From Microbacterium sp. ET2 (GTDB lineage Bacteria > Actinomycetota > Actinomycetes > Actinomycetales > Microbacteriaceae): DNA of 64,000 nt. The notes under the pieces were generated by a model. The model ran no database searches, was not told the DNA's origin, and saw only the letters and a program-made list of their open reading frames with translations. Positions 1-64,000 of this stretch are shown here, one piece after another. Within the stretch, counting starts at the first letter, position 1. Every line of letters begins with the position of its first letter. The stretch spans positions 1,550,001 through 1,614,000 of the forward strand of contig NZ_CP128170.1 in the NCBI RefSeq assembly GCF_030347395.1, in the 5' to 3' direction. Position numbers and translations under genes: made by a program.

Positions 1-1
1 C

Positions 2-328
2 ATCGAAGCCGCCAAGGTGGACGGCGCCCGCTCATTCGACCGTTTCCGCTACCTCACCTGGCGGCACCTTCGGCCCTACAGCGAACTGAGCGTCGTCCTC
101 GGCTCGATCTATATCATCCAGACCTTCGACGCCGTTTACCTCGCCGCTCAGGGATCTGCGACCACCAACCTGCCCTACTACCTGTACCAGCGAGCATTCC
201 GTGGACTTGAGATCGGCCAGGCCTCCGCGATGGCCGTCATCGTCCTCATCGCAACCCTGATCATCGCCTCAATCGGCCTGCGCGTCGCATCAAACCTGCT
301 CAAGTCCACCGAAGGGAGGGCATCATGA
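2..328 (+). CDS. ABC sugar permease, MalF type (C-terminal part)
   Basis: This is the 3' part of an inner-membrane permease whose start lies outside the window; the frame is open from base 2. It begins inside the EAA loop (E-A-A-K-V-D-G-A near the start), the cytoplasmic contact site for the ATPase in binding-protein-dependent importers, and then carries two hydrophobic segments, as in the last two transmembrane helices of MalF-type permeases. Its stop overlaps the start of the next permease (ATGA at 325). It forms the permease heterodimer with that gene; the substrate-binding protein presumably lies upstream. The substrate is probably a sugar or polyol, inferred only from the downstream kinase and dehydrogenases. 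Confidence 0.9.
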   Translation: MEAAKVDGARSFDRFRYLTWRHLRPYSELSVVLGSIYIIQTFDAVYLAAQGSATTNLPYYLYQRAFRGLEIGQASAMAVIVLIATLIIASIGLRVASNLLKSTEGRAS

Positions 329-1194
329 CCACCCGGACCGCGACCGAGCTCATCACCGTCACCTCCACCCGGAGACGCCGCACCCAGGGCCGTTACGGAT
401 GGATGCTGAGCGCGCTGACCTGGATCGTGGCGCTGCTGACGGTTTTCCCGTTCATCTGGATGATCATCACCGCGTTCAAGTCCGAAGTCGACGCCGTAAC
501 CCTACCCCCGAAGCTGTTCTTCGAGCCCACCCTGGAGCAGTTCCAGACCGCGTTCGCAAACAACTTTCTCCCCTTCTTTCAGAACTCCATCACCTCCAGC
601 GTCGTTTCGGTGGTGCTGGTGATGGTGCTGGCGCTGCCCGCCGCGTATGCGCTGTCTATCCGTCCGATCCGTGCCTGGCGGGACGTGATGTTCTTCCTGC
701 TGTCCACCCGCATGCTGCCCATCGCCGGCGCAATTATCCCGATCTACTTGATCTCGAACTGGTTGGGACTTCTGGACCAGACGGTCCTGCTCATCATCAT
801 GTATACGGCGATGAACCTGCCACTGGCGGTCTGGCTGATCCGCTCCTTCATGGTTGAGATCCCTAAGGAGATCCTCGAGGCGGCCCGCGTCGACGGGGCC
901 AACTTCTACCAGGAACTGTGGCGCATCGTGTGGCCCATGGTCGCCCCCGGGCTGGCCGCGACCGCACTGCTGTGCTTCATCTTCTCCTGGAACGAGTTCT
1001 TCCTCGCCCGCAGCCTTACCTCCGTGCAAGCGCAGACCGTTCCGCTGTACCTGGTCGGCTTCATCAGCACCCAGGGACTTTTCCTCGCCAAGCTGTCCGC
1101 CGCCTCCCTGCTGGCCACCCTCCCGGTCGTACTTGCCGGGCTCCTCGCCCAAAAGCAATTGGTCCGAGGCTTGTCCCTCGGCGCCATCAAGTAG
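325..1194 (+). CDS. ABC sugar permease, MalG type
   Basis: A 289-residue carbohydrate ABC permease (MalG/CUT1 type). It has a short basic N-terminus, about six transmembrane segments, and the EAA motif E-A-A-R-V-D-G-A about two thirds along, followed by the usual helix pair. Length is normal for the family. It is translationally coupled to the preceding MalF-type permease by an ATGA overlap, so the two form one import channel. No ATPase gene is present in this operon; many actinobacterial CUT1 importers use a shared MsiK-like ATPase encoded elsewhere, which may apply here (inference). It is followed by a 37-base gap and a catabolic operon on the same strand. Confidence 0.93.
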   Translation: MTTRTATELITVTSTRRRRTQGRYGWMLSALTWIVALLTVFPFIWMIITAFKSEVDAVTLPPKLFFEPTLEQFQTAFANNFLPFFQNSITSSVVSVVLVMVLALPAAYALSIRPIRAWRDVMFFLLSTRMLPIAGAIIPIYLISNWLGLLDQTVLLIIMYTAMNLPLAVWLIRSFMVEIPKEILEAARVDGANFYQELWRIVWPMVAPGLAATALLCFIFSWNEFFLARSLTSVQAQTVPLYLVGFISTQGLFLAKLSAASLLATLPVVLAGLLAQKQLVRGLSLGAIK

Positions 1195-1231
1195 ATCTCC
1201 CCGCACGGGAACGAAAGGAAATCCTCACACC

Positions 1232-2026
1232 ATGGAAACTTCGGAGTTCCGACTCGGCCGCCTCTTCGCCAAGGACACCGGCCGCACCATGATCGTCGCG
1301 TTCGACCGCGGTCTAGGTGCCAGCGCCAAGGGCGGCGGAGAGTCCGCGCAGACGGTCGTGCAAGCAGTCGTGGACTCCGGCGCCGACGGAATCCTGCTCT
1401 CCCCCGGCCTGCTGGACCGCAGTCGGCAGTACCTTGCACACCGGAACGCTCCCGCTGTGCTGGTGCGCACCGACTTCATCTTCCTCGGTGCGCTGCAGCC
1501 CCACGGCACGGCCGGTGCGGGCGAGGAGTACCGACGACTCATCGACGCCCGGGAAGCCGCCGCCCTCGGTGCTGACGCCATCGTGATGTTCCTCGTCCTC
1601 GGAAACCCGGACGACGCCGTCACCGCAGACAACGCCCGCGCCGTCGCCCGCGCCGCACGCGAAGCCCACGAAGTGGGACTCCCACTGATCGTGGAGACCG
1701 TCCTGTGGGGCTCCCTGGTCCAAGATCAGGCCGATGCGGAAGCACTCATCTACGTCAACCGCCTCGCCGCCGAGCTTGGCGCCGACGCGGTCAAGACCCA
1801 ATACACCGGCAACGTGCAGACCATGCGGGAGGTCGTGGACAACACTCCCATCCCGCTGCTGCTGCTCGGCGGCCCGAAGACCAACGACATCAACGCGCTT
1901 CGCTCGACTACCTTGGACGCGCTGACCTCCGGAGCTCGAGGCCTCGTGTATGGCCGCAACGTGTGGCAGGCGGTCGACCCCACCGCCACCGCGCGCACTC
2001 TTCACGCCCTCGTCCACAGCGCATGA
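1232..2026 (+). CDS. DeoC/LacD-family class I aldolase
   Basis: A 264-residue TIM-barrel protein of the DeoC/LacD/FbaB/LsrF superfamily. These enzymes use a Schiff-base lysine to cleave phosphorylated ketoses or related 2-keto compounds. Lys188, in the context D-A-V-K-T, lies where the catalytic lysine is expected, and a glycine-rich phosphate-binding segment (L-L-G-G-P-K-T) follows. The start at 1232 is chosen because a GAAAGGAA Shine-Dalgarno lies about 10 bases upstream; an open frame extends further but runs through the permease gene. It precedes a 2-hydroxyacid dehydrogenase and an FGGY kinase. An aldolase that splits the kinase product into DHAP and an aldehyde, later oxidised by the aldehyde dehydrogenase, fits the operon, but the substrate is not shown by sequence. 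Confidence 0.82.
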   Translation: METSEFRLGRLFAKDTGRTMIVAFDRGLGASAKGGGESAQTVVQAVVDSGADGILLSPGLLDRSRQYLAHRNAPAVLVRTDFIFLGALQPHGTAGAGEEYRRLIDAREAAALGADAIVMFLVLGNPDDAVTADNARAVARAAREAHEVGLPLIVETVLWGSLVQDQADAEALIYVNRLAAELGADAVKTQYTGNVQTMREVVDNTPIPLLLLGGPKTNDINALRSTTLDALTSGARGLVYGRNVWQAVDPTATARTLHALVHSA

Positions 2027-3066
2027 CCACCGCCTCACCTCGCATCGTCATCATCGGCGACCCCTACGTCCCCGCCGCGACGATCGATTCCGCCATCCGC
2101 GACCGCCTCGGCGACGCGGCCGCGCAGATCGTCGCGGTGGACTGGACGATCCCCGGCGGAGGCCCGGCCATCCACGCGCTGCAGCATCAGATCGAACTGC
2201 ACGGCCCGGACGCCGTCGACGTTCCCGCCGACCTCGTGGACCTGGCACTCACCGCCGACATCCTCGTCGTGCACTTCCTGCCCGTCCCCACCCGAGTCAT
2301 CACGGGAAACAAGGCGCTCCGCGCGGTGGTCGTCGCCCGCGCCGGCACCGAGAACGTCAACGCCACCGTTGCCGCAGCGCAGGGGATCGCTGTCCGCAGC
2401 ATCGCCGGCCGCAACGCCCCGGCCGTGGCAGAGATCACGCTCGGGCTGGTCCTCGCCGAGATGCGCAACATCGCCCGCGCTGACCGCAGCATCGCCACCG
2501 GCGGATGGCGGAAGGACTATCACTCCCGCTCAACCGAACTCGGCGGACGTACGGTCGGCCTCATCGGGTACGGGCAGGTGGGTCGCAGATTCGTGACGCT
2601 GCTGTCCGGATTCGACGTGACCGTCGTCGCCTCCGACCCGTACGCCGACCGAGCCGTGCTGGAAGGCGACGGCGTCACGCCGGTCACCTTCGACGAGGTT
2701 TTCGAGCAAGCCGACGTGATTGCGGTGTTCGCACGCCTCACCGAGGAGAACGTCAGATTCATCGGACGCGATCAGTTCGCCAAGATGAAGCCGACCGCGT
2801 ACTTCGTCAACACTGCGCGAAGTCGCCTCGTCGACTACGACGCCCTCCTGGACGCGCTCGAGCATGACCAGATCGCCGGCGCCGCACTGGACGTGTTCGA
2901 CGAGGAGCCACTGCCCGCCGACAGCCGGTGGCGTCAGCTCGACAACACCACCCTCACCGTGCACTTCGCCGGCGACACACCCGAGTCCTTCAGAAGGTCG
3001 GGTGGGCTCGTCGCCGAGGTCATCGACAAGATGCTCAAGGACGAAAGCCATGCTCCTCGGAATTGA
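2023..3066 (+). CDS. D-isomer-specific 2-hydroxyacid dehydrogenase
   Basis: A 347-residue NAD(P)-dependent dehydrogenase of the D-2-hydroxyacid (SerA/GyaR-like) family. The Rossmann signature G-Y-G-Q-V-G is at residues 182-187. An N-T-A-R-S motif, an acidic D-E-E-P segment and His314 correspond to the substrate and catalytic region. It lacks the C-terminal ACT domain of biosynthetic SerA, so a catabolic role is more likely. The start overlaps the aldolase stop (ATGA at 2023), and its 3' end overlaps the kinase start by 17 bases. It probably interconverts a 2-keto acid and a 2-hydroxy acid in the same pathway; the true substrate is unknown. Confidence 0.9.
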   Translation: MTTASPRIVIIGDPYVPAATIDSAIRDRLGDAAAQIVAVDWTIPGGGPAIHALQHQIELHGPDAVDVPADLVDLALTADILVVHFLPVPTRVITGNKALRAVVVARAGTENVNATVAAAQGIAVRSIAGRNAPAVAEITLGLVLAEMRNIARADRSIATGGWRKDYHSRSTELGGRTVGLIGYGQVGRRFVTLLSGFDVTVVASDPYADRAVLEGDGVTPVTFDEVFEQADVIAVFARLTEENVRFIGRDQFAKMKPTAYFVNTARSRLVDYDALLDALEHDQIAGAALDVFDEEPLPADSRWRQLDNTTLTVHFAGDTPESFRRSGGLVAEVIDKMLKDESHAPRN

Positions 3067-5557
3067 CAGCGGACAGTCCGCGCTCAAGGTCGTCGTCTTC
3101 GACGAGGACGGCCTCGAGCTGGTCACTGCGCGCCGCCCCACCCAGACCATCCAACCCCGAGCGCATCAGGTCGAACGCGACGCCGACGGCGTCATCGACC
3201 AGCTTCTCGACGCAATCGCTCAAGCCGTCGCGGCCGTCCCAGGTGGCGGTCACGCAATCACCGGCGTGGGAATCGCCGCGCACGGCGACGGCATGTACTT
3301 CGTCGGCCGTAACGGACGACCCACCCGTAACGCAATTCTCGCGTTGGACACCCGCGCAGAGCCGATTCTCCAGCAGTGGGCCTCAGACGGCACCCTGGCC
3401 AAGACTCGGCAGTCCACGGGACAGGAGCCATTCGCCGCGTCCCTCGCCCCCCTTCTCGCTTGGCTCGCCCGTCATGAGAGGGCGATGCTGGACGACACGC
3501 AGTGGCTGCTCTACTGCAAGGACTGGCTGCGCTTCTCACTGACCGGCGAGATTGCGACGGACTTCGTCGAAGTCAACTCCTCCGTCGGCGCGCTCGACGG
3601 CAAGAGCTACTCCAGCGCCGCACTGGCGGAGTACGGGCTTAGCGAGTTCGAGAGGCTCCTCCCCTCCCCCCTCCCCGCCACCGCGATCGCCGGCGGCATC
3701 CTCCCTGCAATCGCGGCACGGACCGGCCTGCACCCCGGCACGCCGGTTGCTGTCGGGACACATGACGTCGTCGCCGCCGCGCTAGGCGCGGGCGCTACCA
3801 AAGTCGGGGACTACTCGATCCTCGCCGGCACCTACAGCGTGAACCAGTACATCGCCGCCGAGCGAGTAGTGAACCCGCACTGGCAGGCACGGCCCTGGAT
3901 CGACGGGCGCAGCTGGGTGAATATGGCGGCCTCACCCGCGTCAGCCACCAACTTCGAGTGGTTCCTGCGGAACTTGATGATCGACACCCCGGACGCCATT
4001 GCGGCCGCAAACGAGGAAGTCGCCGCTCTTGGAAATGACGATGAGGTCCCCGTTTACCACCCGTTCCTCTACGGCAGCCCTTTCGGCGCCACCGCGAGCG
4101 GCTCCTTCCTCGGCCTCCGCGGCTGGCACACCCGCGCCCACCTGATAAAGGCGGTCTGGGAAGGCGTCGTGCACAATCACCGAACCCACATGGACTGGCT
4201 GCTGGAGGGCGCCACGCCCCGGCAGGTTGTCAACCTTGCCGGTGGCGCCGCGCGCAGCAGCCTGTGGGCGCAGATGTTCGCCGACGGGCTTAACGCCCGC
4301 ATCGAGGTAGCGCGCGCAACCGAGCCGGGAGCCCTGGGCGCGGCGATGCTCGCCGGCATCGGCACCGGCATGTTCACCGACGCCGGCCAAGCCACTACCG
4401 CGTGGTCGCGCGTCGACCGCACCTTCACCCCCGCCCGCAGCGCCGCCGCCCGTTGGGACCTCACGCACGCCCGCTACACCACCACGCTCGAGCCTCGCCC
4501 GACCGATCTGGAACCTGCTCGAGGAGCCACCCGCATGACCGCCACGATGAATGCCGTCGTGTACACCGCGCTCGACACGGTCCAAGTGACCACGGTGCCC
4601 GTACCCAGCCCTGGACCCGGGGAACTGCTCATCCGCGTCGAGGCAGCAGGCCTGTGCCATACCGACCTCGACATCCTCGCCGGCCGATACGCCGCGCAAT
4701 TCCCGCGGGTTCCCGGCCACGAGTTCGCCGGCACCGTCGTCGACACCGGCCCCGCCCTTTCGGGTCGGATCGGGGAGCGTGTCGCCATCGATCCGCTCAT
4801 CGCCTGCAGCAACTGCCGCAACTGCCGCCGTGGCTACCCGAACCTGTGCACCCGCGCACAGGCCTACGGAGCCGAACGAGACGGCGGCTTCGCCGAATAT
4901 GCCGTCGTCCATTCAGACAATGCCGTCAACGCCGGCGCTCTCGCCGCCCCGGTCGCCGCGCTCGCAGAACCCTTCGCGTGTGCGGTGAACGCCCTCAATC
5001 GTGCCAGCATCCCGCCCCGATCCAGAGCACTGATCGTCGGAGCCGGACCAATGGGAATGATCATCTCCATCGTCGCCCGAAGCCGCGGCATCGACGACCT
5101 CACCCTCGCCGACCGCGTACCCGAACGCCTGAACGTCGCAACCCGGTTCGGCGCGACCAACACCACCCTCGTCGACGGAAATCTGCTCGACACGCTGCCT
5201 GCCGCCGACTACGATCTCGTCATCGACGCGACCGGTCGACCCTCTGTCGTACAAGAAGCCGTCGGACTCCTCGCCGACGGCGGAACCCTCGTCCCGTTCG
5301 GGGTCTGCCCACCCGGCAATGACCTGCACCTCGACCCGTTCGAGATCTACCGACGCCAGCTGCGCATCATCGGCTCGTTCAGCCTCAACCGCGGCATCCC
5401 CGACGCCCTCCACATCCTCAACGCCGCTCCCTTCCCCGTCGCCGAGCTCATCACCACCCAGTTCCCGCTTCAGCAGGGAATCGACGCTCTCGCCGCCATC
5501 GGCGCGCCCACCACCGTCAAAGTCCAGTTCGACCCCACCGCCCCCGCTACTCAATGA
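3050..5557 (+). CDS. FGGY carbohydrate kinase fused in frame to a zinc alcohol dehydrogenase
   Basis: One uninterrupted frame of 835 codons. Residues 1 to about 485 are a full-length FGGY-family sugar kinase: phosphate-binding loop [10 protein letters not shown] at the N-terminus, G-T-H-D-V-V with the likely catalytic aspartate, and a C-terminal ATPase signature around G-G-A-A-R-S-S-L-W. After a linker of about 15 residues the frame continues into a medium-chain zinc dehydrogenase. There is no stop between them. An internal ATG at 4535 has its own GAGGAG site, so a separate dehydrogenase may also be made. Other junctions in this operon are ATGA overlaps, and a TGA lies one base out of frame at 4536. 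The fusion could therefore be a recent one-base indel or a sequencing error rather than an old bifunctional enzyme. Confidence 0.8.
4521..4537 (+). promoter_or_regulatory. Internal ribosome binding site and restart codon inside the kinase-dehydrogenase frame
   Basis: GAGGAG at 4521-4526 lies eight bases before an ATG at 4535 that begins the dehydrogenase domain. It is well placed for independent initiation and would let the cell make the dehydrogenase alone even though it is in frame with the kinase. Confidence 0.6.
4535..5557 (+). CDS. Zinc-dependent medium-chain alcohol/polyol dehydrogenase (second half of fused frame)
   Basis: A 340-residue sorbitol- or threonine-dehydrogenase-like domain. 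The catalytic zinc region has Cys41 (G-L-C-H-T-D) and a G-H-E-F-A-G motif. Four structural zinc cysteines are at 91, 94, 97 and 105. A Rossmann motif G-A-G-P-M-G follows. It is listed separately because it has its own start and ribosome binding site, as well as being the C-terminal half of the fused frame. It would oxidise a secondary alcohol of a sugar or polyol to a ketone with NAD(P), consistent with a kinase that phosphorylates the resulting ketose. The stop at 5555-5557 is followed by the aldehyde dehydrogenase. Confidence 0.7.
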
Positions 5558-5571
5558 AGAAAGGCACAGCC

Positions 5572-6984
5572 ATGACCCACAACATCTACGTCGACGGCGC
5601 CTGGACCACCTCCGGCTCTGAGGAGCTCATCGACGTCATCAACCCCGCCACCGAGGAAGTCATCGGCTCCGTCCCGGCCGGCACGGCCGACGACGTCGCT
5701 GCCGCCGTCGCCGCCGCCAAACGTGCATTCGACGACTGGGCGTCACTGACCCCCGCCGAACGCGGCGACTGGATCGACAAGATTGCCGACGGACTTCACG
5801 CGCGTCGCGAAGAGATCGCCCGCACGGTCTCCTCCGAGATCGGAATGCCCTACTCTCACTCCATCGAGTGGCAGTCCGACCTACCCATCCGCAACTTCCG
5901 CTTCTATGCCCAGCACGTCCGCGACTACCAGTACGACGCCGGCTACGTGAAGCACTCCATGGTGGTCAAAGAGCCGGTCGGCGTCGTTGGCTGCATTACC
6001 CCGTGGAACTATCCGCTTCACCAAATCGCGCTCAAGGTCGCGCCCGCCCTCGCAGCGGGCTGCACCGTCGTGCTCAAGCCCAGCGAGGTAGCCCCGCTCA
6101 CCGGCTACATCCTGGCCGAAGTCTGCGATGAGATCGGACTGCCCGCTGGCGTCTTCAATCTCGTCAGCGGCCGCGGTGTCCCCGTCGGGGAGGCAATCGC
6201 CACATCCGCGGACATCGACATGGTCTCTTTCACCGGGTCCACCGCTGCCGGGATCCGCGTCAGCGAACTCGCCGCGCTCACCGTGAAAAAGGTCGCCCTC
6301 GAACTCGGCGGCAAGTCCGCGAACATCATCCTCGACGACGCCGACCTCGAGGAAGCCGTCGCGGCCGGTGTCGCCAACTGCTACTTCAACGCAGGACAGA
6401 CCTGCACCGCTCTCACCCGCATGCTCGTTCCCAACAGCGTACTTCCGCAGGTCGAGGAGATCGCGAAACGTGCCGCCGAGGAATTTGTCTACGGTGATCC
6501 GTTCTCCGATGACACTCAGCTCGGCCCGGTCGTGAACTCCCGCCAGCTGCAGCGTGTGGAGGAACTGATCGCCAAGGGCGTCGAGGAAGGCGCCACCCTC
6601 GTCACCGGAGGCGGCACAAGGCCCACCGACAAGGGATACTTCGTCGAACCGACCGTATTCTCCGGCGTCACCAGTGACATGACAATCAACAAGATCGAGA
6701 TCTTCGGCCCGGTCCTGTCCATCGTGCCTTACAGCGATGAAGACGAGGCTGTCGCCCTCGCCAACGCGAGCGAGTTCGGCCTTGCCGGCGGTGTTTGGTC
6801 CAGCGATGTCGAGCGCGCCGTGCGTGTCGCGCGACGTCTTCGCACTGGCCAGGTGTCCGTCAACGGTGGTGGTTTCAATAATGAAGCGCCGTTCGGCGGC
6901 TACAAGAAGTCTGGAGTGGGGCGGGAGGCCGGCGCTGCCGGGTTCGAGGAATTCTTGGAGACAAAGTCGATCCACAAAGGCTAG
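5572..6984 (+). CDS. NAD(P)-dependent aldehyde dehydrogenase
   Basis: A 470-residue aldehyde dehydrogenase. The catalytic pair is visible: Glu244 in L-E-L-G-G-K and Cys278 in G-Q-T-C-T. The cofactor-binding P-W-N-Y segment and the late I-F-G-P-V-L motif are also present. Length is normal. The start at 5572 is preferred because AAGAAAGG lies seven bases upstream; an alternative ATG at 5554 overlaps the dehydrogenase stop but has no Shine-Dalgarno. It is the last gene of the operon. Its natural role would be to oxidise an aldehyde released by the LacD-like aldolase (for example a lactaldehyde- or glycolaldehyde-type product) to the acid. That assignment is inference. Confidence 0.93.
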
Positions 6985-7141
6985 ATCGCCCCGAGCTCCA
7001 GACATCCGTAGTCGTCAACCGGCCGTCGCGAGGGGTACCTGACATGGGTGGGTGTGGAGACCGGAGTCGGACGAGATGTCGCGCTTTCGGGGTGGCTACG
7101 GGTGTAGACGGTTTAATCGAACACCGAGGCGAGGGCCGCCT

Positions 7142-8161
7142 CTAAGTCGTTATGGCCTGCGTCGAGTTCCGGACAACAAGCGTTGGTCCCGCGGCCTTCA
7201 CGAGAACGTCCATCGGCGCCGCCGATGGTTCCCGTACGCGTCGCAACAATTCGGTGACGGCTTCCGCACCCATTTCCCGTAGCGGCATGCGGATCGTCGT
7301 CAGCGGCGGCCCCGACACTTCCGCTGTCCACGCGTCGTGCATGGCAACCACCGATACGTCCTCTGGGATCCGGATGCCGAGTGATCTGGCCTCCCCGATC
7401 ACCCCGAGGGCGGCGTTCACGTTGGCGACGAAGATCGCAGTCGGCGGCTGAGCACGGCTCATGAGTGCACGGAGGCCAGCCCTCCCCTCGTCCACCCAGT
7501 ATCCGACGTGGACGACGAGGTCCTCCTGAGGTTCAACGCCGGCGGCACGATGCGCACGGATGAAGCCCTCGTAACGCCGCGCCGCCGTGTCGTTCGTCGA
7601 ACGCCCTCCGATCATGCCGATGCGACGGTGCCCGAGTTCAATCAGGTGTTTTGTGGCGAGTGATGCGCCTGCTGCGTCCGGAAGGACGACCGAGCTAACC
7701 CCGGCAGGGCCTCGCGAGTTGATGAAAACGACGGGCCGCGGCGATTCAGCGAGATGGGCGATCTCTGCGGCGGTGCGATCGTCGCGGAACTGTACCAGCA
7801 TCCCGTCGACGCGGCGCTCGCCGATGAGCCGGCGAAGCATCGATCCTCCCGGCTGCATGTCCTCGGCACGGCCCAGCACGACCGTGTAGTCATCCGACAG
7901 CGCTGCGTCTTCAACCCCCTCCATGAGCTCTGCGAAGATGGCGTTCGTGAGGTCTGGGACGATGAGGGCGAGCAGATTCGAACGCGCTGATTGAAGGGCG
8001 CGACCCGCAAAATTGGGCTGATAGTCGAGGGCTGCGGCGGCATCTCTCACGCGCTGCCGCGTCGATGCAGACACCCGGGCATCCGATGTCGCACTCAGCG
8101 CTCGCGAGGCGACTGAGATCGAAACGCCTGCGCGTGAAGCGACGTCGCCCAGGGTTGCCAT
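7142..8161 (-). CDS. LacI-family transcriptional regulator (regulator 1)
   Basis: A 339-residue LacI/GalR repressor. An N-terminal helix-turn-helix (residues about 3-25, T-L-G-D-V-A-S-R-A-G-V-S) and hinge are followed by a periplasmic-binding-protein-like ligand domain. It is the last gene of the minus-strand operon that begins with the solute-binding protein at 16363, 54 bases after the GH95-like gene. It probably senses a sugar released by the glycosidases and represses this operon. Palindromic operators centred on AAACGTTT upstream of the transporter gene are plausible targets. The recognition helix is very like that of the second LacI protein at 22576-23589, so overlapping specificity is possible. 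Confidence 0.92.
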   Translation of the reverse strand: MATLGDVASRAGVSISVASRALSATSDARVSASTRQRVRDAAAALDYQPNFAGRALQSARSNLLALIVPDLTNAIFAELMEGVEDAALSDDYTVVLGRAEDMQPGGSMLRRLIGERRVDGMLVQFRDDRTAAEIAHLAESPRPVVFINSRGPAGVSSVVLPDAAGASLATKHLIELGHRRIGMIGGRSTNDTAARRYEGFIRAHRAAGVEPQEDLVVHVGYWVDEGRAGLRALMSRAQPPTAIFVANVNAALGVIGEARSLGIRIPEDVSVVAMHDAWTAEVSGPPLTTIRMPLREMGAEAVTELLRRVREPSAAPMDVLVKAAGPTLVVRNSTQAITT

Positions 8162-8215
8162 AAGACGAGAGTAGGAGATTCGCCCCGAAGGTGTCTGATC
8201 GATGGAGTTCGTCGA

Positions 8216-10534
8216 CTAGGCCCGGGGGTCTTCGGGGTGAGCCTCCAGATCAATGAAGTCGCCGTCCGCCGGGTCCACATCCACGACGTTCGTGGGTGTT
8301 GTCTCGTGCAACGATGCAAGGACCCACCCCGCGGGAGCGATCACTCTGATTGGGGTACCCGCGCGGAGCCGTCGCGCTCCCGGTGTCGTGCGCGCCACCA
8401 TCCGGATGGTTGACGGCGTCCACTCCAGACGGTCTACGACAACCCCGCCGCGGAGATTCAGTCCGTCAAGATGCCCTGAAGCCCACTGCGAAGGAATCGC
8501 GGGGAGAAGGGTGATGGAATCAACGGTGGAGTTGAGCAGCATCGCGTTGATGACTGCGGGGAATCCGCCGGCGATGTCCACGTTGAAGATCGAGCCGACA
8601 TCGTGGGTGGTGGACAGCGACGGGAGAAAATAGAGGCGAGACATACGGTCAACGCACTCGAGCGCTAGACCGGGGTCGCCGATGACGGCCGCGGCGAGGC
8701 CAAGTTGCACGAGCCCATAGGCCATCTCTTCGCGGTTGCCGCCGCTGGCCCGCCAGGAAAGCTTGGCTCGAATGAGATTGCGGGCGGGCTCACGAAGCTC
8801 GGCGTGGAAGCGGCCGTCCGGCTCGAACCAGGTGCCGAGCAGGTGCGACGCCGTTCGGTGCCCAACCCGTTCGATGACCCCATCGTCCAGCCACTCGGCG
8901 AGCGTACCGTCTGGCGCGATCCGGTAGGGGGGGAGTGCGTTAAGCCACTCCCTCCGCCGCGGCTCGAGCTCCTGGTCGATCCCCGTGAGCTGTGACGAGC
9001 GGATCAGTCCGTGGAGGAGCCGATCGAGCACGGCACGGTCCATGGTCGCGTTGCGGCATGCCTGCGAATCGAAAGTCGGGGATCGGTTCTCTGGTGAGTA
9101 GGAGGGACTGAAGACGATGCGATCGTCATCGTCGCGGGTGAGGAATCCCTCGTAGAATCGTTCGACCTCGCGCGCAAACGGGTAGGCAGAGGAGCGCAGA
9201 TAGTCGAGGTCAGCCGTGTGCCAGACGTAATCGAGGAAGAAGAGCGCGGACCATGCGCCGCCCGCGGTCCAATACTCGTGGCAGTGCTTTGCGTCGAAGT
9301 GCGTGCAGGCGCCGTGTGTGGGACTGCACCGCGAGGGGAGGACGAATCCTTCGGTGCCGAAGAGACGCCTCGCATTGTCGCGGAAGTCCTCGGCGAACCC
9401 CTCGAGCATGTCGAGGTAGGTCCGGAGCTGCGCGGGGTTTCCTGTGCCGAGCATGCTGGAGATGGATCCGCTCTGGACGTTCCCGTTCATTGTGTAGTCG
9501 GATGACCACGCGGGATCGAAGGAGCCGGACCAGACGCCCTGCAGGGTAGGCGGGAGTGTGCCGGTGCTGTCCGCGATGAGCCGCTGCGCGGCGCGGTACT
9601 GCGTCTCGATGAGATTCTTTTTCGCGTCCGGTGATTGATCTGCGAGGAGGTCCTCGACCGCGCGACCGTCACTCTGCACGTGCAGGGAAAGGCGGGTCAT
9701 CTTCACTTTGCGGCGGAGGTGAGCTGCGTGTTCACGAAGGAGCTGCTCGTAGTCGGTCTCAAGTGCACGCAGGCGGGCACCGCCGTCCACCGAGTCATTC
9801 GAGGCTGACGAGTCAGCCACGTCGAGGGCAACGGCGATCGTCTTCGCTTCCGCATCCTCGTGGAGGACGCGCAGGACTGTATTGGATCCAAGAACGTTTA
9901 GAGGCCAGTTCGCGACGAACCGCATGGCGAGCCACTGCATGCCGTCCTCTGAGCCGGAGTTGAATTGCACGCGCTCCGCGTTGCCACCCTTGACACCCGA
10001 CATTGTCGTCATGACGTTGCCCGGAGCCGCGAGGCGGATCGATGCCCCGCGCGCCGCTCCCGCCAGCCGGGCGATCATCACATGGTCCGCGCGGCTGACG
10101 AACGTTTCGATGGAGGCGGTCCGCGCGCCGTCCTTCCAGTGCACGGAGACGACATCGAGCTCCATGTCCACGTATCGGCGATAGTCTGTCGGCACCGCGC
10201 TGTCGGTCTCGATCACCAGTGTCGCTGAGGGAACCAGCGGGTCGGTCCACTGGAGTCCGGGGTACCCTTCCTCAGCAGCCCGGGAAACTCCTAGGTCGGC
10301 CGCGTCTTGCGCATGCCCGGAGTCGATCATCCTGCGGATGAGGGCGAGATCGGTGGCCAACAGGGGGGCGGAGCGCGGTGGATCGGTCGGCAGAACGACC
10401 TGTTCGTGCGCGAGTGTTATCTCGTGCCGGAGCGGATCTCCGTGCAGTAATGCTCCCATCACCCCGTTGCCGACGGGAAGACCGTGCTCCCAATCCTCCC
10501 CGGGGCTGCGTGACCAAAATCGCTCAGGGGTCAA
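8216..10534 (-). CDS. Glycoside hydrolase family 95-like protein (alpha-L-fucosidase/galactosidase type), copy 1
   Basis: About 772 residues with no signal peptide, so probably cytoplasmic. The N-terminal domain has the GH65N/GH95-type W-E-H-G-L-P-V-G-N-G motif. The central (alpha/alpha)6 part has M-N-G-N-V-Q and S-P-S-Y-S-P-E-N-R, with a beta-sandwich C-terminus. GH95 enzymes remove alpha-1,2-L-fucose or L-galactose. A TTG at 10534 is chosen as start: GGAG lies six bases upstream, it overlaps the ATPase stop (TTGA), and it gives a length and N-terminus matching the paralogue at 16608-18872. The longer frame would run 180 bases into the ATPase gene. Several canonical GH95 residues are changed, so the substrate may differ from classic fucosidases. 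Confidence 0.8.
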   Translation of the reverse strand: MTPERFWSRSPGEDWEHGLPVGNGVMGALLHGDPLRHEITLAHEQVVLPTDPPRSAPLLATDLALIRRMIDSGHAQDAADLGVSRAAEEGYPGLQWTDPLVPSATLVIETDSAVPTDYRRYVDMELDVVSVHWKDGARTASIETFVSRADHVMIARLAGAARGASIRLAAPGNVMTTMSGVKGGNAERVQFNSGSEDGMQWLAMRFVANWPLNVLGSNTVLRVLHEDAEAKTIAVALDVADSSASNDSVDGGARLRALETDYEQLLREHAAHLRRKVKMTRLSLHVQSDGRAVEDLLADQSPDAKKNLIETQYRAAQRLIADSTGTLPPTLQGVWSGSFDPAWSSDYTMNGNVQSGSISSMLGTGNPAQLRTYLDMLEGFAEDFRDNARRLFGTEGFVLPSRCSPTHGACTHFDAKHCHEYWTAGGAWSALFFLDYVWHTADLDYLRSSAYPFAREVERFYEGFLTRDDDDRIVFSPSYSPENRSPTFDSQACRNATMDRAVLDRLLHGLIRSSQLTGIDQELEPRRREWLNALPPYRIAPDGTLAEWLDDGVIERVGHRTASHLLGTWFEPDGRFHAELREPARNLIRAKLSWRASGGNREEMAYGLVQLGLAAAVIGDPGLALECVDRMSRLYFLPSLSTTHDVGSIFNVDIAGGFPAVINAMLLNSTVDSITLLPAIPSQWASGHLDGLNLRGGVVVDRLEWTPSTIRMVARTTPGARRLRAGTPIRVIAPAGWVLASLHETTPTNVVDVDPADGDFIDLEAHPEDPRA

Positions 10535-11610
10535 GGCCGACTCCGATTTGTCGGGGCTGGCTGGAGCGAGATCGGAAGCGGGCCTGCCGCGTGCGCGTGC
10601 AGGTGGCACGCTACCAGGTGAGCAGATCGAGGCGCCGTCTCCGATTCTTCGAGCGGCGGCATCCTCGAATGGCATGGCTCGAAGGCGAACGCACAGCGAG
10701 GATCGAAAGGACACCCTGGAGGCATCCGCTGCAAATCCGGTGGCGAGCCAGGAATACCGATGGCGTCCTTGCGCTCGCCGTGCAGCGAAGGGAACGAGTT
10801 CAGCAGACCGTGCGTGTAGGGATGCTGCGGATTCCGGTATATATCGTGTGCCGGTCCCTCCTCGACAATGCGCCCCCCGTACATGATCGCGATCCGGTCG
10901 GCCAGTTCGATCAGCAGCGACACGTCGTGTGTGATGAAGATCACGGAGAAGTCAACATCGGTTCGCAGGCGCAGGATTTCCTGAAGAATCTGGCGCTGCA
11001 TCACCACGTCGAGAGCGGTCGTGGGCTCGTCCATGATGACGACGTCAGGTTGCAGTGCCATGGCCATCGCGATCATGACCCGCTGTCGCATGCCGCCGGA
11101 GAGCTGATGGGGGTAGGCCGACAGCCGGTCTCCCGGGATGCCGACAAGGCTCAGGAGCTCCTTTGCACGGGTACGAAGCTCCGCCCTACTCGTTCCGGGG
11201 CGATGGCGCCCGATGGCATCGGTGAGCTGCCGTTCGATACGGAACACCGGGCTGAGCGAGTTCATTGAACCCTGGAACACGAGCGCGATGTCACTCCAGC
11301 GCAATTCGCGGAGACGATCATCCGACACGCGGAGGATGTCCACCCCGGCGCCTTCGCCTGGTGCGTGATAGATGACCTCCCCAGCCGTCACTACCCCGGG
11401 AGGAGAGAGCAGCCGGGTCGCGCCGTATACGAGCGTCGACTTGCCCGACCCGGATTCCCCTGCGAGTCCGAGCACCTCACCGCGCCGCAGCGTGAGATCT
11501 ACGTTCTGCAACGCCTTGACCTCCGCCGATCCCATCCCATAGGAGACGCTGAGTCCCCTGATCTCGAGAACAGGCTCGCCCGTCGCGTCAGCTTTCACGT
11601 GAAGCTCCAT
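10531..11610 (-). CDS. Peptide/nickel-type ABC transporter ATPase (DppD/OppD-like)
   Basis: A 359-residue ABC ATPase. It has Walker [10 protein letters not shown], signature L-S-G-G-M-R-Q-R, Walker B V-I-M-D-E-P-T, and the C-terminal oligopeptide-transporter extension with G-C-P-F-D-P-R-C. It energises the importer formed with the permeases and second ATPase of the same operon. In this setting the cargo is more likely an oligosaccharide than a peptide, since members of this transporter class also import oligosaccharides. The ATG at 11610 overlaps the upstream permease by 23 bases; a GTG at 11598 with GGAG six bases before it is an equally good start. Confidence 0.9.
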   Translation of the reverse strand: MELHVKADATGEPVLEIRGLSVSYGMGSAEVKALQNVDLTLRRGEVLGLAGESGSGKSTLVYGATRLLSPPGVVTAGEVIYHAPGEGAGVDILRVSDDRLRELRWSDIALVFQGSMNSLSPVFRIERQLTDAIGRHRPGTSRAELRTRAKELLSLVGIPGDRLSAYPHQLSGGMRQRVMIAMAMALQPDVVIMDEPTTALDVVMQRQILQEILRLRTDVDFSVIFITHDVSLLIELADRIAIMYGGRIVEEGPAHDIYRNPQHPYTHGLLNSFPSLHGERKDAIGIPGSPPDLQRMPPGCPFDPRCAFAFEPCHSRMPPLEESETAPRSAHLVACHLHAHAAGPLPISLQPAPTNRSRP

Positions 11611-12595
11611 CTGTCATCACCGGCGTATAGCCGACCCGGGATCGCATACCCGCTCGTCGAAGAACCTTCCGATCGATGCCGCCCGACCGCAGCTTCGGGT
11701 TCACAAACTCGTCGATTCCAAGGGTGATGAGCGTCAGGCCCATCCCCAGCACAGCGATGGCCAGTCCCGGTGGCACGAACCACCACCACGCCCCCTGGGC
11801 GAGAGCCTGTTGCCCCTGTGCCCAGAAGAGAATCGTGCCCCAGTTCCAATCATTGGACGAGCCGATACCGATGAACGACAGCGAGACCTGCGACAAGATG
11901 GCGAAGTTCACCGTGCCCACGAAGCTCCCCGCGATGATCGGCACGAGGTTCGGGAAGATCTCGAACATGATCAGCGAGGTCGTACTCTTCCCGGTGGCCC
12001 TCGCAGCCTGGACGAAGTCGCGGTTTCGTAGCGAAAGCGTCTGGGCACGGATGACGCGCGAACCCCACGCCCACGCGGTCACGCTGATCACCAGCGCCAC
12101 AGTGATCCACCCGCCACCGTTAGGGATGAATCCCGCGATGAGGATGATGAGCGGCAACGCCGGGATGACCAGGAAGATGTTGGCGAGCGCGGAAAGCAAC
12201 TCATCGGCGATCCCGGGGAAGAGAGCCGCGTTGATTCCCACGACAAGGGATATGAGTGTCGCGATCGTGCCCGCGACAGTGCCGACGATCATGACACTTC
12301 GCGCGCCGACGAGGAACTGCGAAAAGACGTCCTGCCCTGTCTGCGTCGTGCCGAAGGGATGTGTCCATGACGGCGGCTGAAGGAGGTCGTCGCTGAGGGC
12401 GTTGGGGTCGAATGGGGCGACGATCGGTCCGAGGATCGCGAGGAGAATGAAGAACGCCAGGATGATGAGTCCGGCGCGCGACTTGGGAGTGCGCCAGAAG
12501 CCCGATAGCGGGCTGTGCCGCTTCTCGGTCACCTTCTCCTGCTCCCGAGGGTCCGCGTCCAGCGCCGAGGCCGTGATTCCTGCGAGGTCGGTCAT
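11588..12595 (-). CDS. Peptide/nickel-type ABC permease (DppC-like)
   Basis: A 335-residue inner-membrane permease of the DppC/OppC type. An extended cytoplasmic N-terminus is followed by a first transmembrane helix, a periplasmic loop with P-F-G-T-T-Q-T-G-Q-D, and five further helices carrying the conserved A-A-R-A-T-G loop that contacts the ATPase. The start at 12595 gives the family N-terminus. A longer frame extends upstream but overlaps the DppB-like gene, so it is rejected. It sits two bases after the DppB-like stop and overlaps the following ATPase, indicating tight coupling. Confidence 0.9.
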   Translation of the reverse strand: MTDLAGITASALDADPREQEKVTEKRHSPLSGFWRTPKSRAGLIILAFFILLAILGPIVAPFDPNALSDDLLQPPSWTHPFGTTQTGQDVFSQFLVGARSVMIVGTVAGTIATLISLVVGINAALFPGIADELLSALANIFLVIPALPLIILIAGFIPNGGGWITVALVISVTAWAWGSRVIRAQTLSLRNRDFVQAARATGKSTTSLIMFEIFPNLVPIIAGSFVGTVNFAILSQVSLSFIGIGSSNDWNWGTILFWAQGQQALAQGAWWWFVPPGLAIAVLGMGLTLITLGIDEFVNPKLRSGGIDRKVLRRAGMRSRVGYTPVMTDGASRES

Positions 12596-12597
12596 TT

Positions 12598-13578
12598 TCA
12601 GGCCTCCGATCGAGTGCGCGGATCGAGCAGGACATATGCCATGTCGGCGATGAGGTTCGCGATGAGCACAGCGAAGGTGATCACCAGGAAGAGCCCTTGC
12701 ATCAGGGGGTAGTCCTTCGCTTGAACTGCCTGAAACATGACAAACCCGATACCGGGGTAGGAGAACACCATCTCGGTGAGGAGGCTGCCGCCGACGATGA
12801 AGCCGAGCGACAGCGCGAACCCCGAGATGCTCGGTAGCACGGCGTTGCGTGCGGCGTAGGCGAAGTTGACGACCCGCTCGCTCAGACCCTTGGCGTGGGC
12901 CACGACGACGTAGTCCTCGCTTGTGACAGTGACCATCATGTTGCGCATGCCCAGCATCCAGCCCGCGAAGGAGCTGACAACGATCGTGAGGGCGGGCAGG
13001 ATGCCGTGGTAGATCGCGCTGGAGATGAACGCGGCATTCCACCCAGGATCGGTGAAGATGTCATAGCCGCCCGCGTCCGGGAACCAGCCCAGGTTTACGG
13101 AGAAGATCGCGATGATCAGGAGGGCGAGCCAGAAGTATGGCACCGAAGAGAAAAAGCTCGTGATGGGAATGAGTCGCTCGGCCCATCCGCCACGCCGCCA
13201 CCCCGCGAGGATGCCCGCGACGGTTCCGAGGACGAACCCGATGACGGTGGAGATGCCGACCAGCGTCACCGTCCACGGCAACGACTGTTCGATGACGGTC
13301 GAGACTGGGGTTGGGAAGTAGGTGAAGGAGAGCCCGAGATCGCCGCGAAAGAGTTGCGCCCAATAGCTGACGTACTGTTCCCAGATCGATTGGGAGGAGT
13401 CGAGCCCGAACAGCACGTAGAGCGAGGCGGTCGCCTCCGGGCTGATTTGACCCCGGAATCGCGTCAGCAGGGACTGCACGGGGTCGCCCGGAATAAGGCG
13501 AGGGAGAACGAAATTGATGGTGATCGCCGCCCACGCCGTGACAGCGTAGAAGAGGACTCTGCGGATGATGTACTTCAC
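12598..13578 (-). CDS. Peptide/nickel-type ABC permease (DppB-like)
   Basis: A 326-residue DppB/OppB-type permease. The N-terminal K-Y-I-I-R-R-V segment leads straight into the first membrane helix. The periplasmic G-D-L-G-L-S-F motif and cytoplasmic A-R-N-A-V-L-P loop are typical. The GTG start at 13578 overlaps the TGA of the preceding ATPase (GTGA), matching family length; upstream in-frame ATG codons lie deep inside that ATPase. With the DppC-like partner it forms the membrane pore of the putative oligosaccharide importer. Confidence 0.9.
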
Positions 13579-14678
13579 GGCGACGGAACCCCTACTCGGG
13601 GGAGAGGTAGCGTCGTCGGTTCCGTGGAATAGGCCCAGCATCGCGCGACGCGGTCGGCGCCGATGGCAATCTCGGGTGGCGCCTCGGCGGCGCACTTGGC
13701 CGTCGCCCACGGACAGCGAGGGTGGAATCGGCATCCGGTTGGGGGGTCGATCAAGCTCGGTGGCTCCGCAGACGTGGATGCTGCGTCAACGTTCCCCAGG
13801 GTCGGGTTCTCGGGGTTGGGCGCTGATGAGATGAGGAGGTGCGTGTAGGGATGTTTCGGATCTTGGGTCACCTCTTCGGCTCCTCCCGACTCCACGATCT
13901 GTCCGGCATACATGACCAGCACCCGATCGGAGAAGTGGCGAGCCGACGCGATGTCATGGGTGATGTAGAGGATGCCGAGGTCAAAGACCTCCTTGAGCTC
14001 TTTCAGGAGGTTCAGGACACCGAGTCGGATAGACACATCGAGCATCGATACAGGCTCGTCGGCGAGGAGGACGTCTGGACCCGCCGCCAGCGCCCGGGCG
14101 ATGGAGACGCGCTGCCGCTGTCCGCCCGAGAGTTCGTGAGGGTACTTGTCGATATAGCGCTCGGGTGGTGTGAGCTTGACCCGCTCGAGCAACGCCCTTA
14201 CGGCGCGGTCCGTATCCCCCTCGGTGCGACCGTGGATCTTCAGCGGGTCCGCGAGGTGGTAGCGAATCGTCCGCAGGGGATTCAACGATGCGAAAGGGTC
14301 CTGAAAGATCAGCTGCACCTGCGTGCAGTAGCGGCGAAACGCTCGCGTTCCTCGCGCACGGGCGGGAGCCCCCTTGAGGAGGACGTCACCTGAGGTCTGC
14401 TTTTGCAGTTGCGAGAGCACCTTGGCGATCGTGGACTTGCCAGAGCCCGACTCACCAACGATGGCGACGACTTCGCCCGCTCTCACGGTGAGAGACACAT
14501 CGTCGACCGCCGTCAGCCTTCTCGATGGTGCGCCCCATCGACGGAGCCGTCCCCGCACCGCGAACGACATGCGTATGTCTCGGGCTTCCAGCAGGGGGGC
14601 GTCGTCCACCTCTGTGTTGTTCTTGTTGTTCACAATGACCTCTCGAGCGGACCGGGAGGGCGCCGCGACTTCGCTCAC
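13575..14678 (-). CDS. Peptide/nickel-type ABC transporter ATPase (DppF/OppF-like)
   Basis: A 367-residue ABC ATPase. It has Walker [11 protein letters not shown]-loop region with Q-L-I-F-Q-D-P, signature L-S-G-G-Q-R-Q-R, Walker B L-L-A-D-E-P-V and the C-terminal oligopeptide-transporter domain with G-C-R-F-H-P-R-C. It is the second ATPase of the importer, pairing with the DppD-like protein, and begins 20 bases after the solute-binding protein stop. The exact start is uncertain because the first 30 residues are poorly conserved in this class. Confidence 0.9.
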
Positions 14679-14698
14679 GACGCCCTCCCGGCTTAGCG

Positions 14699-16363
14699 CT
14701 AGTTCGCGGGCTGTAGGGTCACCATGACCTTCGAGATGTTCGCGTCGAGGATGCTCGGCGACGCGTAAGGATTGTCCGCCGAGGGCCAGCCGGTGAAGTT
14801 GACCGTAGTGAACATACCCGTCGTCGCCTTGGCGATCATCGCGATCGCCGGGATGTCCTCGACGAATACTCGCTGTACGGTGGCGAGGGCCTCAGCTCGT
14901 TCCGTCTCATCAGCGGCATTGCGGAACAGCGCGAGCGCTTCCGTCGCGTCGGGGCTGTCAAAACGCCCGTAGTTGCCCGTCACGTCCGTCCCGACAGGCT
15001 CGACCTCTGTGCCATCCATGTACGTGGCGTAGATGTCGTACGGGGTCGGTCCCGAATCGGAGTAACGCATCGTTCCATCGAAATCGCCGGCTGCCAAAGC
15101 CGCCTGCCACGCGTCTTGCGAAGGCGTCTCGATCGTGGTGGCGATGCCGATCTCAGCCAGACTCTCTCCGATCACCTGAAGAGCGGTGAGGTAATCGGTC
15201 CAACCGGAGGGATCGATGAGGGTCATGGTGACCGGATTGCCCGACGGGTCGATGAGAGTGTCCCCGTCGAATGTGAACCCGCCCTCGGCCAGCTCGGCTC
15301 TTGCGCCCTCAACGTCGACCGAGAACTCTTGTCCCTCGAACTCCGGGGCGATGTATTCGTCGCCTACAGGCTGCGGAAGCCCTGTAACCGAGAGCACCGG
15401 AGCGAGTATGCCGCCCGATGCGAGCTGCACCGTGCGCTCGCGGTCGATGACCATGCTCATGGCGCGTCGCAGATTGACGTTGTCAAAGGGAGCCTTCGAC
15501 GTGTTCACCACGAAGGCGTCGATTCCAAGTGCCGAAACGTTCCAGGCGAGGTTCGTGTCTGGATCCTTATCAACGAAACCCTCGTTCTGATTAAGGGCGA
15601 ACGACGACGCCCAATCCAGCTCGTGGGCGGCGAGGCCGTTGATGATCGCGTCGTTGCCCTGAAGCGCCTGGTAGGCGATCGCGTCCACCAGTACCTTGTC
15701 CGCTTGCCAGTATCCGGGGTTCTTTTCGAGTCGCGCGACGCTCGACGTGGAGGACACGAATGTGAACGGACCTGTGCCGACAGGCTGGGTGTCGGCGTAC
15801 GTCGCGGGGTCGCCGGCGTCAGCCCAAATGTGCTCCGGCACGATGAATTGACTGAGGACGGCCGCCTGCTTTACGAATTGTGATTCGCCGAAGGTCACAG
15901 TCACGGAGTCACCGTCGACCGTGACGTCCTCGATCGGGATGTTGCCACTGTTGAGTGCCGCATTGTCCCTCAGCAGGGTGAAGGTGAATGCGACGTCGTC
16001 GACGTTGAATTCCTCACCATCGCTCCACTCGACGCCGTCGCGCGCCGTAAACATGACAGATGTGAAGTCGGGTGCCCACTCGTAGGCGGATGCGAGCCAC
16101 GGTTCCGGCTCGTCAGTGGGTACTGCGCTGTTGGTCTGCACCAGCGGTTCGTAGATGAGCCACCGCCAGCCGTTCGCGACTGCGCTCGACGTCGCGGCGA
16201 ATGGATTATTGCTGTCTGTGAATACTCCGCCCGTTCCGATGGTGATTGTTCCCCCGCCGGCGCTGTCACCACTGGAGCCACCGGCCCCGCAGCCCACGAG
16301 CACGAGGCCCGCAGATATGGCCATCGCGGCCGCCGCCATGATCTTCTTCGACCTGAAGCGCAT
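14699..16363 (-). CDS. ABC transporter solute-binding lipoprotein, SBP family 5
   Basis: A 554-residue extracellular binding protein of the peptide/nickel (SBP_bac_5) family. The N-terminus has a basic region, a hydrophobic stretch and a lipobox ending V-L-V-G-C, so it should be a lipoprotein on the outer membrane face. The start at 16363 is fixed by the signal peptide and by an AGAAGGAAG site about five bases upstream; the longer open frame is spurious. It opens the operon leading to two ATPases, two permeases, a GH95-like glycosidase and a LacI regulator. It most likely captures a fucosylated or related oligosaccharide. Tandem LacI-type operators lie about 90 bases upstream. Confidence 0.92.
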
Positions 16364-16449
16364 CGTGTCTTCCTTCTCTGTCGTGGGGTGCAACCTTTGC
16401 ACCTGTCGAGAAACCCCGCGTCGCTGAGTCCGGATTTCAGTGGCGGGCC

Positions 16450-16484
16450 AAGCACAAACATTTGTTGCGCAAACGTTTGTGCAA
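16450..16484. promoter_or_regulatory. Tandem LacI-type operators upstream of the SBP5 operon
   Basis: Positions 16465-16484 read TTGCGCAAACGTTTGTGCAA, a 20-base palindrome with a single mismatched pair and the CG-centred core typical of LacI/GalR operators. Immediately beside it, 16450-16467 contains ACAAACATTTGT, a second shorter palindrome, and a further half-site (GTTTGCGCA) occurs near 16498-16506. They lie in the 244-base gap before the solute-binding protein start at 16363. The likely binder is regulator 1 (7142-8161), encoded at the end of this operon. Confidence 0.75.
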
Positions 16485-16607
16485 ATGTATTCGATAAGTT
16501 TGCGCAGTGCAAGTCCTCCCAACGACTCCTCGTCCGCTGAGGCCTCTTCCGATCCGAAACGTTGCGTCGACGTAACCGCAGTCGCGGCGTCGGGCCTGAA
16601 GCGGAGT

Positions 16608-18872
16608 TCACACGGGCTGTCGAGCGTCGATGGAGCGCGTTGTGCCGACGACGTCGACAGACTCTCCGTCGCCGAGCTCGACACGGACGTCCGTGTCGCC
16701 GAGGGTGATGCGGACGTCTCGTCCACCTCGCAACCGCACTGATCCAGGCAGCGCGCGGACTGTAGCCCCTGCCGAGGTGCCGTCCCAGTTCAATGCCTCG
16801 ACGACCAGCCCTCCTCGGGCATGGATCATTGTCGCGGCTCCGATGTCCCACTCCCCCGGGAGCGCGGGCAAGAGTATGAGCCTGTCAATCGAGGACTGAA
16901 CGAGCATCGTATGCACGATCCCGACAAGTGATCCCGCGCCGTCGAGGTTGAAGATCGCGCCGTGGTCGTGGGTGAACGAGAGCGATGGGAGCGTGTAAGT
17001 CCTCGACAAGCGGTTTGCGCACTCCAAGGCGAGATCTCCGTCGGCCACGGCAGCGGCGGCGATACCGAGCTGCGCAAGCCCGTACGCCATCACCTCATTT
17101 CCGGTGTCTCGCCATTCCAGCTTCTTTCGAACAAGTGTGATCACGGCATCGGCGAGCGGACCACGCGTAAGCTCCGCGGGTGGATCGAACCACAGCTCCA
17201 GGAGCTGAGACGCCGTGCGATGGCCGATTTCCTCCTCCACCCCCTCGTCCAGCCACTCCGCGAGTGTGCCGTCTGGAGCCACGCGATAAGGCGGGAGGGC
17301 AGCGAGCCACTGCCGGCGTCGCTCGGCGAGGTGGCGATCCACATCGAGCAGCTCCGCGGAGCGGATCAGTCCGCGGAGCAAGACGGCGAGCGCCGCCCGG
17401 TCCTGGGTCGCGTTCCGGCAAGCTTGCGACGCGAAGGTGGAAGAGCGGTTTTCTGGCGAGTAGGACGGTGAGAACAGCAGCTGACCCTCTTCGGTCTGCA
17501 GGAAGCTCTCGTAGAACCGCTCTGCCTCTCTCGCAAAGGGATACGCCGCGGAGCGCAATCGCTGAAGATCTCCGGTGTACCACACGTCGTCGAGCGCAAT
17601 CGCGGCAGTCCAGGGCGTTCCTGCGGTCCAGAACTCGTGGCAGTGGTCTGCATCGAAGTGAGTCGTGCGCGCATGTCGGATGCTGCACCGAGAGGGGAGG
17701 AGGTAGCCGTCGGCGCCGAACAATGTATGCGCGTTGTGGCGCAGGTCGTCGCTGAAGCCGATGAGCATGTCGATCCAGGTTCGCACCTGTGCTGCCGAGC
17801 CGCTCGACAATGAGGCCGCGAGCGCGCCGTTCTGGACGTTCCCGTTCATCGTGAAATCGGAGGACCATGCAGGGTCGAACGTGCCCGACCATATTCCCTG
17901 CAGGGTCGGAGGGAACTCGCCGGTGGAATCCTCGATGAGCGAGGCACCTGCCTGCAGTTGCAGCTGCAGCAGCTCCCGCGATGCGGACGGGCTCCGGTCC
18001 CGCAACAGCTCCTCAGTTGTCCTGCCGGAGGACATGACCCCGAGATCGACGCTCGTGAGAGGGAGCGAGGCATCCCGGGCGATGCGGTGTCGCTTGAGCA
18101 ACGAGGCGTAATTGCCCTTCGGCCACGAAGCCCCCGCCTGGTCGTCGCCGTCCTGCCGGGGATTCACGCACAACCCCAGAAGGAGGCGGTCGTCCTCGCG
18201 GCTGAGGATCGCAATTCTGGTGGAAGCGCCGCTCTCGTCGACTCCCGCCCAACCGACGACGAAGCGAAGGTCGAGCAGCGCTTCGGGCTCCGGCGACCCG
18301 CCCCCGCCGAAGCGGGCTCGCTCCTGGTTTCCGCCACGCACACCCTCGGCGCCTATCGCGACGTTGTCGGGGGGGCGCAGCCGCACGCGTGTGTCATGCG
18401 GGACGTCGAGGACGGCGATACCGTCGGCCCGGCTCACGAACGCCCTGATGAGGCGTGGTCGTGCCGCGGCGGTCCAGACGATCTCGATCTCGCCCGAGAG
18501 AAGATCGACGCGTCGTTCGTAGTCCGCTGCTCCCGCATCGGAGTCGTCGCACAAGTCGATCGTTGCCACCGGCACGAGGGGATCCGTCCACTGCAGCCCG
18601 GAATATCCGTCCTCCGCGGCGACCGCCACAGCGAGATCCGCGGCATCTTGCGCTCGGCCTGTCGCGATCAGTCGCCGGATCTCGGCGAGGTGGGGGGCGA
18701 GGCGTGGCGCCGGTAGGGGCGGATCCGCTGGGAGAAGCACGCGCTCATGCGAGAGGGTGAGCTGGTGATGCCCAGGTTTCCCGAAGAGCATGAGGCCCAG
18801 CGACCCATTTCCTGCCACCAGCCCGTGTTCCCAGTCGCTTGCCTGGGTAGTAGTGCGATACGTCGGGCGCAC
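16608..18872 (-). CDS. Glycoside hydrolase family 95-like protein, copy 2
   Basis: A cytoplasmic protein of about 754 residues, clearly paralogous to the gene at 8216-10534. It shares the N-terminal W-E-H-G-L motif, M-N-G-N-V-Q, C-H-E-F-W-T-A-G and S-P-S-Y-S-P-E-N-R blocks, and the same beta-sandwich end. The GTG at 18872 has GGAGG five bases upstream and aligns with the start of copy 1; an ATG at 18914 would add 14 residues. Two diverged copies suggest action on different linkages or sizes of the same imported oligosaccharide. It is a separate transcription unit, with its own LacI-type operator at 18940-18957. No signal peptide. Confidence 0.8.
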   Translation of the reverse strand: MRPTYRTTTQASDWEHGLVAGNGSLGLMLFGKPGHHQLTLSHERVLLPADPPLPAPRLAPHLAEIRRLIATGRAQDAADLAVAVAAEDGYSGLQWTDPLVPVATIDLCDDSDAGAADYERRVDLLSGEIEIVWTAAARPRLIRAFVSRADGIAVLDVPHDTRVRLRPPDNVAIGAEGVRGGNQERARFGGGGSPEPEALLDLRFVVGWAGVDESGASTRIAILSREDDRLLLGLCVNPRQDGDDQAGASWPKGNYASLLKRHRIARDASLPLTSVDLGVMSSGRTTEELLRDRSPSASRELLQLQLQAGASLIEDSTGEFPPTLQGIWSGTFDPAWSSDFTMNGNVQNGALAASLSSGSAAQVRTWIDMLIGFSDDLRHNAHTLFGADGYLLPSRCSIRHARTTHFDADHCHEFWTAGTPWTAAIALDDVWYTGDLQRLRSAAYPFAREAERFYESFLQTEEGQLLFSPSYSPENRSSTFASQACRNATQDRAALAVLLRGLIRSAELLDVDRHLAERRRQWLAALPPYRVAPDGTLAEWLDEGVEEEIGHRTASQLLELWFDPPAELTRGPLADAVITLVRKKLEWRDTGNEVMAYGLAQLGIAAAAVADGDLALECANRLSRTYTLPSLSFTHDHGAIFNLDGAGSLVGIVHTMLVQSSIDRLILLPALPGEWDIGAATMIHARGGLVVEALNWDGTSAGATVRALPGSVRLRGGRDVRITLGDTDVRVELGDGESVDVVGTTRSIDARQPV

Positions 18873-18939
18873 ACGGTCCTCCGTCCTGCGGTGGGATGGC
18901 GCCGCCCGCGACATCCGTCACCGGTGGCTCCTGCAAGCA

Positions 18940-18957
18940 TGCGCAATCGTTTGCGCA
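18940..18957. promoter_or_regulatory. LacI-type operator upstream of GH95-like copy 2
   Basis: TGCGCAATCGTTTGCGCA, an 18-base palindrome symmetrical except at the pair flanking the central CG. It is placed in the promoter region of the GH95-like gene (start 18872 or 18914). It shares TGCGCAA and the CG core with the operators at 16465 and 35330. A second, overlapping 8-base inverted repeat (GCGCACTA/TAGTGCGC, 18953-18971) may belong to the same control region. Confidence 0.7.
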
Positions 18958-19067
18958 CTAACCTAGTGCGCCCTCCGATGACGATCAAATTCCCCTCGCC
19001 CATGTCGCCGCGAATGAGAAGGCATTCCCACGCGTGCTGATACATCCGAGCAAGGGCGTGATTCGCC

Positions 19068-20171
19068 TCAGTCTTTCACCTCGATGCTCACGGGCACTCC
19101 TTCGCTCTGCTGCGACACATACGCGGCTTCGACAACAGCCATTGTGTGCAGCACATCGTCGACGGATGTCGGCAGCTCCGGCACCGATCCCTCGATGAAA
19201 CGCTGAACGGCTCCCATCGATCCGATGAACGCATCGGGGAACCACGACCCCGCGAAGGGCACGTCCTGCCACCCGCGGTCCTTTTGCTCGAGTAGTGCGA
19301 GTTCGAGCCTGTCTTGGCCCCCGGTCGGGTAGTCGAGCAGCAAGCCCATCTGGGCCCGGACCGCGCCCTTGGTTCCCTCCCATTTGATGTAGCTCTCTTC
19401 GTATCCGGACCCGAACGCGTGGTCGTGATTCGTGCTGACCGTGACCCGGAGGGGTCGGTCGCGATAGCGCAGCAGGATCGTGGAACGGGTGTTGGCGATT
19501 TCAGCTTTCTCGGGGTGCGGCAACGTGATCGCGCTGACTCCCTCGGGATTGCCGAGAAACGACCGTACGAGATCGAGGTAGTGCACGCTGTGCATATTGA
19601 TCTCCAGCCGCTCGAGACCGAAGACGTGTGGGAAGAGCCTCCACGGGGTGTCGACCTGCACGCGTATCTCGAGGTCGTAGAGCTCTCCGATCGTTCCTTC
19701 GGCGATGAGGCGTCGCGCCTCGGCTACGTAGGGGGCAAAGCGCAGCTGGGTATTCACCGCGGCGACGAGGTTCTTCCTGTGACAGAGTTCGCTCAACTCG
19801 ATTCCCTCGGCGAGGGTATGACCGAGCGGCTTCTGGATGAGCACGGCTGCATGGTCGGGCAGCATCTCGAGCGTCTCCAGATACTGCTCAGGCATCAGAG
19901 CGATGTCGTACACCGCATGTTCCGGCGCCGCGGCGACAGCCTCGGCGACAGTGCCGAACACATGCTCGATACCGTATTGATCGGCGAGCGCCTGGGCACG
20001 CGCGACTGTTCGGTTCACGAGCCCCCACACGGGGTATCCGGCCTTGCGATACGCCGGTAGATGCGCGTCCTTCACAATCCCGCCCGTGCCGATGATGACG
20101 ATCGGCCGTGGAGAAGCTGGCAGTTCAAGCGTGTATGCGGCAGCCAGATGCCGCTCTGGAAAGTCCGTCAT
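19068..20171 (-). CDS. Gfo/Idh/MocA-family oxidoreductase
   Basis: A 367-residue NAD(P)-dependent oxidoreductase. The N-terminal Rossmann fold carries G-T-G-G-I-V-K-D-A-H-L-P. The conserved lysine motif appears as Q-K-P-L-G-H-T (E-K-P in most relatives). A C-terminal alpha/beta substrate domain includes N-M-H-S-V-H-Y. Members oxidise or reduce sugars, inositols and aldonolactones. Beside a lactonase and 2-keto-3-deoxy-acid genes, it may be the sugar 1-dehydrogenase that makes the lactone substrate, but the family is too varied to be sure. It is the last gene of a minus-strand set with the lactonase and RraA-like genes. Confidence 0.88.
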   Translation of the reverse strand: MTDFPERHLAAAYTLELPASPRPIVIIGTGGIVKDAHLPAYRKAGYPVWGLVNRTVARAQALADQYGIEHVFGTVAEAVAAAPEHAVYDIALMPEQYLETLEMLPDHAAVLIQKPLGHTLAEGIELSELCHRKNLVAAVNTQLRFAPYVAEARRLIAEGTIGELYDLEIRVQVDTPWRLFPHVFGLERLEINMHSVHYLDLVRSFLGNPEGVSAITLPHPEKAEIANTRSTILLRYRDRPLRVTVSTNHDHAFGSGYEESYIKWEGTKGAVRAQMGLLLDYPTGGQDRLELALLEQKDRGWQDVPFAGSWFPDAFIGSMGAVQRFIEGSVPELPTSVDDVLHTMAVVEAAYVSQQSEGVPVSIEVKD

Positions 20172-20294
20172 GACCTGTTCCCTTCATCGCACTGGCGGTC
20201 TGGTTACCGCTATGAGTCGTTTCCCATCGGATGAATCAACTTGGTGAGATGAGTTGATGGCGAACGTCGCTGCGGATGGCCCTGAGGCATCCGG

Positions 20295-21164
20295 TCATCG
20301 GTGCTCGAGGCGCTCGGGGTCGAGGCGGTAAACCTCTGCCGCAGTGCGCCCCAGCATCCACTCGCGGTCGCCGGCGTCAAGGCTGTCGAACAGGGGCCGC
20401 AGACCCCGCCAGACCCGCGTGTACCCTCCCGCCAGCACCGATATCGGCCAGTCGCCTCCGTAAAGCAGCCGGCGGGGTCCGAAAAGCTCGACGGCGCGGT
20501 CGAAGACCGGCCTGATCTGCTCGGTCGTCCACGCCGCCATGTCACCGGTCGCCGAATACAGCCCGCTTACCTTGCTGTAGACGAGCGGGTTCTCGGCGGC
20601 CGCAGCAAAGAGCGCGCCCCACGGCTGGATCGAGGAGAGCCCGATGGGCGGCTTCGCAAGGTGGTCGATCACCATGCGCAGCTCGGGATAACGCTCGGAC
20701 AGGATCGGCACCAGCTCGAGGTGCCGGGGCAGCACGGCAACAACATCGAGCGTGAGGCCGCGTTCTTCGAGCACAGACAGTGCCTCTCCGACCTCGGGGC
20801 GCAGTAGCCAGTCCGGGTCGGTCTTGTTGTGGATAAGGTTGCGCACGCCAACGAGGAGCGAGTCCCCCATCCATGAGTCAATCGTCGCGGCCGTGCCCGC
20901 TGGGTCATCGAGCGGGGCGAACCCGACGATGCCCACCACCTCGGGGTGCTGCGCCGCTGACTCGCGCATGAGTACCGTGTCCTCTGGGTTATCAGCCGAC
21001 TGTACCTGGACGGTGAAGTCGACGCCCGCGGCGCGGAGCTCGGGTCCGAGATCATCGAACGTCATCGCCCTGTCGATGGGGGCCATCGCAGAGCCCAGCC
21101 AGTCGTAGTCAGCGCGGGCCGGATCCCATACATGCTGGTGGGCATCGATCACGGGGAAAGTCAC
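20295..21164 (-). CDS. Amidohydrolase-family sugar lactonase (L-fuconolactonase/L-rhamnonolactonase type)
   Basis: A 289-residue TIM-barrel hydrolase of the amidohydrolase-2/COG3618 group. Metal or catalytic motifs are visible: H-Q-H at residues 9-11, D-H-L-A-K-P in the middle, and Y-G-G-D-W-P near the end (G-S-D-W-P in most relatives). COG3618 members include L-fuconolactonase, L-rhamnono-lactonase and 4-sulfomuconolactonase. With GH29 and GH95 genes nearby, hydrolysis of L-fucono-1,4/1,5-lactone to L-fuconate is the best guess. It lies 30 bases after the RraA-like gene. Confidence 0.85.
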   Translation of the reverse strand: MTFPVIDAHQHVWDPARADYDWLGSAMAPIDRAMTFDDLGPELRAAGVDFTVQVQSADNPEDTVLMRESAAQHPEVVGIVGFAPLDDPAGTAATIDSWMGDSLLVGVRNLIHNKTDPDWLLRPEVGEALSVLEERGLTLDVVAVLPRHLELVPILSERYPELRMVIDHLAKPPIGLSSIQPWGALFAAAAENPLVYSKVSGLYSATGDMAAWTTEQIRPVFDRAVELFGPRRLLYGGDWPISVLAGGYTRVWRGLRPLFDSLDAGDREWMLGRTAAEVYRLDPERLEHR

Positions 21165-21194
21165 GTTACTCCAGGGTCTCGGTGGGGTCGGTGG

Positions 21195-21893
21195 TCAGAG
21201 CACGCGGTGGCGGTCCCAGACCGTACGAAGCGACTCGCCGGCGAGCAGCTCGGCGAGCACGGTGGACTCCCCTGCCGCACGCACACGGGCCCGGGCAAGC
21301 ACGTCGTTCTCGTCCGCGCGGGGAACGATCACGATCCCGTCGTCGTCGGCCATCACGAGATCCCCCTGGGCGATCGTCACCCCGCCGATGACGACGGGCT
21401 CGTCGATGTCGACGATGCGCAGGCGCGCGCGGAAGTCGATCGGACGCCGGGAGCGCGAGAAGGCGGGAAACCCGAGGGCCGCGATGCGATCGGTATCGCG
21501 CAGATTGCCGTCGGTCACGACGCCTGCCGCTCCCGCCGCCAGGGCTGCGGCACTGAAGAGCTCACCCCAGAATGCCGAGTCGTTGTTCTCGTCGGTGGCG
21601 ATGACGACGATCTCGCCGGTACCGATGCCGTCGATCATTTCGATCGCCTCGCCGTACGGATCGTCAGGTCTGTCGGCCAGCGACGGGGCGAAGCGCACCG
21701 TGCGTGCCCGCCCCATCATTCGCGTCCCGGGCACGATCGGGGCGAGCCGGTCGGACAGCACTTGATTCCGCAGCCCTGAGGCGTCGCATGAGTCGCTCAG
21801 GATAGCCGTCGTGAGACGCTCATCGCCGGGCTCGGGGCGGAACCCCCGATCATCGGATGACATGACAGACTCGTGGCAGGAAGAAGAAGACAC
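21195..21893 (-). CDS. RraA/HMG-aldolase-like protein
   Basis: About 232 residues of the RraA-like fold (dimethylmenaquinone-methyltransferase-like; 4-hydroxy-4-methyl-2-oxoglutarate/4-carboxy-4-hydroxy-2-oxoadipate aldolase family). The active-site pattern is present: G-E-L-F-S-A-A-A-L-A-A-G-A-A-G followed by T-D-G-N-L-R-D, whose Arg-Asp pair binds metal and substrate in the aldolases. In sugar-acid clusters such proteins may cleave or decarboxylate 2-keto acids. The start is uncertain: GTG 21893 or ATG 21863; neither has a strong Shine-Dalgarno. It is the first gene of a group with the lactonase and Gfo/Idh genes, preceded by about 680 bases without a gene. Confidence 0.82.
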   Translation of the reverse strand: MSSSSCHESVMSSDDRGFRPEPGDERLTTAILSDSCDASGLRNQVLSDRLAPIVPGTRMMGRARTVRFAPSLADRPDDPYGEAIEMIDGIGTGEIVVIATDENNDSAFWGELFSAAALAAGAAGVVTDGNLRDTDRIAALGFPAFSRSRRPIDFRARLRIVDIDEPVVIGGVTIAQGDLVMADDDGIVIVPRADENDVLARARVRAAGESTVLAELLAGESLRTVWDRHRVL

Positions 21894-22575
21894 TCTCGAT
21901 CCCGAGTGCCAAGCGAATGCCAGGACCGTTCGCGCGCGGCGTCATGACGAGACCGATCCGGAAGTTGGGAGAATCGACGCGCACGATGTGACGACGACCG
22001 GATTGCGGGGCTTCAAGATCGGATGACCCCGCCGAACCCCCACGCGGTCTCCACAAACAGCGTCGCCATGCGAGAGAAGCGCGGTGCGTGCGCGGACGAT
22101 GCGGGGGGGAGGTGTCGCTTCTGGGGTTCATCATCGAAGTTCGTTATCGGCTGGTGAGTGGTCGTGCGCCTGGTGTTGGGTCGCGCCAAGTCTAGAGCAA
22201 ACGATTGACCGAGCGCAGCCCTGGGTGGCGATTGAGGATCACGAGTAGAACCTCTGATCGAGGGGGAGGCCGGCGGGCGAGTCCTCGAACATCTCAGCGC
22301 TATACCCGAGCCAGTTCACAGTCAGGAGGGCCGCCCTCCCACAGGATCCGTCTCTCGACGGAAATCTTCATCGGTAGTTGCCGAATCTGTTGACCTGATG
22401 CTTACGAGTGCCAAAGCGCCGACGAGGTCGAGAATTGACAAATGCTGCACGAGTTAGCAGTGCCCGGCCCCGCCGTCGCGCGGGCACGTCCGCACGCCAA
22501 ACTGGGTCACTATCAAATAGGCCTCAAGGCCTTCGTCGACCGTCGCGAGTCGGGCCGAGTCGACCTGGCTCTGCG
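21894..22575. other. Gene-free stretch between RraA-like and LacI regulator 2 genes
   Basis: About 680 bases with no credible gene on either strand; the open frames have arginine-rich shadow composition. The only recognisable element is the LacI-type site at 22195-22212. It probably contains the promoter of the RraA-lactonase-oxidoreductase group and the 3' end of the upstream operon. Confidence 0.6.
22195..22212. promoter_or_regulatory. LacI-type operator, class GAGCAAACGATTGA
   Basis: AGAGCAAACGATTGACCG. It shares 14 contiguous bases (GAGCAAACGATTGA) with the site at 26425-26442 read on the opposite strand. It lies about 300 bases upstream of the RraA-like gene. It is a plausible target of LacI regulator 2 (22576-23589). 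Confidence 0.6.
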
Positions 22576-23589
22576 TCAGACAGAAGGCGGGGCCGTGGAC
22601 TCGCGCACAACCACGAAAGGTTTCGGGTCGCGGACGACGACATCCGCGATGGTGCCGGAGGTGATCCTGTCATGGATCGCCGACATCGCCTCGCGACCGA
22701 GCTCATATAGCGGCATCCGCACCGTCGTGAGCGGCGGCCACGCGTTCTCAGCCGTCCACGCATCGTGCATCGCGACGATTGAGAGCTCCCCCGGCACACG
22801 GAGCCCAAGCCGCCGCGCCTCGAGTAGGGCTCCGTGTGCCGCATTAATGTTGGCGACCATGACGGCGGTGGGGGGCTCGGGCAGGGCCGCAAGCGCGGCG
22901 AGCGCGAGCCCTCCATTGCGGGGCTCGTAACCCAGGCGCGTCACGTATTCCTCCGGGACGTCGAGTCTGGCGTCCGCCATCGCGGCACGGAAGCCGCGCT
23001 CGCGGCGAGTCGCCGTGTCGGAGGCGGGGTGACCGCTGATCAGCGCGATGCGGGTGTGGCCGAAATCGATGAGGTGCCGAGTTCCGAGGTTGGCACCGAG
23101 GTCGTCATCTAGCACGACCGAGCCGGCGCTCTGGGGGTTAGTCGAGTTGACTAGGACGATCGGCAGCGACTCCTCGACGAGGATTTTGAGGTCCTCCGGA
23201 CGCATGGTGTCGCCGACCTGTAGGAGCACGCCGTCGACGCGGCCTTCGCCGATCAGCCGGGGAATGGCCTCCTGCCCTTCGGGCATGCCCTCGATGCGGG
23301 CCAGTAGCACCATGTAGCCGCGGCGAGTCGCCTCTTCCTCGACCCCTCGCATTAGCTCGGTGAAGATGGCGTTCGTTAGGTCGGGGACGATGAGACCGAT
23401 TACGTTCGTGCGCGAGAATTTGAGGGCCCGCGCTGCGAAGTTTGGGCGATAGTCGAGCTCCTGGGCCGCCTCGGTGATGCGACGCCGGGTGTCATCGCTG
23501 ACGCGGGCGTTCGGTGCATCACTGAGCACGCGCGAGGCGGCCGACACAGACACCCCCGCGCGTGCGGCGACATCGCTCAGCGTAGCCAT
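22576..23589 (-). CDS. LacI-family transcriptional regulator (regulator 2)
   Basis: A 337-residue LacI/GalR protein. The helix-turn-helix is T-L-S-D-V-A-A-R-A-G-V-S-V-S, followed by the hinge and a ligand-binding domain homologous to regulator 1 throughout, so the two are probably duplicates that have diverged. It begins 17 bases after the MaoC-like gene and ends the minus-strand operon starting with the CoA-transferase. Autoregulation through the operator at 26425-26442, which also controls the divergent dehydrogenase operon, is likely. The effector would be a metabolite of the sugar-acid branch. Confidence 0.92.
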   Translation of the reverse strand: MATLSDVAARAGVSVSAASRVLSDAPNARVSDDTRRRITEAAQELDYRPNFAARALKFSRTNVIGLIVPDLTNAIFTELMRGVEEEATRRGYMVLLARIEGMPEGQEAIPRLIGEGRVDGVLLQVGDTMRPEDLKILVEESLPIVLVNSTNPQSAGSVVLDDDLGANLGTRHLIDFGHTRIALISGHPASDTATRRERGFRAAMADARLDVPEEYVTRLGYEPRNGGLALAALAALPEPPTAVMVANINAAHGALLEARRLGLRVPGELSIVAMHDAWTAENAWPPLTTVRMPLYELGREAMSAIHDRITSGTIADVVVRDPKPFVVVRESTAPPSV

Positions 23590-23605
23590 GGCCCCAGCTT
23601 AGGGA

Positions 23606-24064
23606 TCACGCGCTCGCGACCCGGCGATTCACGAGATACAAGTGGGTCAGCACCATGACGGTGTCGCCGCGCTGATTCGTTGTGGTCACGAGCTCGTGCA
23701 CGTAGCCGAACTCCTCCGGACGCCTCGTGTGCTCGGTCTTTTGAGTGATCTCGGCGCTCACATGGATCGTGTCGCCGATGAAGACGGGGCGGACGAAGCG
23801 GATGCGATCGTAGCCGTAAGTCATCGCTTGCGGGTTGATGTCGCCGGCCGTCATACCCACCGCGATCGAGAGGATCAGGGTGCCGTGGGCGATCCGCTGT
23901 CCCGCCGGCTGGGTGGCCATCCACTGTGCGTCCATGTGGTGCGGGAAGAAGTCTCCCGTCTGCCCCGCGTGGATCACTATGTCCGACTCGGTGATGGTGC
24001 GTCCTACGGTCTCGCGGCGGTCTCCGACCTCGATGTCCTCGAACCAGCGGTCGGTGGTCTTCAT
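23606..24064 (-). CDS. MaoC-like hotdog-fold dehydratase/hydratase
   Basis: A 152-residue hotdog-fold protein of the MaoC/(R)-enoyl-CoA hydratase family. The catalytic pair is visible in T-G-D-F-F-P-H-H (Asp38 and His42 or His43), followed by the A-H-G-T-L motif. These enzymes add or remove water at an enoyl-CoA double bond. The start at 24064 overlaps the stop of the preceding gene (ATGA); an ATG five codons upstream is possible. Coupling to a CaiB/BaiF CoA-transferase implies that a CoA ester is made and then hydrated or dehydrated. This is unusual inside a sugar-utilisation cluster. Confidence 0.88.
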
Positions 24065-25194
24065 GTGTGCTCTAGCCATTCCCCGACGCCTTCGTCGAGT
24101 CTCGATCGCAGCTGCTCATCGGTGAGGCGGCCGATCAGGGCCTCGGTGACGAACTCGGAGAGTGCATTCTGGAGTTCGATGTAATGGACGGAGCGTGGGC
24201 GCAGGTAAGCACCCTCGAGCGTGGCGCGGGTGTCCCGGAAGAAGTCGAGCGAATCGGCATTTGTGCGATCGCTCTCCCAGGCGACGGTGTTACCCGGCTG
24301 TCCGCCGGCGTCGTAGTAGATGCCCTCCTGTACCTCGGCCGAGTCTAGCCAGAACGCGTACGCGATCGCCTGCTCGAGGTTCTTGGTGCGGGCGGAGACG
24401 GCGATGCCGGCACCTCCGAGCAACGCGCCGTTCACGCCGTTGCGAGACTCCGGAATGTCCGTGTACTTCACTCGGTTCGGCCGAAAGCCCGCCCGGCTGT
24501 AGTTCGTGTAGCCGAACATGAGCGGAACATAGGCGTATCGGTTGCTGGTACTGAGCGCGTCCGCCGCAAGGATCGGGTTCCAGGTGCTGTTGTTCTTAGG
24601 TACGAGAGAAGCGAGCCGGCGGAGCGTCTCCATGGCCTCGGCAAGCGCATCTGCGCTCAGGAACACACCGGGTGAGCGCATCGGCTCCTCCCCGTTGCCC
24701 GAGGCTACGGTGACGAGGCTCGAAAACGAGTCGACGGGCTTGTAAGGCCACAGCACGCGGCCCTGCTCGGCCAGGGCCAGAACACCTGTCCAGTCTCGCG
24801 GAGGCTCGGGCAGAAGATCGGGGCGATACGCCGAGACCTGCGCCGCGGCATCCGTGGCAAGGCCGTACTGGCCGCCGTTGTGCGAGTAGGACGCGTGCGA
24901 GGCGCCCACGGACTGCGTTGCGAGCACTGCGAGCTCGTCGTCGTGACCGGTGCCGTCGAGGCGAGCGAAGAGCCCGTGCTCGGCTGCCCGAGGGATGTGC
25001 GGGTGGTCGATCACGAGCAGGTCGTACTGCTCGACGAGGTCTTCGAGCGCCTGGTCGGCGAACGATTGCAGCGAGCGCTGCTCCCAGCGCACCTCGACGT
25101 CGGGCGCGACGGCGCGATACGCGTCGGCCGAGGCGGCGACGCTACCATGGCCGCGCTCGTGCTCCCAGGTGATGCCCGTGAGGACGGTGGTCAC
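24061..25194 (-). CDS. Solute-binding-protein-like protein without a signal peptide
   Basis: A 377-residue protein with the fold pattern of family-1 extracellular solute-binding proteins: mixed alpha/beta N-lobe, Y-D-L-L-V-I-D-H strand, and late motifs resembling ABC sugar-binding proteins such as A-Y-A-F-W-L-D. It starts directly at the first beta strand (T-V-L-T-G-I-T-W), with no basic/hydrophobic leader and no lipobox. GTG 25194 is chosen because it lies one base after the CoA-transferase stop and has AGAAGG/GGTGGG upstream; the extra N-terminal codons of the longer frame do not form a signal peptide either. Its end overlaps the MaoC-like gene (ATGA). It is therefore co-translated with two CoA enzymes and is likely cytoplasmic. 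The function is unknown. Confidence 0.85.
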
Positions 25195-25195
25195 G

Positions 25196-26386
25196 TCATC
25201 CCACCTTCTGAGCCAAGGCGCCGGTCGCGTGTGTCGGCGGAAACTCGGCCCGCACTCTCTCGTCGTCTTCACCAAGCGTCGGCGCGGCCTTTTCGCTCGT
25301 AAGCACTTCGCCGTCGATGCGGAGAGGGCTACGCGTCGTCGAGATCGTCGCGCCGCGGCGCACGACCTGCTGGGTCATCCGGATCGCGACGAATCCTTCC
25401 GAGTCGAGGAGCTCGTCGAGGGTCAGAACGGGGGCACACCAGACGTCGGCGGCATCGAGGATGTCGAGCCAGTGCTGTGTGGTGCCGGTTGCGAAGCGCG
25501 CGGCGAGGATTGCCTCGATGCGCTCCTGCTGGTCCCACGCGAGCTGGGGGTCGATCATCCCCTCGAGTACCGGCAGGTCCAGCAGTGCGCCGAGCTTAGG
25601 GACGGGGTTCATCGCGAGGGCGATGTAGCCGTCGCTCGTGGGGTAGGTGCCATACGGCGCGGCGAGGAACGCGTGCGCGGCGTGGTCGCCGTGCCTCTGA
25701 ACCTGAATCGTGTCGTCGTTGAGCTTGGTGCTGAGCAGTTCGAACTGAAGGTCGAGCATGGATTCTAGGAGGCTCGATTCGACCAGGCCGCCCTGACCGG
25801 TGCGGAACCGGCGCACCAGCAGGGCCGTGACGCCCTGCGCGATATGGCAGCTGAGCAGGTGGTCAGCGATCGAGAGCCCCACGGGCACAGGCCCATCGGC
25901 CCTCGATCCACTGAGCCACGGAAGGCCAGAGATCGCCTGGGCAAGTAGGTCCTGCCCCGGTCGATCCCGCCAGGGCCCGTTGTTGCCGTAGCCGGTCGCG
26001 CTGGCGTAGACGATTGCCGGATTGATCTCCTTGACCGAGGCGTAGTCGAGGCCGATGCGCTCCATGACGCCGGGGCGGAAGTTCTGGATGAGGACGTCTG
26101 CACGCGCCACGAGCTCTTTGACGTAGGCCAGGTCACTGGGCACCTTCAGGTCAGCGGTAACTGATTCCTTGTTACGGTTCATGGCGTGAAACGACACGGT
26201 GTCGCCGTCGAGCGTGCGACCCGCGAAGGCGAGAGTTCGTCCGATGTCGCCCGTGCCTGGCCGCTCGATCTTGATGACGCGGGCGCCGAGATCGGCGAGG
26301 CGCATGGCGGCGACGGGACCGGCCAGAAACTGGCTGAAATCGAGGACGAGCAGACCCGCGAGGGGTCTGATGTTCTCCGTAGTCAT
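25196..26386 (-). CDS. CaiB/BaiF-family (family III) CoA-transferase
   Basis: A 396-residue class III CoA-transferase. Typical blocks are present: an early L-D-F-S-Q-F-L-A-G-P, A-D-L-G-A-R-V-I-K-I-E-R-P-G, and R-P-G-Q-D-L-L-A-Q-A-I-S-G with Asp146, the residue that forms the aspartyl-CoA anhydride. It moves CoA between carboxylic acids. The start at 26386 matches the family N-terminus; an ATG at 26443 would place the operator at 26425-26442 inside the gene. It leads an operon with the signal-less binding protein, the MaoC-like hydratase and LacI regulator 2. The acid substrate is unknown. Confidence 0.9.
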   Translation of the reverse strand: MTTENIRPLAGLLVLDFSQFLAGPVAAMRLADLGARVIKIERPGTGDIGRTLAFAGRTLDGDTVSFHAMNRNKESVTADLKVPSDLAYVKELVARADVLIQNFRPGVMERIGLDYASVKEINPAIVYASATGYGNNGPWRDRPGQDLLAQAISGLPWLSGSRADGPVPVGLSIADHLLSCHIAQGVTALLVRRFRTGQGGLVESSLLESMLDLQFELLSTKLNDDTIQVQRHGDHAAHAFLAAPYGTYPTSDGYIALAMNPVPKLGALLDLPVLEGMIDPQLAWDQQERIEAILAARFATGTTQHWLDILDAADVWCAPVLTLDELLDSEGFVAIRMTQQVVRRGATISTTRSPLRIDGEVLTSEKAAPTLGEDDERVRAEFPPTHATGALAQKVG

Positions 26387-26424
26387 CGGCAATGGTTCGC
26401 TTTCGTCGTTTAACAGGTCACCGT

Positions 26425-26442
26425 TGATCAATCGTTTGCTCA
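26425..26442. promoter_or_regulatory. LacI-type operator in the divergent CoA-transferase/dehydrogenase promoter region
   Basis: TGATCAATCGTTTGCTCA; the opposite strand reads TGAGCAAACGATTGATCA. It lies in the 149-base gap between the divergently transcribed CoA-transferase (start 26386) and zinc dehydrogenase (start 26536), so one repressor could control both operons. It matches the site at 22195-22212 over GAGCAAACGATTGA. Confidence 0.72.
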
Positions 26443-26535
26443 TGGTAGTTTAGGCCGCGGGCGACCGCAAGGCGACATCGTTGGGCTTGGGTTGCACCAT
26501 GCAGTTGCCGAACTCATCCCTAGAAAGGCGCGCCG

Positions 26536-27558
26536 GTGCTGACAGCGAGCTATGTGGGCGACCACACTATCGAGATCTCCCACGCCGACCCCGTGCCGCC
26601 AGGCCCCGGACTCGTGCAGATCGCCGTGGCCTACACGGGCCTCTGCGGGACGGACCTTCACATCCTGCACGGCAGCATGGACGCCCGCGTGCAGACCCCG
26701 CTCGTCTTCGGCCATGAGATGAGCGGCAAGATCGCCGCAGTCGGCGACGGGGTCACGGGCTGGTCGTTCGGTGACGGGGTCACCGTCATGCCTCTCTCGT
26801 GGGATGGAACGTGCCCGGCATGCCTCGCCGGCAACACCCACGTCTGCCAGAACCTCGACTTCATCGGCATCGACTCCCCCGGCTCCCTGCAAGGCCTCTG
26901 GAACGTCCCGGTTGAGACGCTCGTGGCGCTGCCCGAGGGGGTGCGCCTGGATCATGCCGCGCTTGTCGAGCCCGTCGCGGTGGCGGTGCACGACGTCCGC
27001 CGCTCCGGCCTCGTCGCCGGGCAAAAGGTCGTCGTGATCGGCGGCGGCCCGATCGGTGTTCTCATCGCCACGGTCGCACGGCACTTCGGGGGCGATGTCG
27101 TCGTAATCGAACTCGATGAGAAGCGCCGTGCGCAGATCGAGGGCCTCGGCTTTACCACGATCGACCCGCGAGCGATCGACCAGGTGACCTGGGTCACCAG
27201 GTGGTCAGGGGGAGCTGGGGCAGATGTCGTGTTCGAGGTCTCCGGGGCGGCGCAGGCCGTCCTCGGCGCCACCGCGCTCGCCAAGGTGCGCGGCACGATC
27301 GTTGTCGTCGCCATCCACCCAACGCCCCGGGAGATAGACCTCCAACGCGTATTCTGGCGCGAGCTCAGCATCCTCGGTGCGCGCGTCTACCAGCGCACCG
27401 ACTTCGAGACCGCGGTCGGCCTCGTGGCTGACGGCATCATCCCGTCCGAGCTGCTGATCACCCGCATCGTGCCGCTCAGCGAAACCCAGGCGGCGTTCGC
27501 CGATCTCGAGGCGGGCCGAGCCATGAAGATCCTCGTGGACGTGAGGGGCCAGGCATGA
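26536..27558 (+). CDS. Zinc-type medium-chain dehydrogenase with altered structural-zinc site
   Basis: A 340-residue sorbitol/threonine-dehydrogenase-like enzyme. It has the catalytic zinc motif T-G-L-C-G-T-D and G-H-E-M-S-G, and the Rossmann motif G-G-G-P-I-G. The structural zinc loop reads D-G-T-C-P-A-C-L-A-G-N-T-H-V-C, so the first of the usual four cysteines is aspartate. The GTG start at 26536 has AGAAAGG upstream. It is the first gene of a plus-strand operon with a KduD-like SDR, a KDPG-type aldolase and a KDG-type kinase. A role as a sugar or sugar-acid dehydrogenase is likely. Confidence 0.9.
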   Translation: MLTASYVGDHTIEISHADPVPPGPGLVQIAVAYTGLCGTDLHILHGSMDARVQTPLVFGHEMSGKIAAVGDGVTGWSFGDGVTVMPLSWDGTCPACLAGNTHVCQNLDFIGIDSPGSLQGLWNVPVETLVALPEGVRLDHAALVEPVAVAVHDVRRSGLVAGQKVVVIGGGPIGVLIATVARHFGGDVVVIELDEKRRAQIEGLGFTTIDPRAIDQVTWVTRWSGGAGADVVFEVSGAAQAVLGATALAKVRGTIVVVAIHPTPREIDLQRVFWRELSILGARVYQRTDFETAVGLVADGIIPSELLITRIVPLSETQAAFADLEAGRAMKILVDVRGQA

Positions 27559-28313
27559 GCAGTCTCTTCTCGCTGGAGGGCACTACCGCCGTCGTCACCG
27601 GTGCCCGCCGCGGTATCGGCTTTGCGATGGCCGTCGCCCTTGCTGAGGCCGGGGCAGACATCATCGGTGTCAGCGCGACGCTCGCGCCGTTCGGAAGCGA
27701 TATCGAGCGAGCCGTGACTGCCGCAGGTCGCTCGTTCGAGGGCCACGCGTGCAACTTCGCGGATAGCGGCGCCGTCGACGCCCTGGCTGCCGTCCTCGTC
27801 GAGCGCGAGATCGACACCCTTGTCAACAACGCCGGTACGATCGAGCGCTCCCCTGCGGCAGAGCATCCGCTGGAGCTGTGGGACAAAGTGGTGCAGGTAA
27901 ACCTGACGAGCCAGTTTCAACTCACACAGGCCCTCGCCCGGCCCATGCTCGGGCGCGGACGCGGGAAGATCATTTTCACCGCATCACTACTGAGCTTCCA
28001 GGGCGGCATCAACGTGCCCGGCTACACGGCCGCGAAATCCGGCATCTCCGGACTGACGAAAGCTCTTTCGAACGAATGGGCGCCCCACGGCGTCAACGTC
28101 AACGCCATCGCTCCCGGCTATATCGCCACCGACAATACCGCCCAGCTTCGCGGCGACGCCCAGCGCTCGAAGAGTATCCTCGAGAGGATTCCAGCGGGGC
28201 GCTGGGGCGAAGCGTCCGATATCGGCGGTGCAGCGGTGTTCCTGGCATCCCGCGCTTCCGACTACGTGAACGGCATCACGCTCCCCGTAGACGGCGGATG
28301 GCTTGGACGATGA
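27555..28313 (+). CDS. SDR dehydrogenase, KduD-like (2-keto-3-deoxy acid dehydrogenase)
   Basis: A 252-residue short-chain dehydrogenase. Cofactor motif T-G-A-R-R-G-I-G, N-N-A-G strand end, and catalytic Tyr157/Lys161 (Y-T-A-A-K) are all present. The closest recognisable type is KduD (2-dehydro-3-deoxy-D-gluconate 5-dehydrogenase), which carries the R-R-G-I-G sequence and a similar C-terminus ending V-D-G-G-W. In an L-fucose oxidative route a similar SDR oxidises 2-keto-3-deoxy-L-fuconate, so either substrate is possible. It overlaps the preceding dehydrogenase and following aldolase by four bases each (ATGA). Confidence 0.88.
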   Translation: MSSLFSLEGTTAVVTGARRGIGFAMAVALAEAGADIIGVSATLAPFGSDIERAVTAAGRSFEGHACNFADSGAVDALAAVLVEREIDTLVNNAGTIERSPAAEHPLELWDKVVQVNLTSQFQLTQALARPMLGRGRGKIIFTASLLSFQGGINVPGYTAAKSGISGLTKALSNEWAPHGVNVNAIAPGYIATDNTAQLRGDAQRSKSILERIPAGRWGEASDIGGAAVFLASRASDYVNGITLPVDGGWLGR

Positions 28314-28960
28314 GCGGATGGCTGGATTCCCGGCCGATCATCCCGGTTGTCATCAGTGACGCCCCGGAGATCGCCGCAGACCTTGCCAACGCACTCGACG
28401 CTGGCGGCGTGACGTGCGCAGAAATCACCCTGCGCACCCCGCGGGGTTTGGAGCTGCTCATGGCCATGGTCGCTCACGCACCCGCGGGGTTCGCCGTCGG
28501 TGCAGGGACGGTGCTCGACCTCTACCAGGTCGACGCGGTGGCCGGCGCCGGGGCATCCTTCGTTGTCAGCCCCGGATACGATCCGGAGATCGTCGATCGC
28601 GCACGGGCGCTGGGAATGGCGGTGCTGCCGGGCGTGGCGAGCGCGACCGAGGTGCAGCGCGCCAGACGCGATGGCGTCGAGACGGTGAAGTTCTTTCCCG
28701 CCGATCGGTTGGGCGGCTGGGAGACGATCGCCGCCTTCGCAGGAGTCTTCGACGGAGTCGGTTTCGTTCCCAGCGGAGGCGTGGGAGCCGACAATCTTGA
28801 CCGCTATCTCTCGCTACCCGCCGTTCCTGCCGTCAGCGGCAGCTGGCTGGCGCCGCGGCGCGAACTCGACGCCGGCGACTTCTCCGTAGTAGTGGAGCGC
28901 AGCCGGTCCGCCATCCGTATCGCAGCTGAGTCCTGCCCGAGCGGTCGGTCCATACGATGA
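28310..28960 (+). CDS. KDPG/KHG-type 2-keto-3-deoxy-acid aldolase
   Basis: A 216-residue class I aldolase of the Eda family. Glu38 in C-A-E-I-T-L-R-T and the Schiff-base Lys127 in V-K-F-F-P-A-D are in the expected places, with the G-A-G-T-V, P-G-V-A-S and P-S-G-G-V glycine-rich segments. It would cleave a 2-keto-3-deoxy(-6-phospho) acid to pyruvate and an aldehyde. The following gene is a KDG-type kinase, so the likely order is kinase first, then aldolase. ATGA overlaps at both ends show tight translational coupling. An in-frame extension upstream through the SDR gene is spurious. Confidence 0.9.
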   Translation: MSGWLDSRPIIPVVISDAPEIAADLANALDAGGVTCAEITLRTPRGLELLMAMVAHAPAGFAVGAGTVLDLYQVDAVAGAGASFVVSPGYDPEIVDRARALGMAVLPGVASATEVQRARRDGVETVKFFPADRLGGWETIAAFAGVFDGVGFVPSGGVGADNLDRYLSLPAVPAVSGSWLAPRRELDAGDFSVVVERSRSAIRIAAESCPSGRSIR

Positions 28961-29922
28961 GCGGAGACGCGGTGAAGAACGGCGTCGTCACGCTGGGTGA
29001 GACGATGACGCTCTTCCGCCCCACACATCCCGGCAACGGCGCCCGTGAGGACGACTACCGGATGTCGTTCGGCGGGGCCGAGAGCAACGTCGCCATCGGC
29101 GTTGCACGCTTGGGTGGCTCGGCGACCTGGATAGGTCGCATCGGCGACGATGTCGCGGGTCGCCGAATCGTCCGGGAACTCCGCGCCGAGGGCGTCGTCG
29201 TTCGTGCTCACGTGGATGTCGATGCCGGCACCGGCGCGATGATGAAGTCGGAAGCCGCCCCCGGATACACCGCCGTCCAGTATTGGCGCTCGGGCAGCGC
29301 TGGGAGCAGACTCGCGCCACCAGATGTCGATGCTGATCTGCTGGCCTCCGCGCAGCTCGTGCACGTCACAGGCATCACCGCTGCCATCTCCGACTCGGCA
29401 CGCGATGCTGTCGGCGCGGCGATCGATGCGGCCAAAGAGGCGGACGTCCCCGTCAGTTTCGACGTAAATCACCGACCTTCGCTGTGGCGCGGGAGGGATC
29501 CGCGACCGGTGTATCGCGAACTCGCCGCATCGGCTCGGTTCGTTTTCGCGGGACGCGACGAGGGCGCGCTGCTGGTGGGAGACGGCACCGACGAAGAGAT
29601 CGTCACCCGCCTCGCCGCGCTCGGTCCGACGACGGTCGCCCTGAAGCTCGGCGCCGAGGGCACCCTCGTGCTCCACGGCGGTCGGGTGCTCCGACGGGAC
29701 GCAATCCCGATCGTTCCCCGCGACACGGTTGGCGCTGGCGACGCATTCGTGGCCGGCCTCCTCACGGAGTGGATGCTCGCGGAACCCATCGAGAACTGTG
29801 TCCACACCGCTGTGAGTGCCGGAGCGTTCGCGTGCCTGGGTTCGGGCGACTGGGAGAATCTTCCCGACCGGCGCCAGTTGAGTCTCCTGCAATCGTCCGG
29901 CTCGGACCCCGTCTCTCGATGA
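28957..29922 (+). CDS. PfkB-family sugar kinase, 2-keto-3-deoxygluconate kinase-like
   Basis: A 321-residue ribokinase/PfkB-type kinase. The N-terminal G-E-T-M-T-L-F and G-G-A-E-S-N-V-A substrate motifs are typical of KdgK. The catalytic G-A-G-D loop is at about 259-262 with Asp262 as base. It phosphorylates a 2-keto-3-deoxy sugar acid ahead of the Eda-like aldolase with which it overlaps (ATGA at 28957). It ends the plus-strand operon; the remnant of an oxidoreductase gene lies immediately downstream on the other strand. Confidence 0.9.
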   Translation: MSGDAVKNGVVTLGETMTLFRPTHPGNGAREDDYRMSFGGAESNVAIGVARLGGSATWIGRIGDDVAGRRIVRELRAEGVVVRAHVDVDAGTGAMMKSEAAPGYTAVQYWRSGSAGSRLAPPDVDADLLASAQLVHVTGITAAISDSARDAVGAAIDAAKEADVPVSFDVNHRPSLWRGRDPRPVYRELAASARFVFAGRDEGALLVGDGTDEEIVTRLAALGPTTVALKLGAEGTLVLHGGRVLRRDAIPIVPRDTVGAGDAFVAGLLTEWMLAEPIENCVHTAVSAGAFACLGSGDWENLPDRRQLSLLQSSGSDPVSR

Positions 29923-29940
29923 AGGGCCTACTCCGAGCCA

Positions 29941-30410
29941 TCAGAGCGATGTGAGCGGGACCGCGCGGGGTAGGCCCGTGATGTGGGTATTGAGGAGGAC
30001 GGGCACTCGCTCCCCAGCGCGCGGGCCAGCCTCGCTCACGCGCTCCTCGCTGGGACGGGACGCGCATGCATCGACGCGCGCCACGGGTCCGAGCAGCGTG
30101 ATGAAGGCGTGCAGATAGTAAGAGCCTATGTCGTAGAGGAAACCGCCACCCGGCGCGTAGTAGAAGTCGTGGTTGCGGTGTCAGGCCTCGTGTCCGAGGA
30201 TCGCCCTCGTCACTGTTACCCGAATTGGGGGCGCCGATGAGGCCCTCGTCGACGGCCCACCGGGCGGCCTGGATGCCTGTACCAAGCACGGTGTCCGGCG
30301 AGCAGGCGACCCAAGGTTCTCGCCTTTCGATGAGATCGAGCACCGCCCGCGCCGCCGGGAGGGTGACCGTAAGTCGCTTCGCGACCAGCTTTGCCGCTGC
30401 CTCTCGCGGC
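29941..30410 (-). pseudogene. Decayed Gfo/Idh/MocA oxidoreductase
   Basis: Not an intact gene, but the reading frames preserve an oxidoreductase. In one minus frame (down to about 30215) comes T-L-P-A-A-R-A-V-L-D-L-I-E-R-R-E-P-W and G-L-I-G-A-P. After a frameshift the next frame gives V-T-V-T-R-A-I-L-G-H-E-A, a TGA where relatives have Trp, then D-F-Y-Y-A-P-G-G-G and D-I-G-S-Y-Y-L-H, ending at a stop at 29941. These are hallmark Gfo/Idh/MocA C-domain motifs. The Rossmann part is lost or unrecognisable. At least one frameshift, one nonsense codon and 5' truncation are visible, so it is dead. It shares the family of the intact gene at 19068-20171. Confidence 0.8.
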
Positions 30411-30518
30411 GACCGGCAGCTTAACCATGTTCTTCACACCGTCGCCCTCACCCGGCTTACGTATCCGGCACAAGATCGGGTTGCGGTAGTAGCGAGCCGA
30501 ACGCTACCCCGCCCCCCG

Positions 30519-32114
30519 TCACGCGCGATCTATCCGATAGCAGTACGCGACCTGATCCGGGGTACGCTCCGGGAACGAAAGGTGCAGAGCTGTGCGGTCC
30601 CGCTTCACCGCGAGAGGGGTGGAGTCCGCTCCTAGGAGTGTGACGGTGCCGACCTCTCCCGGGTACGCGGAGCCGCCCTCCGCGAGCGCTCGAAGCGCGA
30701 TACCATCCGGACCGGGTCTCCCGAGCACGGTCGCGTAGACCGTCTCGTTCCGAGCGGTGTATCGGATGTCGCGCTTCGTGTAGTCTGGCCTGCTCTCCGT
30801 GAAGTGACCGGCTGCAACCCGCCCGGCATACCACTCTGTCTCGTCCTCTCCGATGAAATGCGACCCTTCATCGCTGAGCCTTCCGTCCCCCTCGCGATCA
30901 ATCACCCAGGGGCGGGTGCCGTAGACCGCCTCGCCATTCGTCCGAAGCCAGCTTCCGATAGCGGTGAGGGTGTCGGTCAGCTCATCGTCTACCGATCCGT
31001 CGGCGCGCTGAGGCACGTTCAGCAGAAGATTGCCGTTGTTGGAGACGACATCCATCAACAGATGGATGACGTACGCATCCGACTTGTACACGGGATTCTG
31101 GGCGTCAAAGAACCAATCCCCCAAGCTGGTGTCGTCCTGCCAGGGCCACCGCTGACCAAGACCTGGCTGCCCGCGCTCGACGTCAAGAACGAAGGCGGTC
31201 CGCTCCTCGTCGGAGACGGTCTTGATGTTCACTACAACTCCGTCGGAGCCCGGACTCCGCCAAGGGCGGTCCCAGAGACGGGAGTCGTTGAAGTAGTCCG
31301 CGATGACTCTTCTTCCTCGGGAACTAGGAGGAACGGCCTCGCACAGACTCCCCTGGTCAAAAGGGAGGCGAGGGTCGTCGAAGTACAACAGGTCGGGCTG
31401 GTACCGCCTCGATGCTTCGCGGACTCGCATCCAGAAGTTTCTGACAAATTGCTCGGAGGGTGCGTCACCCGCTGCGCGCGGCGGACCGTACAGATCCGCA
31501 GGATCCATTCCCTCCCACCACAACCCGGCCCCGTCCTCGACGCGAGTCGCGCCGTCGTAGGCCCCCTCGGCGTCTCCTCCCCTGGCGGCGTCGTACCAAT
31601 CCCAGCTCCACGACCCGGCATGGAAGGACAAGCCAAACGGAAGTTGGTGCCTGCGCGCTGCTGCCGCCCATTCGCCGACCACGTCGCGGCGCGGACCCAT
31701 CCGGGTTGAGTTCCACGGTTGATGAGTGGAGTCCCACAGGTCGATGTTGTCGGCGTGGACCGCCATGGAAACGAAGTACCGGGCGCCCGCGTTCTCGAAT
31801 AGATCCATGAGATTCTCGGGCGAGAATCGCTCAGCGGTCCAGAGGTTCGCGATATCCTTCCACCCCGCCTTCGACGGATGGCCGTACCGCTCTCGGAAGA
31901 TTGAGACGATCCGCTCCGCTTTCTGCCTTTCCCACGCTCGGGAACCGGGATACGAGCCGTACATGATGCGCGATACCCAGTCCCCAAGCTCTGGCTGCGC
32001 CTGGGGACCCCAGTGCGACCAGATGCCAAACTTGGCGTCGCGGTACCACTCCGGCGTCGCGTGATGCTTGAGGGACTCAAGCGATTGGGTGTACGTGCGG
32101 GCGTCGTCGATCAT
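30519..32114 (-). CDS. Alpha-L-fucosidase, GH29
   Basis: A 531-residue glycoside hydrolase family 29 protein with no signal peptide. Hallmarks are K-F-G-I-W-S-H-W-G near residue 30, a catalytic-domain block around G-L-S-F-H-A-G-S-W, the nucleophile region L-L-Y-F-D-D (Asp246), and S-N-N-G-N-L-L-L-N-V near residue 370, followed by a C-terminal beta domain. GH29 enzymes release alpha-L-fucose by a retaining mechanism. It is the last gene of an operon with a MalFG-type transporter, which therefore probably imports a fucosylated glycan or fucoside cleaved inside the cell. The start has an AGAGAG site upstream. Confidence 0.9.
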   Translation of the reverse strand: MIDDARTYTQSLESLKHHATPEWYRDAKFGIWSHWGPQAQPELGDWVSRIMYGSYPGSRAWERQKAERIVSIFRERYGHPSKAGWKDIANLWTAERFSPENLMDLFENAGARYFVSMAVHADNIDLWDSTHQPWNSTRMGPRRDVVGEWAAAARRHQLPFGLSFHAGSWSWDWYDAARGGDAEGAYDGATRVEDGAGLWWEGMDPADLYGPPRAAGDAPSEQFVRNFWMRVREASRRYQPDLLYFDDPRLPFDQGSLCEAVPPSSRGRRVIADYFNDSRLWDRPWRSPGSDGVVVNIKTVSDEERTAFVLDVERGQPGLGQRWPWQDDTSLGDWFFDAQNPVYKSDAYVIHLLMDVVSNNGNLLLNVPQRADGSVDDELTDTLTAIGSWLRTNGEAVYGTRPWVIDREGDGRLSDEGSHFIGEDETEWYAGRVAAGHFTESRPDYTKRDIRYTARNETVYATVLGRPGPDGIALRALAEGGSAYPGEVGTVTLLGADSTPLAVKRDRTALHLSFPERTPDQVAYCYRIDRA

Positions 32115-32162
32115 CGGAAGCTCTCTGTTCGTGGACGGTTGATCTGATGGGTGGGTGAGGAA

Positions 32163-33005
32163 TCAACGCAAGGCTCCGCCCAGCGCGATGCCCTTCCGGA
32201 TATGACGGCTGAAGACGACGTATATGACGAGCAAAGGAAGCATCGCCATCGTTAGCCCGGCGAACAGTGGACCCTGCTCGCTGGTGAACTGACCCTGGAA
32301 CGACAGCACCCCCACTGGCACGGTCTGGCTGGTCGCAGACTGCAGCAGAACTAGCCCCACCTGCGTCTCCCCCCACACCCACACCGTCGCCAGAATGCCC
32401 GCAGCTGCGATGGGCGCCGCCGAGAGCGGCAGAACAATGCGGGTAAAGCTGGCGAAGGGCCCCAGCCCATCGAGAGCCGCCGCATCGCGCAGTTCGTCGG
32501 GGAACTCGAGGAAGAATGAATGGAGGATCAGCGCGGACGTGGGCAGCGATAGCCCCCCGTAAAGCACGCCGACGGCAAGAGGCTCGTTCAGCAGGTTCAG
32601 CCCGTTGAAGATCCGGAAGAGGGGGATGAGCAGGGCGATCGCCGGGATGATCGTGCCGATGAGGAACAGCATCATCACCCGTCTGCGCCAGCGCTGCGAG
32701 AGCAGGGACGTGAAGTAGGCCGCGATCGCCCCGGCCGTCAACGACACCGTGACGGCCGCGATCGTGACGATGAGCGTGTTGCCGAAGTACCGCGAGAAGC
32801 CCACACCGCCGAGCGGTCCCTCCCACGCGCGGCTAAAGTTCTCGGGGACCCACGCCCCAGTGAGGCTGAGCGGGTTCGCGTAGATGTCGGCCATGGACCG
32901 AAACGACAATAGGACGATGAAGACAAACGGCAACACGACCATTGTTGTCCACACCACCGCGGGGATGTGCGCGAGATAACGCGATGCCCGGCGAAGCCGC
33001 TTCAT
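32163..33005 (-). CDS. ABC sugar permease, MalG type
   Basis: A 280-residue CUT1-type permease. It has about six membrane helices with the F-R-S-M-A-D-I-Y-A-N-P periplasmic segment and the cytoplasmic EAA-type loop (D-A-A-A-L-D-G-L-G). ATGA overlap with the upstream MalF-type permease at 33005. It belongs with the solute-binding protein at 33952 and the GH29 fucosidase downstream. No cognate ATPase is encoded nearby. Confidence 0.93.
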   Translation of the reverse strand: MKRLRRASRYLAHIPAVVWTTMVVLPFVFIVLLSFRSMADIYANPLSLTGAWVPENFSRAWEGPLGGVGFSRYFGNTLIVTIAAVTVSLTAGAIAAYFTSLLSQRWRRRVMMLFLIGTIIPAIALLIPLFRIFNGLNLLNEPLAVGVLYGGLSLPTSALILHSFFLEFPDELRDAAALDGLGPFASFTRIVLPLSAAPIAAAGILATVWVWGETQVGLVLLQSATSQTVPVGVLSFQGQFTSEQGPLFAGLTMAMLPLLVIYVVFSRHIRKGIALGGALR

Positions 33006-33955
33006 GACTCGGCTCGCGATCGGCTGAGGCGGATCGCGACGATTCCGACGCCGATCAGGACGATGCTGCCGAGCACGCCAATCGCGGCCGCGCTCCCATA
33101 ATTACTGAAGAAGAACGCTTCGCGGTAGAGCAATACGGGCAGGGTCTGCGTAGCATCGCCCGGCCCGCCCCGCGTCATCGCCCACACGACGGTGAACCCG
33201 TTGAAGCTCCAGATAAACTGAAGCATCACGACGATGGTGAGAACCGGCTGGATGCTGGGGAGTGTGATGAACCAGAAGCGTTGCGCCGCCGACGTGCCAT
33301 CAAGCCGACCTGCTTCGTAGAGACTGACCGGCACCTGCTCCATCGCACCGAGGATCAGCAGGAATGCGAAGGCCGATTCGATCCACACGTTGACCACGAC
33401 GATCACATACAGCGCCGATTCGGGGTCCGCAAGCCAAGCGGTGCTGGCCGATCCGCCGAACGACTCGATGAGGACGTTGACGATTCCCGTGCCCGGCTGT
33501 ACCGACAACGCCCAGAAGACGGCTAGAGCCGCAGGCGGTGCAATCGCGGGCAGAAACCAGACGAACTTATAGAAGGAGTTGCGACTCGTCGCGCTGCTGG
33601 CGATGGCGGCGAGGACAAGCGCGAGCCCCGTCGTGCCGACGGTGACCAGGACCGCGAAGACGAAGGTGGTGCGGACCGAGCGATAAAAGTCCGGCCGCGA
33701 TAGCACATCCCCGAAGTTCGCCAGTCCCACCCATTCCACCGGGCCCGCACCGCGCCATGTCGCCAGCGAGAGCCGGACGGTATCGAAGACTGGATAGGCG
33801 AAGACGCACGCCAGCAGGATGAGGGCGGGGGCGAGCGCGATCGCCATGGTGAGGGGGGCGACCGATCGCGGGCTGCGCCGAGCTCTCCGAGCAACCCCGT
33901 CGCGATCAGAATCACGAGGCTGCGCGCTCAGGCGAGATCGACTTTCCAGGCTCAT
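33002..33955 (-). CDS. ABC sugar permease, MalF type
   Basis: A 317-residue CUT1-type permease with an arginine-rich cytoplasmic N-terminus, six hydrophobic segments and the EAA-type loop (Y-E-A-G-R-L-D-G-T). The start at 33955 overlaps the stop of the solute-binding protein (ATGA) and fits family length. The longer open frame runs backward through the binding-protein gene and is rejected. It pairs with the MalG-type protein that follows. Confidence 0.92.
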   Translation of the reverse strand: MSLESRSRLSAQPRDSDRDGVARRARRSPRSVAPLTMAIALAPALILLACVFAYPVFDTVRLSLATWRGAGPVEWVGLANFGDVLSRPDFYRSVRTTFVFAVLVTVGTTGLALVLAAIASSATSRNSFYKFVWFLPAIAPPAALAVFWALSVQPGTGIVNVLIESFGGSASTAWLADPESALYVIVVVNVWIESAFAFLLILGAMEQVPVSLYEAGRLDGTSAAQRFWFITLPSIQPVLTIVVMLQFIWSFNGFTVVWAMTRGGPGDATQTLPVLLYREAFFFSNYGSAAAIGVLGSIVLIGVGIVAIRLSRSRAES

Positions 33956-35277
33956 GAACCGGAACGAGTGAGCTGCAGTTGCGCATCCAGCTCGGCCGCC
34001 ACCTGCTCCACCGTAGAAGTTCCGGCCAGGATGGCCTGAATCTTCGGGTCGACGAACTGCTGCCCGAGTGAGCCCGGTACGAGCGAGGTCCACCCGCTCG
34101 CGACTCCGTTGTCCTCGCCGTAGTTAATCAGGTCGATCACGATCGGCTCGAAGCTCTCTTCCAGGACGTCGAGCGAGACCTGCGTCGCAGGCAGCTCACC
34201 GCGGGCGGCGAAGATTTCCTGCTGGAATCGAGGCGACACTAAGAGTTCCAGGAAGGCCTTCGCCATGTCCGGATTCGCCGAGGCCCGCGGCACCACAAGA
34301 GTGTTGCCAGCATAGGTGTTGGGCAGAGTCAGTTCTCCTTCAGTCATTGGCGGCAAGAAGAGGTATCCGAGATCGAGATCCAGCCCCTGGTCGTTGGCGA
34401 ATTGCCCCGGATTGTAGGACCCGCCAATGAGCATGCCCGCCCGCTCCGCGGCGAAGAGCGAAAGCGATGCCTCGCCGTCTTGGCTCAGTGCCCCGTCCTG
34501 GAAGACCCCCCGGTCGTACATCTCTTGGATCCGGTCGAGGGTGTCGGTGAAGGCGGGATCGGAGTACTGCGCGCTGACCTCGACGGAGGGTTGCCAGTTC
34601 GTCAGGTAGTTCTCCAGCTGCCCCGGTGACGCGGCGGTGGGCAGCAGGCTGTCGACGACCCACCCCCACTGATAGTTGGCGCTTCCTCCTATGGCAAGTG
34701 GATCGAATCCACCCGCTCGCAGCGCGTCAGTGATCTCGACGAGGTCGTCGACGGACGCGATCTGGTGGTCCTCCGGCACCTCAATCCCCAGCTGATCAAA
34801 GATCGCGGCGTTGTACCAAAGGATGCTGTAAAGGCTTCGGTTGGCTAGAACGACGTTCGGCGTTCCCGTCGGGTTGAGAGCCGCCGCCAAATCTGCGCCG
34901 TAGGCTTCTTCGAGGGATGCCGCGGCCCAGACGTCGTTGAGCGGAAGGAGTGCGTCCGCCGCCGACAGCGAGCTGTACGCCGCGGTGTTAGTGGGCACGA
35001 CGCCGACGTCTGGCGCTCCGTCCGAGGCGAGAACCTGCAAGTTCGTCGTGATCTTCTGCTGGTCGGTGATGGTGACCAGTTCCACGGTCAGACCCTCATT
35101 CTCCGCCTCGAGCTGATCAGCGACCGCGCGGAAGCCCTCGCTCAGGGCCGGCAACGTCTGCACCGTCAGCGTCTGCTGATCGTCGGCCGGCTGTGTCTGA
35201 CCGCCGCACGCGGTAAGCGCGACGGATCCCGTGATAAGGGCGGCTGCGACAACCGCTTTCCGATTAGTCGTTGTCAT
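33952..35277 (-). CDS. ABC sugar-binding lipoprotein, SBP family 1
   Basis: A 441-residue extracellular sugar-binding protein. The leader has basic residues, a hydrophobic core and a lipobox ending A-L-T-A-C, then a Gln/Thr-rich linker and the family-1 binding fold (an I-T-D-Q-Q-K-I-T-T-N-L-Q segment and late P-R-A-S-A-N-P-D-M-A-K-A-F). The start at 35277 has GGAGG six bases upstream; an ATG seven codons earlier lacks this. It opens the operon encoding two permeases and the GH29 fucosidase. A LacI-type operator lies about 55 bases upstream. Confidence 0.92.
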   Translation of the reverse strand: MTTTNRKAVVAAALITGSVALTACGGQTQPADDQQTLTVQTLPALSEGFRAVADQLEAENEGLTVELVTITDQQKITTNLQVLASDGAPDVGVVPTNTAAYSSLSAADALLPLNDVWAAASLEEAYGADLAAALNPTGTPNVVLANRSLYSILWYNAAIFDQLGIEVPEDHQIASVDDLVEITDALRAGGFDPLAIGGSANYQWGWVVDSLLPTAASPGQLENYLTNWQPSVEVSAQYSDPAFTDTLDRIQEMYDRGVFQDGALSQDGEASLSLFAAERAGMLIGGSYNPGQFANDQGLDLDLGYLFLPPMTEGELTLPNTYAGNTLVVPRASANPDMAKAFLELLVSPRFQQEIFAARGELPATQVSLDVLEESFEPIVIDLINYGEDNGVASGWTSLVPGSLGQQFVDPKIQAILAGTSTVEQVAAELDAQLQLTRSGS

Positions 35278-35329
35278 CCTGGGCCTCCGTTGGTTCACCG
35301 GGATATCGATTTATTTGCGTCGGGCAAGT

Positions 35330-35349
35330 GTGCGCAAACGTTTGTTCAA
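35330..35349. promoter_or_regulatory. LacI-type operator in front of the fucosidase/transporter operon
   Basis: GTGCGCAAACGTTTGTTCAA, almost identical to the core of the site at 16465-16484 (TGCGCAAACGTTTGT is shared). On the minus strand it overlaps a possible promoter: TTGCGC, 17 bases, then ATAAAT. A repressor bound here would block transcription of the binding-protein operon. Regulator 1 is the best candidate. Confidence 0.72.
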
Positions 35350-36017
35350 AAAAGTAGCAGCGCGTGTAAAGGCTGTCAACACCGCGCCGCGTCAGTCGTC
35401 GGACGTTGAGCAATGGTCAGGGGTGATGTCGTACCGAGGGCTACCAACACCGAGGCAGATATGAATACGGCTCGCACTCTGCGCGACGCCGTTCGCTGAC
35501 TTGTTGACATCGGGACAGATGACCGGTTAGATGGGCACGCTCGTCCATCGCCGAGCCAGAAAGCGCGCTCCAAACCGTCATTAAGGCTACACGCGCCCGC
35601 TTGCAGTCCCAGCTCGCTTTCGCAGGCACCGTTCTTGTCTTGACTCCGCAGCGTACGGCCGACGCTAGCAATGCCCTTGCTCAGGTCGCACTCGACGCGA
35701 TCGACGTGCTCGGCTGACAGCCATCGCCCTGCGAGCGTGCAACGCGCCAGGCTGCGTACTGTTCTTCACAAGCACGCATCCGGGTCGCGAATGACGTTCC
35801 GTCGGATGCGGGAATCCGGCCCGCGCGGCACGCCACTACCCGGCACCCGCGCGACCTAATAGCGGGCGGAGCGCACTGGCTCGACATGCGGCGCCCATGG
35901 AACCCGGGCAACGGCTCGACCGGGAAGGCTGGAAAATCTAGTCGCTAGGCGCGATCTCACGGAAGGCAATCGAGCACTTGTCCGTCGCGAGAAGCACCGT
36001 TCACCTAACTTGAAGGC
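35350..36017. other. Stretch without an intact gene; contains a probable gene fragment
   Basis: No complete gene on either strand. The frame 35523-35717 (+) is open, lacks an ATG or GTG start, and has natural-looking composition (I-A-E-P-E-S-A-L-Q-T-V-I-K-A-T-R-A-R-L, then L-A-F-A-G-T-V-L-V-L-T-P-Q-R-T and A-L-D-A-I-D-V-L-G before the stop). It therefore looks like the 3' remnant of a lost gene of unknown family. The rest holds only shadow frames. This stretch separates the catabolic island from the conjugative module and may contain an old junction. Confidence 0.4.
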
Positions 36018-36335
36018 TCAAATCTCCCCGAGCGCCTGCCCAAGCTGCAGATACAACAGCGACACCAGCTGCCCGTCGACGCTGTAACGCACACGCCCGC
36101 CGCGCTCCCATTGCTCCCGCGGGGGGTCGGCCACTAGCAACCCGGTATCGAGCATCTTCTCCAGCGCATTGAAGACGGTCGGCGAGGGGACCCCGAGCGC
36201 AGCAGAGATCTCAGCGCGAGACGAATTTGGATGCTCTCTCAGGTAGCCGATGATCCCGGTGCGTAGCCGGTTCCCGAACGCTTCGATGGGGTCCTCCGCG
36301 CGATCACTGTTCGCGGGGCGGGCGTATTTAGGCAC
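36018..36335 (-). CDS. Small winged-helix transcriptional regulator
   Basis: A 105-residue protein whose middle part is a winged helix-turn-helix: R-T-G-I-I-G-Y-L-R-E-H-P, then S-S-R-A-E-I-S-A-A-L-G-V-P-S-P-T-V-F-N-A-L as helices 2 and 3, and L-V-A-D-P-P before the wing. It resembles ArsR/MarR-like or phage-type regulators. It stands alone at the border of the conjugative module, opposite in direction to the transfer operon about 385 bases away, and may control it. The start is fixed only by the open frame. The ligand is unknown. Confidence 0.75.
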   Translation of the reverse strand: MPKYARPANSDRAEDPIEAFGNRLRTGIIGYLREHPNSSRAEISAALGVPSPTVFNALEKMLDTGLLVADPPREQWERGGRVRYSVDGQLVSLLYLQLGQALGEI

Positions 36336-36720
36336 GCCCCATTCTCTCGACAGACCTAGGGGTCCGTCCAGACAACCGCATGAAAAAATGCTTTGCTCAA
36401 CTGAGTGTAGCTATGTACCATGCACTCATGTCAAGGTTCACGGCGCCGCCTCGAGCACATGATGCTCGACCGGCGCGCTCACCCTTGTCCCCCAAAAGAC
36501 CTACAGACACCGCCATAAGGGCCGACATAACATCGGGACTCAACGCGACGATGCCGACCCCCGGAGCTCATCGCGCTCTTCCAATGCACTCAATAAATCC
36601 CAGATCAGAATTATTTTCACGATCCACTCCTTGCGTGCTTAGGATGCCGGGACAGCGTCTGTCACGACTCGTGACCTGGGTCAGCACATTCGCTGCTCCT
36701 AAAGGCGAGGAGCGGACTTG
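36336..36720. other. Intergenic region ahead of the transfer operon
   Basis: About 385 bases, locally richer in A/T than the neighbourhood (for example around 36590-36620), between the divergent winged-helix regulator and the first transfer gene. A plus frame 36380-36721 is open but has poor composition and no clear ribosome site, so it is not called. A GAGGAG site at about 36707-36712 serves the gene starting at 36721. Promoters for both directions probably lie here. Confidence 0.55.
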
Positions 36721-37446
36721 ATGGCACGCACGAACCGGCGCAGCATCGCGTGGGCAGTCATCGGTGCAATCGTCCTCATCATCGGCATCGCGGCGCTCAC
36801 AATCGCCTCGCTGAGCAATGCCGGCTCCACTCCCCCAAGTCCCGAGCCGACAACGACTTCCGCCAGCACTCCCGACCCAACTCCTACGCTCGCAACCGCA
36901 GTGGTCGACGAGTCCGTCATCACCCGCGGGTGGGTGCCCGAGCCGGTCACCACGGATCCCGAGACCTACGTCCGCGCGGCACTCGCCGCCGCGGGCACCT
37001 TCGACACCACGAAGGCCGAGTACGAGGAGTGGATCGCCTACCTCGGCACGTGGTTCACGCCAGACACGCGCTACGCCTCAGAAGCTGACCGGATCGCCGA
37101 ACTTGAAGCGGCGAAGCTCGAGACGCGCCAAACCGTCGTTTTGCCTGAAGCAGAGTGGGATTCTCTGGCAGGCGAGAACGGCAGAGTCAGCTCTGTGACG
37201 ACGGGGGACGTCTCCTTCTCGCCCGTTCCCGAGGACCAGTCGGGGGACATGTCGAGCGGCACAGCCGACATCACCATCACCTTCACGCGTTCCGACGGCG
37301 CCGGCGGCGAGGTCTCGTACGAGGAGCAGACCCGCCTCAGCGTGCAGGTGCTGTGCGGAGGGGCATCGGTTCCCACACCCGATTCCAGCCAAGCTGCCGG
37401 GGACTGCAAGGTGGTCCGGCTGTTCTCGGAGCCGGTGGAGCCCTGA
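36721..37446 (+). CDS. Membrane-anchored conjugal transfer protein (small TcpC/VirB8-like candidate)
   Basis: A 241-residue protein. A basic start and one hydrophobic helix (residues about 10-35) are followed by a Pro/Thr/Ser-rich linker (P-P-S-P-E-P-T-T-T) and an extracellular domain with two late cysteines. The layout, N-terminal anchor plus external domain at the head of a transfer operon, is like actinobacterial VirB8/TcpC-type channel parts, but no decisive motif was recognised. The start at 36721 has GAGGAG about eight bases upstream. It is followed after one base by the M23 peptidase gene. Confidence 0.7.
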   Translation: MARTNRRSIAWAVIGAIVLIIGIAALTIASLSNAGSTPPSPEPTTTSASTPDPTPTLATAVVDESVITRGWVPEPVTTDPETYVRAALAAAGTFDTTKAEYEEWIAYLGTWFTPDTRYASEADRIAELEAAKLETRQTVVLPEAEWDSLAGENGRVSSVTTGDVSFSPVPEDQSGDMSSGTADITITFTRSDGAGGEVSYEEQTRLSVQVLCGGASVPTPDSSQAAGDCKVVRLFSEPVEP

Positions 37447-37447
37447 C

Positions 37448-38062
37448 ATGCCGGCCCCGGTTACCGCGATCGCCGCCCTCGGCCGAACGAGGATCGGTCA
37501 CAAGATCGCGATCGGGGCACTGACCCTCGTTCTTCTCATATCGGCGTTCGCTGCCACTCCGGTTATCGCCATCCCCCTCGCGATCGCGGGCAGCTCGGTC
37601 GCAAGCGGGCCTGACACCACACGCCCAGTTCCCGCGGCCAATGGCGATTGGGGCTTCCCTATGGCCGGCCCGTATTCCTTCGGTCGCGGCTTCGGGCACA
37701 ACCCCGTCACCGGATGCGGGTTCTGCTCCGTCCAGCACAAGGGGTACGACATGTCCCAGGGCTGCGGATCGCCGATCTTCGCCGCCGGTCCAGGCACGGT
37801 GCTCAGCGCCGGTGCCCTCAGCGGGTGGGGCAACACCGTCCGCATCGACCACGGCGACGGCCTCATCACCCTCTATGGGCACATGCAGTGGGGCTCACTC
37901 CGCGTCAGTGAGGGGCAAGCTGTGACAGCCGGCACGCCCTTGGGCGCCGAGGGCAACACCGGCCGTTCGTTCGGGTGCCATCTCCACTTCGAAGTCATTC
38001 ACGACGGGGTATCGATCGACCCCGTCCCGTTCATGGCCGCGCGCGGCATCCTCCTGACCTGA
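37448..38062 (+). CDS. M23-family cell-wall endopeptidase of the transfer apparatus
   Basis: A 204-residue secreted or membrane-anchored metallopeptidase. One N-terminal hydrophobic segment (about 20-50) leads to a lysostaphin/LytM domain with zinc ligands in H-K-G-Y-D, Y-G-H-M and H-L-H-F-E-V. It should open peptidoglycan cross-links locally for assembly of the conjugation channel, the usual role of such genes in Gram-positive transfer operons. It lies between a membrane-anchored protein and a small membrane subunit. Confidence 0.88.
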   Translation: MPAPVTAIAALGRTRIGHKIAIGALTLVLLISAFAATPVIAIPLAIAGSSVASGPDTTRPVPAANGDWGFPMAGPYSFGRGFGHNPVTGCGFCSVQHKGYDMSQGCGSPIFAAGPGTVLSAGALSGWGNTVRIDHGDGLITLYGHMQWGSLRVSEGQAVTAGTPLGAEGNTGRSFGCHLHFEVIHDGVSIDPVPFMAARGILLT

Positions 38063-38082
38063 CAACGAACAAAGGAACCCCT

Positions 38083-38376
38083 GTGACCGGCATCCTCTCG
38101 ACCGACGTCGACATCCCCGACATACAACCCGACTTCTCTGCGCCCTTCTTCCAGGGATTCCAGGTCATCGCGTCCTACATCCTCGCCGGCGCGATGCTCG
38201 TCGTCCTGATCATGCTGATCATCGCAGGAGCGGCTCTTGCCTTCCGAGGGCTGGCCTCCGACCGAGTCCGCACATGGGCTGGAGAGAACATCCTCTGGAT
38301 CTTCATCGCTGCCGCGGTCCTGGGTGCCGCGTCTGGGCTCTTCGCCTGGTTTGTGAACTTCGACTTCGGCTTCTGA
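38083..38376 (+). CDS. Small two-helix membrane protein of the transfer operon
   Basis: A 97-residue protein starting with GTG at 38083, with AAAGGAA about seven bases upstream. Two hydrophobic helices (about 30-52 and 70-90) are separated by a short basic loop (R-G-L-A-S-D-R-V-R). Size and topology match the small VirB2/VirB3- or PrgI-type membrane subunits of type IV secretion systems. It overlaps the next gene by one base (TGATG). Confidence 0.75.
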   Translation: MTGILSTDVDIPDIQPDFSAPFFQGFQVIASYILAGAMLVVLIMLIIAGAALAFRGLASDRVRTWAGENILWIFIAAAVLGAASGLFAWFVNFDFGF

Positions 38377-39821
38377 TGAAGCTCTGGCGCACCATCGCGG
38401 CTGGGGTGACCCTCGGGCTGACTCTCACGGTCGGCGCGCTGTCGCCTGCGCTGGCAGTCGAAGCGGATGCCGCGTCCCCGCGCGCCACGACAGCGACCGA
38501 AATCTCCGGCGAAACGTGGTCGGCACCGTCACACCCGGTCAAGTGCCTCAAGGCCGGCGGACAGATCAGCTGCACTCCCACTGACCCGTCACTGGTCAAA
38601 CCGCAGCAGTGCTTGATTGGACTCATCTCCGATGGGACCCGCGCGACCGTCTGCACGACCTACGAGGGGCATGTTGATGCCCTCAAGGCGTCGGGCGGTA
38701 AGCCCATCACCGTTGCGTACGGCTGCAGCATCGGCGACGTCGTGTGCGTCACGTTTGAGAACGCCGGCCGAGGGATGGCGCTGAGCGCGACCGGAATGAT
38801 GTTCCTCGTCGCTCAGAATATGCAGTTCGATACGAGCACGTTGCTATGGACAGCAGCGGTCAGCGAATGGTCGTTCTGGCAGTGGGCGATCCTCATGGTG
38901 CTCTTCGGTGCCATGGTGTGGGCGTTCGCGGCGGCGATAGTCTCCGGCGATCGTGAGCAGCTCGTCGGCGCACTCCTCCGGTCGTTCATCGCGATCCCCG
39001 CGGTTCCGCTCACGCTATGGGTCACCGGGCATCTCCTGAACGCGATCGACGACATGACGTGGTACATCCTCGGCGGGCAAGGCCCGTTCGAGATCTTCAC
39101 GACCCTGCAAAGCGTCATGTGGGCCGGCGGGCAAGCGAACTACTTCTTCGCCTTCCTCATCCACGGCCTCTTGCTGATCGCCATGCTGCTCTTGGCGCTG
39201 GTCTTCGCGTTCCGCAACATCGTGTTGGCCGCACTGATCGCGGTGGGGCCCGTGGCATGGATGCTGTTCCCCGTCCGCGGGGTCGGGCCGCAGTGGGTCG
39301 TCCGCTACGTGTCCGCGGTTGTCGTTCTGCTGCTCACCGGCCCGTTGACCGTCGGATTCGTCACCCTCATCATCAACGGGCTCGCTTCGGTGAAGACGAT
39401 CTGGGACCCGCAAGCGTGGCCACTGCTTATCGGACTCGCCCTCGTTGCGTTTTCACCGTTTGCGATCTTTGGACTGTTCAGCTTCGTTGGAGCGGTCGCC
39501 GCGGATGGCATCGGCAGCCGACTCGGCTCGGGTGCCGGGAGGGTCGCTTCCTCCGCCTCTCGCTCGGCCATGCAGCTGCCAACCCGACTCGGCTCGGCCC
39601 CTGCGGGGGTAAGCACGAGTGGGGGGCGTGCGACAGCCGGCACAGCACCCTCGGCGCGAGGGCCTCAGACACGTTCGGGCTCGACGCCGTCGGCCCCAAC
39701 GACCACAAGCGGTCCAGCAGAAAGAAGTGCTGCATCCACGCCGCGACCCACGTCACCTGCGCGGCCGCAGCCCGCCGCACCACCATCAACTCCGCGCCCC
39801 GTTGAAAGGAGTCCGCGATGA
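38376..39821 (+). CDS. Polytopic conjugal transfer membrane protein (VirB6/TrbL-like)
   Basis: A 481-residue protein. It has an N-terminal signal-like hydrophobic stretch, then an extracellular cysteine-containing region (C-L-K-A-G-G-Q-I-S-C), then about six transmembrane helices between residues 145 and 370, and a long Ser/Thr/Pro-rich hydrophilic tail. This layout is that of VirB6/TrbL-like channel proteins in actinobacterial elements. The start at 38376 overlaps the preceding stop. The final codons overlap the next gene (ATGA at 39818). Confidence 0.8.
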   Translation: MKLWRTIAAGVTLGLTLTVGALSPALAVEADAASPRATTATEISGETWSAPSHPVKCLKAGGQISCTPTDPSLVKPQQCLIGLISDGTRATVCTTYEGHVDALKASGGKPITVAYGCSIGDVVCVTFENAGRGMALSATGMMFLVAQNMQFDTSTLLWTAAVSEWSFWQWAILMVLFGAMVWAFAAAIVSGDREQLVGALLRSFIAIPAVPLTLWVTGHLLNAIDDMTWYILGGQGPFEIFTTLQSVMWAGGQANYFFAFLIHGLLLIAMLLLALVFAFRNIVLAALIAVGPVAWMLFPVRGVGPQWVVRYVSAVVVLLLTGPLTVGFVTLIINGLASVKTIWDPQAWPLLIGLALVAFSPFAIFGLFSFVGAVAADGIGSRLGSGAGRVASSASRSAMQLPTRLGSAPAGVSTSGGRATAGTAPSARGPQTRSGSTPSAPTTTSGPAERSAASTPRPTSPARPQPAAPPSTPRPVERSPR

Positions 39822-41311
39822 CTTCGACCTCTGACTTGACCCGCCCAGTCCGGCTCCCCCGTCGATCGCGGCAAGGCGTGGTGCTCGGCATGGATCCCTG
39901 GCAGCTGGCATTCATCGCCGCCGCTGGCGTCGTCATCCTCATCAGCGTCAATCGATTCGGGCCACTCGGGCTGTTGTGGATGGCCCCTCTCTATCTCGTA
40001 CTCGGCGCGACGGCGCTGATGACCGTGCACGGCATCTCGGCACCTCGGATGGCGGGGACGTGGGCTATGAAGCAGGTGCGCCACGCGATGGGGGCGACCG
40101 CCTACACCTTCCGGCCCGAGCAGCCCAAGCTCATGGGCACGCTCAACCTGCCCGGAACGCGCGCGTCACTGCAACTTTGGGAGAGCGACGGCATCGCGTG
40201 CGTCTACAACCCCCACGACCGGAGCGTGTCGGTGACGGCCGAACTCGAGGTGCAGGGGTTCCTCATGCACGACACTCCAGAACGGTTTGATCTCGCGCAG
40301 CAGTGGTCCAAGGTGCTCGCTTCGTTCACACAGCGCGCCGGAATCAAGCGGATCACCCTGCAGGAGCGCACTCTCCCGACGACGATCCGAACGGCGCGCG
40401 ACCACTATGACACGGTCGTCAGCCGCCGAGGACTCAACCCCGCATCGCCCGCGGCTGCCAACTACGAGGAAGTGATGAATCGCTCGGAGCGGTTCGCGGT
40501 CGCCCATCGCAACTACCTGACCTTCACCCTCGACCTCGTCTCTCTCGCTCCCCAGGTGAAAGCACTCGGGGGTGGAAAGGACGCGATCATCGACCTCGCG
40601 CGGCTAGAGGCCAGCAATCTCGCCGACGCCCTGCAGTCGGCGAAGGTCAAGGTGCGGCGCTGGCTATCTTCGCGTGACCTCGCTGCGCTCAGCCGCCTAG
40701 CCATGGATCCGGAGTCGGCGCCGAATGTGCAGAACCGGCCCGACATCCGTGGCGGCGTAGACCCCTCCGCCATCGGCCCCATGTTTCTGGAAGAGCCAAA
40801 GGGACGAAACGGAATCGTCTGCTCCGACTCCGGCGTGCACACAACCATGTGGATTCACGAGTGGCCACGCTCCGACGCGCCGGTGGGGTTCGTGGCCCCC
40901 CTGGTGTTCGCGCGGCATCCGCACACGCATGCGGCCGTCACCCACATCTTCTCTCTTGTTCTCACTCCTGTCCCCGTGGCGAGTGCATTGCGACGCATCC
41001 GCGACGAGAAGAAGGTGTGGCGCGGCAACGAGCGGCTTCGCGCCAAGCGAGGCGCGGATGGATCTGCCGCGGATGCGGCGGACTGGGCCGCCCTTGAGAA
41101 GCAAGAGGAGGAGATCGTCGCAGGTCACGGCGAGTTCCGGTACGGCGGATATCTCACAGTGAGCGCCCCGGACGAAGAGCACCTTGACCAGGCCATCGCC
41201 GGCATGCGCAACGCGCTCGCGCGTGCGGGGATGGAGGCGCAGATCTTGTACTGCCAGCAGGCGGAAGCGCTCATGGTGAATGCCCTGCCCATCGGCTTGG
41301 GGATGAAGTGA
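39818..41311 (+). CDS. SCO6880-family conjugal transfer protein
   Basis: A 497-residue protein with two close N-terminal membrane helices (about 30-70) followed by a large cytoplasmic region. The order (membrane pair, then a VirB4-N-terminal-like domain with the actinobacterial Q-R-A-G-I-K-R-I block) and position directly before the VirB4-like ATPase match the SCO6880 family, a fusion-like PrgI/VirB3 plus VirB4 N-domain found in actinobacterial conjugative elements. It overlaps the ATPase gene by one base (TGATG). Confidence 0.85.
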   Translation: MTSTSDLTRPVRLPRRSRQGVVLGMDPWQLAFIAAAGVVILISVNRFGPLGLLWMAPLYLVLGATALMTVHGISAPRMAGTWAMKQVRHAMGATAYTFRPEQPKLMGTLNLPGTRASLQLWESDGIACVYNPHDRSVSVTAELEVQGFLMHDTPERFDLAQQWSKVLASFTQRAGIKRITLQERTLPTTIRTARDHYDTVVSRRGLNPASPAAANYEEVMNRSERFAVAHRNYLTFTLDLVSLAPQVKALGGGKDAIIDLARLEASNLADALQSAKVKVRRWLSSRDLAALSRLAMDPESAPNVQNRPDIRGGVDPSAIGPMFLEEPKGRNGIVCSDSGVHTTMWIHEWPRSDAPVGFVAPLVFARHPHTHAAVTHIFSLVLTPVPVASALRRIRDEKKVWRGNERLRAKRGADGSAADAADWAALEKQEEEIVAGHGEFRYGGYLTVSAPDEEHLDQAIAGMRNALARAGMEAQILYCQQAEALMVNALPIGLGMK

Positions 41312-42906
41312 TGGCTCGCCGTGCCGTCGTCTTTGCTCCGGCCGGCCTCACCGACGAGGAACGCCGCGCCCTCCGACGAGCCGTCTGGGACGCCGAACAT
41401 AGGCGCCCGGATGCCCGCCCTCCACGACGCGAGCGTGGACTCCCCGAGCCAGCCGTCCCCGGTCCATTCGGCCCCGGCCTGGTAAACGACAATTACTGGA
41501 ACCTCGTTCGTCCCTCCGTTCCACCCCATCAGGCGACGTCTCAGCACATCGCAGGGATTTACCCGTTCGTGGCCGACGCTGGCCTCGGCTCGCGTGGCCC
41601 CATCGTCGGAGTCGACTTAAACGCTGATTCCCTGTGGCACTTTTCCCCGTGGGAGTCCTATACCGACGTCACCGAGCGCGGATCGTTCTCAACCAACATC
41701 CTCGTGCTCGGCGCCTACCGGGCAGGGAAGAGCGCCGCCGTGAAAACCCTGGTCACCCGGTCACTCGCATTCGGACACCAGGCCGTCGTCCCCTCTGACG
41801 CGAAGGGTGAGTGGGTCGTCATCGCCGACGCCATCCCTGGTGGCACCGTCATCCGTCTCGGCGACGGCACCTCCGCCCGGCTCAATCCGCTCGACCGTGG
41901 CCCCCGGCGCAGCAACTCAACAGACGACCAACACGAACAGATGGTCCGACAACGCCGCATCGCAACACTCATCGCCCTCGTCGAGATGGCCCTGGGAAAG
42001 ACCCGCCTCACCGCCGTCGAGCACGCGGCGATGCATGAAGCGCTTGGCCGCTGCATCCATGACACCAATGACCGCCCGACGCTCCGGGGCGTCTACGACC
42101 AACTCGGGCTCATGGTCGCCGACACCGGCGGCGATTTCCGGCTCTCCGAAGGCGCAGTGCAGCCGCGCTTCGTGCTGCGCCGATTCGTTGACGGCGACCT
42201 GTCCGGACTCTTCGAGGATGAATCCACGGTGTCGTTCGATCAAGATGCTCCGATCGTCGTGGTCGACACCTCCGAACTGTTTTCGCGTGGTGATCTCGTG
42301 GCACAGCTCACTCAGGTGTGTACGACGGCGTGGATTCAGGCGGTCGTCTCCGACCGCTCGGCGAAGCGCACGCGTTACGTCATCCGTGAAGAAGGATGGC
42401 GCGACATGACCTCACTGGCTGCTCTGCAGATGTATCAGCAGTGGCTCAAGCTCTCGCGCCACTACGGGATCAGCAACATCGTCATCTTGCACAAGATGGG
42501 TGACCTTGACGCTGTGGGCGACGCCGACTCGCAGGAACGGAACCTTGCGTACTCGATCGTCGGTGACATCGAGAACAAGTTCATCTTCCGCGTCAACCAC
42601 CAGGAGCAGTCCAGCCTCCGCCAGCGCCTGAACATGCTGACCCCGCATGTCGACATGGCGAGACAGCTCGCCAAAGGACAGTTCCTCGCATACGTCGGTC
42701 AATACTCCTACCTCGTCGACTGCTTCGCGACGTCCACCGATTGGGAGTACGAGCTGTTCAAGACTGACGAAGCTGTGCAGACCGCAGACCGCCTCGATGC
42801 CAATGCTCCGTTGATGGATGCCGCGGAGCTTGGCACCGACTGGCTGAACGCAGCACGGGACGACCCAGACCGGCTAGCGCTCAGGCGGGAAGAGAACGCA
42901 CGATGA
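41311..42906 (+). CDS. VirB4-like conjugation ATPase
   Basis: A 531-residue cytoplasmic ATPase. Walker A is G-A-Y-R-A-G-K-S at residues 134-141, Walker B is in I-V-V-V-D-T-S-E-L, and a later V-I-L-H-K-M-G-D-L block is the typical VirB4/TraC late motif. It powers assembly or substrate transfer of the type IV channel, together with the SCO6880-like protein that supplies the N-terminal domain. It overlaps the coupling protein by four bases (ATGA at 42903). Confidence 0.9.
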   Translation: MARRAVVFAPAGLTDEERRALRRAVWDAEHRRPDARPPRRERGLPEPAVPGPFGPGLVNDNYWNLVRPSVPPHQATSQHIAGIYPFVADAGLGSRGPIVGVDLNADSLWHFSPWESYTDVTERGSFSTNILVLGAYRAGKSAAVKTLVTRSLAFGHQAVVPSDAKGEWVVIADAIPGGTVIRLGDGTSARLNPLDRGPRRSNSTDDQHEQMVRQRRIATLIALVEMALGKTRLTAVEHAAMHEALGRCIHDTNDRPTLRGVYDQLGLMVADTGGDFRLSEGAVQPRFVLRRFVDGDLSGLFEDESTVSFDQDAPIVVVDTSELFSRGDLVAQLTQVCTTAWIQAVVSDRSAKRTRYVIREEGWRDMTSLAALQMYQQWLKLSRHYGISNIVILHKMGDLDAVGDADSQERNLAYSIVGDIENKFIFRVNHQEQSSLRQRLNMLTPHVDMARQLAKGQFLAYVGQYSYLVDCFATSTDWEYELFKTDEAVQTADRLDANAPLMDAAELGTDWLNAARDDPDRLALRREENAR

Positions 42907-44726
42907 ACCAGGGACTGCTCGGCAAGCTGATCGCCATCCTCATTGCGGTTGTTGCCGTGGTGGGACTGGCGACGACCTTCATCGCGGACGCGATCACTTA
43001 CTGGGTTTGCGGCGAACGGGGTCTGGGGTCGGGCCCGCTTTCCGGACTCTGGCTCGCGCTCACCGGCGACCTGTCAACCTACACCGCGCCCGCCGGGTGC
43101 GCGCTTCCCCTTTGGCAAATCCGCGTCGCCGACACGCTCGCCCTGTTCATCGTCGGCGTGCTGGTGATCCTCATCCTGGTCAAGGTTCGGCAGTACCAAC
43201 AGTCGGATGCGTCTTTCATTGCGGATCTGCGCACGCGGCCCGGGTTCGCGCGCACGGGTGAAATCCGCGAGCACCTGTCCGCGAGGGCCGTTCTCAAGCG
43301 CGCTCGTCAGCTGCGACCCGATCTGACGCACCCGCTGCCGTCCGACGTGGGATGGCGGGTCGGGAAGTCGCGTGGCATGGACGTGTACGTGTCGATCGAA
43401 GACTCCGTTGCGCTCGAGGGGCCGCCGCGCTCGGGCAAGGGATACCGAGTGTTGATCTCAGCGATCCTCGACTGGTCGGGCCCGCTGGTCACGACCTCGA
43501 CGACGAACGACAACCTCACCGCCACGATGCGCATGCGACAGAGCCGCGGCGATGTGCACGTCTTCGACCCCCAAGGGCTCTCCGGCATCCGCCACCCTCT
43601 CCGCATCAACCTGCTCACCGGGTGCGAAGACCCGCTCGTGGCGATGCAGCGCGGCACCGCGATCATCACCGGGACGGCACTCGGCACCTCGTCGACGAAC
43701 GCCGAGTGGGCGCAGGCCTCGGGTGTCGTTCTCGGAAGGCTGCTGCACGCTGCGGCCGTCGGAGGGTGCTCGATCGGCGATCTCTACTCGTGGGGCAACA
43801 GCCCCACTCTCGCCCGCGACGCGATCGAATACCTTCGCGACGGTGGCGCACCGGGCTGGGCTGAGAGCCTGGAGGCGACGATCGCGGGCGACGACAAGCT
43901 CGTCTCATCCATCTGGTTCGGCGTCTCGGGAGCCGTCGCCCCACTTGCCGTCCCCCAGATCCGCGACGCACTCATGCCACGGCCGGGCGACCCCGTGTTC
44001 GACGCGCGCGAGTTCCTGCAGGCCCCCAACACCCTGTATCTCATCGGCTCGTCGTCGGGCGCGTCCGCGATGGGCGGGTTTCTCGGAGCGATCGTCGATG
44101 ACATCGTCGAGGTCGCTCGAGTCCGCGCGCTCGCTTCGCCGGGTTCGCGTCTCGCTCTCCCGCTCGGACTGATCCTGGACGAGATCGCCAACATGTTCCG
44201 GTGGGGCAATCTGCCCCGCGTAATGGCCGACGGCGGAGGGCGAGGCATCTGCACCTTCGTCGTCCTGCAGGCCCTCTCACAGGCCGAGACGGCGTGGTCT
44301 CGCGCCGAGGCCGACACCATCTGGGCTACGGCGACCGCGAAGGTCCTGCTCGGCGGCGCGTCGCACGTAGATCACCTACGCGATGTGGAGACACTGCTGG
44401 GCTCGCGCGATACTCGGCGCACCCAACGGTCGTGGTCGACCCGCGAGGCGGGCCACAACACCAGCGAACAGCACGAACGCCGGCCGCTGATGTCGGTCGA
44501 CGAGATTCGACGGATGCCGCAGACCACCGGCCTCCTTGCCTACCGCAATCGCCGCGGGGTGCTTCTCGACCTCGCCGGATGGGACGACCGCCGCGACGCG
44601 CGGGCAATCCAGTCCGGCAAGCGCGCGACCGAGCAAGAGCAGCAAGGAGTGTTCCGCGACACAGCCGACCGTCCGATGACGGGCCACTCCGCTGATGCCG
44701 CCGCAAAGATCGAAGCGCCCGAATGA
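42903..44726 (+). CDS. VirD4/TraG-type coupling protein
   Basis: A 607-residue membrane-anchored coupling ATPase. Two N-terminal membrane helices (about 8-30 and 76-96), Walker A G-P-P-R-S-G-K at 173-179, Walker B region L-P-L-G-L-I-L-D-E-I-A-N, and a TraM-recognition-type late region (V-V-L-Q-A-L-S-Q-A-E) are visible. It links the relaxosome made by the MobF relaxase at 48474-51290 to the channel. It overlaps the following HNH gene (ATGA). Confidence 0.92.
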   Translation: MNQGLLGKLIAILIAVVAVVGLATTFIADAITYWVCGERGLGSGPLSGLWLALTGDLSTYTAPAGCALPLWQIRVADTLALFIVGVLVILILVKVRQYQQSDASFIADLRTRPGFARTGEIREHLSARAVLKRARQLRPDLTHPLPSDVGWRVGKSRGMDVYVSIEDSVALEGPPRSGKGYRVLISAILDWSGPLVTTSTTNDNLTATMRMRQSRGDVHVFDPQGLSGIRHPLRINLLTGCEDPLVAMQRGTAIITGTALGTSSTNAEWAQASGVVLGRLLHAAAVGGCSIGDLYSWGNSPTLARDAIEYLRDGGAPGWAESLEATIAGDDKLVSSIWFGVSGAVAPLAVPQIRDALMPRPGDPVFDAREFLQAPNTLYLIGSSSGASAMGGFLGAIVDDIVEVARVRALASPGSRLALPLGLILDEIANMFRWGNLPRVMADGGGRGICTFVVLQALSQAETAWSRAEADTIWATATAKVLLGGASHVDHLRDVETLLGSRDTRRTQRSWSTREAGHNTSEQHERRPLMSVDEIRRMPQTTGLLAYRNRRGVLLDLAGWDDRRDARAIQSGKRATEQEQQGVFRDTADRPMTGHSADAAAKIEAPE

Positions 44727-45109
44727 GCAATCGCCGTGTCACGGGTGCCACCACCTATCGGTCCGATTACCTCCGGTCTCAAGCATGGTTTGCCCGCCGA
44801 AATCGGTGGTTCCTGACGGAACAGCGCCGCGGGCGGACCCCGATGTGCGGAGTCTGTGGGGGCGCGGCATCCGCATCGAATCTCGAACTTCACCATCTGG
44901 ACTACGCGGGGGTGACTCTCGTCGCCGGGAGGTGGCGGGCACAGGAAAGGCACACAGACCTGGTGGCGATGCACCCGACTTGCCACGACCTGGTCCACCG
45001 CCTGATCGACCGTGACACAGTCCTTTCGCGCCAACGCACCCGGCGTGACGCGACCACGATCGCCGCTGCACGGATCCGTGATGCGCTCAAGTCCAAGGAG
45101 ACGCGGTGA
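44723..45109 (+). CDS. Small HNH-like protein
   Basis: A 128-residue basic protein with an HNH-type zinc module: C-G-V-C-G-G-A, then L-E-L-H-H-L-D-Y, and finally M-H-P-T-C-H-D-L-V-H. HNH proteins are nucleases or DNA-binding modules, and one is often found at the end of actinobacterial transfer operons. Whether it is an active nuclease cannot be judged; the H-H and late H-x3-H residues are present. ATGA overlaps exist on its 5' side with the coupling protein and on its 3' side with the next gene (GTGA). Confidence 0.8.
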   Translation: MSNRRVTGATTYRSDYLRSQAWFARRNRWFLTEQRRGRTPMCGVCGGAASASNLELHHLDYAGVTLVAGRWRAQERHTDLVAMHPTCHDLVHRLIDRDTVLSRQRTRRDATTIAAARIRDALKSKETR

Positions 45110-45600
45110 CCGGCGACGACTGCCAGCCCAGCCGCCTGTTCGCCGACGACGCGGCGGGTCTGCCGCAGCTCCCTGACGACTACCCACGGCCGAGCCGCGG
45201 GCCATCGGCGATGATCGGCGGACGTGCGACGAACTGGCGCACCATGAGTGACGAGCAGGCACCCGCCGAGTGGGCAGCATTGCGTGATTGGACCGAGTGG
45301 TTCGTGCGTCGATACCGCGTCGCCGAGACAATCGTTCCGCCTTGCTGGTTCCGGCACGGCCAGCTCGTCGAGGAAATCTCGGCCCTCCACTGCGCCCATC
45401 GAGCAGCCTATGACCCCTCTGACAGCGGCAACGGTCCGATCGGATGGCACGAGCGGCTCGCTCTTGCGATGCAACGGCTGGCGAAGGCATACGCCGGCGG
45501 ATGCAGCAACGGACACAGAGAGCATCCCTCCCGCCCGTGGCCGAAGGAGGCCGCCGAGGAGGAGTGGGACGCGTGGATCACACAGAGCCACGCTCACTGA
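45106..45600 (+). CDS. DUF4913-like protein of conjugative elements
   Basis: A 164-residue soluble protein. Its central part has the pattern W-x2-L-R-D-W-T-E-W-F-V-x3-Y followed by C-W-F-R-H-G-Q-L-V-E-E-I-S-A-L and W-H-E-R-L, resembling DUF4913-type proteins found in actinobacterial plasmids and integrative elements. The function is unknown. The GTG start at 45106 overlaps the stop of the HNH gene. It precedes ssb by 35 bases and belongs to the same operon. Confidence 0.72.
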   Translation: MTGDDCQPSRLFADDAAGLPQLPDDYPRPSRGPSAMIGGRATNWRTMSDEQAPAEWAALRDWTEWFVRRYRVAETIVPPCWFRHGQLVEEISALHCAHRAAYDPSDSGNGPIGWHERLALAMQRLAKAYAGGCSNGHREHPSRPWPKEAAEEEWDAWITQSHAH

Positions 45601-45635
45601 GGCACCGCACGGTGTCACTACAGAAAGGAAGAAGG

Positions 45636-46082
45636 ATGACCACGAAGATTCCCGTCACCATTGAGGGCAACCTCACCGGTGACCCTGAACACGGTGCGAG
45701 CGACGCCGGCAACGAGTACGCCCGCTTCACGGTCGCAGTCAATGACCGCCGTCTCAACGAAACGACAGGTCGTTGGGAGGATGCTGGCACGGTCTACCAC
45801 CGCGTGGTGGTGTTCAGTCAGCAGTCGCGCCACGTCTCCGAGTCGCTCCGCAAGGGAGACAGCGTGATCGTCGCCGGCGATCTGCGGTTTGGGTCGTACA
45901 CCGACAAGGAGACCGGACAGACTCGCGAGACGCGAGACATCGTTGCGGACACCGTCGGCGCCTCGCTCAGATACACGAGCGTGGACGTGGCGCGCGCCCC
46001 AAAAGCAACTAGCCCCGAGACTGGCGCCTCGGGGCCGGTAGCAACACCGGCCTCGTACGCCGGTGCTGGGGTTGCGCGCTGA
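45636..46082 (+). CDS. ssb: Single-stranded DNA-binding protein
   Basis: A 148-residue OB-fold SSB. The N-terminal beta strands (I-E-G-N-L-T-G-D-P), the A-R-F-T-V-A-V-N-D-R strand and the V-V-F-S-Q-Q-S-R-H segment are typical. The C-terminal tail is Ala/Pro/Gly-rich and lacks the acidic D-D-I-P-F tip of chromosomal SSBs, as in many element-encoded copies. The start at 45636 has GAAAGGAAGAAGG upstream; the longer frame is spurious. It would protect transferred single-stranded DNA. It is the last gene of the transfer operon, followed by a strong terminator. Confidence 0.92.
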   Translation: MTTKIPVTIEGNLTGDPEHGASDAGNEYARFTVAVNDRRLNETTGRWEDAGTVYHRVVVFSQQSRHVSESLRKGDSVIVAGDLRFGSYTDKETGQTRETRDIVADTVGASLRYTSVDVARAPKATSPETGASGPVATPASYAGAGVAR

Positions 46083-46097
46083 CCCATCAGGACAGGA

Positions 46098-46139
46098 GAG
46101 CGGCGCGGGAGTCATCGTACTCCCGCGCCGCTCTTTGCC
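46098..46139 (+). terminator. Rho-independent terminator of the transfer operon
   Basis: A perfect 15-base inverted repeat (GAGCGGCGCGGGAGT and its complement, 46098-46112 and 46119-46133) with a six-base loop, followed by TTTGCC. It lies 16 bases after the ssb stop. Confidence 0.85.
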
Positions 46140-46372
46140 TAGGCCTGCCCTCGGGAAACAAGCGCAGCTGGGAGCTTCCTCTCTGCGAGCTGAGCCACGT
46201 ACACATCTAGAATCTTGGCCGGTTGCCGGCAGCGAGACAGGGAGGCTGCTCAGGTCCATGGCGTTCGGCGCGCAGATGCGTATCAAGCGGCGATGGGTCC
46301 GCTATGCGCGCATGTTCCTTGTCCCAACGACGCCACTTCGTCGGCGTGTCGGTCCGGAGTACTGCGGTGAAC

Positions 46373-47188
46373 CTAACGAAGGACCTCGCCGTGCATGAGT
46401 CGTTGGTAGGCCGCTTCAAAGGGTTCGTCTACTTCGAGATCGAATAGAACCCGGAGGTGCCAACCAGCGTCAAGGGGGTTCACTCGCTCAACGTGAGCGT
46501 GGCACCGACCCGAATCTGAGCGAGTGAACGGTTCAACAAGTCGCGCGAGCCAGTTCGGGAGGTAGCCAATCGCGTCGCCGGTTGGGGTAACCAGGAGTGC
46601 AGCGGCAGGATCCCATGTGTTTCCGATCTCACGCGTGACGTGCAGTTCGTCACCGGCGTGGAGGTCCGAAAGCAGTCTCTCCAGTCCTTCGGCTGAGTAG
46701 CGACCACTCCGGGTGGAGCCCAGATCCACCTCCTTGAGCGCGAGATGCCTTACGCCGGCCACCATCGCACGGCAACCCCAGCCTGCAGATGTTTTGCGAG
46801 GAAAGGGCTGCAGCTGGAGTGTGTCGCCAGCCGACTCTCCGCCAGACCGTGTGAGCAACTCCCACGGCGTGGCGCGCTCCGGGTCTAGATCGAGCTCGGT
46901 GACATACCGGGCATAGTCTGGCCGGGAGGGGTCGAGGACTCGCTCCTTGAAAAGGGTGAAGAGAGCCGCACTTTCGTATTTCTTGTCGAGATCCGGGAAC
47001 CCCATGAGCGGGCGAAAGCCTGCGAGATCGTGGACGCTAGACAGATAGGAGAAGCGGTAGACCTCGCCGTCGAAGGAGAGGACGCCGACGGGGCGTAGAG
47101 CCCGCGTCGATGGCTGCTGCCATTTAACGAGCAGCTGAGCAAGGTGCGTGTCAGCCGCAAAAGGTTCAGCGACTGCAGTCGATGGCAT
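46373..47188 (-). CDS. HipS-like/HIRAN-domain protein paired with a HipA-like kinase
   Basis: A 271-residue protein with two parts. Residues about 30-130 look like the HipA N-terminal subdomain: V-G-V-L-S-F-D-G-E-V-Y-R-F-S-Y, then a loop with F-T-L-F-K-E-R and P-W-E-L-L-T-R-S-G-G. Residues about 140-260 resemble a HIRAN domain: V-A-G-V-R-H, then D-E-L-H-V-T-R-E-I-G-N-T-W-D-P-A-A and G-D-A-I-G-Y-L-P. The start at 47188 is fixed by AGGAGG seven bases upstream; the upstream ATG precedes that site. It overlaps the kinase gene by 23 bases. In HipBST systems the N-subdomain (HipS) is a separate antitoxin-like protein, so this may be the control partner of the kinase. The HIRAN part may sense DNA (inference). 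Confidence 0.72.
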   Translation of the reverse strand: MPSTAVAEPFAADTHLAQLLVKWQQPSTRALRPVGVLSFDGEVYRFSYLSSVHDLAGFRPLMGFPDLDKKYESAALFTLFKERVLDPSRPDYARYVTELDLDPERATPWELLTRSGGESAGDTLQLQPFPRKTSAGWGCRAMVAGVRHLALKEVDLGSTRSGRYSAEGLERLLSDLHAGDELHVTREIGNTWDPAAALLVTPTGDAIGYLPNWLARLVEPFTRSDSGRCHAHVERVNPLDAGWHLRVLFDLEVDEPFEAAYQRLMHGEVLR

Positions 47189-48089
47189 CAGCGATCCTCC
47201 TTGCATTGACGGTTAGTAGAGCTACTGCGAACATACGCGTGGCCTCGGACACTGCGTCGGACTGCGGCACCACGTTCTCAAAGTTCTCCGCCGCAACGTC
47301 GTCCACGAGCTGGTCCAGGCGACGTCTTCCGGCATCGCTCGTAAGGCGATACATCCGGGCGGCGACGCTTACTAGCGTATTTCTCCGGTCGCCGTCGAGG
47401 CGCTTCGCCAGTCCGTTGCGAGCGTAAGTCCGACACCCATCAAAAAGATGTCGCTTGCGATCGATGTCTCGCAGCTGGAACCCGAGCGAGTTTTCCATGT
47501 CGTATGAGGGCGCCAACGAGTCGTCCATCGGTGACTCGCCACGCAAGATGGACCAGTTCTCTTCATGACGGTCCCCGTTGGCGATGAGTGTATCCAAGAG
47601 CAGGAAGGCCGCGAACAGGTCCGACGCCGTGCACCCACCCCATGAGGTGGCTGATGGCGGCGGACGCAACCCGTCGAGCGCGACGATGATGTTATCGATG
47701 GAGTGACCGATCGTCGCGGGCCCGTCGTGAACTTCGCGCCGGAGCTCGATGCCGCGATCGAGCAGGGCCAATGTGCCGCTGTGCATCTCGTACCCCAGCG
47801 GGCGAACGTTTCTGACGAGAACACCCTCCTCGCCGTCACGTGACGCAAGGCGTGCTTCGGCTGAAGGCAACCGAAGCCGAGCGGCGACGAGAGACGCGAT
47901 CACCTCGGTCCAATCGCCTACCTGGCGTGTACCGTTCGCGTGGGTATGGACCGGCTTGAAGAGCCACTCCGATTGTGGGTCGGTCCGGCTACCTCCGTCT
48001 TCGAGTAGCCAATTCTTCGCCGCCGCGCCACGCTGTTCGACGCGAAGCACCTCCCAGTCGTCGACAGACTGTCGCACAACGGGGTTCAT
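47166..48089 (-). CDS. HipA/HipT-like serine/threonine kinase
   Basis: A 307-residue HipA-type kinase core without the HipA N-terminal subdomain. Visible residues are Lys45 (W-L-F-K-P, ATP binding), the catalytic loop N-G-D-R-H-E-E-N at 171-178 (Asp173, Asn178), and the metal aspartate in S-Y-D-M-E-N-S (Asp198). This short form is like HipT toxins, which phosphorylate aminoacyl-tRNA synthetases or related targets. It is first in a two-gene cassette, overlapping the HipS-like/HIRAN gene downstream. No HipB-type helix-turn-helix gene was found beside it. Opposite strand to the transfer operon; probably cargo. Confidence 0.85.
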   Translation of the reverse strand: MNPVVRQSVDDWEVLRVEQRGAAAKNWLLEDGGSRTDPQSEWLFKPVHTHANGTRQVGDWTEVIASLVAARLRLPSAEARLASRDGEEGVLVRNVRPLGYEMHSGTLALLDRGIELRREVHDGPATIGHSIDNIIVALDGLRPPPSATSWGGCTASDLFAAFLLLDTLIANGDRHEENWSILRGESPMDDSLAPSYDMENSLGFQLRDIDRKRHLFDGCRTYARNGLAKRLDGDRRNTLVSVAARMYRLTSDAGRRRLDQLVDDVAAENFENVVPQSDAVSEATRMFAVALLTVNARRIADAIDCSR

Positions 48090-48196
48090 GCTTTCAGCCT
48101 ATTGAGCCACGGTGACTCCGACGACGCAACGCCGCGGTTCCGAATTGTCGCAGGCAAAGCACTACGGCGCTGAACGGTGAGCGCATCCGGCAGAAC

Positions 48197-48445
48197 ATGA
48201 CGCGTCGGCGGGCTCGCATACTCGGCAGCAACGCGCATGAGCCGCAACCGACGCAGTGGGCACCGCGCGGACGGCTCCCAGAGGTACGCGAGTGGATCCC
48301 ATGGGAAGACGAGCCCACCTCCCGCATCCCAGCCAAAGCTGACGGTTGGAACAACCGCGTCGTCACCGTCGATTCGGAAACCGCCGACGGTCGACGCAGC
48401 GTTGTCGTGTGGCGCAACCCGGTCACGCACCGCCCTCCCAAGTGA
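48197..48445 (+). CDS. Small hypothetical protein of the element
   Basis: An 82-residue soluble protein, rich in Arg, Pro and Trp, with W-I-P-W-E-D-E-P and S-V-V-V-W-R-N-P-V blocks. Composition is natural rather than shadow-like. It starts at ATG 48197 in the gap between the kinase gene and the convergent relaxase gene. No family recognised. Confidence 0.5.
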   Translation: MTRRRARILGSNAHEPQPTQWAPRGRLPEVREWIPWEDEPTSRIPAKADGWNNRVVTVDSETADGRRSVVVWRNPVTHRPPK

Positions 48446-48473
48446 ACATGGAAGTGATCGCGTGGCCTTCAGG

Positions 48474-51290
48474 TCACGACAGCCCCGGCGTCGGGCCACT
48501 TCGCGGCACCGTCGATCCGGCGAGGACGTAGGGCCCTTCCGAATCCACGAATCGCGCCGCCCGCCGCAACTCTGTAATCGCCGACGCGCGGGAGTCTTCG
48601 ATCGACACCACAATCGGGCTTCGCGTCATACTCTCCGCGATGGCCGCGACAGCGGCATCCCTTGTCCGGGCGATAGCGATCGCCTCGTTGTGGACTCGAC
48701 CGCGTGTCATTCCGACATACAGCCCCGACGCATCCACACCCGGACCGACGATTGAAGCATCGGTCGTCTCCCCTTGTATGCCGTGGACTGTGGACGCGTA
48801 AGCGAGATGCACGTGCGAGGCGGCGTATTCAGTGGAGATGCGACGGATGTCAGCGCTATCGGTGAGGCTGACGAGGTCGATGCTGCCGGGACGGATGCGA
48901 CGGATGGTCCAGACCGCGCGATTCTCAACGTCCGTGGCCCTGTCGTTGCGGCGTGTCTGCACGACGTCGCCTTCAAGCAGTCGTTGCTCGCCACGTCCGA
49001 CGGCCACCCGGTTCAAACGCAGCTGGCCGAGGTCCAGCCGCCGCTGTTGGATCGCGTCGTTGACGGCGTCTGCTTCCTCGTTCGTTTCGGTGACGAGCGC
49101 CGCTCGCTTGTGCCGACTCGCCCACCGAAAGTACGCCTCGACCATCAGGCCACGGGCACCGCTCTGGTCATCGACGCGATGTATGAGTCCTCGATCGTCC
49201 AATTCGGCGGCGACGGCGAGCGCAGCATCCATCGATCCTGGTTCCCTGAGCCGGAGTGTCAGCGCCGCGTACTCCTGGTCGCTGAAGCGATGCACTGCGC
49301 TGAGTTCGACGACAGAACCGCTGCGGCGAGCCATCGTCGCCATGGCACCCGAGTGGCCCACGGGCATGGCCTGGAGATGGTCACCCACCATCGCCAGGCC
49401 AGCGCCAGTCTCGAGAGCGAGCGCGGCGAGGGCGTTGGCCGTGTGGAGATCGAGCATGCCGGCTTCGTCAATGACGATGCGGTCGTCGTGGTTGATTGGG
49501 TAGCGGGTCGACCCCGGGTAGGGAGCGCCCGTGGTGGGGTCGATGTCGCCGGGGATGAGGCGTGTCCAGGTCTCCGCCCCGGCGGGGTTGCGCCCCCAGC
49601 GCCATCCATGGTCGGCAAGTAGCGCGTGTACCGACGAGGCGGGTGCGCCGACCTCGCGACCCGCAACCGAAGCCGCCTTCCGAGTCGGCGCGACAACGAT
49701 GAGCCGACGACGCTGGAGGGTGAGTGCGGCGTACGCGACACGGAGCATCGTCGTCTTCCCCGTGCCAGCCGGTCCGGTGATGGTCACGAGCCGGTCAGTG
49801 CCGGCGATGGCACCAGCGGCCTCAGCCTGCGCGGAGTCGAGGACGACACCTGGTGGCAGTTCTGGCTCTGAGACCAGTCGCATCGCCTCGGGTGACAGCG
49901 CGGCTCCAACGATGTTGAGCGAGTCGAACCGGCGGGCAAGCTCGACCTTGAGCGCAGCGGTGAGCGCCGCCATGTACCCCTTGATGTGTTGAGGCCGGTC
50001 TACGGCGTCGTCGAGCAGGTCGACCGTGTGAGCGAGCGAACGCGATACGACAGCGTCGATCGTCGCCTGAAGCGCGTGACGGTGGGCGACGACCCCGGAT
50101 GCCGCCACCGCACGCGTCGCTCCCGCGCGGAGATCGTACAAGCTAAGGCGCCCGCCGTAGCCCGCCGAGCGGTCATCGGCGTCCACGATCGCTCGAGCGG
50201 CGAGCAGATCGAGATCGATGTTCTCGACGTCGACAGCCCGCACTGCGACGGACGCGCGTTCCGCCAGCAGCCCGGGGTCGATCGCGGCTAACTCATCGCG
50301 GACCGTCTGCTCCCAGGCATCCTCCTTCAGTCCCTTCGGCTTGCCGGGCCGCTCCTTCGCCCACGCCCGACGATCGATCTGCTGCAGGATGTCACGGCTG
50401 GGTTCTTGTCCCGGGTGATGGTCGCGCCACTCGGCAAGAAGTGTCGCGCGGTTGGCTTCGATCTGATTGGACCGGCGTGACAGGGCCGGCCTGGCGTGTG
50501 CGACCTGCGCGACTTCCCCGTCAGCGCCGAGCGTGTAGCCGTGTCGCGCCAGGGCGGCGATCCACCCGGGGTCGGTGCGGGCCGCGACCTCTCCTTCAGC
50601 GTTGATGAGCGTGTGCAGCCGCATCGCCACGCGCGAATCGACGTTCGACCACTTCCCGTCGTCCCCGAGAACCTTGACGCTGAGCCAAAGGTGCCGGTGC
50701 ACGTGCGGATCGAGTGCCCGTGACCGCCGATGCTGGAGCTCCACAACCTCGATCTGATGGAGTGGCTGTCGGATGCTGCCGCCCGCCCCTCGACGAGCGT
50801 TCAGCTCATGTTGCCACGTGGTGATGATGCGATGTCGCAAGCGGTCCTGCAGGGCCTCGAACTCGGCTGCCAGCTCTGGATGCAGCAGCGCGACCAGGCT
50901 GTACGACTTCGGGGCGTTGATCGTGCCGTCGAGCACGAGATCGGCGTCGGGTGACAGGAGCTCGCGTCCGCGGCGCTCGCCGGTGAGAGGGTCGCGCCCG
51001 TCGACCCAGTCGGCAAGCTGAGGACGATTCAGCTGGTCGGCGGCGACACTCCCGCCAGCAACAATGAATCGGGTGACCACTGCCTCACCGCCATACTCCG
51101 TCAACGCGTCGACGCCGCGCGACAGGCGCGATGTGGCGTCACACCCTCCTGTCAGCGCGTATGCGATCGCGGAGCGGATGCCGTGAGACTCAATTCCACG
51201 CTTCCATCGTTCGAGCCCGCCACGCATAAGGCCAGGGTACTTGTTTTTGCGATACCGCAACACTGATTCACGTAAAGTGCCTGCGTGCAT
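48474..51290 (-). CDS. MobF-type relaxase with C-terminal helicase
   Basis: A 938-residue TrwC/TraI-like conjugative relaxase-helicase. Relaxase part: T-I-N-A-P-K-S-Y-S-L around residue 125, and the metal-binding histidine triad H-V-H-R-H at 196-200. Helicase part (RecD-like): Walker A G-P-A-G-T-G-K-T-T, motif I-V-I-D-E-A-G-M-L, and late Y-A-S-T-V-H-G-I-Q-G-E-T. It nicks the transfer origin, binds the strand covalently and unwinds it. The canonical N-terminal tyrosine pair is not obvious; Tyr66 (T-E-Y-G-G) is a candidate. It is on the opposite strand to the transfer operon. The transfer origin is probably in the gap just upstream of its start. Confidence 0.9.
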   Translation of the reverse strand: MHAGTLRESVLRYRKNKYPGLMRGGLERWKRGIESHGIRSAIAYALTGGCDATSRLSRGVDALTEYGGEAVVTRFIVAGGSVAADQLNRPQLADWVDGRDPLTGERRGRELLSPDADLVLDGTINAPKSYSLVALLHPELAAEFEALQDRLRHRIITTWQHELNARRGAGGSIRQPLHQIEVVELQHRRSRALDPHVHRHLWLSVKVLGDDGKWSNVDSRVAMRLHTLINAEGEVAARTDPGWIAALARHGYTLGADGEVAQVAHARPALSRRSNQIEANRATLLAEWRDHHPGQEPSRDILQQIDRRAWAKERPGKPKGLKEDAWEQTVRDELAAIDPGLLAERASVAVRAVDVENIDLDLLAARAIVDADDRSAGYGGRLSLYDLRAGATRAVAASGVVAHRHALQATIDAVVSRSLAHTVDLLDDAVDRPQHIKGYMAALTAALKVELARRFDSLNIVGAALSPEAMRLVSEPELPPGVVLDSAQAEAAGAIAGTDRLVTITGPAGTGKTTMLRVAYAALTLQRRRLIVVAPTRKAASVAGREVGAPASSVHALLADHGWRWGRNPAGAETWTRLIPGDIDPTTGAPYPGSTRYPINHDDRIVIDEAGMLDLHTANALAALALETGAGLAMVGDHLQAMPVGHSGAMATMARRSGSVVELSAVHRFSDQEYAALTLRLREPGSMDAALAVAAELDDRGLIHRVDDQSGARGLMVEAYFRWASRHKRAALVTETNEEADAVNDAIQQRRLDLGQLRLNRVAVGRGEQRLLEGDVVQTRRNDRATDVENRAVWTIRRIRPGSIDLVSLTDSADIRRISTEYAASHVHLAYASTVHGIQGETTDASIVGPGVDASGLYVGMTRGRVHNEAIAIARTRDAAVAAIAESMTRSPIVVSIEDSRASAITELRRAARFVDSEGPYVLAGSTVPRSGPTPGLS

Positions 51291-51404
51291 CGTTGTTCTG
51301 GTGGGCTAAGGGGGCGGCACTGGCCGGGCTGTGTTTGGGACCTCGGGTTGCCGTCGGTGGCGCATGAGCGTCGATCTTCGACCGGCTGTTAGGGTTTCGA
51401 TCTC

Positions 51405-51569
51405 ATGGTCGACGATCCGATTGCAGACGGGGTGACCCCGCGCTGCCCCGAGTGCGGGGCCGTGCTGCGGGATGCCGGCACTGCCTACGCGTGCCACTCC
51501 TGCCGCATCGTCGTGGTGAGCACCATCCCCGTGTTTCCTCCCCTCAGGCGCCCGTCAGCAGCGGGGTGA
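51405..51569 (+). CDS. Small zinc-ribbon protein
   Basis: A 54-residue protein from ATG 51405 to TGA at 51567. Two Cys pairs, C-P-E-C and C-H-S-C, spaced 16 residues apart, form a typical zinc ribbon. It is divergent from the relaxase, separated by about 115 bases. The pair arrangement and good codon usage support a real gene despite the short length. Possible role in DNA binding or regulation at the transfer-origin region; unproven. Confidence 0.6.
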   Translation: MVDDPIADGVTPRCPECGAVLRDAGTAYACHSCRIVVVSTIPVFPPLRRPSAAG

Positions 51570-51821
51570 TCCAGCCGACCGAAGTCTCCCGTAACGGGAG
51601 AATGGCGGCACGAGGTTTCAACGTCCGCATGCCGCACCCTGATCGGTCATTGTTCCGTTCGGTCATACGTTTATGGCCGGGAACTGCCTACGGGATTAGC
51701 GCGCCCGACACGGGCCCGTGCGGTGAGCGACGCGTCTGCGAACACGGATATGCCGTTGAGCGTTGGACTCCCAAACCACCACTGGGCCGCTATCAGCACG
51801 TGCCGCCGCGTAGCGGGTGCC

Positions 51822-52556
51822 CTAATTGCCGCCAGTGCCAAGCTGTTTGACGAACTCGTCTGCGCCCACATCGATGGCTTTTGTGGTTGCGGCGGTCGCG
51901 CCTACCCAGAACAACTTCAGAGCGGCACCCCAGAATCGCTGGGCTCGAGTGGGGTTGTCCTTGGCGTCCTTGACCGCTTGTCCGAATAAAACGCCAGCTA
52001 GCTCAGTGCTCACTCGGCGCATGAGAGCCGTCCCGAAAACGTCGGCGTCGTTCAATGCTTGTTCCAGTTCAGTTGCCAACGCGAGCAGATATCCGCGCGA
52101 CTCACGGTCCAGATCGGGGTAGTCCGTAAGCAGTGACCTCACGATGCCGATAGATTCACCCACCGTCGCGCGGAGATCTTCAGAATCGGGCACGCCGACG
52201 TTCATCGCGTGAAGGACGTCTGACAAAGAGCGCAACTGGCCGATGGCATTCTCATCGATGATGTGGCGCCCTTGGCTCGTCGTGCTTCTGAATGGGACGG
52301 TGTATCCGCCGATGGCTCCGTAGATCGCTGGCAGATGACGGCGATAATGACTTGTAGGACGGCCGTTCTGCTCCAACATACCGAGCGCTCGTTCGACCTC
52401 ACGAACAAGATCGAGGGCCCGCGCGTGGTGGCTCCAGAACATCACATCGGTCGCGGGATCGCCAAGTTCCCGAACACCTTCTGCGGTTGCACCCGGTGGT
52501 ACCACACGCCACTGTTCGAGAAGATCAGCGAGCGCTGCAGCCGCGTCTTCCATCAT
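51822..52556 (-). CDS. Hypothetical helical protein
   Basis: About 244 residues, mainly helical. An acidic, Ala/Leu-rich N-terminus (M-E-D-A-A-A-A-L-A-D-L-L-E-Q-W) is followed by D-P-A-T-D-V-M-F-W-S-H-H-A-R-A and a Leu/Glu-rich middle. The C-terminus has a moderately hydrophobic helix (L-K-L-F-W-V-G-A-T-A-A) that could be membrane- or partner-associated. The ATG-ATG at 52556 is a plausible start; the longer frame to 52670 adds residues of less natural composition. No family recognised. It sits between the relaxase region and two defence-like genes. Confidence 0.6.
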   Translation of the reverse strand: MMEDAAAALADLLEQWRVVPPGATAEGVRELGDPATDVMFWSHHARALDLVREVERALGMLEQNGRPTSHYRRHLPAIYGAIGGYTVPFRSTTSQGRHIIDENAIGQLRSLSDVLHAMNVGVPDSEDLRATVGESIGIVRSLLTDYPDLDRESRGYLLALATELEQALNDADVFGTALMRRVSTELAGVLFGQAVKDAKDNPTRAQRFWGAALKLFWVGATAATTKAIDVGADEFVKQLGTGGN

Positions 52557-52935
52557 GACGGCAAGCCTAGCGAGCGTCGTAGTCACGGCACGGTTTACGA
52601 GTGCCGTTCCGTCGAGTTTGGTCGATCGCGACGACAAGACGAGAAAGCCCCAGCTCATGTCGCCACGCAAGTCTCAGCGAGCGCCTCGTAGTGCCGCCGC
52701 TTATCGGTCGGCCCCGTACCCGGCGCGTGCATGGATGCCGGCCGCGCGCCTGCCGCCGGGCCGCAACAGCACCTCGTGCGTGCAACTCCCGGTTAGCGAT
52801 CGATCGGAGAGCAGTTCGTCGCACCTCACATCCACCTCGCGGATTCGGGTCCGAGGCGGCCAGGAGATCGCCGCGTCGAAGCCCGGTCACCGGCCAGGCA
52901 TGGTGTGCTGAGATTCCATCGCGAGGGGGAACAGC

Positions 52936-54033
52936 ATGCGCCTACGACGCCAAACGGTCCTGTTTCGGGACACAGCAATCGAGTCGCTGACTCTGAGCAT
53001 TGAGTTGTTCAACCGACCATCGCCGCTGGCAAGGAATCACGCGGTAGTGATGATGCTGGCTCATGCATTCGAGATGATCCTGAAGGCTGTCATTTATCAG
53101 CGGCGGGGGCGGGTCCGCGACAAGGGCGATGAGCTAACGCATAGCTTTGCGCGATGTATCGCGATCGGCGTAGACGACCTGCAAGTCCTCTCGCACGACG
53201 AGAAGGCTCTCCTGCTCGCGGTGAAGCAAGATCGCGACTGCGCTACGCACGACACCATCGCGATGAGCGAAGACCTTCTGTGGATCCACATGAGGGCCGG
53301 GATCACGGTACTGCGACGTCTGCTCCGAGACGAGTTCGACCAGGAGCTCACCGAGCAACTCCCGGGACGCGTCATCCCCGTCAGTGCAGCTCCTCCACGA
53401 GACCTAGGTGCACTCATCGAGCAGGAGCTGGCTTCGGTCAAGGCGTTGCTGGCGCCGCGAACGCGAAAGACTCCTGAGGCACGAGCGCGTCTGCGACCGT
53501 TGTTGAGCCTCGACGGCGCTGCTACCGGGCGGGAAGACCCGCCTACCGAACAAGAAGTGTCCCGCGCGGAATCGGCCCTCCGAGCAGGGAAGGACTGGCA
53601 CAACGTGTTTCCGGGCCTCGCGGAGCTGCATATCTCAGAACCTCGGCCCGGCACCGATGCCCAAGAGGTGGTGTTGCGTCTCGGGCAGGATCGCGAGGCC
53701 GTGCCAGTTCGCCGTGCAAGACCCGACGAAGCTGCGCTGACGTATCGGACAAGCAATCCATTTCGCGAGTTCGGGATCAAACTGAGCGACTTTGGCGCGA
53801 AGCTCGGGCTGAATCGTAATCAGGGTCTCGCTCTAATCGAGCACCTGAACCTGAAGGCTGACGATCGCTCCTATTTTGTTGAACGGACTGCGACCGGCAA
53901 TGTTGCGTTCCAGGGCCTAAGCGCGCGCTCGCTTGAACTCGCTCGTAGCGCAATAGCGGCTTCGGACTTCGACATCGATGCGATCACCGCCACGTATAAC
54001 GACGCTCGCCGTCACGCGCGAAATCGTCGGTGA
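52936..54033 (+). CDS. DUF3644-like protein with HEPN-type motif
   Basis: A 365-residue protein. The first 150 residues are a helical bundle with R-N-H-A-V-V-M-M-L-A-H-A-F-E-M-I-L-K-A, characteristic of DUF3644 proteins. They contain R-D-C-A-T-H (Arg100 to His105), fitting the R-x4-H signature of HEPN ribonucleases. The rest is a mixed domain with a wHTH-like end (K-L-G-L-N-R-N-Q-G-L-A-L-I-E-H). DUF3644 genes often occur in mobile elements and defence islands. It converges on the NTPase gene at 54474-56876. RNase activity is inferred from the motif only. Confidence 0.78.
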   Translation: MRLRRQTVLFRDTAIESLTLSIELFNRPSPLARNHAVVMMLAHAFEMILKAVIYQRRGRVRDKGDELTHSFARCIAIGVDDLQVLSHDEKALLLAVKQDRDCATHDTIAMSEDLLWIHMRAGITVLRRLLRDEFDQELTEQLPGRVIPVSAAPPRDLGALIEQELASVKALLAPRTRKTPEARARLRPLLSLDGAATGREDPPTEQEVSRAESALRAGKDWHNVFPGLAELHISEPRPGTDAQEVVLRLGQDREAVPVRRARPDEAALTYRTSNPFREFGIKLSDFGAKLGLNRNQGLALIEHLNLKADDRSYFVERTATGNVAFQGLSARSLELARSAIAASDFDIDAITATYNDARRHARNRR

Positions 54034-54174
54034 CGACGAGGTCAAGCAGATGTCTACCCGGGTGAGGGTGACAACCACTTCACATTCGCTACGACGATCT
54101 CGCTGTCCGATTCAGGCAACATCGACGAGAATCTCGAGGTGGACGAGGGCTTAGGCGACCGGCTCGGCGGTTGA
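54034..54174 (+). other. Open 46-codon tail in frame after the DUF3644 stop
   Basis: Directly after the TGA at 54031-54033 the same frame stays open for 46 codons. It encodes natural-looking sequence (V-Y-P-G-E-G-D-N-H-F-T-F-A-T-T-I-S-L-S-D-S-G, then acidic residues, ending G-D-R-L-G-G) before a TGA at 54172. It may be a remnant of another gene, a former extension cut by a nonsense mutation, or a readthrough tail. Confidence 0.4.
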
Positions 54175-54473
54175 CGCCTGGCATTCGGTTCACCGAGTTT
54201 CATATACCGACCGGTAGCGGGTTCGCAGCTGAGCTCACGCTCGCTCGAGGGCGCCGGATCGTGCGCAAGCTGTTCACCACGGGCATTCCACTTTTGGGCA
54301 AGGGCGTGCGCGTCACGACCGGCTTACGTTCAGCGATCGAGGTTGGCTCGCGTCGCTCGCCCGGCGAGACGACCGGGTCGATGAGGTCTTCGACGATCAC
54401 CGGCTACCCTCGGAGCGAGTCCAATCCGCGCCCCCGACGATCCGGGCCTGCCGCGGTCCGAGCGCGAGATCGG
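54175..54473. other. Unassigned spacer between convergent DUF3644 and NTPase genes
   Basis: About 300 bases, open in several frames but with arginine/serine-rich shadow composition. No gene is supported. It may contain degenerate coding sequence continuing the remnant at 54034-54174, and the convergent 3' ends of both flanking genes. Confidence 0.4.
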
Positions 54474-56876
54474 CTACCGTCGGGCGCGCCTTTCCGCCGC
54501 TCTTTCTGCACCTCGTCGGACGGTCGCCAAGGAACGTTCCCAGTCCGCGGCGAGCATCGCCCACGAGAACGGGAGTGGATCGTCGCCGAACGGCCAGCAT
54601 TCCCCTAGATATCGCATGAACGTCTCTGCCCGAAGGATCCGATCCTCGATATCAAAAACATCGCGGATTTCGCCTCGGGTGGTCGGATCGAGGATCGGCG
54701 TGTCGACAATCACCGCATCGACGTACGGGAAATTGCTCGCCAGCTTTTTGTGCAGGTATCCGCCGGCCGGAGTGATCCGAACAAGTTGGCCAGTGTCTGC
54801 GTGATCGGAAACCTCGAGCAGGAGGCCGGCGAGCGCTCGTTCAACCCCGAACTCGATTTGCTCGGGCAGGTACCCTAGCGCCTGCAATTGGCCTGTCGTA
54901 GACCGCAGGTCAGTGAATCCGCCCGATTCACGCTCACCAGCTTGCTGGACTGTCGCAAGCAAGAGCGGCAGGAGGAAGTGCTCCTTGGCGTCGCTCGACG
55001 ACACCGAGAAGAGATTCGGAACGGGGGAAGTGTGCGGGTCGTAGTACTTGTGATCGCCGTAGAGAATCGCGCGGATGAACTCGTGCAAGGGGACCACGTA
55101 CGGACGACCGGTCTTGTGAGCGTCGAGCACTCGCGAAGTCTGAACGTACCCGCTACCAACAAAGGTGGACACAAAGTCGAGCGCGCGTCGGGTGTTCCCG
55201 GAACTCAGATTGTCGACCAACTCCACTAGAGGCTCATTATTTGCGAAGGCGTCGAGCAGGACGTCGATGTAAATGATAAGACTCTGCGAGTCGAGAGTGA
55301 GTCCAGCCGGAAAGCCAGGTAGCCGGCCCGCCTCCATGAGTTCCCTGCGTGCAAACTCAAGCCTCTTCGTGATCACGAGGTCGCTGCGCGGGGGTGAAAC
55401 CGTGAACACACGAGGTTGGTATGCCGCGAGGGCGCCTGTCCGCCGCGATTCGTGGAAGGTATCGGGGCGCAGCGACATGAAGACGGAGATTGGCCAGGTA
55501 TCCGCGAGCGACTGGCCAGCGATGAATATCTGGTCCTGAAACGAGGGCTGGTGCTGATCAACGTTGTCGAGGACGATTACGAAGTTCATTCGCCTCGAAG
55601 CTTGCAGATAAGTCAGCGCACGTCGCGAGTGTTCATACCTGTCGGACAGATGGCCCGAGAGCATTTCGATCTCTCGCACGCGGAACGCATCAGGGCTCGT
55701 CTCTGCGAGCTCCCCATATATGCCGCGGCCAAAATCTGCCAGCTCCTTCTTGTAGACCGCGCGAACGAACCCGCGCTCCTGAACGTCAATATCGTGGTCG
55801 TCACGCAACACCGATGAGACGGTGGTCACGATGTAATCGGAGACGTCCTCGACTAGACCTGAGTGCTTCAGAAAATCGACGTAGAAGACGATAGTGCGAT
55901 CGAGAATGTCCTTTGCGTCGACTCGAAATAGATGCTTCAGGAAGATGCTCTTGCCCACCCCGACGTCACCGACAAGGACGATCGGGCGCCTCGTGATCGC
56001 ACCGGCAATCACGTCGTCCGTCAGCTTCGAGTTCGGGCCCCTACGGTCTCTGGCCGACTCGGTGTTCACCACTCCGCTGAGAACCTGGTACCTAGTTCGG
56101 AGAATCTCCTTGCTGACCACTGCGTACTGCGAAAGCGCGCCGCTAGAGCAGTAGCACTGAGTAAGGAACTCGTCGGTGATAGTTTCCTCGCGTACGACAT
56201 CTTGAATGAACAGATCGCCCAGGATTCGGAGGTCTGTCTCCATCTCGCTGCCGATCCGATACCCGGGATATGAGCTGATGCGACTTGATAGGGGTGGTGG
56301 CGGTGGTAGCGTCGCGACACGCGCCGAGAGTGCCCGCACGAGATCTCCACGCTGCACTCCCGGGTATGACAGGAAGTCCCACAGCTCATGGGCCACATTG
56401 AGCATGTCTTCGAGGCTTGCGTAGTAGATCGCGCGGCCTTGCGTCGGCCTTTGGCCGTCGGATCGGCTGCCCAGAAACAGCAGAAGTTGGTAGCCGTTGG
56501 AGAGTACCGCGATCCCGACCCCGGACTTTTGGCAGTAGCCGAGAACCTGATCGACCGCGTCCTTATTGGAGGTTGAGTACGCACGCACCGTACTCAGGTC
56601 GGTAGTTCCGGATGTGCTGCCTGCGGGCATCTCGAAGGTCCGACCGGTCCGCTTGGCCTCCAGGACAACTCGGGCGTGAGGAGCGCCGAGCGTGTAGTCC
56701 GTGTAGTCGCCCTCGACGTGCTCTTCACAGGAGACTTGGCCGTCCGGCCAACCGAGCACGTCCTTGAGGAGACCGTCGATGATGTTGCGGCGAGTCGTTG
56801 CTTCGTTGAGATCGACGTCTCCCAGGCGTTCCGCGAGCGCACGCAACGCCTCACGGCCCCGTTCGAACTCCGACAC
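54474..56876 (-). CDS. PD-(D/E)XK nuclease-like/P-loop NTPase, probable defence protein
   Basis: An 800-residue protein. Residues about 20-170 resemble the HsdR-type nuclease N-domain: T-R-R-N-I-I-D-G-L-L-K-D-V-L-G-W, then Asp60 and the E-A-K core (Glu73, Lys75) of a PD-(D/E)XK fold. A proline-rich linker near 190 leads to a P-loop NTPase with Walker A G-D-V-G-V-G-K-S at 303-310 and Walker B V-I-V-L-D-N-V-D at 433-440, as in STAND/AAA regulators. The last 300 residues are a helical region of unknown type. This nuclease-NTPase-sensor layout matches known antiphage architectures (Avs-like), but the exact family was not recognised. A single gene, opposite to the DUF3644 gene. Confidence 0.78.
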   Translation of the reverse strand: MSEFERGREALRALAERLGDVDLNEATTRRNIIDGLLKDVLGWPDGQVSCEEHVEGDYTDYTLGAPHARVVLEAKRTGRTFEMPAGSTSGTTDLSTVRAYSTSNKDAVDQVLGYCQKSGVGIAVLSNGYQLLLFLGSRSDGQRPTQGRAIYYASLEDMLNVAHELWDFLSYPGVQRGDLVRALSARVATLPPPPPLSSRISSYPGYRIGSEMETDLRILGDLFIQDVVREETITDEFLTQCYCSSGALSQYAVVSKEILRTRYQVLSGVVNTESARDRRGPNSKLTDDVIAGAITRRPIVLVGDVGVGKSIFLKHLFRVDAKDILDRTIVFYVDFLKHSGLVEDVSDYIVTTVSSVLRDDHDIDVQERGFVRAVYKKELADFGRGIYGELAETSPDAFRVREIEMLSGHLSDRYEHSRRALTYLQASRRMNFVIVLDNVDQHQPSFQDQIFIAGQSLADTWPISVFMSLRPDTFHESRRTGALAAYQPRVFTVSPPRSDLVITKRLEFARRELMEAGRLPGFPAGLTLDSQSLIIYIDVLLDAFANNEPLVELVDNLSSGNTRRALDFVSTFVGSGYVQTSRVLDAHKTGRPYVVPLHEFIRAILYGDHKYYDPHTSPVPNLFSVSSSDAKEHFLLPLLLATVQQAGERESGGFTDLRSTTGQLQALGYLPEQIEFGVERALAGLLLEVSDHADTGQLVRITPAGGYLHKKLASNFPYVDAVIVDTPILDPTTRGEIRDVFDIEDRILRAETFMRYLGECWPFGDDPLPFSWAMLAADWERSLATVRRGAERAAERRARR

Positions 56877-57235
56877 CGCTAGCGCTCCTCACTTCAAGTG
56901 CCCCGTCGAGCAGTGACGTGTGACTGCCGGACTGCAATATATCGTCCCCCGTATTCGGCATGATCCGGGTTGCTGCAATCGTGACGGCGTGTCGCTGCTT
57001 GGCTTTCTAACCTAGTCACGCGGAGCCTCGCCGCACGCGACGAATTGGTGCGCGGGAAGTGCCCGTAAGGGGATCCTGTCGACCCATCGGTTGGATCCGA
57101 GACTCATTCGACTCCTCGGTTACGTCCGCCCTCGGCCGGCGTGATCGGAGTCCGGCTGTGTCAAGGCGGTAGCGACCGCGTTCTGTGTCGTGCTCGTCTT
57201 GAGCGACGGGAATCGCAGTTTCAAAGGAGAGTGAA
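56877..57235. other. Gap after the NTPase gene; probable edge of the mobile region
   Basis: About 360 bases with no supported gene. AAAGGAGAGTGAA just before 57236 is the ribosome site of the next gene. No clear direct repeat to the left side (35350-36720) was found by eye, so an attachment site cannot be named. Confidence 0.45.
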
Positions 57236-57844
57236 GTGAACGAGATTGAGACCTTCATACGCGCCGATCGTGTGCTCGCGGACGTCATCACTTACATCCC
57301 GCCCGACCTGATGAAACAATCTCTCCCCACCGGCTTCCCCACGCGCGACAACAGCACCTACACCTATCGGCAGATGTTGAACTACCAGGCCTACGACGAG
57401 GCGTGGATTCCCGACATGATGGCCGGCCGCACCCTCGACGATGTGGGTCAAGACGTTCATGGCGGACCACTCGACAACGATCTTCTCGGAACTGATCCGT
57501 CCGGCCGCTTCCGCGACCTCGTGGAGAAGTCCATCGCATCGGTGCGCGAACTGAGCGAGTCCGAACTCGACACCCGGACAGTTCATTACACCTATGGCGA
57601 CTACCCGCTTCGGGAGGCGCTTTGGCACGCGATCGTCTTCCGAACGACCAGAGCCTTCGATTACGCAAGAGTGATCGGAGCGGGCGCCGTTCTACCCGAC
57701 GACCTCGTCGAATCGGTGTGGGCAATCGTCGAACCCCACGCGGAGGAGTGGCGCAGCATCGGGGTCTTCGGTCCAGCCGTCGATATCGACGCACAAGCAC
57801 CCCTCCAAGATCGACTTATGGCAATCACCGGGCGCCATCCGTAA
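57236..57844 (+). CDS. DinB-like/TIGR03086-type protein
   Basis: A 202-residue helical protein starting with GTG 57236, seven bases after AAAGGAGAG. Its helices and the spaced histidines and acids (Q-A-Y-D-E-A-W-I-P, R-E-A-L-W-H-A-I-V) resemble DinB-superfamily four-helix metal-binding proteins, some of which are thiol-dependent transferases or isomerases. The metal triad is not complete by eye, so a divergent member is possible. It stands alone at the chromosomal side of the mobile region. Confidence 0.55.
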   Translation: MNEIETFIRADRVLADVITYIPPDLMKQSLPTGFPTRDNSTYTYRQMLNYQAYDEAWIPDMMAGRTLDDVGQDVHGGPLDNDLLGTDPSGRFRDLVEKSIASVRELSESELDTRTVHYTYGDYPLREALWHAIVFRTTRAFDYARVIGAGAVLPDDLVESVWAIVEPHAEEWRSIGVFGPAVDIDAQAPLQDRLMAITGRHP

Positions 57845-57986
57845 CGCCCGATCGGCCACGAACGAGGCATCAACGATCCGGGGCAACGCCCAGCATTCAA
57901 TGCAGAGCCGACCCCGTCCGATCCACGCCCGATTAGGGATCGCAGCGCGCGTCAACTTCGCAGGTATCTCGGCCGATCAGCCTCGT

Positions 57987-59153
57987 TCACTCTCTTGTCG
58001 AGCGCACCTGCTCGCGGCGCCGTACGAGGCGGTTGAGACTCTCGGACATGAGCAGGCCCACACCGACCAATGAGGCGAGGAAGAGCGGGAAGATCCACAG
58101 GCCGGTCCAGGTCGAGATCACGCCGAAGAGCGGCGGGATGAACGTCGAACCCGTGTAGGCGGCGGCCATCTGGATCCCGACGATCGCCTGCGAGTTGCGA
58201 CGGCCGAAGTTGATCGGGGTCGAGTGGATGATCGCGGGATAGATGGGAGCACATCCAAGACCGAGGATGACGAGTCCGACGAGCGCGATGGCATTCGGCT
58301 GCGGCACCGCGAGGAGCACGGTTCCCGCGGCAACGGCTAGGAAGCCGCCGCGGATCATCCAGCGGTCACCGACCCGGTCGGCGACGAACCCGGCGGTGAA
58401 TCGACCTGCCGTGACCCCTAGGAGGAAGAGCGACGCGAATGCGGCCGCGGTCGCGACGTTGACCCCGCGATCGGTCACCAGGTAGGTCGATGCCCACAGG
58501 ATCGCCGTACTCTCCAGCGCGCAGTAGGCGAAGAACGCGGTCAGGATCAGGACGACGCCGGGAATGCGGATCGCGCGCGCGAGGGGAACATGGGTATGGC
58601 CCCTCTTCGCCTCGCCGTCAGCGCCGAACCCATAGTCGGCCTCGTCGTCCGCAGCGGCAGAGGCGAGGGGATTGACCCTGCGCCACAGCGGGATGCTGAT
58701 GAACAAGACGAACGTGAGGATGACCTGGAGGAGCCCGACGATGAAGTAGGCGCTCGACCAGCTGTCACCGCCTGCAAGCGCGAAGCTCATGATGAAAGGA
58801 CTGATTGAGGCGCCGAGACCCCAGCAGGCGTGCAGCCAGTTCATATGGCGCGCGGCGTAGTGGAGGGCGACGTAGTTGTTCAGTGCGGCATCCACCGCAC
58901 CCGCGCCGAGCCCGTAGGGGATCGCCCACAGGCACAGCATCCAGAACGAGTTCGACGCGGAGAATCCGACGAGCGCGGCCGCGGTCATCGCGACGCTGAC
59001 CGCGGTGACCAGACCGACTCCGAAACGACGAGTGATCCTTTCCGATGCGAGGCTCGAGAGGATGGTGCCGCCCGCGATGATCATCGTGATGATCCCGGCG
59101 AAAGCGATCGGGACCCCGAGGTCTTGATGCATCACGGGCCATCCGGCGCCCAC
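57987..59153 (-). CDS. MFS sugar transporter, FucP-like, truncated at its 5' end
   Basis: A major-facilitator permease of 388 residues from a GTG at 59153, with eleven or so membrane helices and the G-L-G-A-G-A-V-D-A-A-L-N-N-Y motif typical of fucose/glucose-permease-like MFS proteins. Homologous-looking sequence continues upstream of that GTG: the first helix reads [20 protein letters not shown], but the frame closes at a TAA at 59238-59240 with no proper start. The natural N-terminus has therefore been lost, and the gene may be inactive or translated from a poor internal start. The truncation abuts a truncated acetyltransferase gene on the other strand. Confidence 0.75.
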   Translation of the reverse strand: MGAGWPVMHQDLGVPIAFAGIITMIIAGGTILSSLASERITRRFGVGLVTAVSVAMTAAALVGFSASNSFWMLCLWAIPYGLGAGAVDAALNNYVALHYAARHMNWLHACWGLGASISPFIMSFALAGGDSWSSAYFIVGLLQVILTFVLFISIPLWRRVNPLASAAADDEADYGFGADGEAKRGHTHVPLARAIRIPGVVLILTAFFAYCALESTAILWASTYLVTDRGVNVATAAAFASLFLLGVTAGRFTAGFVADRVGDRWMIRGGFLAVAAGTVLLAVPQPNAIALVGLVILGLGCAPIYPAIIHSTPINFGRRNSQAIVGIQMAAAYTGSTFIPPLFGVISTWTGLWIFPLFLASLVGVGLLMSESLNRLVRRREQVRSTRE

Positions 59154-59254
59154 AAGGGAATCGGGCAGGCCAAGGCTGATGAAGGCGATGTAGATGATCG
59201 CGAGGAGCAGCGAATATACGGTTTCGGCGACTTTCGGTTATGCGGGAGCGGAGT

Positions 59255-59385
59255 GCGATCACGATGGCGTGACCATCGGGAAGGACTCTGTCATCGGCGC
59301 CGGATCCGTAGTCACCAAGGACATCCCCGCCGGCGTCGTCGCGGTGGGCAATCCTGCCCGTGTCATCCGCACGATCGGCCAGTGA
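59255..59385 (+). pseudogene. C-terminal remnant of a maltose/galactoside O-acetyltransferase
   Basis: About 40 codons encode [15 protein letters not shown] and [17 protein letters not shown], the unmistakable last left-handed beta-helix turns of LacA/Maa-type acetyltransferases, ending at TGA 59383. The rest of the gene is missing; just upstream the sequence changes to the 5' part of the MFS gene on the opposite strand. Both genes lost their 5' ends at the same place. Confidence 0.85.
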
Positions 59386-59386
59386 G

Positions 59387-59959
59387 GTGCCGCCGCCAGA
59401 CCGACCCGCAGGTTCTCGGCTCGGCCGCCGAAACGACCCCGACCGACGCGACCGGATCATCGACGCGTGCCTCGGAGTGCTGTCACGCGAGGGTGTGGCC
59501 GGCACCTCTCATCGAAAGGTCGCCGCCGAGGCCGGAGTTCCGCTCGGCGCGATGACCTACTACTTCGACAGCATGGACGAGCTCCTGCTGGCGGCGTTCA
59601 CGCGATTCGCCCAAACGATCAGCGCCCGATTCGAGCAACGCATGGCCACCGCGACCGATGCGGCCGCCGCACGCGAGGCGGTCATCGCCATCATCCTCGA
59701 AGACGTCTTCAATGACGACCGCGAGCTCGTCCTCTCGCACGAGCTATACACGCTGGCTGCCCGTCGGCCCGCATACCGCTCGATCACCACAGCGTGGATG
59801 AAACGCAGCCGCACCGCGCTCGAGCGGCACTTCGACCCGGCCACCGCCCGCGTGCTCGACGCACTCATCGAAGGACTCACGATCCACCGCGCCCTCGATT
59901 CTCAACCAGGGGACAGCCGCGACGTTGAACTCGCCGTCACACGCATCGTGATGGAGTGA
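59387..59959 (+). CDS. TetR-family transcriptional regulator
   Basis: About 190 residues. The N-terminal helix-turn-helix is clear: R-R-D-R-I-I-D-A-C-L-G-V-L, then G-T-S-H-R-K-V-A-A-E-A-G-V-P-L-G-A-M-T-Y-Y-F. A ligand-binding helical domain follows, as in AcrR-like proteins. GTG 59387 lies just after the acetyltransferase remnant stop; a GTG at 59360 inside that remnant is an alternative. It may once have controlled the adjacent transporter/acetyltransferase genes. Confidence 0.88.
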   Translation: MPPPDRPAGSRLGRRNDPDRRDRIIDACLGVLSREGVAGTSHRKVAAEAGVPLGAMTYYFDSMDELLLAAFTRFAQTISARFEQRMATATDAAAAREAVIAIILEDVFNDDRELVLSHELYTLAARRPAYRSITTAWMKRSRTALERHFDPATARVLDALIEGLTIHRALDSQPGDSRDVELAVTRIVME

Positions 59960-60258
59960 GACCTGGCCCCGGCGGTGGCCCATGCTGTCGAGCGTCCCGC
60001 CGGCCCGGAACGGCCCTCCCCACCGGCCGCTGAACCACCCCCGGCGCTTGCCCGCAGAGGGCTGCCATACGCACGCGGTCACAAGCACTCACCAGCCACC
60101 TCATCCGCGCCATGCACGTAAAGGGATCGAGAAGGGTCGACCGCAAGGAGTCAATCCGAGAATCCGTGGCACGGGGACGTCAACCGTTCGGCCCGATAGC
60201 AACTCGGCAGCCGCATTCCTGATCCCGCAACGCAATCCGGGCTCCCGCTTCGTGGTGT
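59960..60258. other. Intergenic stretch between convergent regulator and epimerase genes
   Basis: About 300 bases without a supported gene. It separates the convergent TetR regulator and aldose epimerase. No strong hairpin was recognised. Confidence 0.5.
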
Positions 60259-61197
60259 TCAGGTTATCGCAGCGATCCGCCATGAGGCGGTGTGGGTCGC
60301 TCCTGGTTCAAGACGAATTAGGCCGGTGTCGTAAGGGTAGAGGTCATCGTTCAAGGCGTCGGGGGCGCATGTCATGGGTTCGACGGCCAGTCCGCGCCGG
60401 GTGATCGCCGGGTCGGGGTGGTCGGCGGTGTGGATCTGCACCCAGGGGCAGGAAGTGTCCCATGTCATCTCGACCCCGGGTCCGTCGTCGCGAGTGAGGC
60501 GAACCGTTGCGAGATCGTCTGCGTTCCGACTCAGGCCGGTGTACGCGTGGTCGATTGCGCTGTCACCGATGAGTCGCGGAGCCCGGTAGTCGAACCGGTC
60601 CGGCTGGTGTGTCGCTACTGGCTGGAGGTCGGTTGGAACCAGTCGGTCAGAGGTGACGTCCAGGACATGGGTGGCGGCGAGGTGCAAGATCCATTCATCG
60701 ATCGTCCCGTCGCCTGCCACCAGGTAGGGATGAGGTGCTGTTCCCCACGGAGCTGTCGTGTCCGTTTCGTTGCGTGCCGTCACTGATTGCCGAAGCCCAT
60801 CGGAATCCAGAGTGAAGGTCGTGTCGACGACGACGCGCCAGGGATATCCGGTCTGAGGCTGGATCACCGTCCGCAGCATGACGTGGCTTGGTCCTTTGCC
60901 GACGGTTTCGTAGTCCCGCCACGCCGCCAGACCGTGAAGGGCATGGGACCGGTTGGGCTCGGTGAGCGGCAGCTGATGTTTGACGTCGCCGAATCGGTAC
61001 TTTCCGTCAACGACCCGGTTGGGCCACGGGGCGAGGGTTGCGCCGCGATATGCAGGTCGAACCTCGTGAGCGCTGAAGGGTACGACGAGATTCGAGCCGC
61101 GGTAGGTGAGCGAGCGGAGGCTGGCGCCGATGCTGGTGACGAACGCCTGGTAGTCGCCGGCCCGTAGGGCGTGCTGTGCGCCAGAGGGGGACTGCAT
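60259..61197 (-). CDS. Aldose 1-epimerase (mutarotase) family protein
   Basis: A 312-residue GalM-like protein. Conserved mutarotase features include the early R-G-A-T-L-A-P-W-P-N-R-V segment, N-R-S-H-A-L-H-G-L, the catalytic-histidine region A-P-H-P-Y-L, and a C-terminal L-A-V-E-P-M-T with the catalytic glutamate. It interconverts alpha and beta anomers of free sugars. ATG 61197 is chosen because GAAGG lies six bases upstream; the ATG at 61203 is too close to it. The long upstream frame is a shadow of the neighbouring gene. Confidence 0.88.
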   Translation of the reverse strand: MQSPSGAQHALRAGDYQAFVTSIGASLRSLTYRGSNLVVPFSAHEVRPAYRGATLAPWPNRVVDGKYRFGDVKHQLPLTEPNRSHALHGLAAWRDYETVGKGPSHVMLRTVIQPQTGYPWRVVVDTTFTLDSDGLRQSVTARNETDTTAPWGTAPHPYLVAGDGTIDEWILHLAATHVLDVTSDRLVPTDLQPVATHQPDRFDYRAPRLIGDSAIDHAYTGLSRNADDLATVRLTRDDGPGVEMTWDTSCPWVQIHTADHPDPAITRRGLAVEPMTCAPDALNDDLYPYDTGLIRLEPGATHTASWRIAAIT

Positions 61198-61257
61198 GGG
61201 CATCCTTCGCGCTCTTGTCGATACGAATGAAGTGGCTCCTAAGCTGGCGGACTTGAG

Positions 61258-61290
61258 CGCCGGCCCCGCGACGGTTGCGCGGGGCCGGCG
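61258..61290. terminator. Strong GC hairpin, probable terminator
   Basis: A perfect 13-base stem (CGCCGGCCCCGCG and complement, 61258-61270 and 61278-61290) with a seven-base loop. It lies 62 bases after the stop of the secreted protein gene (61353, minus strand) and before the epimerase. No T-run follows, as is common in high-GC actinobacteria. Confidence 0.6.
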
Positions 61291-61352
61291 GGCCGGTTGG
61301 GGTCCTCGGCCTTCGGCGCCTGGGGTACGCCGACTTTTGTAGTGAGCGGTGG

Positions 61353-63959
61353 CTACTGCTTGTAGACCTTGATCCCGTCGATGGAGCTCCATTGCCCGCC
61401 CGCCGCGTTCGAGTACAGCCCGATCTGGAGCTGACCGTTGCTGACGGGGATTCCTGAGATGGTGATCCTGCGCCAATGCGGGAATCCGGCTGAGGGGAGG
61501 TCGGCTTTCATCTCCGGCGCGCCAGTGGCGTAGCCCTTCGCGCTGAGGAAAGCTGCGCTCTGACCCCCGCTGCTCATTGCCCAAGCGGTCACGGTGTACG
61601 TGCCGTTGCTGAGGCCGGTGAGCGTCTGGGATGTGTAGACCTCGTACGGAGAGGATTTGGCATGGGTGAGCCGGTTGCTGCCCGTAAATCCGCTGCCCTC
61701 TGTGTAGTCGGCATCTGCGTGGGTGCCGGAGGCACCGGGCCACGTGGTCCATCCGGACGGTGTTCCCGTCGGACCGCTGGCATCGAAGTCGGCGTTGGTG
61801 ACGTTGACTGAAGTGAGCGGCGCAGTGTGCGGCGTGGGATACGGCGCGAGCTCGATCCGGTCGATCTCGGCGTAGCTGCCATCCGCGGGCTTGGTGAGGC
61901 GGATGGTGTTGCTTCCCGCGTTCAGATCGACGGGGACCGCCACGGTGTTGCGGGAGAAGCTTCCCCAGCCAGCAGTTCGGGGCAACGGGATTCTCGCTGT
62001 GGTTGTGCCGTTGACGGCGAGCTGTGTAGCGCTGAAGCCGCCGGTTCCATTGGCGTAGTGAATCAGGAGCCGCTGCTCACCGGCCTGGGTAGCGCTCACA
62101 GCGAACTGGACGTAGTTCCCTGCGGCGTCGAGCCCTCCCACGTATTCGCCGCCGGAGGCAGAGCCTCCAGTCCGCACATCTCCACCGGCGATCGAGGCGT
62201 CTTCCGCTTCGTAGGTGACGGGGGTTTGTGAGACCCGGAACAGCTTCACATCGTCGATCGCGGCATACCCGTTGTTGGGGGAGGAGGGCATGTGGAGCCC
62301 GATCCGCGCGGTGCTCGTCCCGCTGACGAACTCGACGGACCGGAGCACCCATTCGCGGTCCTCGATCAGGGTGGAACCGACCACGTCAGCGAACAGCTCG
62401 CTTCCGCCGTTGGTGTCCAGGAACAGCCGCGCTGCGACGTCGGACTGCACGAACGCCTCGAGCCGATACCGTTGCCCGGGAACCAGTCCGCTCACCGTGG
62501 TGGCGAGCCTGACTTCGTCCACGCTGCTGTCGGTGAAGACGGTGCCCTTCCACTGACCTGACAAGGCCGTGCCGTTGTCCTCGGCGAAGGCGTTGGGTGA
62601 TCCCGTGTCGGTACCGACGGTCGTCTTCGTCCAGCCGGCGAGAGTGCCGTGCTCGAAATCGTAGTTGTTGATCAGGATGTCGACGGGCGGGGCGATGTCC
62701 TGACCGTTGATCGTGTAGGTGGTGGCGCCGACACTTCCGCCGCGTGCGATGATCTGGTCTTCGGCGTTGGCTTGGTAGAGCGCCGCGAGGGAGTCCCAGG
62801 ACTGGCTGGTCGGGTAGTTGGCGGCGATGAACGGATCGAATCCGGTCACGGTGTCGTTGATGTAGCGCCCGTTGCCGTTCTGGTAGATGCGGTCCTTGAA
62901 GGCTTGGGGCGTCCCGGCCATTCCCTTGATGATTCCCATGAGACCGCCGACGGTGGCCGCGGTGCAGTCGGCGTCATTTCCGCTGAGGGAGGCGATCTTG
63001 ATGGTCTCCACGTAATCGTTGCCGCCGTAGAGGATCGCGATCATGGCGGCGCCGTTGTTGCGATCCGGGAGCGCCAGGTTGTTGTCGTTCTGGTAGACAT
63101 TGCGCACGAATTGCATCAGCTGCCCTTGGGCCCACCGCCAGTCCGAAGGGTTCTGGGCATGCAGGGCGACGACCTTGTCGTAGATGGCGCGCGGCCATCC
63201 TCCTCGTGGCAGGACCTTGACCGCCTCGTGAAGGACGTCCCGCGCGTCGGTGGCGAAGTACCCCAGTGAGTACATCGTCGTGAACAGGGAGGCCCATTCC
63301 ACGCTGTCGAACTCAGTGGTGATCTGCCCGAAGCGGTCGCCGAGCGCGCGGGCGGTTTCCGGCATCCCCGGAGCGACCATACCCAGCGTTTCGGTTTCGA
63401 TATAGCCCTCGGTGAGCCAGAAGAACCGGTTGTACTCAGCCTGCCCGGTAGCCGGGGCGTAGAAGTTGTCCTGCCGCATCGTGTCGTTGGCGATCTTCCC
63501 GGGGCCGAAGTCGCGGACGTCGTGCTCGACCCATTCCCGCTTGATGTCCCCGAATGACACGTCCGGGCCGCTGGCGTCCAGGACATGCTGGAGGAAGAAG
63601 TCCACGTGGTAATCGTCGTCGCTGCCCAGCTCGTTGGATGCGAAGTTGGGCGCTCCGAGCCGGTCGTAGCCCGGGTATCCGTTCGGTGTCCAACATGACG
63701 CGGGCGCGTCGCCGGAGTATGGGCCTTTGGTGAGTTCGAAGCAGGAGTCCGGCATCGGGTTGGCCCCGTAGGTGGGGTGGAACTCGTACCCGGAGAGGAA
63801 GCCCCCGACCTGCCCGATGATGCCGGCGAGCGTCTTGTCGGCGTAGGACGCCTTTGTGATAGTCAGGGTGGCGGCGTCTGCTGGCTGGGCGGCTGGGGCC
63901 GCCACCAGCAACGCAATGCTGGCGGCGGCCGTGGCGGCGACGGCGATGGGCTTCTTCAT
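61353..63959 (-). CDS. Secreted ADP-ribosylglycohydrolase-fold protein with carbohydrate-binding modules
   Basis: An 868-residue exported protein. A signal peptide (M-K-K-P-I-A-V-A-A, ending A-Q-P-A-D-A-A) is followed by a domain like ADP-ribosylglycohydrolases (K-T-L-A-G-I-I-G-Q-V-G-G, and G-N-D-A-D-C-T-A-A-T-V-G-G near residue 330, the Asp-rich metal motif). After about residue 430 come a jelly-roll module (W-T-K-T-T-V-G), a CBM35/CBM6-type module (Y-E-A-E-D-A-S-I-A-G-G, then I-R-L-T-K and E-I-D-R-I-E-L), and a final carbohydrate-binding-like jelly roll. The start has AAGGAGA seven bases upstream. In polysaccharide loci such proteins probably act on glycans rather than ADP-ribose; the target here is unknown. 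Confidence 0.85.
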   Translation of the reverse strand: MKKPIAVAATAAASIALLVAAPAAQPADAATLTITKASYADKTLAGIIGQVGGFLSGYEFHPTYGANPMPDSCFELTKGPYSGDAPASCWTPNGYPGYDRLGAPNFASNELGSDDDYHVDFFLQHVLDASGPDVSFGDIKREWVEHDVRDFGPGKIANDTMRQDNFYAPATGQAEYNRFFWLTEGYIETETLGMVAPGMPETARALGDRFGQITTEFDSVEWASLFTTMYSLGYFATDARDVLHEAVKVLPRGGWPRAIYDKVVALHAQNPSDWRWAQGQLMQFVRNVYQNDNNLALPDRNNGAAMIAILYGGNDYVETIKIASLSGNDADCTAATVGGLMGIIKGMAGTPQAFKDRIYQNGNGRYINDTVTGFDPFIAANYPTSQSWDSLAALYQANAEDQIIARGGSVGATTYTINGQDIAPPVDILINNYDFEHGTLAGWTKTTVGTDTGSPNAFAEDNGTALSGQWKGTVFTDSSVDEVRLATTVSGLVPGQRYRLEAFVQSDVAARLFLDTNGGSELFADVVGSTLIEDREWVLRSVEFVSGTSTARIGLHMPSSPNNGYAAIDDVKLFRVSQTPVTYEAEDASIAGGDVRTGGSASGGEYVGGLDAAGNYVQFAVSATQAGEQRLLIHYANGTGGFSATQLAVNGTTTARIPLPRTAGWGSFSRNTVAVPVDLNAGSNTIRLTKPADGSYAEIDRIELAPYPTPHTAPLTSVNVTNADFDASGPTGTPSGWTTWPGASGTHADADYTEGSGFTGSNRLTHAKSSPYEVYTSQTLTGLSNGTYTVTAWAMSSGGQSAAFLSAKGYATGAPEMKADLPSAGFPHWRRITISGIPVSNGQLQIGLYSNAAGGQWSSIDGIKVYKQ

Positions 63960-64000
63960 TGAGGCTCTCCTTCGAGCGTCTAGTGGGGATCGGTGAGGAA

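Follow-up and report, generated by a model that had tools for sequence, protein, structure and literature searches.

A leaderless sugar-type solute-binding protein encoded with CoA-ester enzymes in sugar-acid operons

In Microbacterium sp. ET2, a solute-binding protein (SBP) of the carbohydrate type that lacks an export leader is encoded between a family III CoA-transferase and a MaoC-like hydratase, and this module is real, is present in three phyla and is undescribed as far as the open-access literature shows. Support is good for the absence of a leader and for the genes forming a unit; the reaction is proposed at a lower level of confidence. It is a good possibility, tentatively preferred here, that the trio acts as one intracellular unit of sugar-acid catabolism of a CaiB/CaiD-like kind, whose SBP-fold member would bind, and perhaps convert, the sugar acid.

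Gene organization of the trio and its sugar locus

The trio lies on the minus strand of the window, the 64-kb stretch of the Microbacterium sp. ET2 genome that was analysed. The first gene (25196..26443) encodes the family III (CaiB/BaiF) CoA-transferase, hereafter CaiB (Pfam CoA_transf_3, 327 bits), for which a start at 26443 and the start at 26386 chosen in the initial annotation are equally possible. The GTG start of the SBP gene (24061..25194, minus strand, 377 aa) is preceded by AAGGTGGGA and lies one base past the CaiB stop. The third gene (23606..24079, minus strand) encodes a MaoC-like hot-dog hydratase (Pfam MaoC_dehydratas, 75 bits) with a GDFFPHH motif, whose likely start is the inner ATG at 24064, giving an ATGA overlap with the SBP stop. 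A LacI-family regulator gene (22576..23589, minus strand; Pfam LacI and Peripla_BP_3) ends the run 16 bases beyond MaoC, as a LacI gene also does after the trio in loci L001-L010 and L026. These coordinates confirm the one-base gap, the ATGA overlap and the neighbouring LacI gene reported initially. No NCBIfam model scored above its cut-off for any of these four proteins, nor for the CaiB and crotonase of the sister type described below, two Gfo/Idh proteins or DUF4432. The genome has five CaiB genes (six match rows, two within one frame), and no natural CaiB-SBP fusion was found in the loci read.

Downstream on the minus strand are genes encoding an RraA-like protein (21195..21893; Pfam RraA-like, 120 bits), with a homologue near SBP-MaoC in several relatives, an Amidohydro_2 protein that is a probable sugar lactonase and recurs in relatives (20295..21164; Pfam), and a Gfo/Idh/MocA oxidoreductase (19068..20171; Pfam), a homologue of which is again encoded close to the SBP in actinobacteria, alphaproteobacteria and Rufibacter. 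Divergent from CaiB, the plus strand carries a zinc alcohol dehydrogenase gene (26536..27558; Pfam), found in nine of the ten loci L001-L010 and not seen in L008, followed by genes for an SDR close to KduD (27555..28313; NCBIfam kduD, 321.5 bits, under the cut-off of 338.85), a KDPG/KHG aldolase (28310..28960; Pfam Aldolase, 165 bits) and a pfkB-family sugar kinase (28957..29922; Pfam PfkB, 171 bits). A GH95 protein (16608..18914, minus strand; Pfam Glyco_hydro_95_cat, 159 bits) and a GH29 alpha-L-fucosidase (30519..32114, minus strand; Pfam Alpha_L_fucos, 257 bits) are encoded on either flank of the locus. Elsewhere in the window (7142-10714, minus strand), a second LacI gene (51% to the LacI of the trio) lies beside a second GH95 gene (49-50%).

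An ABC importer (32163-35298, minus strand) belongs to the same sugar locus and lies 7 kb from the trio, not adjoining it; it consists of two permeases (32163..33005, Pfam BPD_transp_1, 56 bits; and 33002..34093, 5' end uncertain, BPD_transp_1, 36 bits) and an ordinary lipoprotein SBP with a leader and the lipobox LTAC (33952..35298; Pfam SBP_bac_1, 86 bits). The initial statement that no permease accompanies the trio thus holds for the immediate neighbours but fails for the locus, where the importer has its own lipobox SBP.

The operons containing the module are of the sugar-acid type, and many are L-fucose-like. Fucosidases, the mutarotase and the fuconate dehydratase of these operons are consistent with L-fucose, while the combination of KDPG aldolase and pfkB kinase would suit a non-deoxy acid better. 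L-fucose as the only substrate was not accepted; no fuconate dehydratase was detected in this genome at E 1e-80.

Fold, predicted location and conserved residues of the SBP

Pfam assigned the SBP to SBP_bac_8 (58.4 bits, cut-off 27) and SBP_bac_1 (28.5 bits, cut-off 26), and the AlphaFold2 model (pLDDT 96.7, pTM 0.93) confidently predicts a whole sugar-SBP fold of type II. A search of the model against a viral fold library returned six matches at E <=0.001, the best with a TM of 0.42 by query length, and was uninformative. The first strand of the model spans residues 3-10, in agreement with the early remark that the protein starts directly at its first beta strand. The absence of a leader or lipobox, also remarked on then, was borne out: the frame upstream of the GTG (L132) contained no lipobox pattern and its top 12-residue hydrophobicity was 0.49, and a lipobox pattern was present in 24 of the 25 SBP_bac_8 loci of this genome, the trio SBP being the exception. 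Among the matches listed, 356 of 360 family proteins start at most 16 residues from the TWxH motif and none of the 360 has a leader, so that homologues with a signal peptide upstream, which the initial annotation had named as the sign of a mis-set start, did not appear; in the two family rows above the hydrophobicity mark, the first helix accounts for the value. A mis-set start or hidden leader was rejected on the family start positions together with the lipobox and leader scans. Of the features of exported SBPs, the trio SBP has the type II fold and the Pfam family, and has neither a signal peptide or lipobox nor adjoining permease genes. Its location is predicted from sequence to be cytosolic.

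The SBP is 17-19% identical to the maltose-type SBPs MalE3 (6dtq), trehalose/maltose-binding protein (1eu8) and SmoF (7ofy), from which it differs in having no leader or lipobox, in not lying beside a permease gene, and in its own invariant residues TW...R, D-x-P and GGQ...W. In the alignment of leaderless proteins, 20 columns were identical across all 74 rows (69 distinct), including five rows from loci without CaiB; these are W10, R14, W37, L42, F45, D58, D63, P65, G97, D115, A117, G260, G261, G263, Q289, G298, Q299, W306, R332 and P333, and position 12 is His in 71 of the 74 rows. Judging from the AlphaFold2 model and an alignment to maltose-binding protein, several invariant residues lie at strand ends facing the cleft. 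Ligand-site positions were taken from the sequence alignment to maltose-binding protein: R14 aligns with its K15, and the position of H66, outside the twenty, aligns with its R66, both of which contact the sugar in that protein. The invariant columns and these two contact positions suggest strong, common constraint on the usual ligand cleft. No known catalytic motif was recognised in the SBP.

Linkage and co-inheritance across genomes

The linkage to CoA-transferase genes, on whose conservation the initial annotation had made its proposal depend, is conserved and goes beyond chance, given the five CaiB genes of the genome and the recurrence elsewhere: CaiB and the SBP are linked in Actinomycetota, alphaproteobacteria and one Bacteroidota plasmid. 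In the named genomes, CaiB was in the stretch read in 26 of 28 loci, and the contig ends in the other two (L017 and L027). It lay less than 400 bases from the SBP on the same strand in 12 of the 28, and 1.3-2.4 kb downstream in the same direction in 14, where MaoC plus an RraA-like gene, an amidohydrolase or a mutarotase intervene. The search of the family gave 39 SBP match rows in 35 of 199 genomes; G338 and G349, which also have CaiB, each show a split match, and counting each of these as one reduces the rows to 37 genes. Among the 35 SBP loci of this set, CaiB was in the stretch read in 34 (none in L081) and less than 400 bases away on the same strand in 29. In a phylum-wide draw, the SBP occurred in 3 of 296 genomes, the ET2 genome included. 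Plasmids also carry the family (145 of 72,556 records, 90 of them Sinorhizobium), and of 13 plasmid loci read, 12 were counted, the S. meliloti 1021 record (L031) being left out; CaiB was in the stretch in 11 of these and no more than 400 bases from the SBP, on its strand, in nine. On pSymB of S. meliloti 1021 (L031:16301-17457), a CaiB match in two pieces directly precedes the SBP match. The neighbours of CaiB-SBP in alphaproteobacteria vary among L-fuconate dehydratase, an L-rhamnose-mutarotase-like protein, amidohydrolase, Gfo/Idh, MaoC, SDR, FAH hydrolase and a full importer with its own SBP.

The CaiB (E 1e-100) and MaoC (E 1e-35) of the window each matched 19 of the 199 family genomes, and these were the same 19 genomes from 16 genera, all 19 with the SBP. 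Type A, the SBP type with MaoC, is partly defined by neighbours, and the result free of this circularity is that the CaiB and MaoC sets are identical and both lie within the SBP set; a naive calculation puts the probability of such identity at about 6e-27, kinship making the true figure larger. Genomes of the same genus without the trio (G257 and G456 beside G000; G316 beside G395) indicate that it is gained or lost as a unit. The SBP-MaoC distance was less than 100 bases in 16 of the 19 genomes and 2.4 kb in one, with the genes on different contigs in two. As a control from these operons, the fuconate dehydratase gene occurred in 73 of the 199 genomes, including 16 of the 19. Of the other 16 SBP genomes, which lack this CaiB and MaoC, 15 had the CaiB of type B, and G361 had neither in the stretch read.

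Sister types, exceptions and a second leaderless family

In type B, the order is CaiB-SBP-crotonase, accompanied by a DUF4432 epimerase, SDR, Gfo/Idh and often an FAH hydrolase. The family set contains 17 type-B loci; in 16 of them CaiB and crotonase flank the SBP on the same strand within 250 bases, L075 being the exception. Both types occur in G306 and G483, each SBP with its own CaiB. In Martelella (L033:19433-21464), a CaiB-crotonase pair of type B, which has no SBP of its own alongside, lies about 6 kb from a type-A CaiB-SBP-MaoC set.

A tree of 79 different rows was built from 74 leaderless SBPs together with 10 exported SBPs encoded in the same loci. A branch with support 97/95 and length 2.64 divided all leaderless SBPs from the exported ones, which separated in 99% of 200 bootstrap trees; the tree has no known root and some long end branches, and leaves the number of leader losses unfixed. 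Type A was not a single branch, with types labelled by the nearest CaiB in the stretch read (L037 was labelled A, its CaiB being 4.5 kb off on the other strand).

A leaderless SBP can occupy a sugar-acid operon without an adjacent CaiB, as in L039, L081, L094, L095 and L096, where none was present in the stretch read. In L039 (Microvirga), mannonate dehydratases, SMP-30 and an SDR accompany the SBP, and in L081 it is accompanied by DHDPS and an aldehyde dehydrogenase. The last three loci come from 385 genomes around L011, six of which had the SBP, three with CaiB adjoining and three with none in the stretch read (L094 lies near a contig end).

In Rufibacter, a leaderless SBP stands on each side of two tandem CaiB genes; the second, placed after these genes and before Gfo/Idh and MaoC, did not match the A2 profile and is assigned by Pfam as an SBP. 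This protein belongs to a second, distinct leaderless SBP family of similar sugar operons (L038:13541-14785, L108:8747-10000, L109:9083-10135 and L104:8397-9461), with relatives in 3 of the 199 family genomes. In G442 and G457, the second family occurs in fucose-type operons at the place where relatives have LacI-MaoC-SBP-CaiB; no match to the first SBP, CaiB or MaoC references was found in the 19 kb read around it, and both genomes were absent from the family-wide SBP, CaiB and MaoC matches (199 genomes). G395 holds both SBPs.

Catalytic residues of the CoA enzymes

The window CaiB has the CoA_transf_3 domain and the catalytic Asp of family III CoA-transferases, the latter aligned at residue 194 (numbered from the ATG at 26443) and kept in all 64 partner rows (62 distinct). 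All NCBIfam models listed for CaiB were far below cut-off with regard to substrate, among them the carnitine CoA-transferase equivalog (59.4 bits, cut-off 413), which was rejected. Itaconate degradation (Ict-Ich-Ccl) was likewise rejected, RipB/Ich scoring 54.6 bits against a cut-off of 340.

The MaoC protein has the MaoC domain with the Asp-His motif of these hydratases. The pattern GDF[FY]PHH occurred in 45 of the 47 MaoC rows less than 130 bases from an SBP, the two misses being a single gene read twice (L089 and L097) that encodes a MaoC_36-type protein; overall, it was present in 55 of 61 first-type rows (MaoC_w, MaoC_33 and MaoC_36) versus none of 12 MaoC2 rows. The latter represent a second MaoC paralogue without the pattern behind CaiB in actinobacterial operons (e.g., L016:11962-12486). 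The closest solved relative of the window MaoC is the MaoC-like protein 4ffu (165.7 bits over residues 9-153), whose PDB listing gives no function other than 'oxidase'. In the type-B crotonase, both glutamates, in GGGLE and APE, were kept in at least 21 of 22 rows. Given that the catalytic residues are kept, CoA-ester chemistry by these enzymes is likely. Next to the same CaiB-SBP pair, the place of MaoC is taken in type B by an unrelated fold, so that the property common to MaoC and crotonase in this position is acyl-CoA hydration.

Proposed route and alternative explanations

CaiB and CaiD are the pair for carnitine dehydration, in which CaiB hands CoA on to the next substrate. The module resembles them in combining a family III CoA-transferase with a crotonase or other hydratase, catalytic residues kept, and differs in its sugar-acid operon, its MaoC in type A and its SBP member. 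By analogy, CaiB would load CoA onto a sugar acid, MaoC (or crotonase in the sister type) would remove or add water on the sugar-acyl-CoA, most simply by water loss across C2 and C3 that yields the enol of a 2-keto-3-deoxy-acyl-CoA, and CaiB would then pass the CoA to the next sugar acid. The SBP cleft may close on the sugar acid or a derivative, and the SBP would be an active component of the pathway, for which we slightly favour catalysis of a step over mere holding of the ligand; these two points are the least certain of the scheme.

This proposal of an intracellular unit draws on the co-inheritance in 19 genomes, the alternating hydratase folds, the kept catalytic residues, the leaderless branch and the 20 invariant columns. 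The evolution of enzymes from SBPs has precedent in cyclohexadienyl dehydratase, an SBP fold turned to metabolism as in the present case; it arose from an amino-acid SBP and its activity is proven (PMC7683729), whereas the trio SBP is of the carbohydrate type and known from sequence. Against the proposal, CaiB is not always nearby, many invariant SBP residues (G, P, W) suit plain ligand binding, no catalytic motif is evident, a Martelella CaiB-crotonase pair lacks its own SBP, and 16 of 35 SBP genomes lack this CaiB and MaoC. The dehydration step may also be redundant or act on another acid, because 16 of the 19 trio genomes also have fuconate dehydratase. A wider claim, to be taken seriously if with some caution, is that a family with the carbohydrate-SBP fold evolved into cytosolic enzymes, or into obligate catalytic subunits, for a CoA-recycling route of sugar-acid dehydration in Actinomycetota, alphaproteobacteria and Bacteroidota, and that the leader was lost a further time, independently, by a second SBP lineage in operons of a similar kind.

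A non-catalytic role, in which the SBP as a carrier or subunit would capture the sugar acid and hand it to CaiB, is possible, if rather doubtful. The close, sometimes touching CaiB genes in 29 of 35 family-set loci, the Rufibacter SBPs flanking tandem CaiB genes and the lack of a recognisable catalytic motif fit such a role, but relatives that have no CaiB nearby keep the same invariant residues, which speaks against the SBP being a CaiB subunit and nothing more, and an accessory protein might be expected to be absent from some of the 19 genomes. Nor is any earlier case of an SBP serving as an intracellular carrier known to us, which also counts against it. An own role of the SBP, perhaps catalytic, is weighted somewhat above that of a pure CaiB subunit because the CaiB-less relatives keep the same site. 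Loci without CaiB, together with the second leaderless family in the fucose-type operons of G442 and G457, would also agree with shared regulation only, the SBP serving the sugar-acid pathway while CaiB and MaoC act on a different, co-degraded compound; this is unlikely, considering that CaiB and MaoC were always accompanied by the SBP in the 19 of 199 genomes and that the same SBP-CaiB unit is combined with hydratases of two unrelated kinds.

A role as an intracellular sensor of a pathway intermediate, working with the LacI or IclR regulator whose gene is in the run or close by in many loci, seems quite improbable: LacI has its own sugar-sensing domain, and the regulator type varies while the SBP is constant. 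Export after all, through a mis-set start or a non-classical route and in the service of the importer 7 kb away, has in its favour the fold and Pfam family of exported SBPs; it is very improbable indeed, as no family protein among the 360 in the matches listed has a leader, the importer has its own lipoprotein SBP and the leaderless proteins group on their own in the tree.

Implications

These results support the initial suggestion that a binding-protein fold lacking an export signal is associated with the CoA-ester enzymes of a sugar-acid pathway. No account of an intracellular SBP with a CoA-transferase, or of this module, was found among the papers listed from the open-access PMC literature, and passages of PMC9007349 and PMC3454389 contain nothing on the SBP gene of the module. 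Many members of the family are named, for example, 'extracellular solute-binding protein', which, on the present evidence, would misstate their location and probably their function. Should the SBP work within the cell alongside CoA enzymes, a binding protein would have shifted from transport into metabolism, and sugar acids would be handled in a CoA-dependent manner that is absent from the pathway maps known to us.
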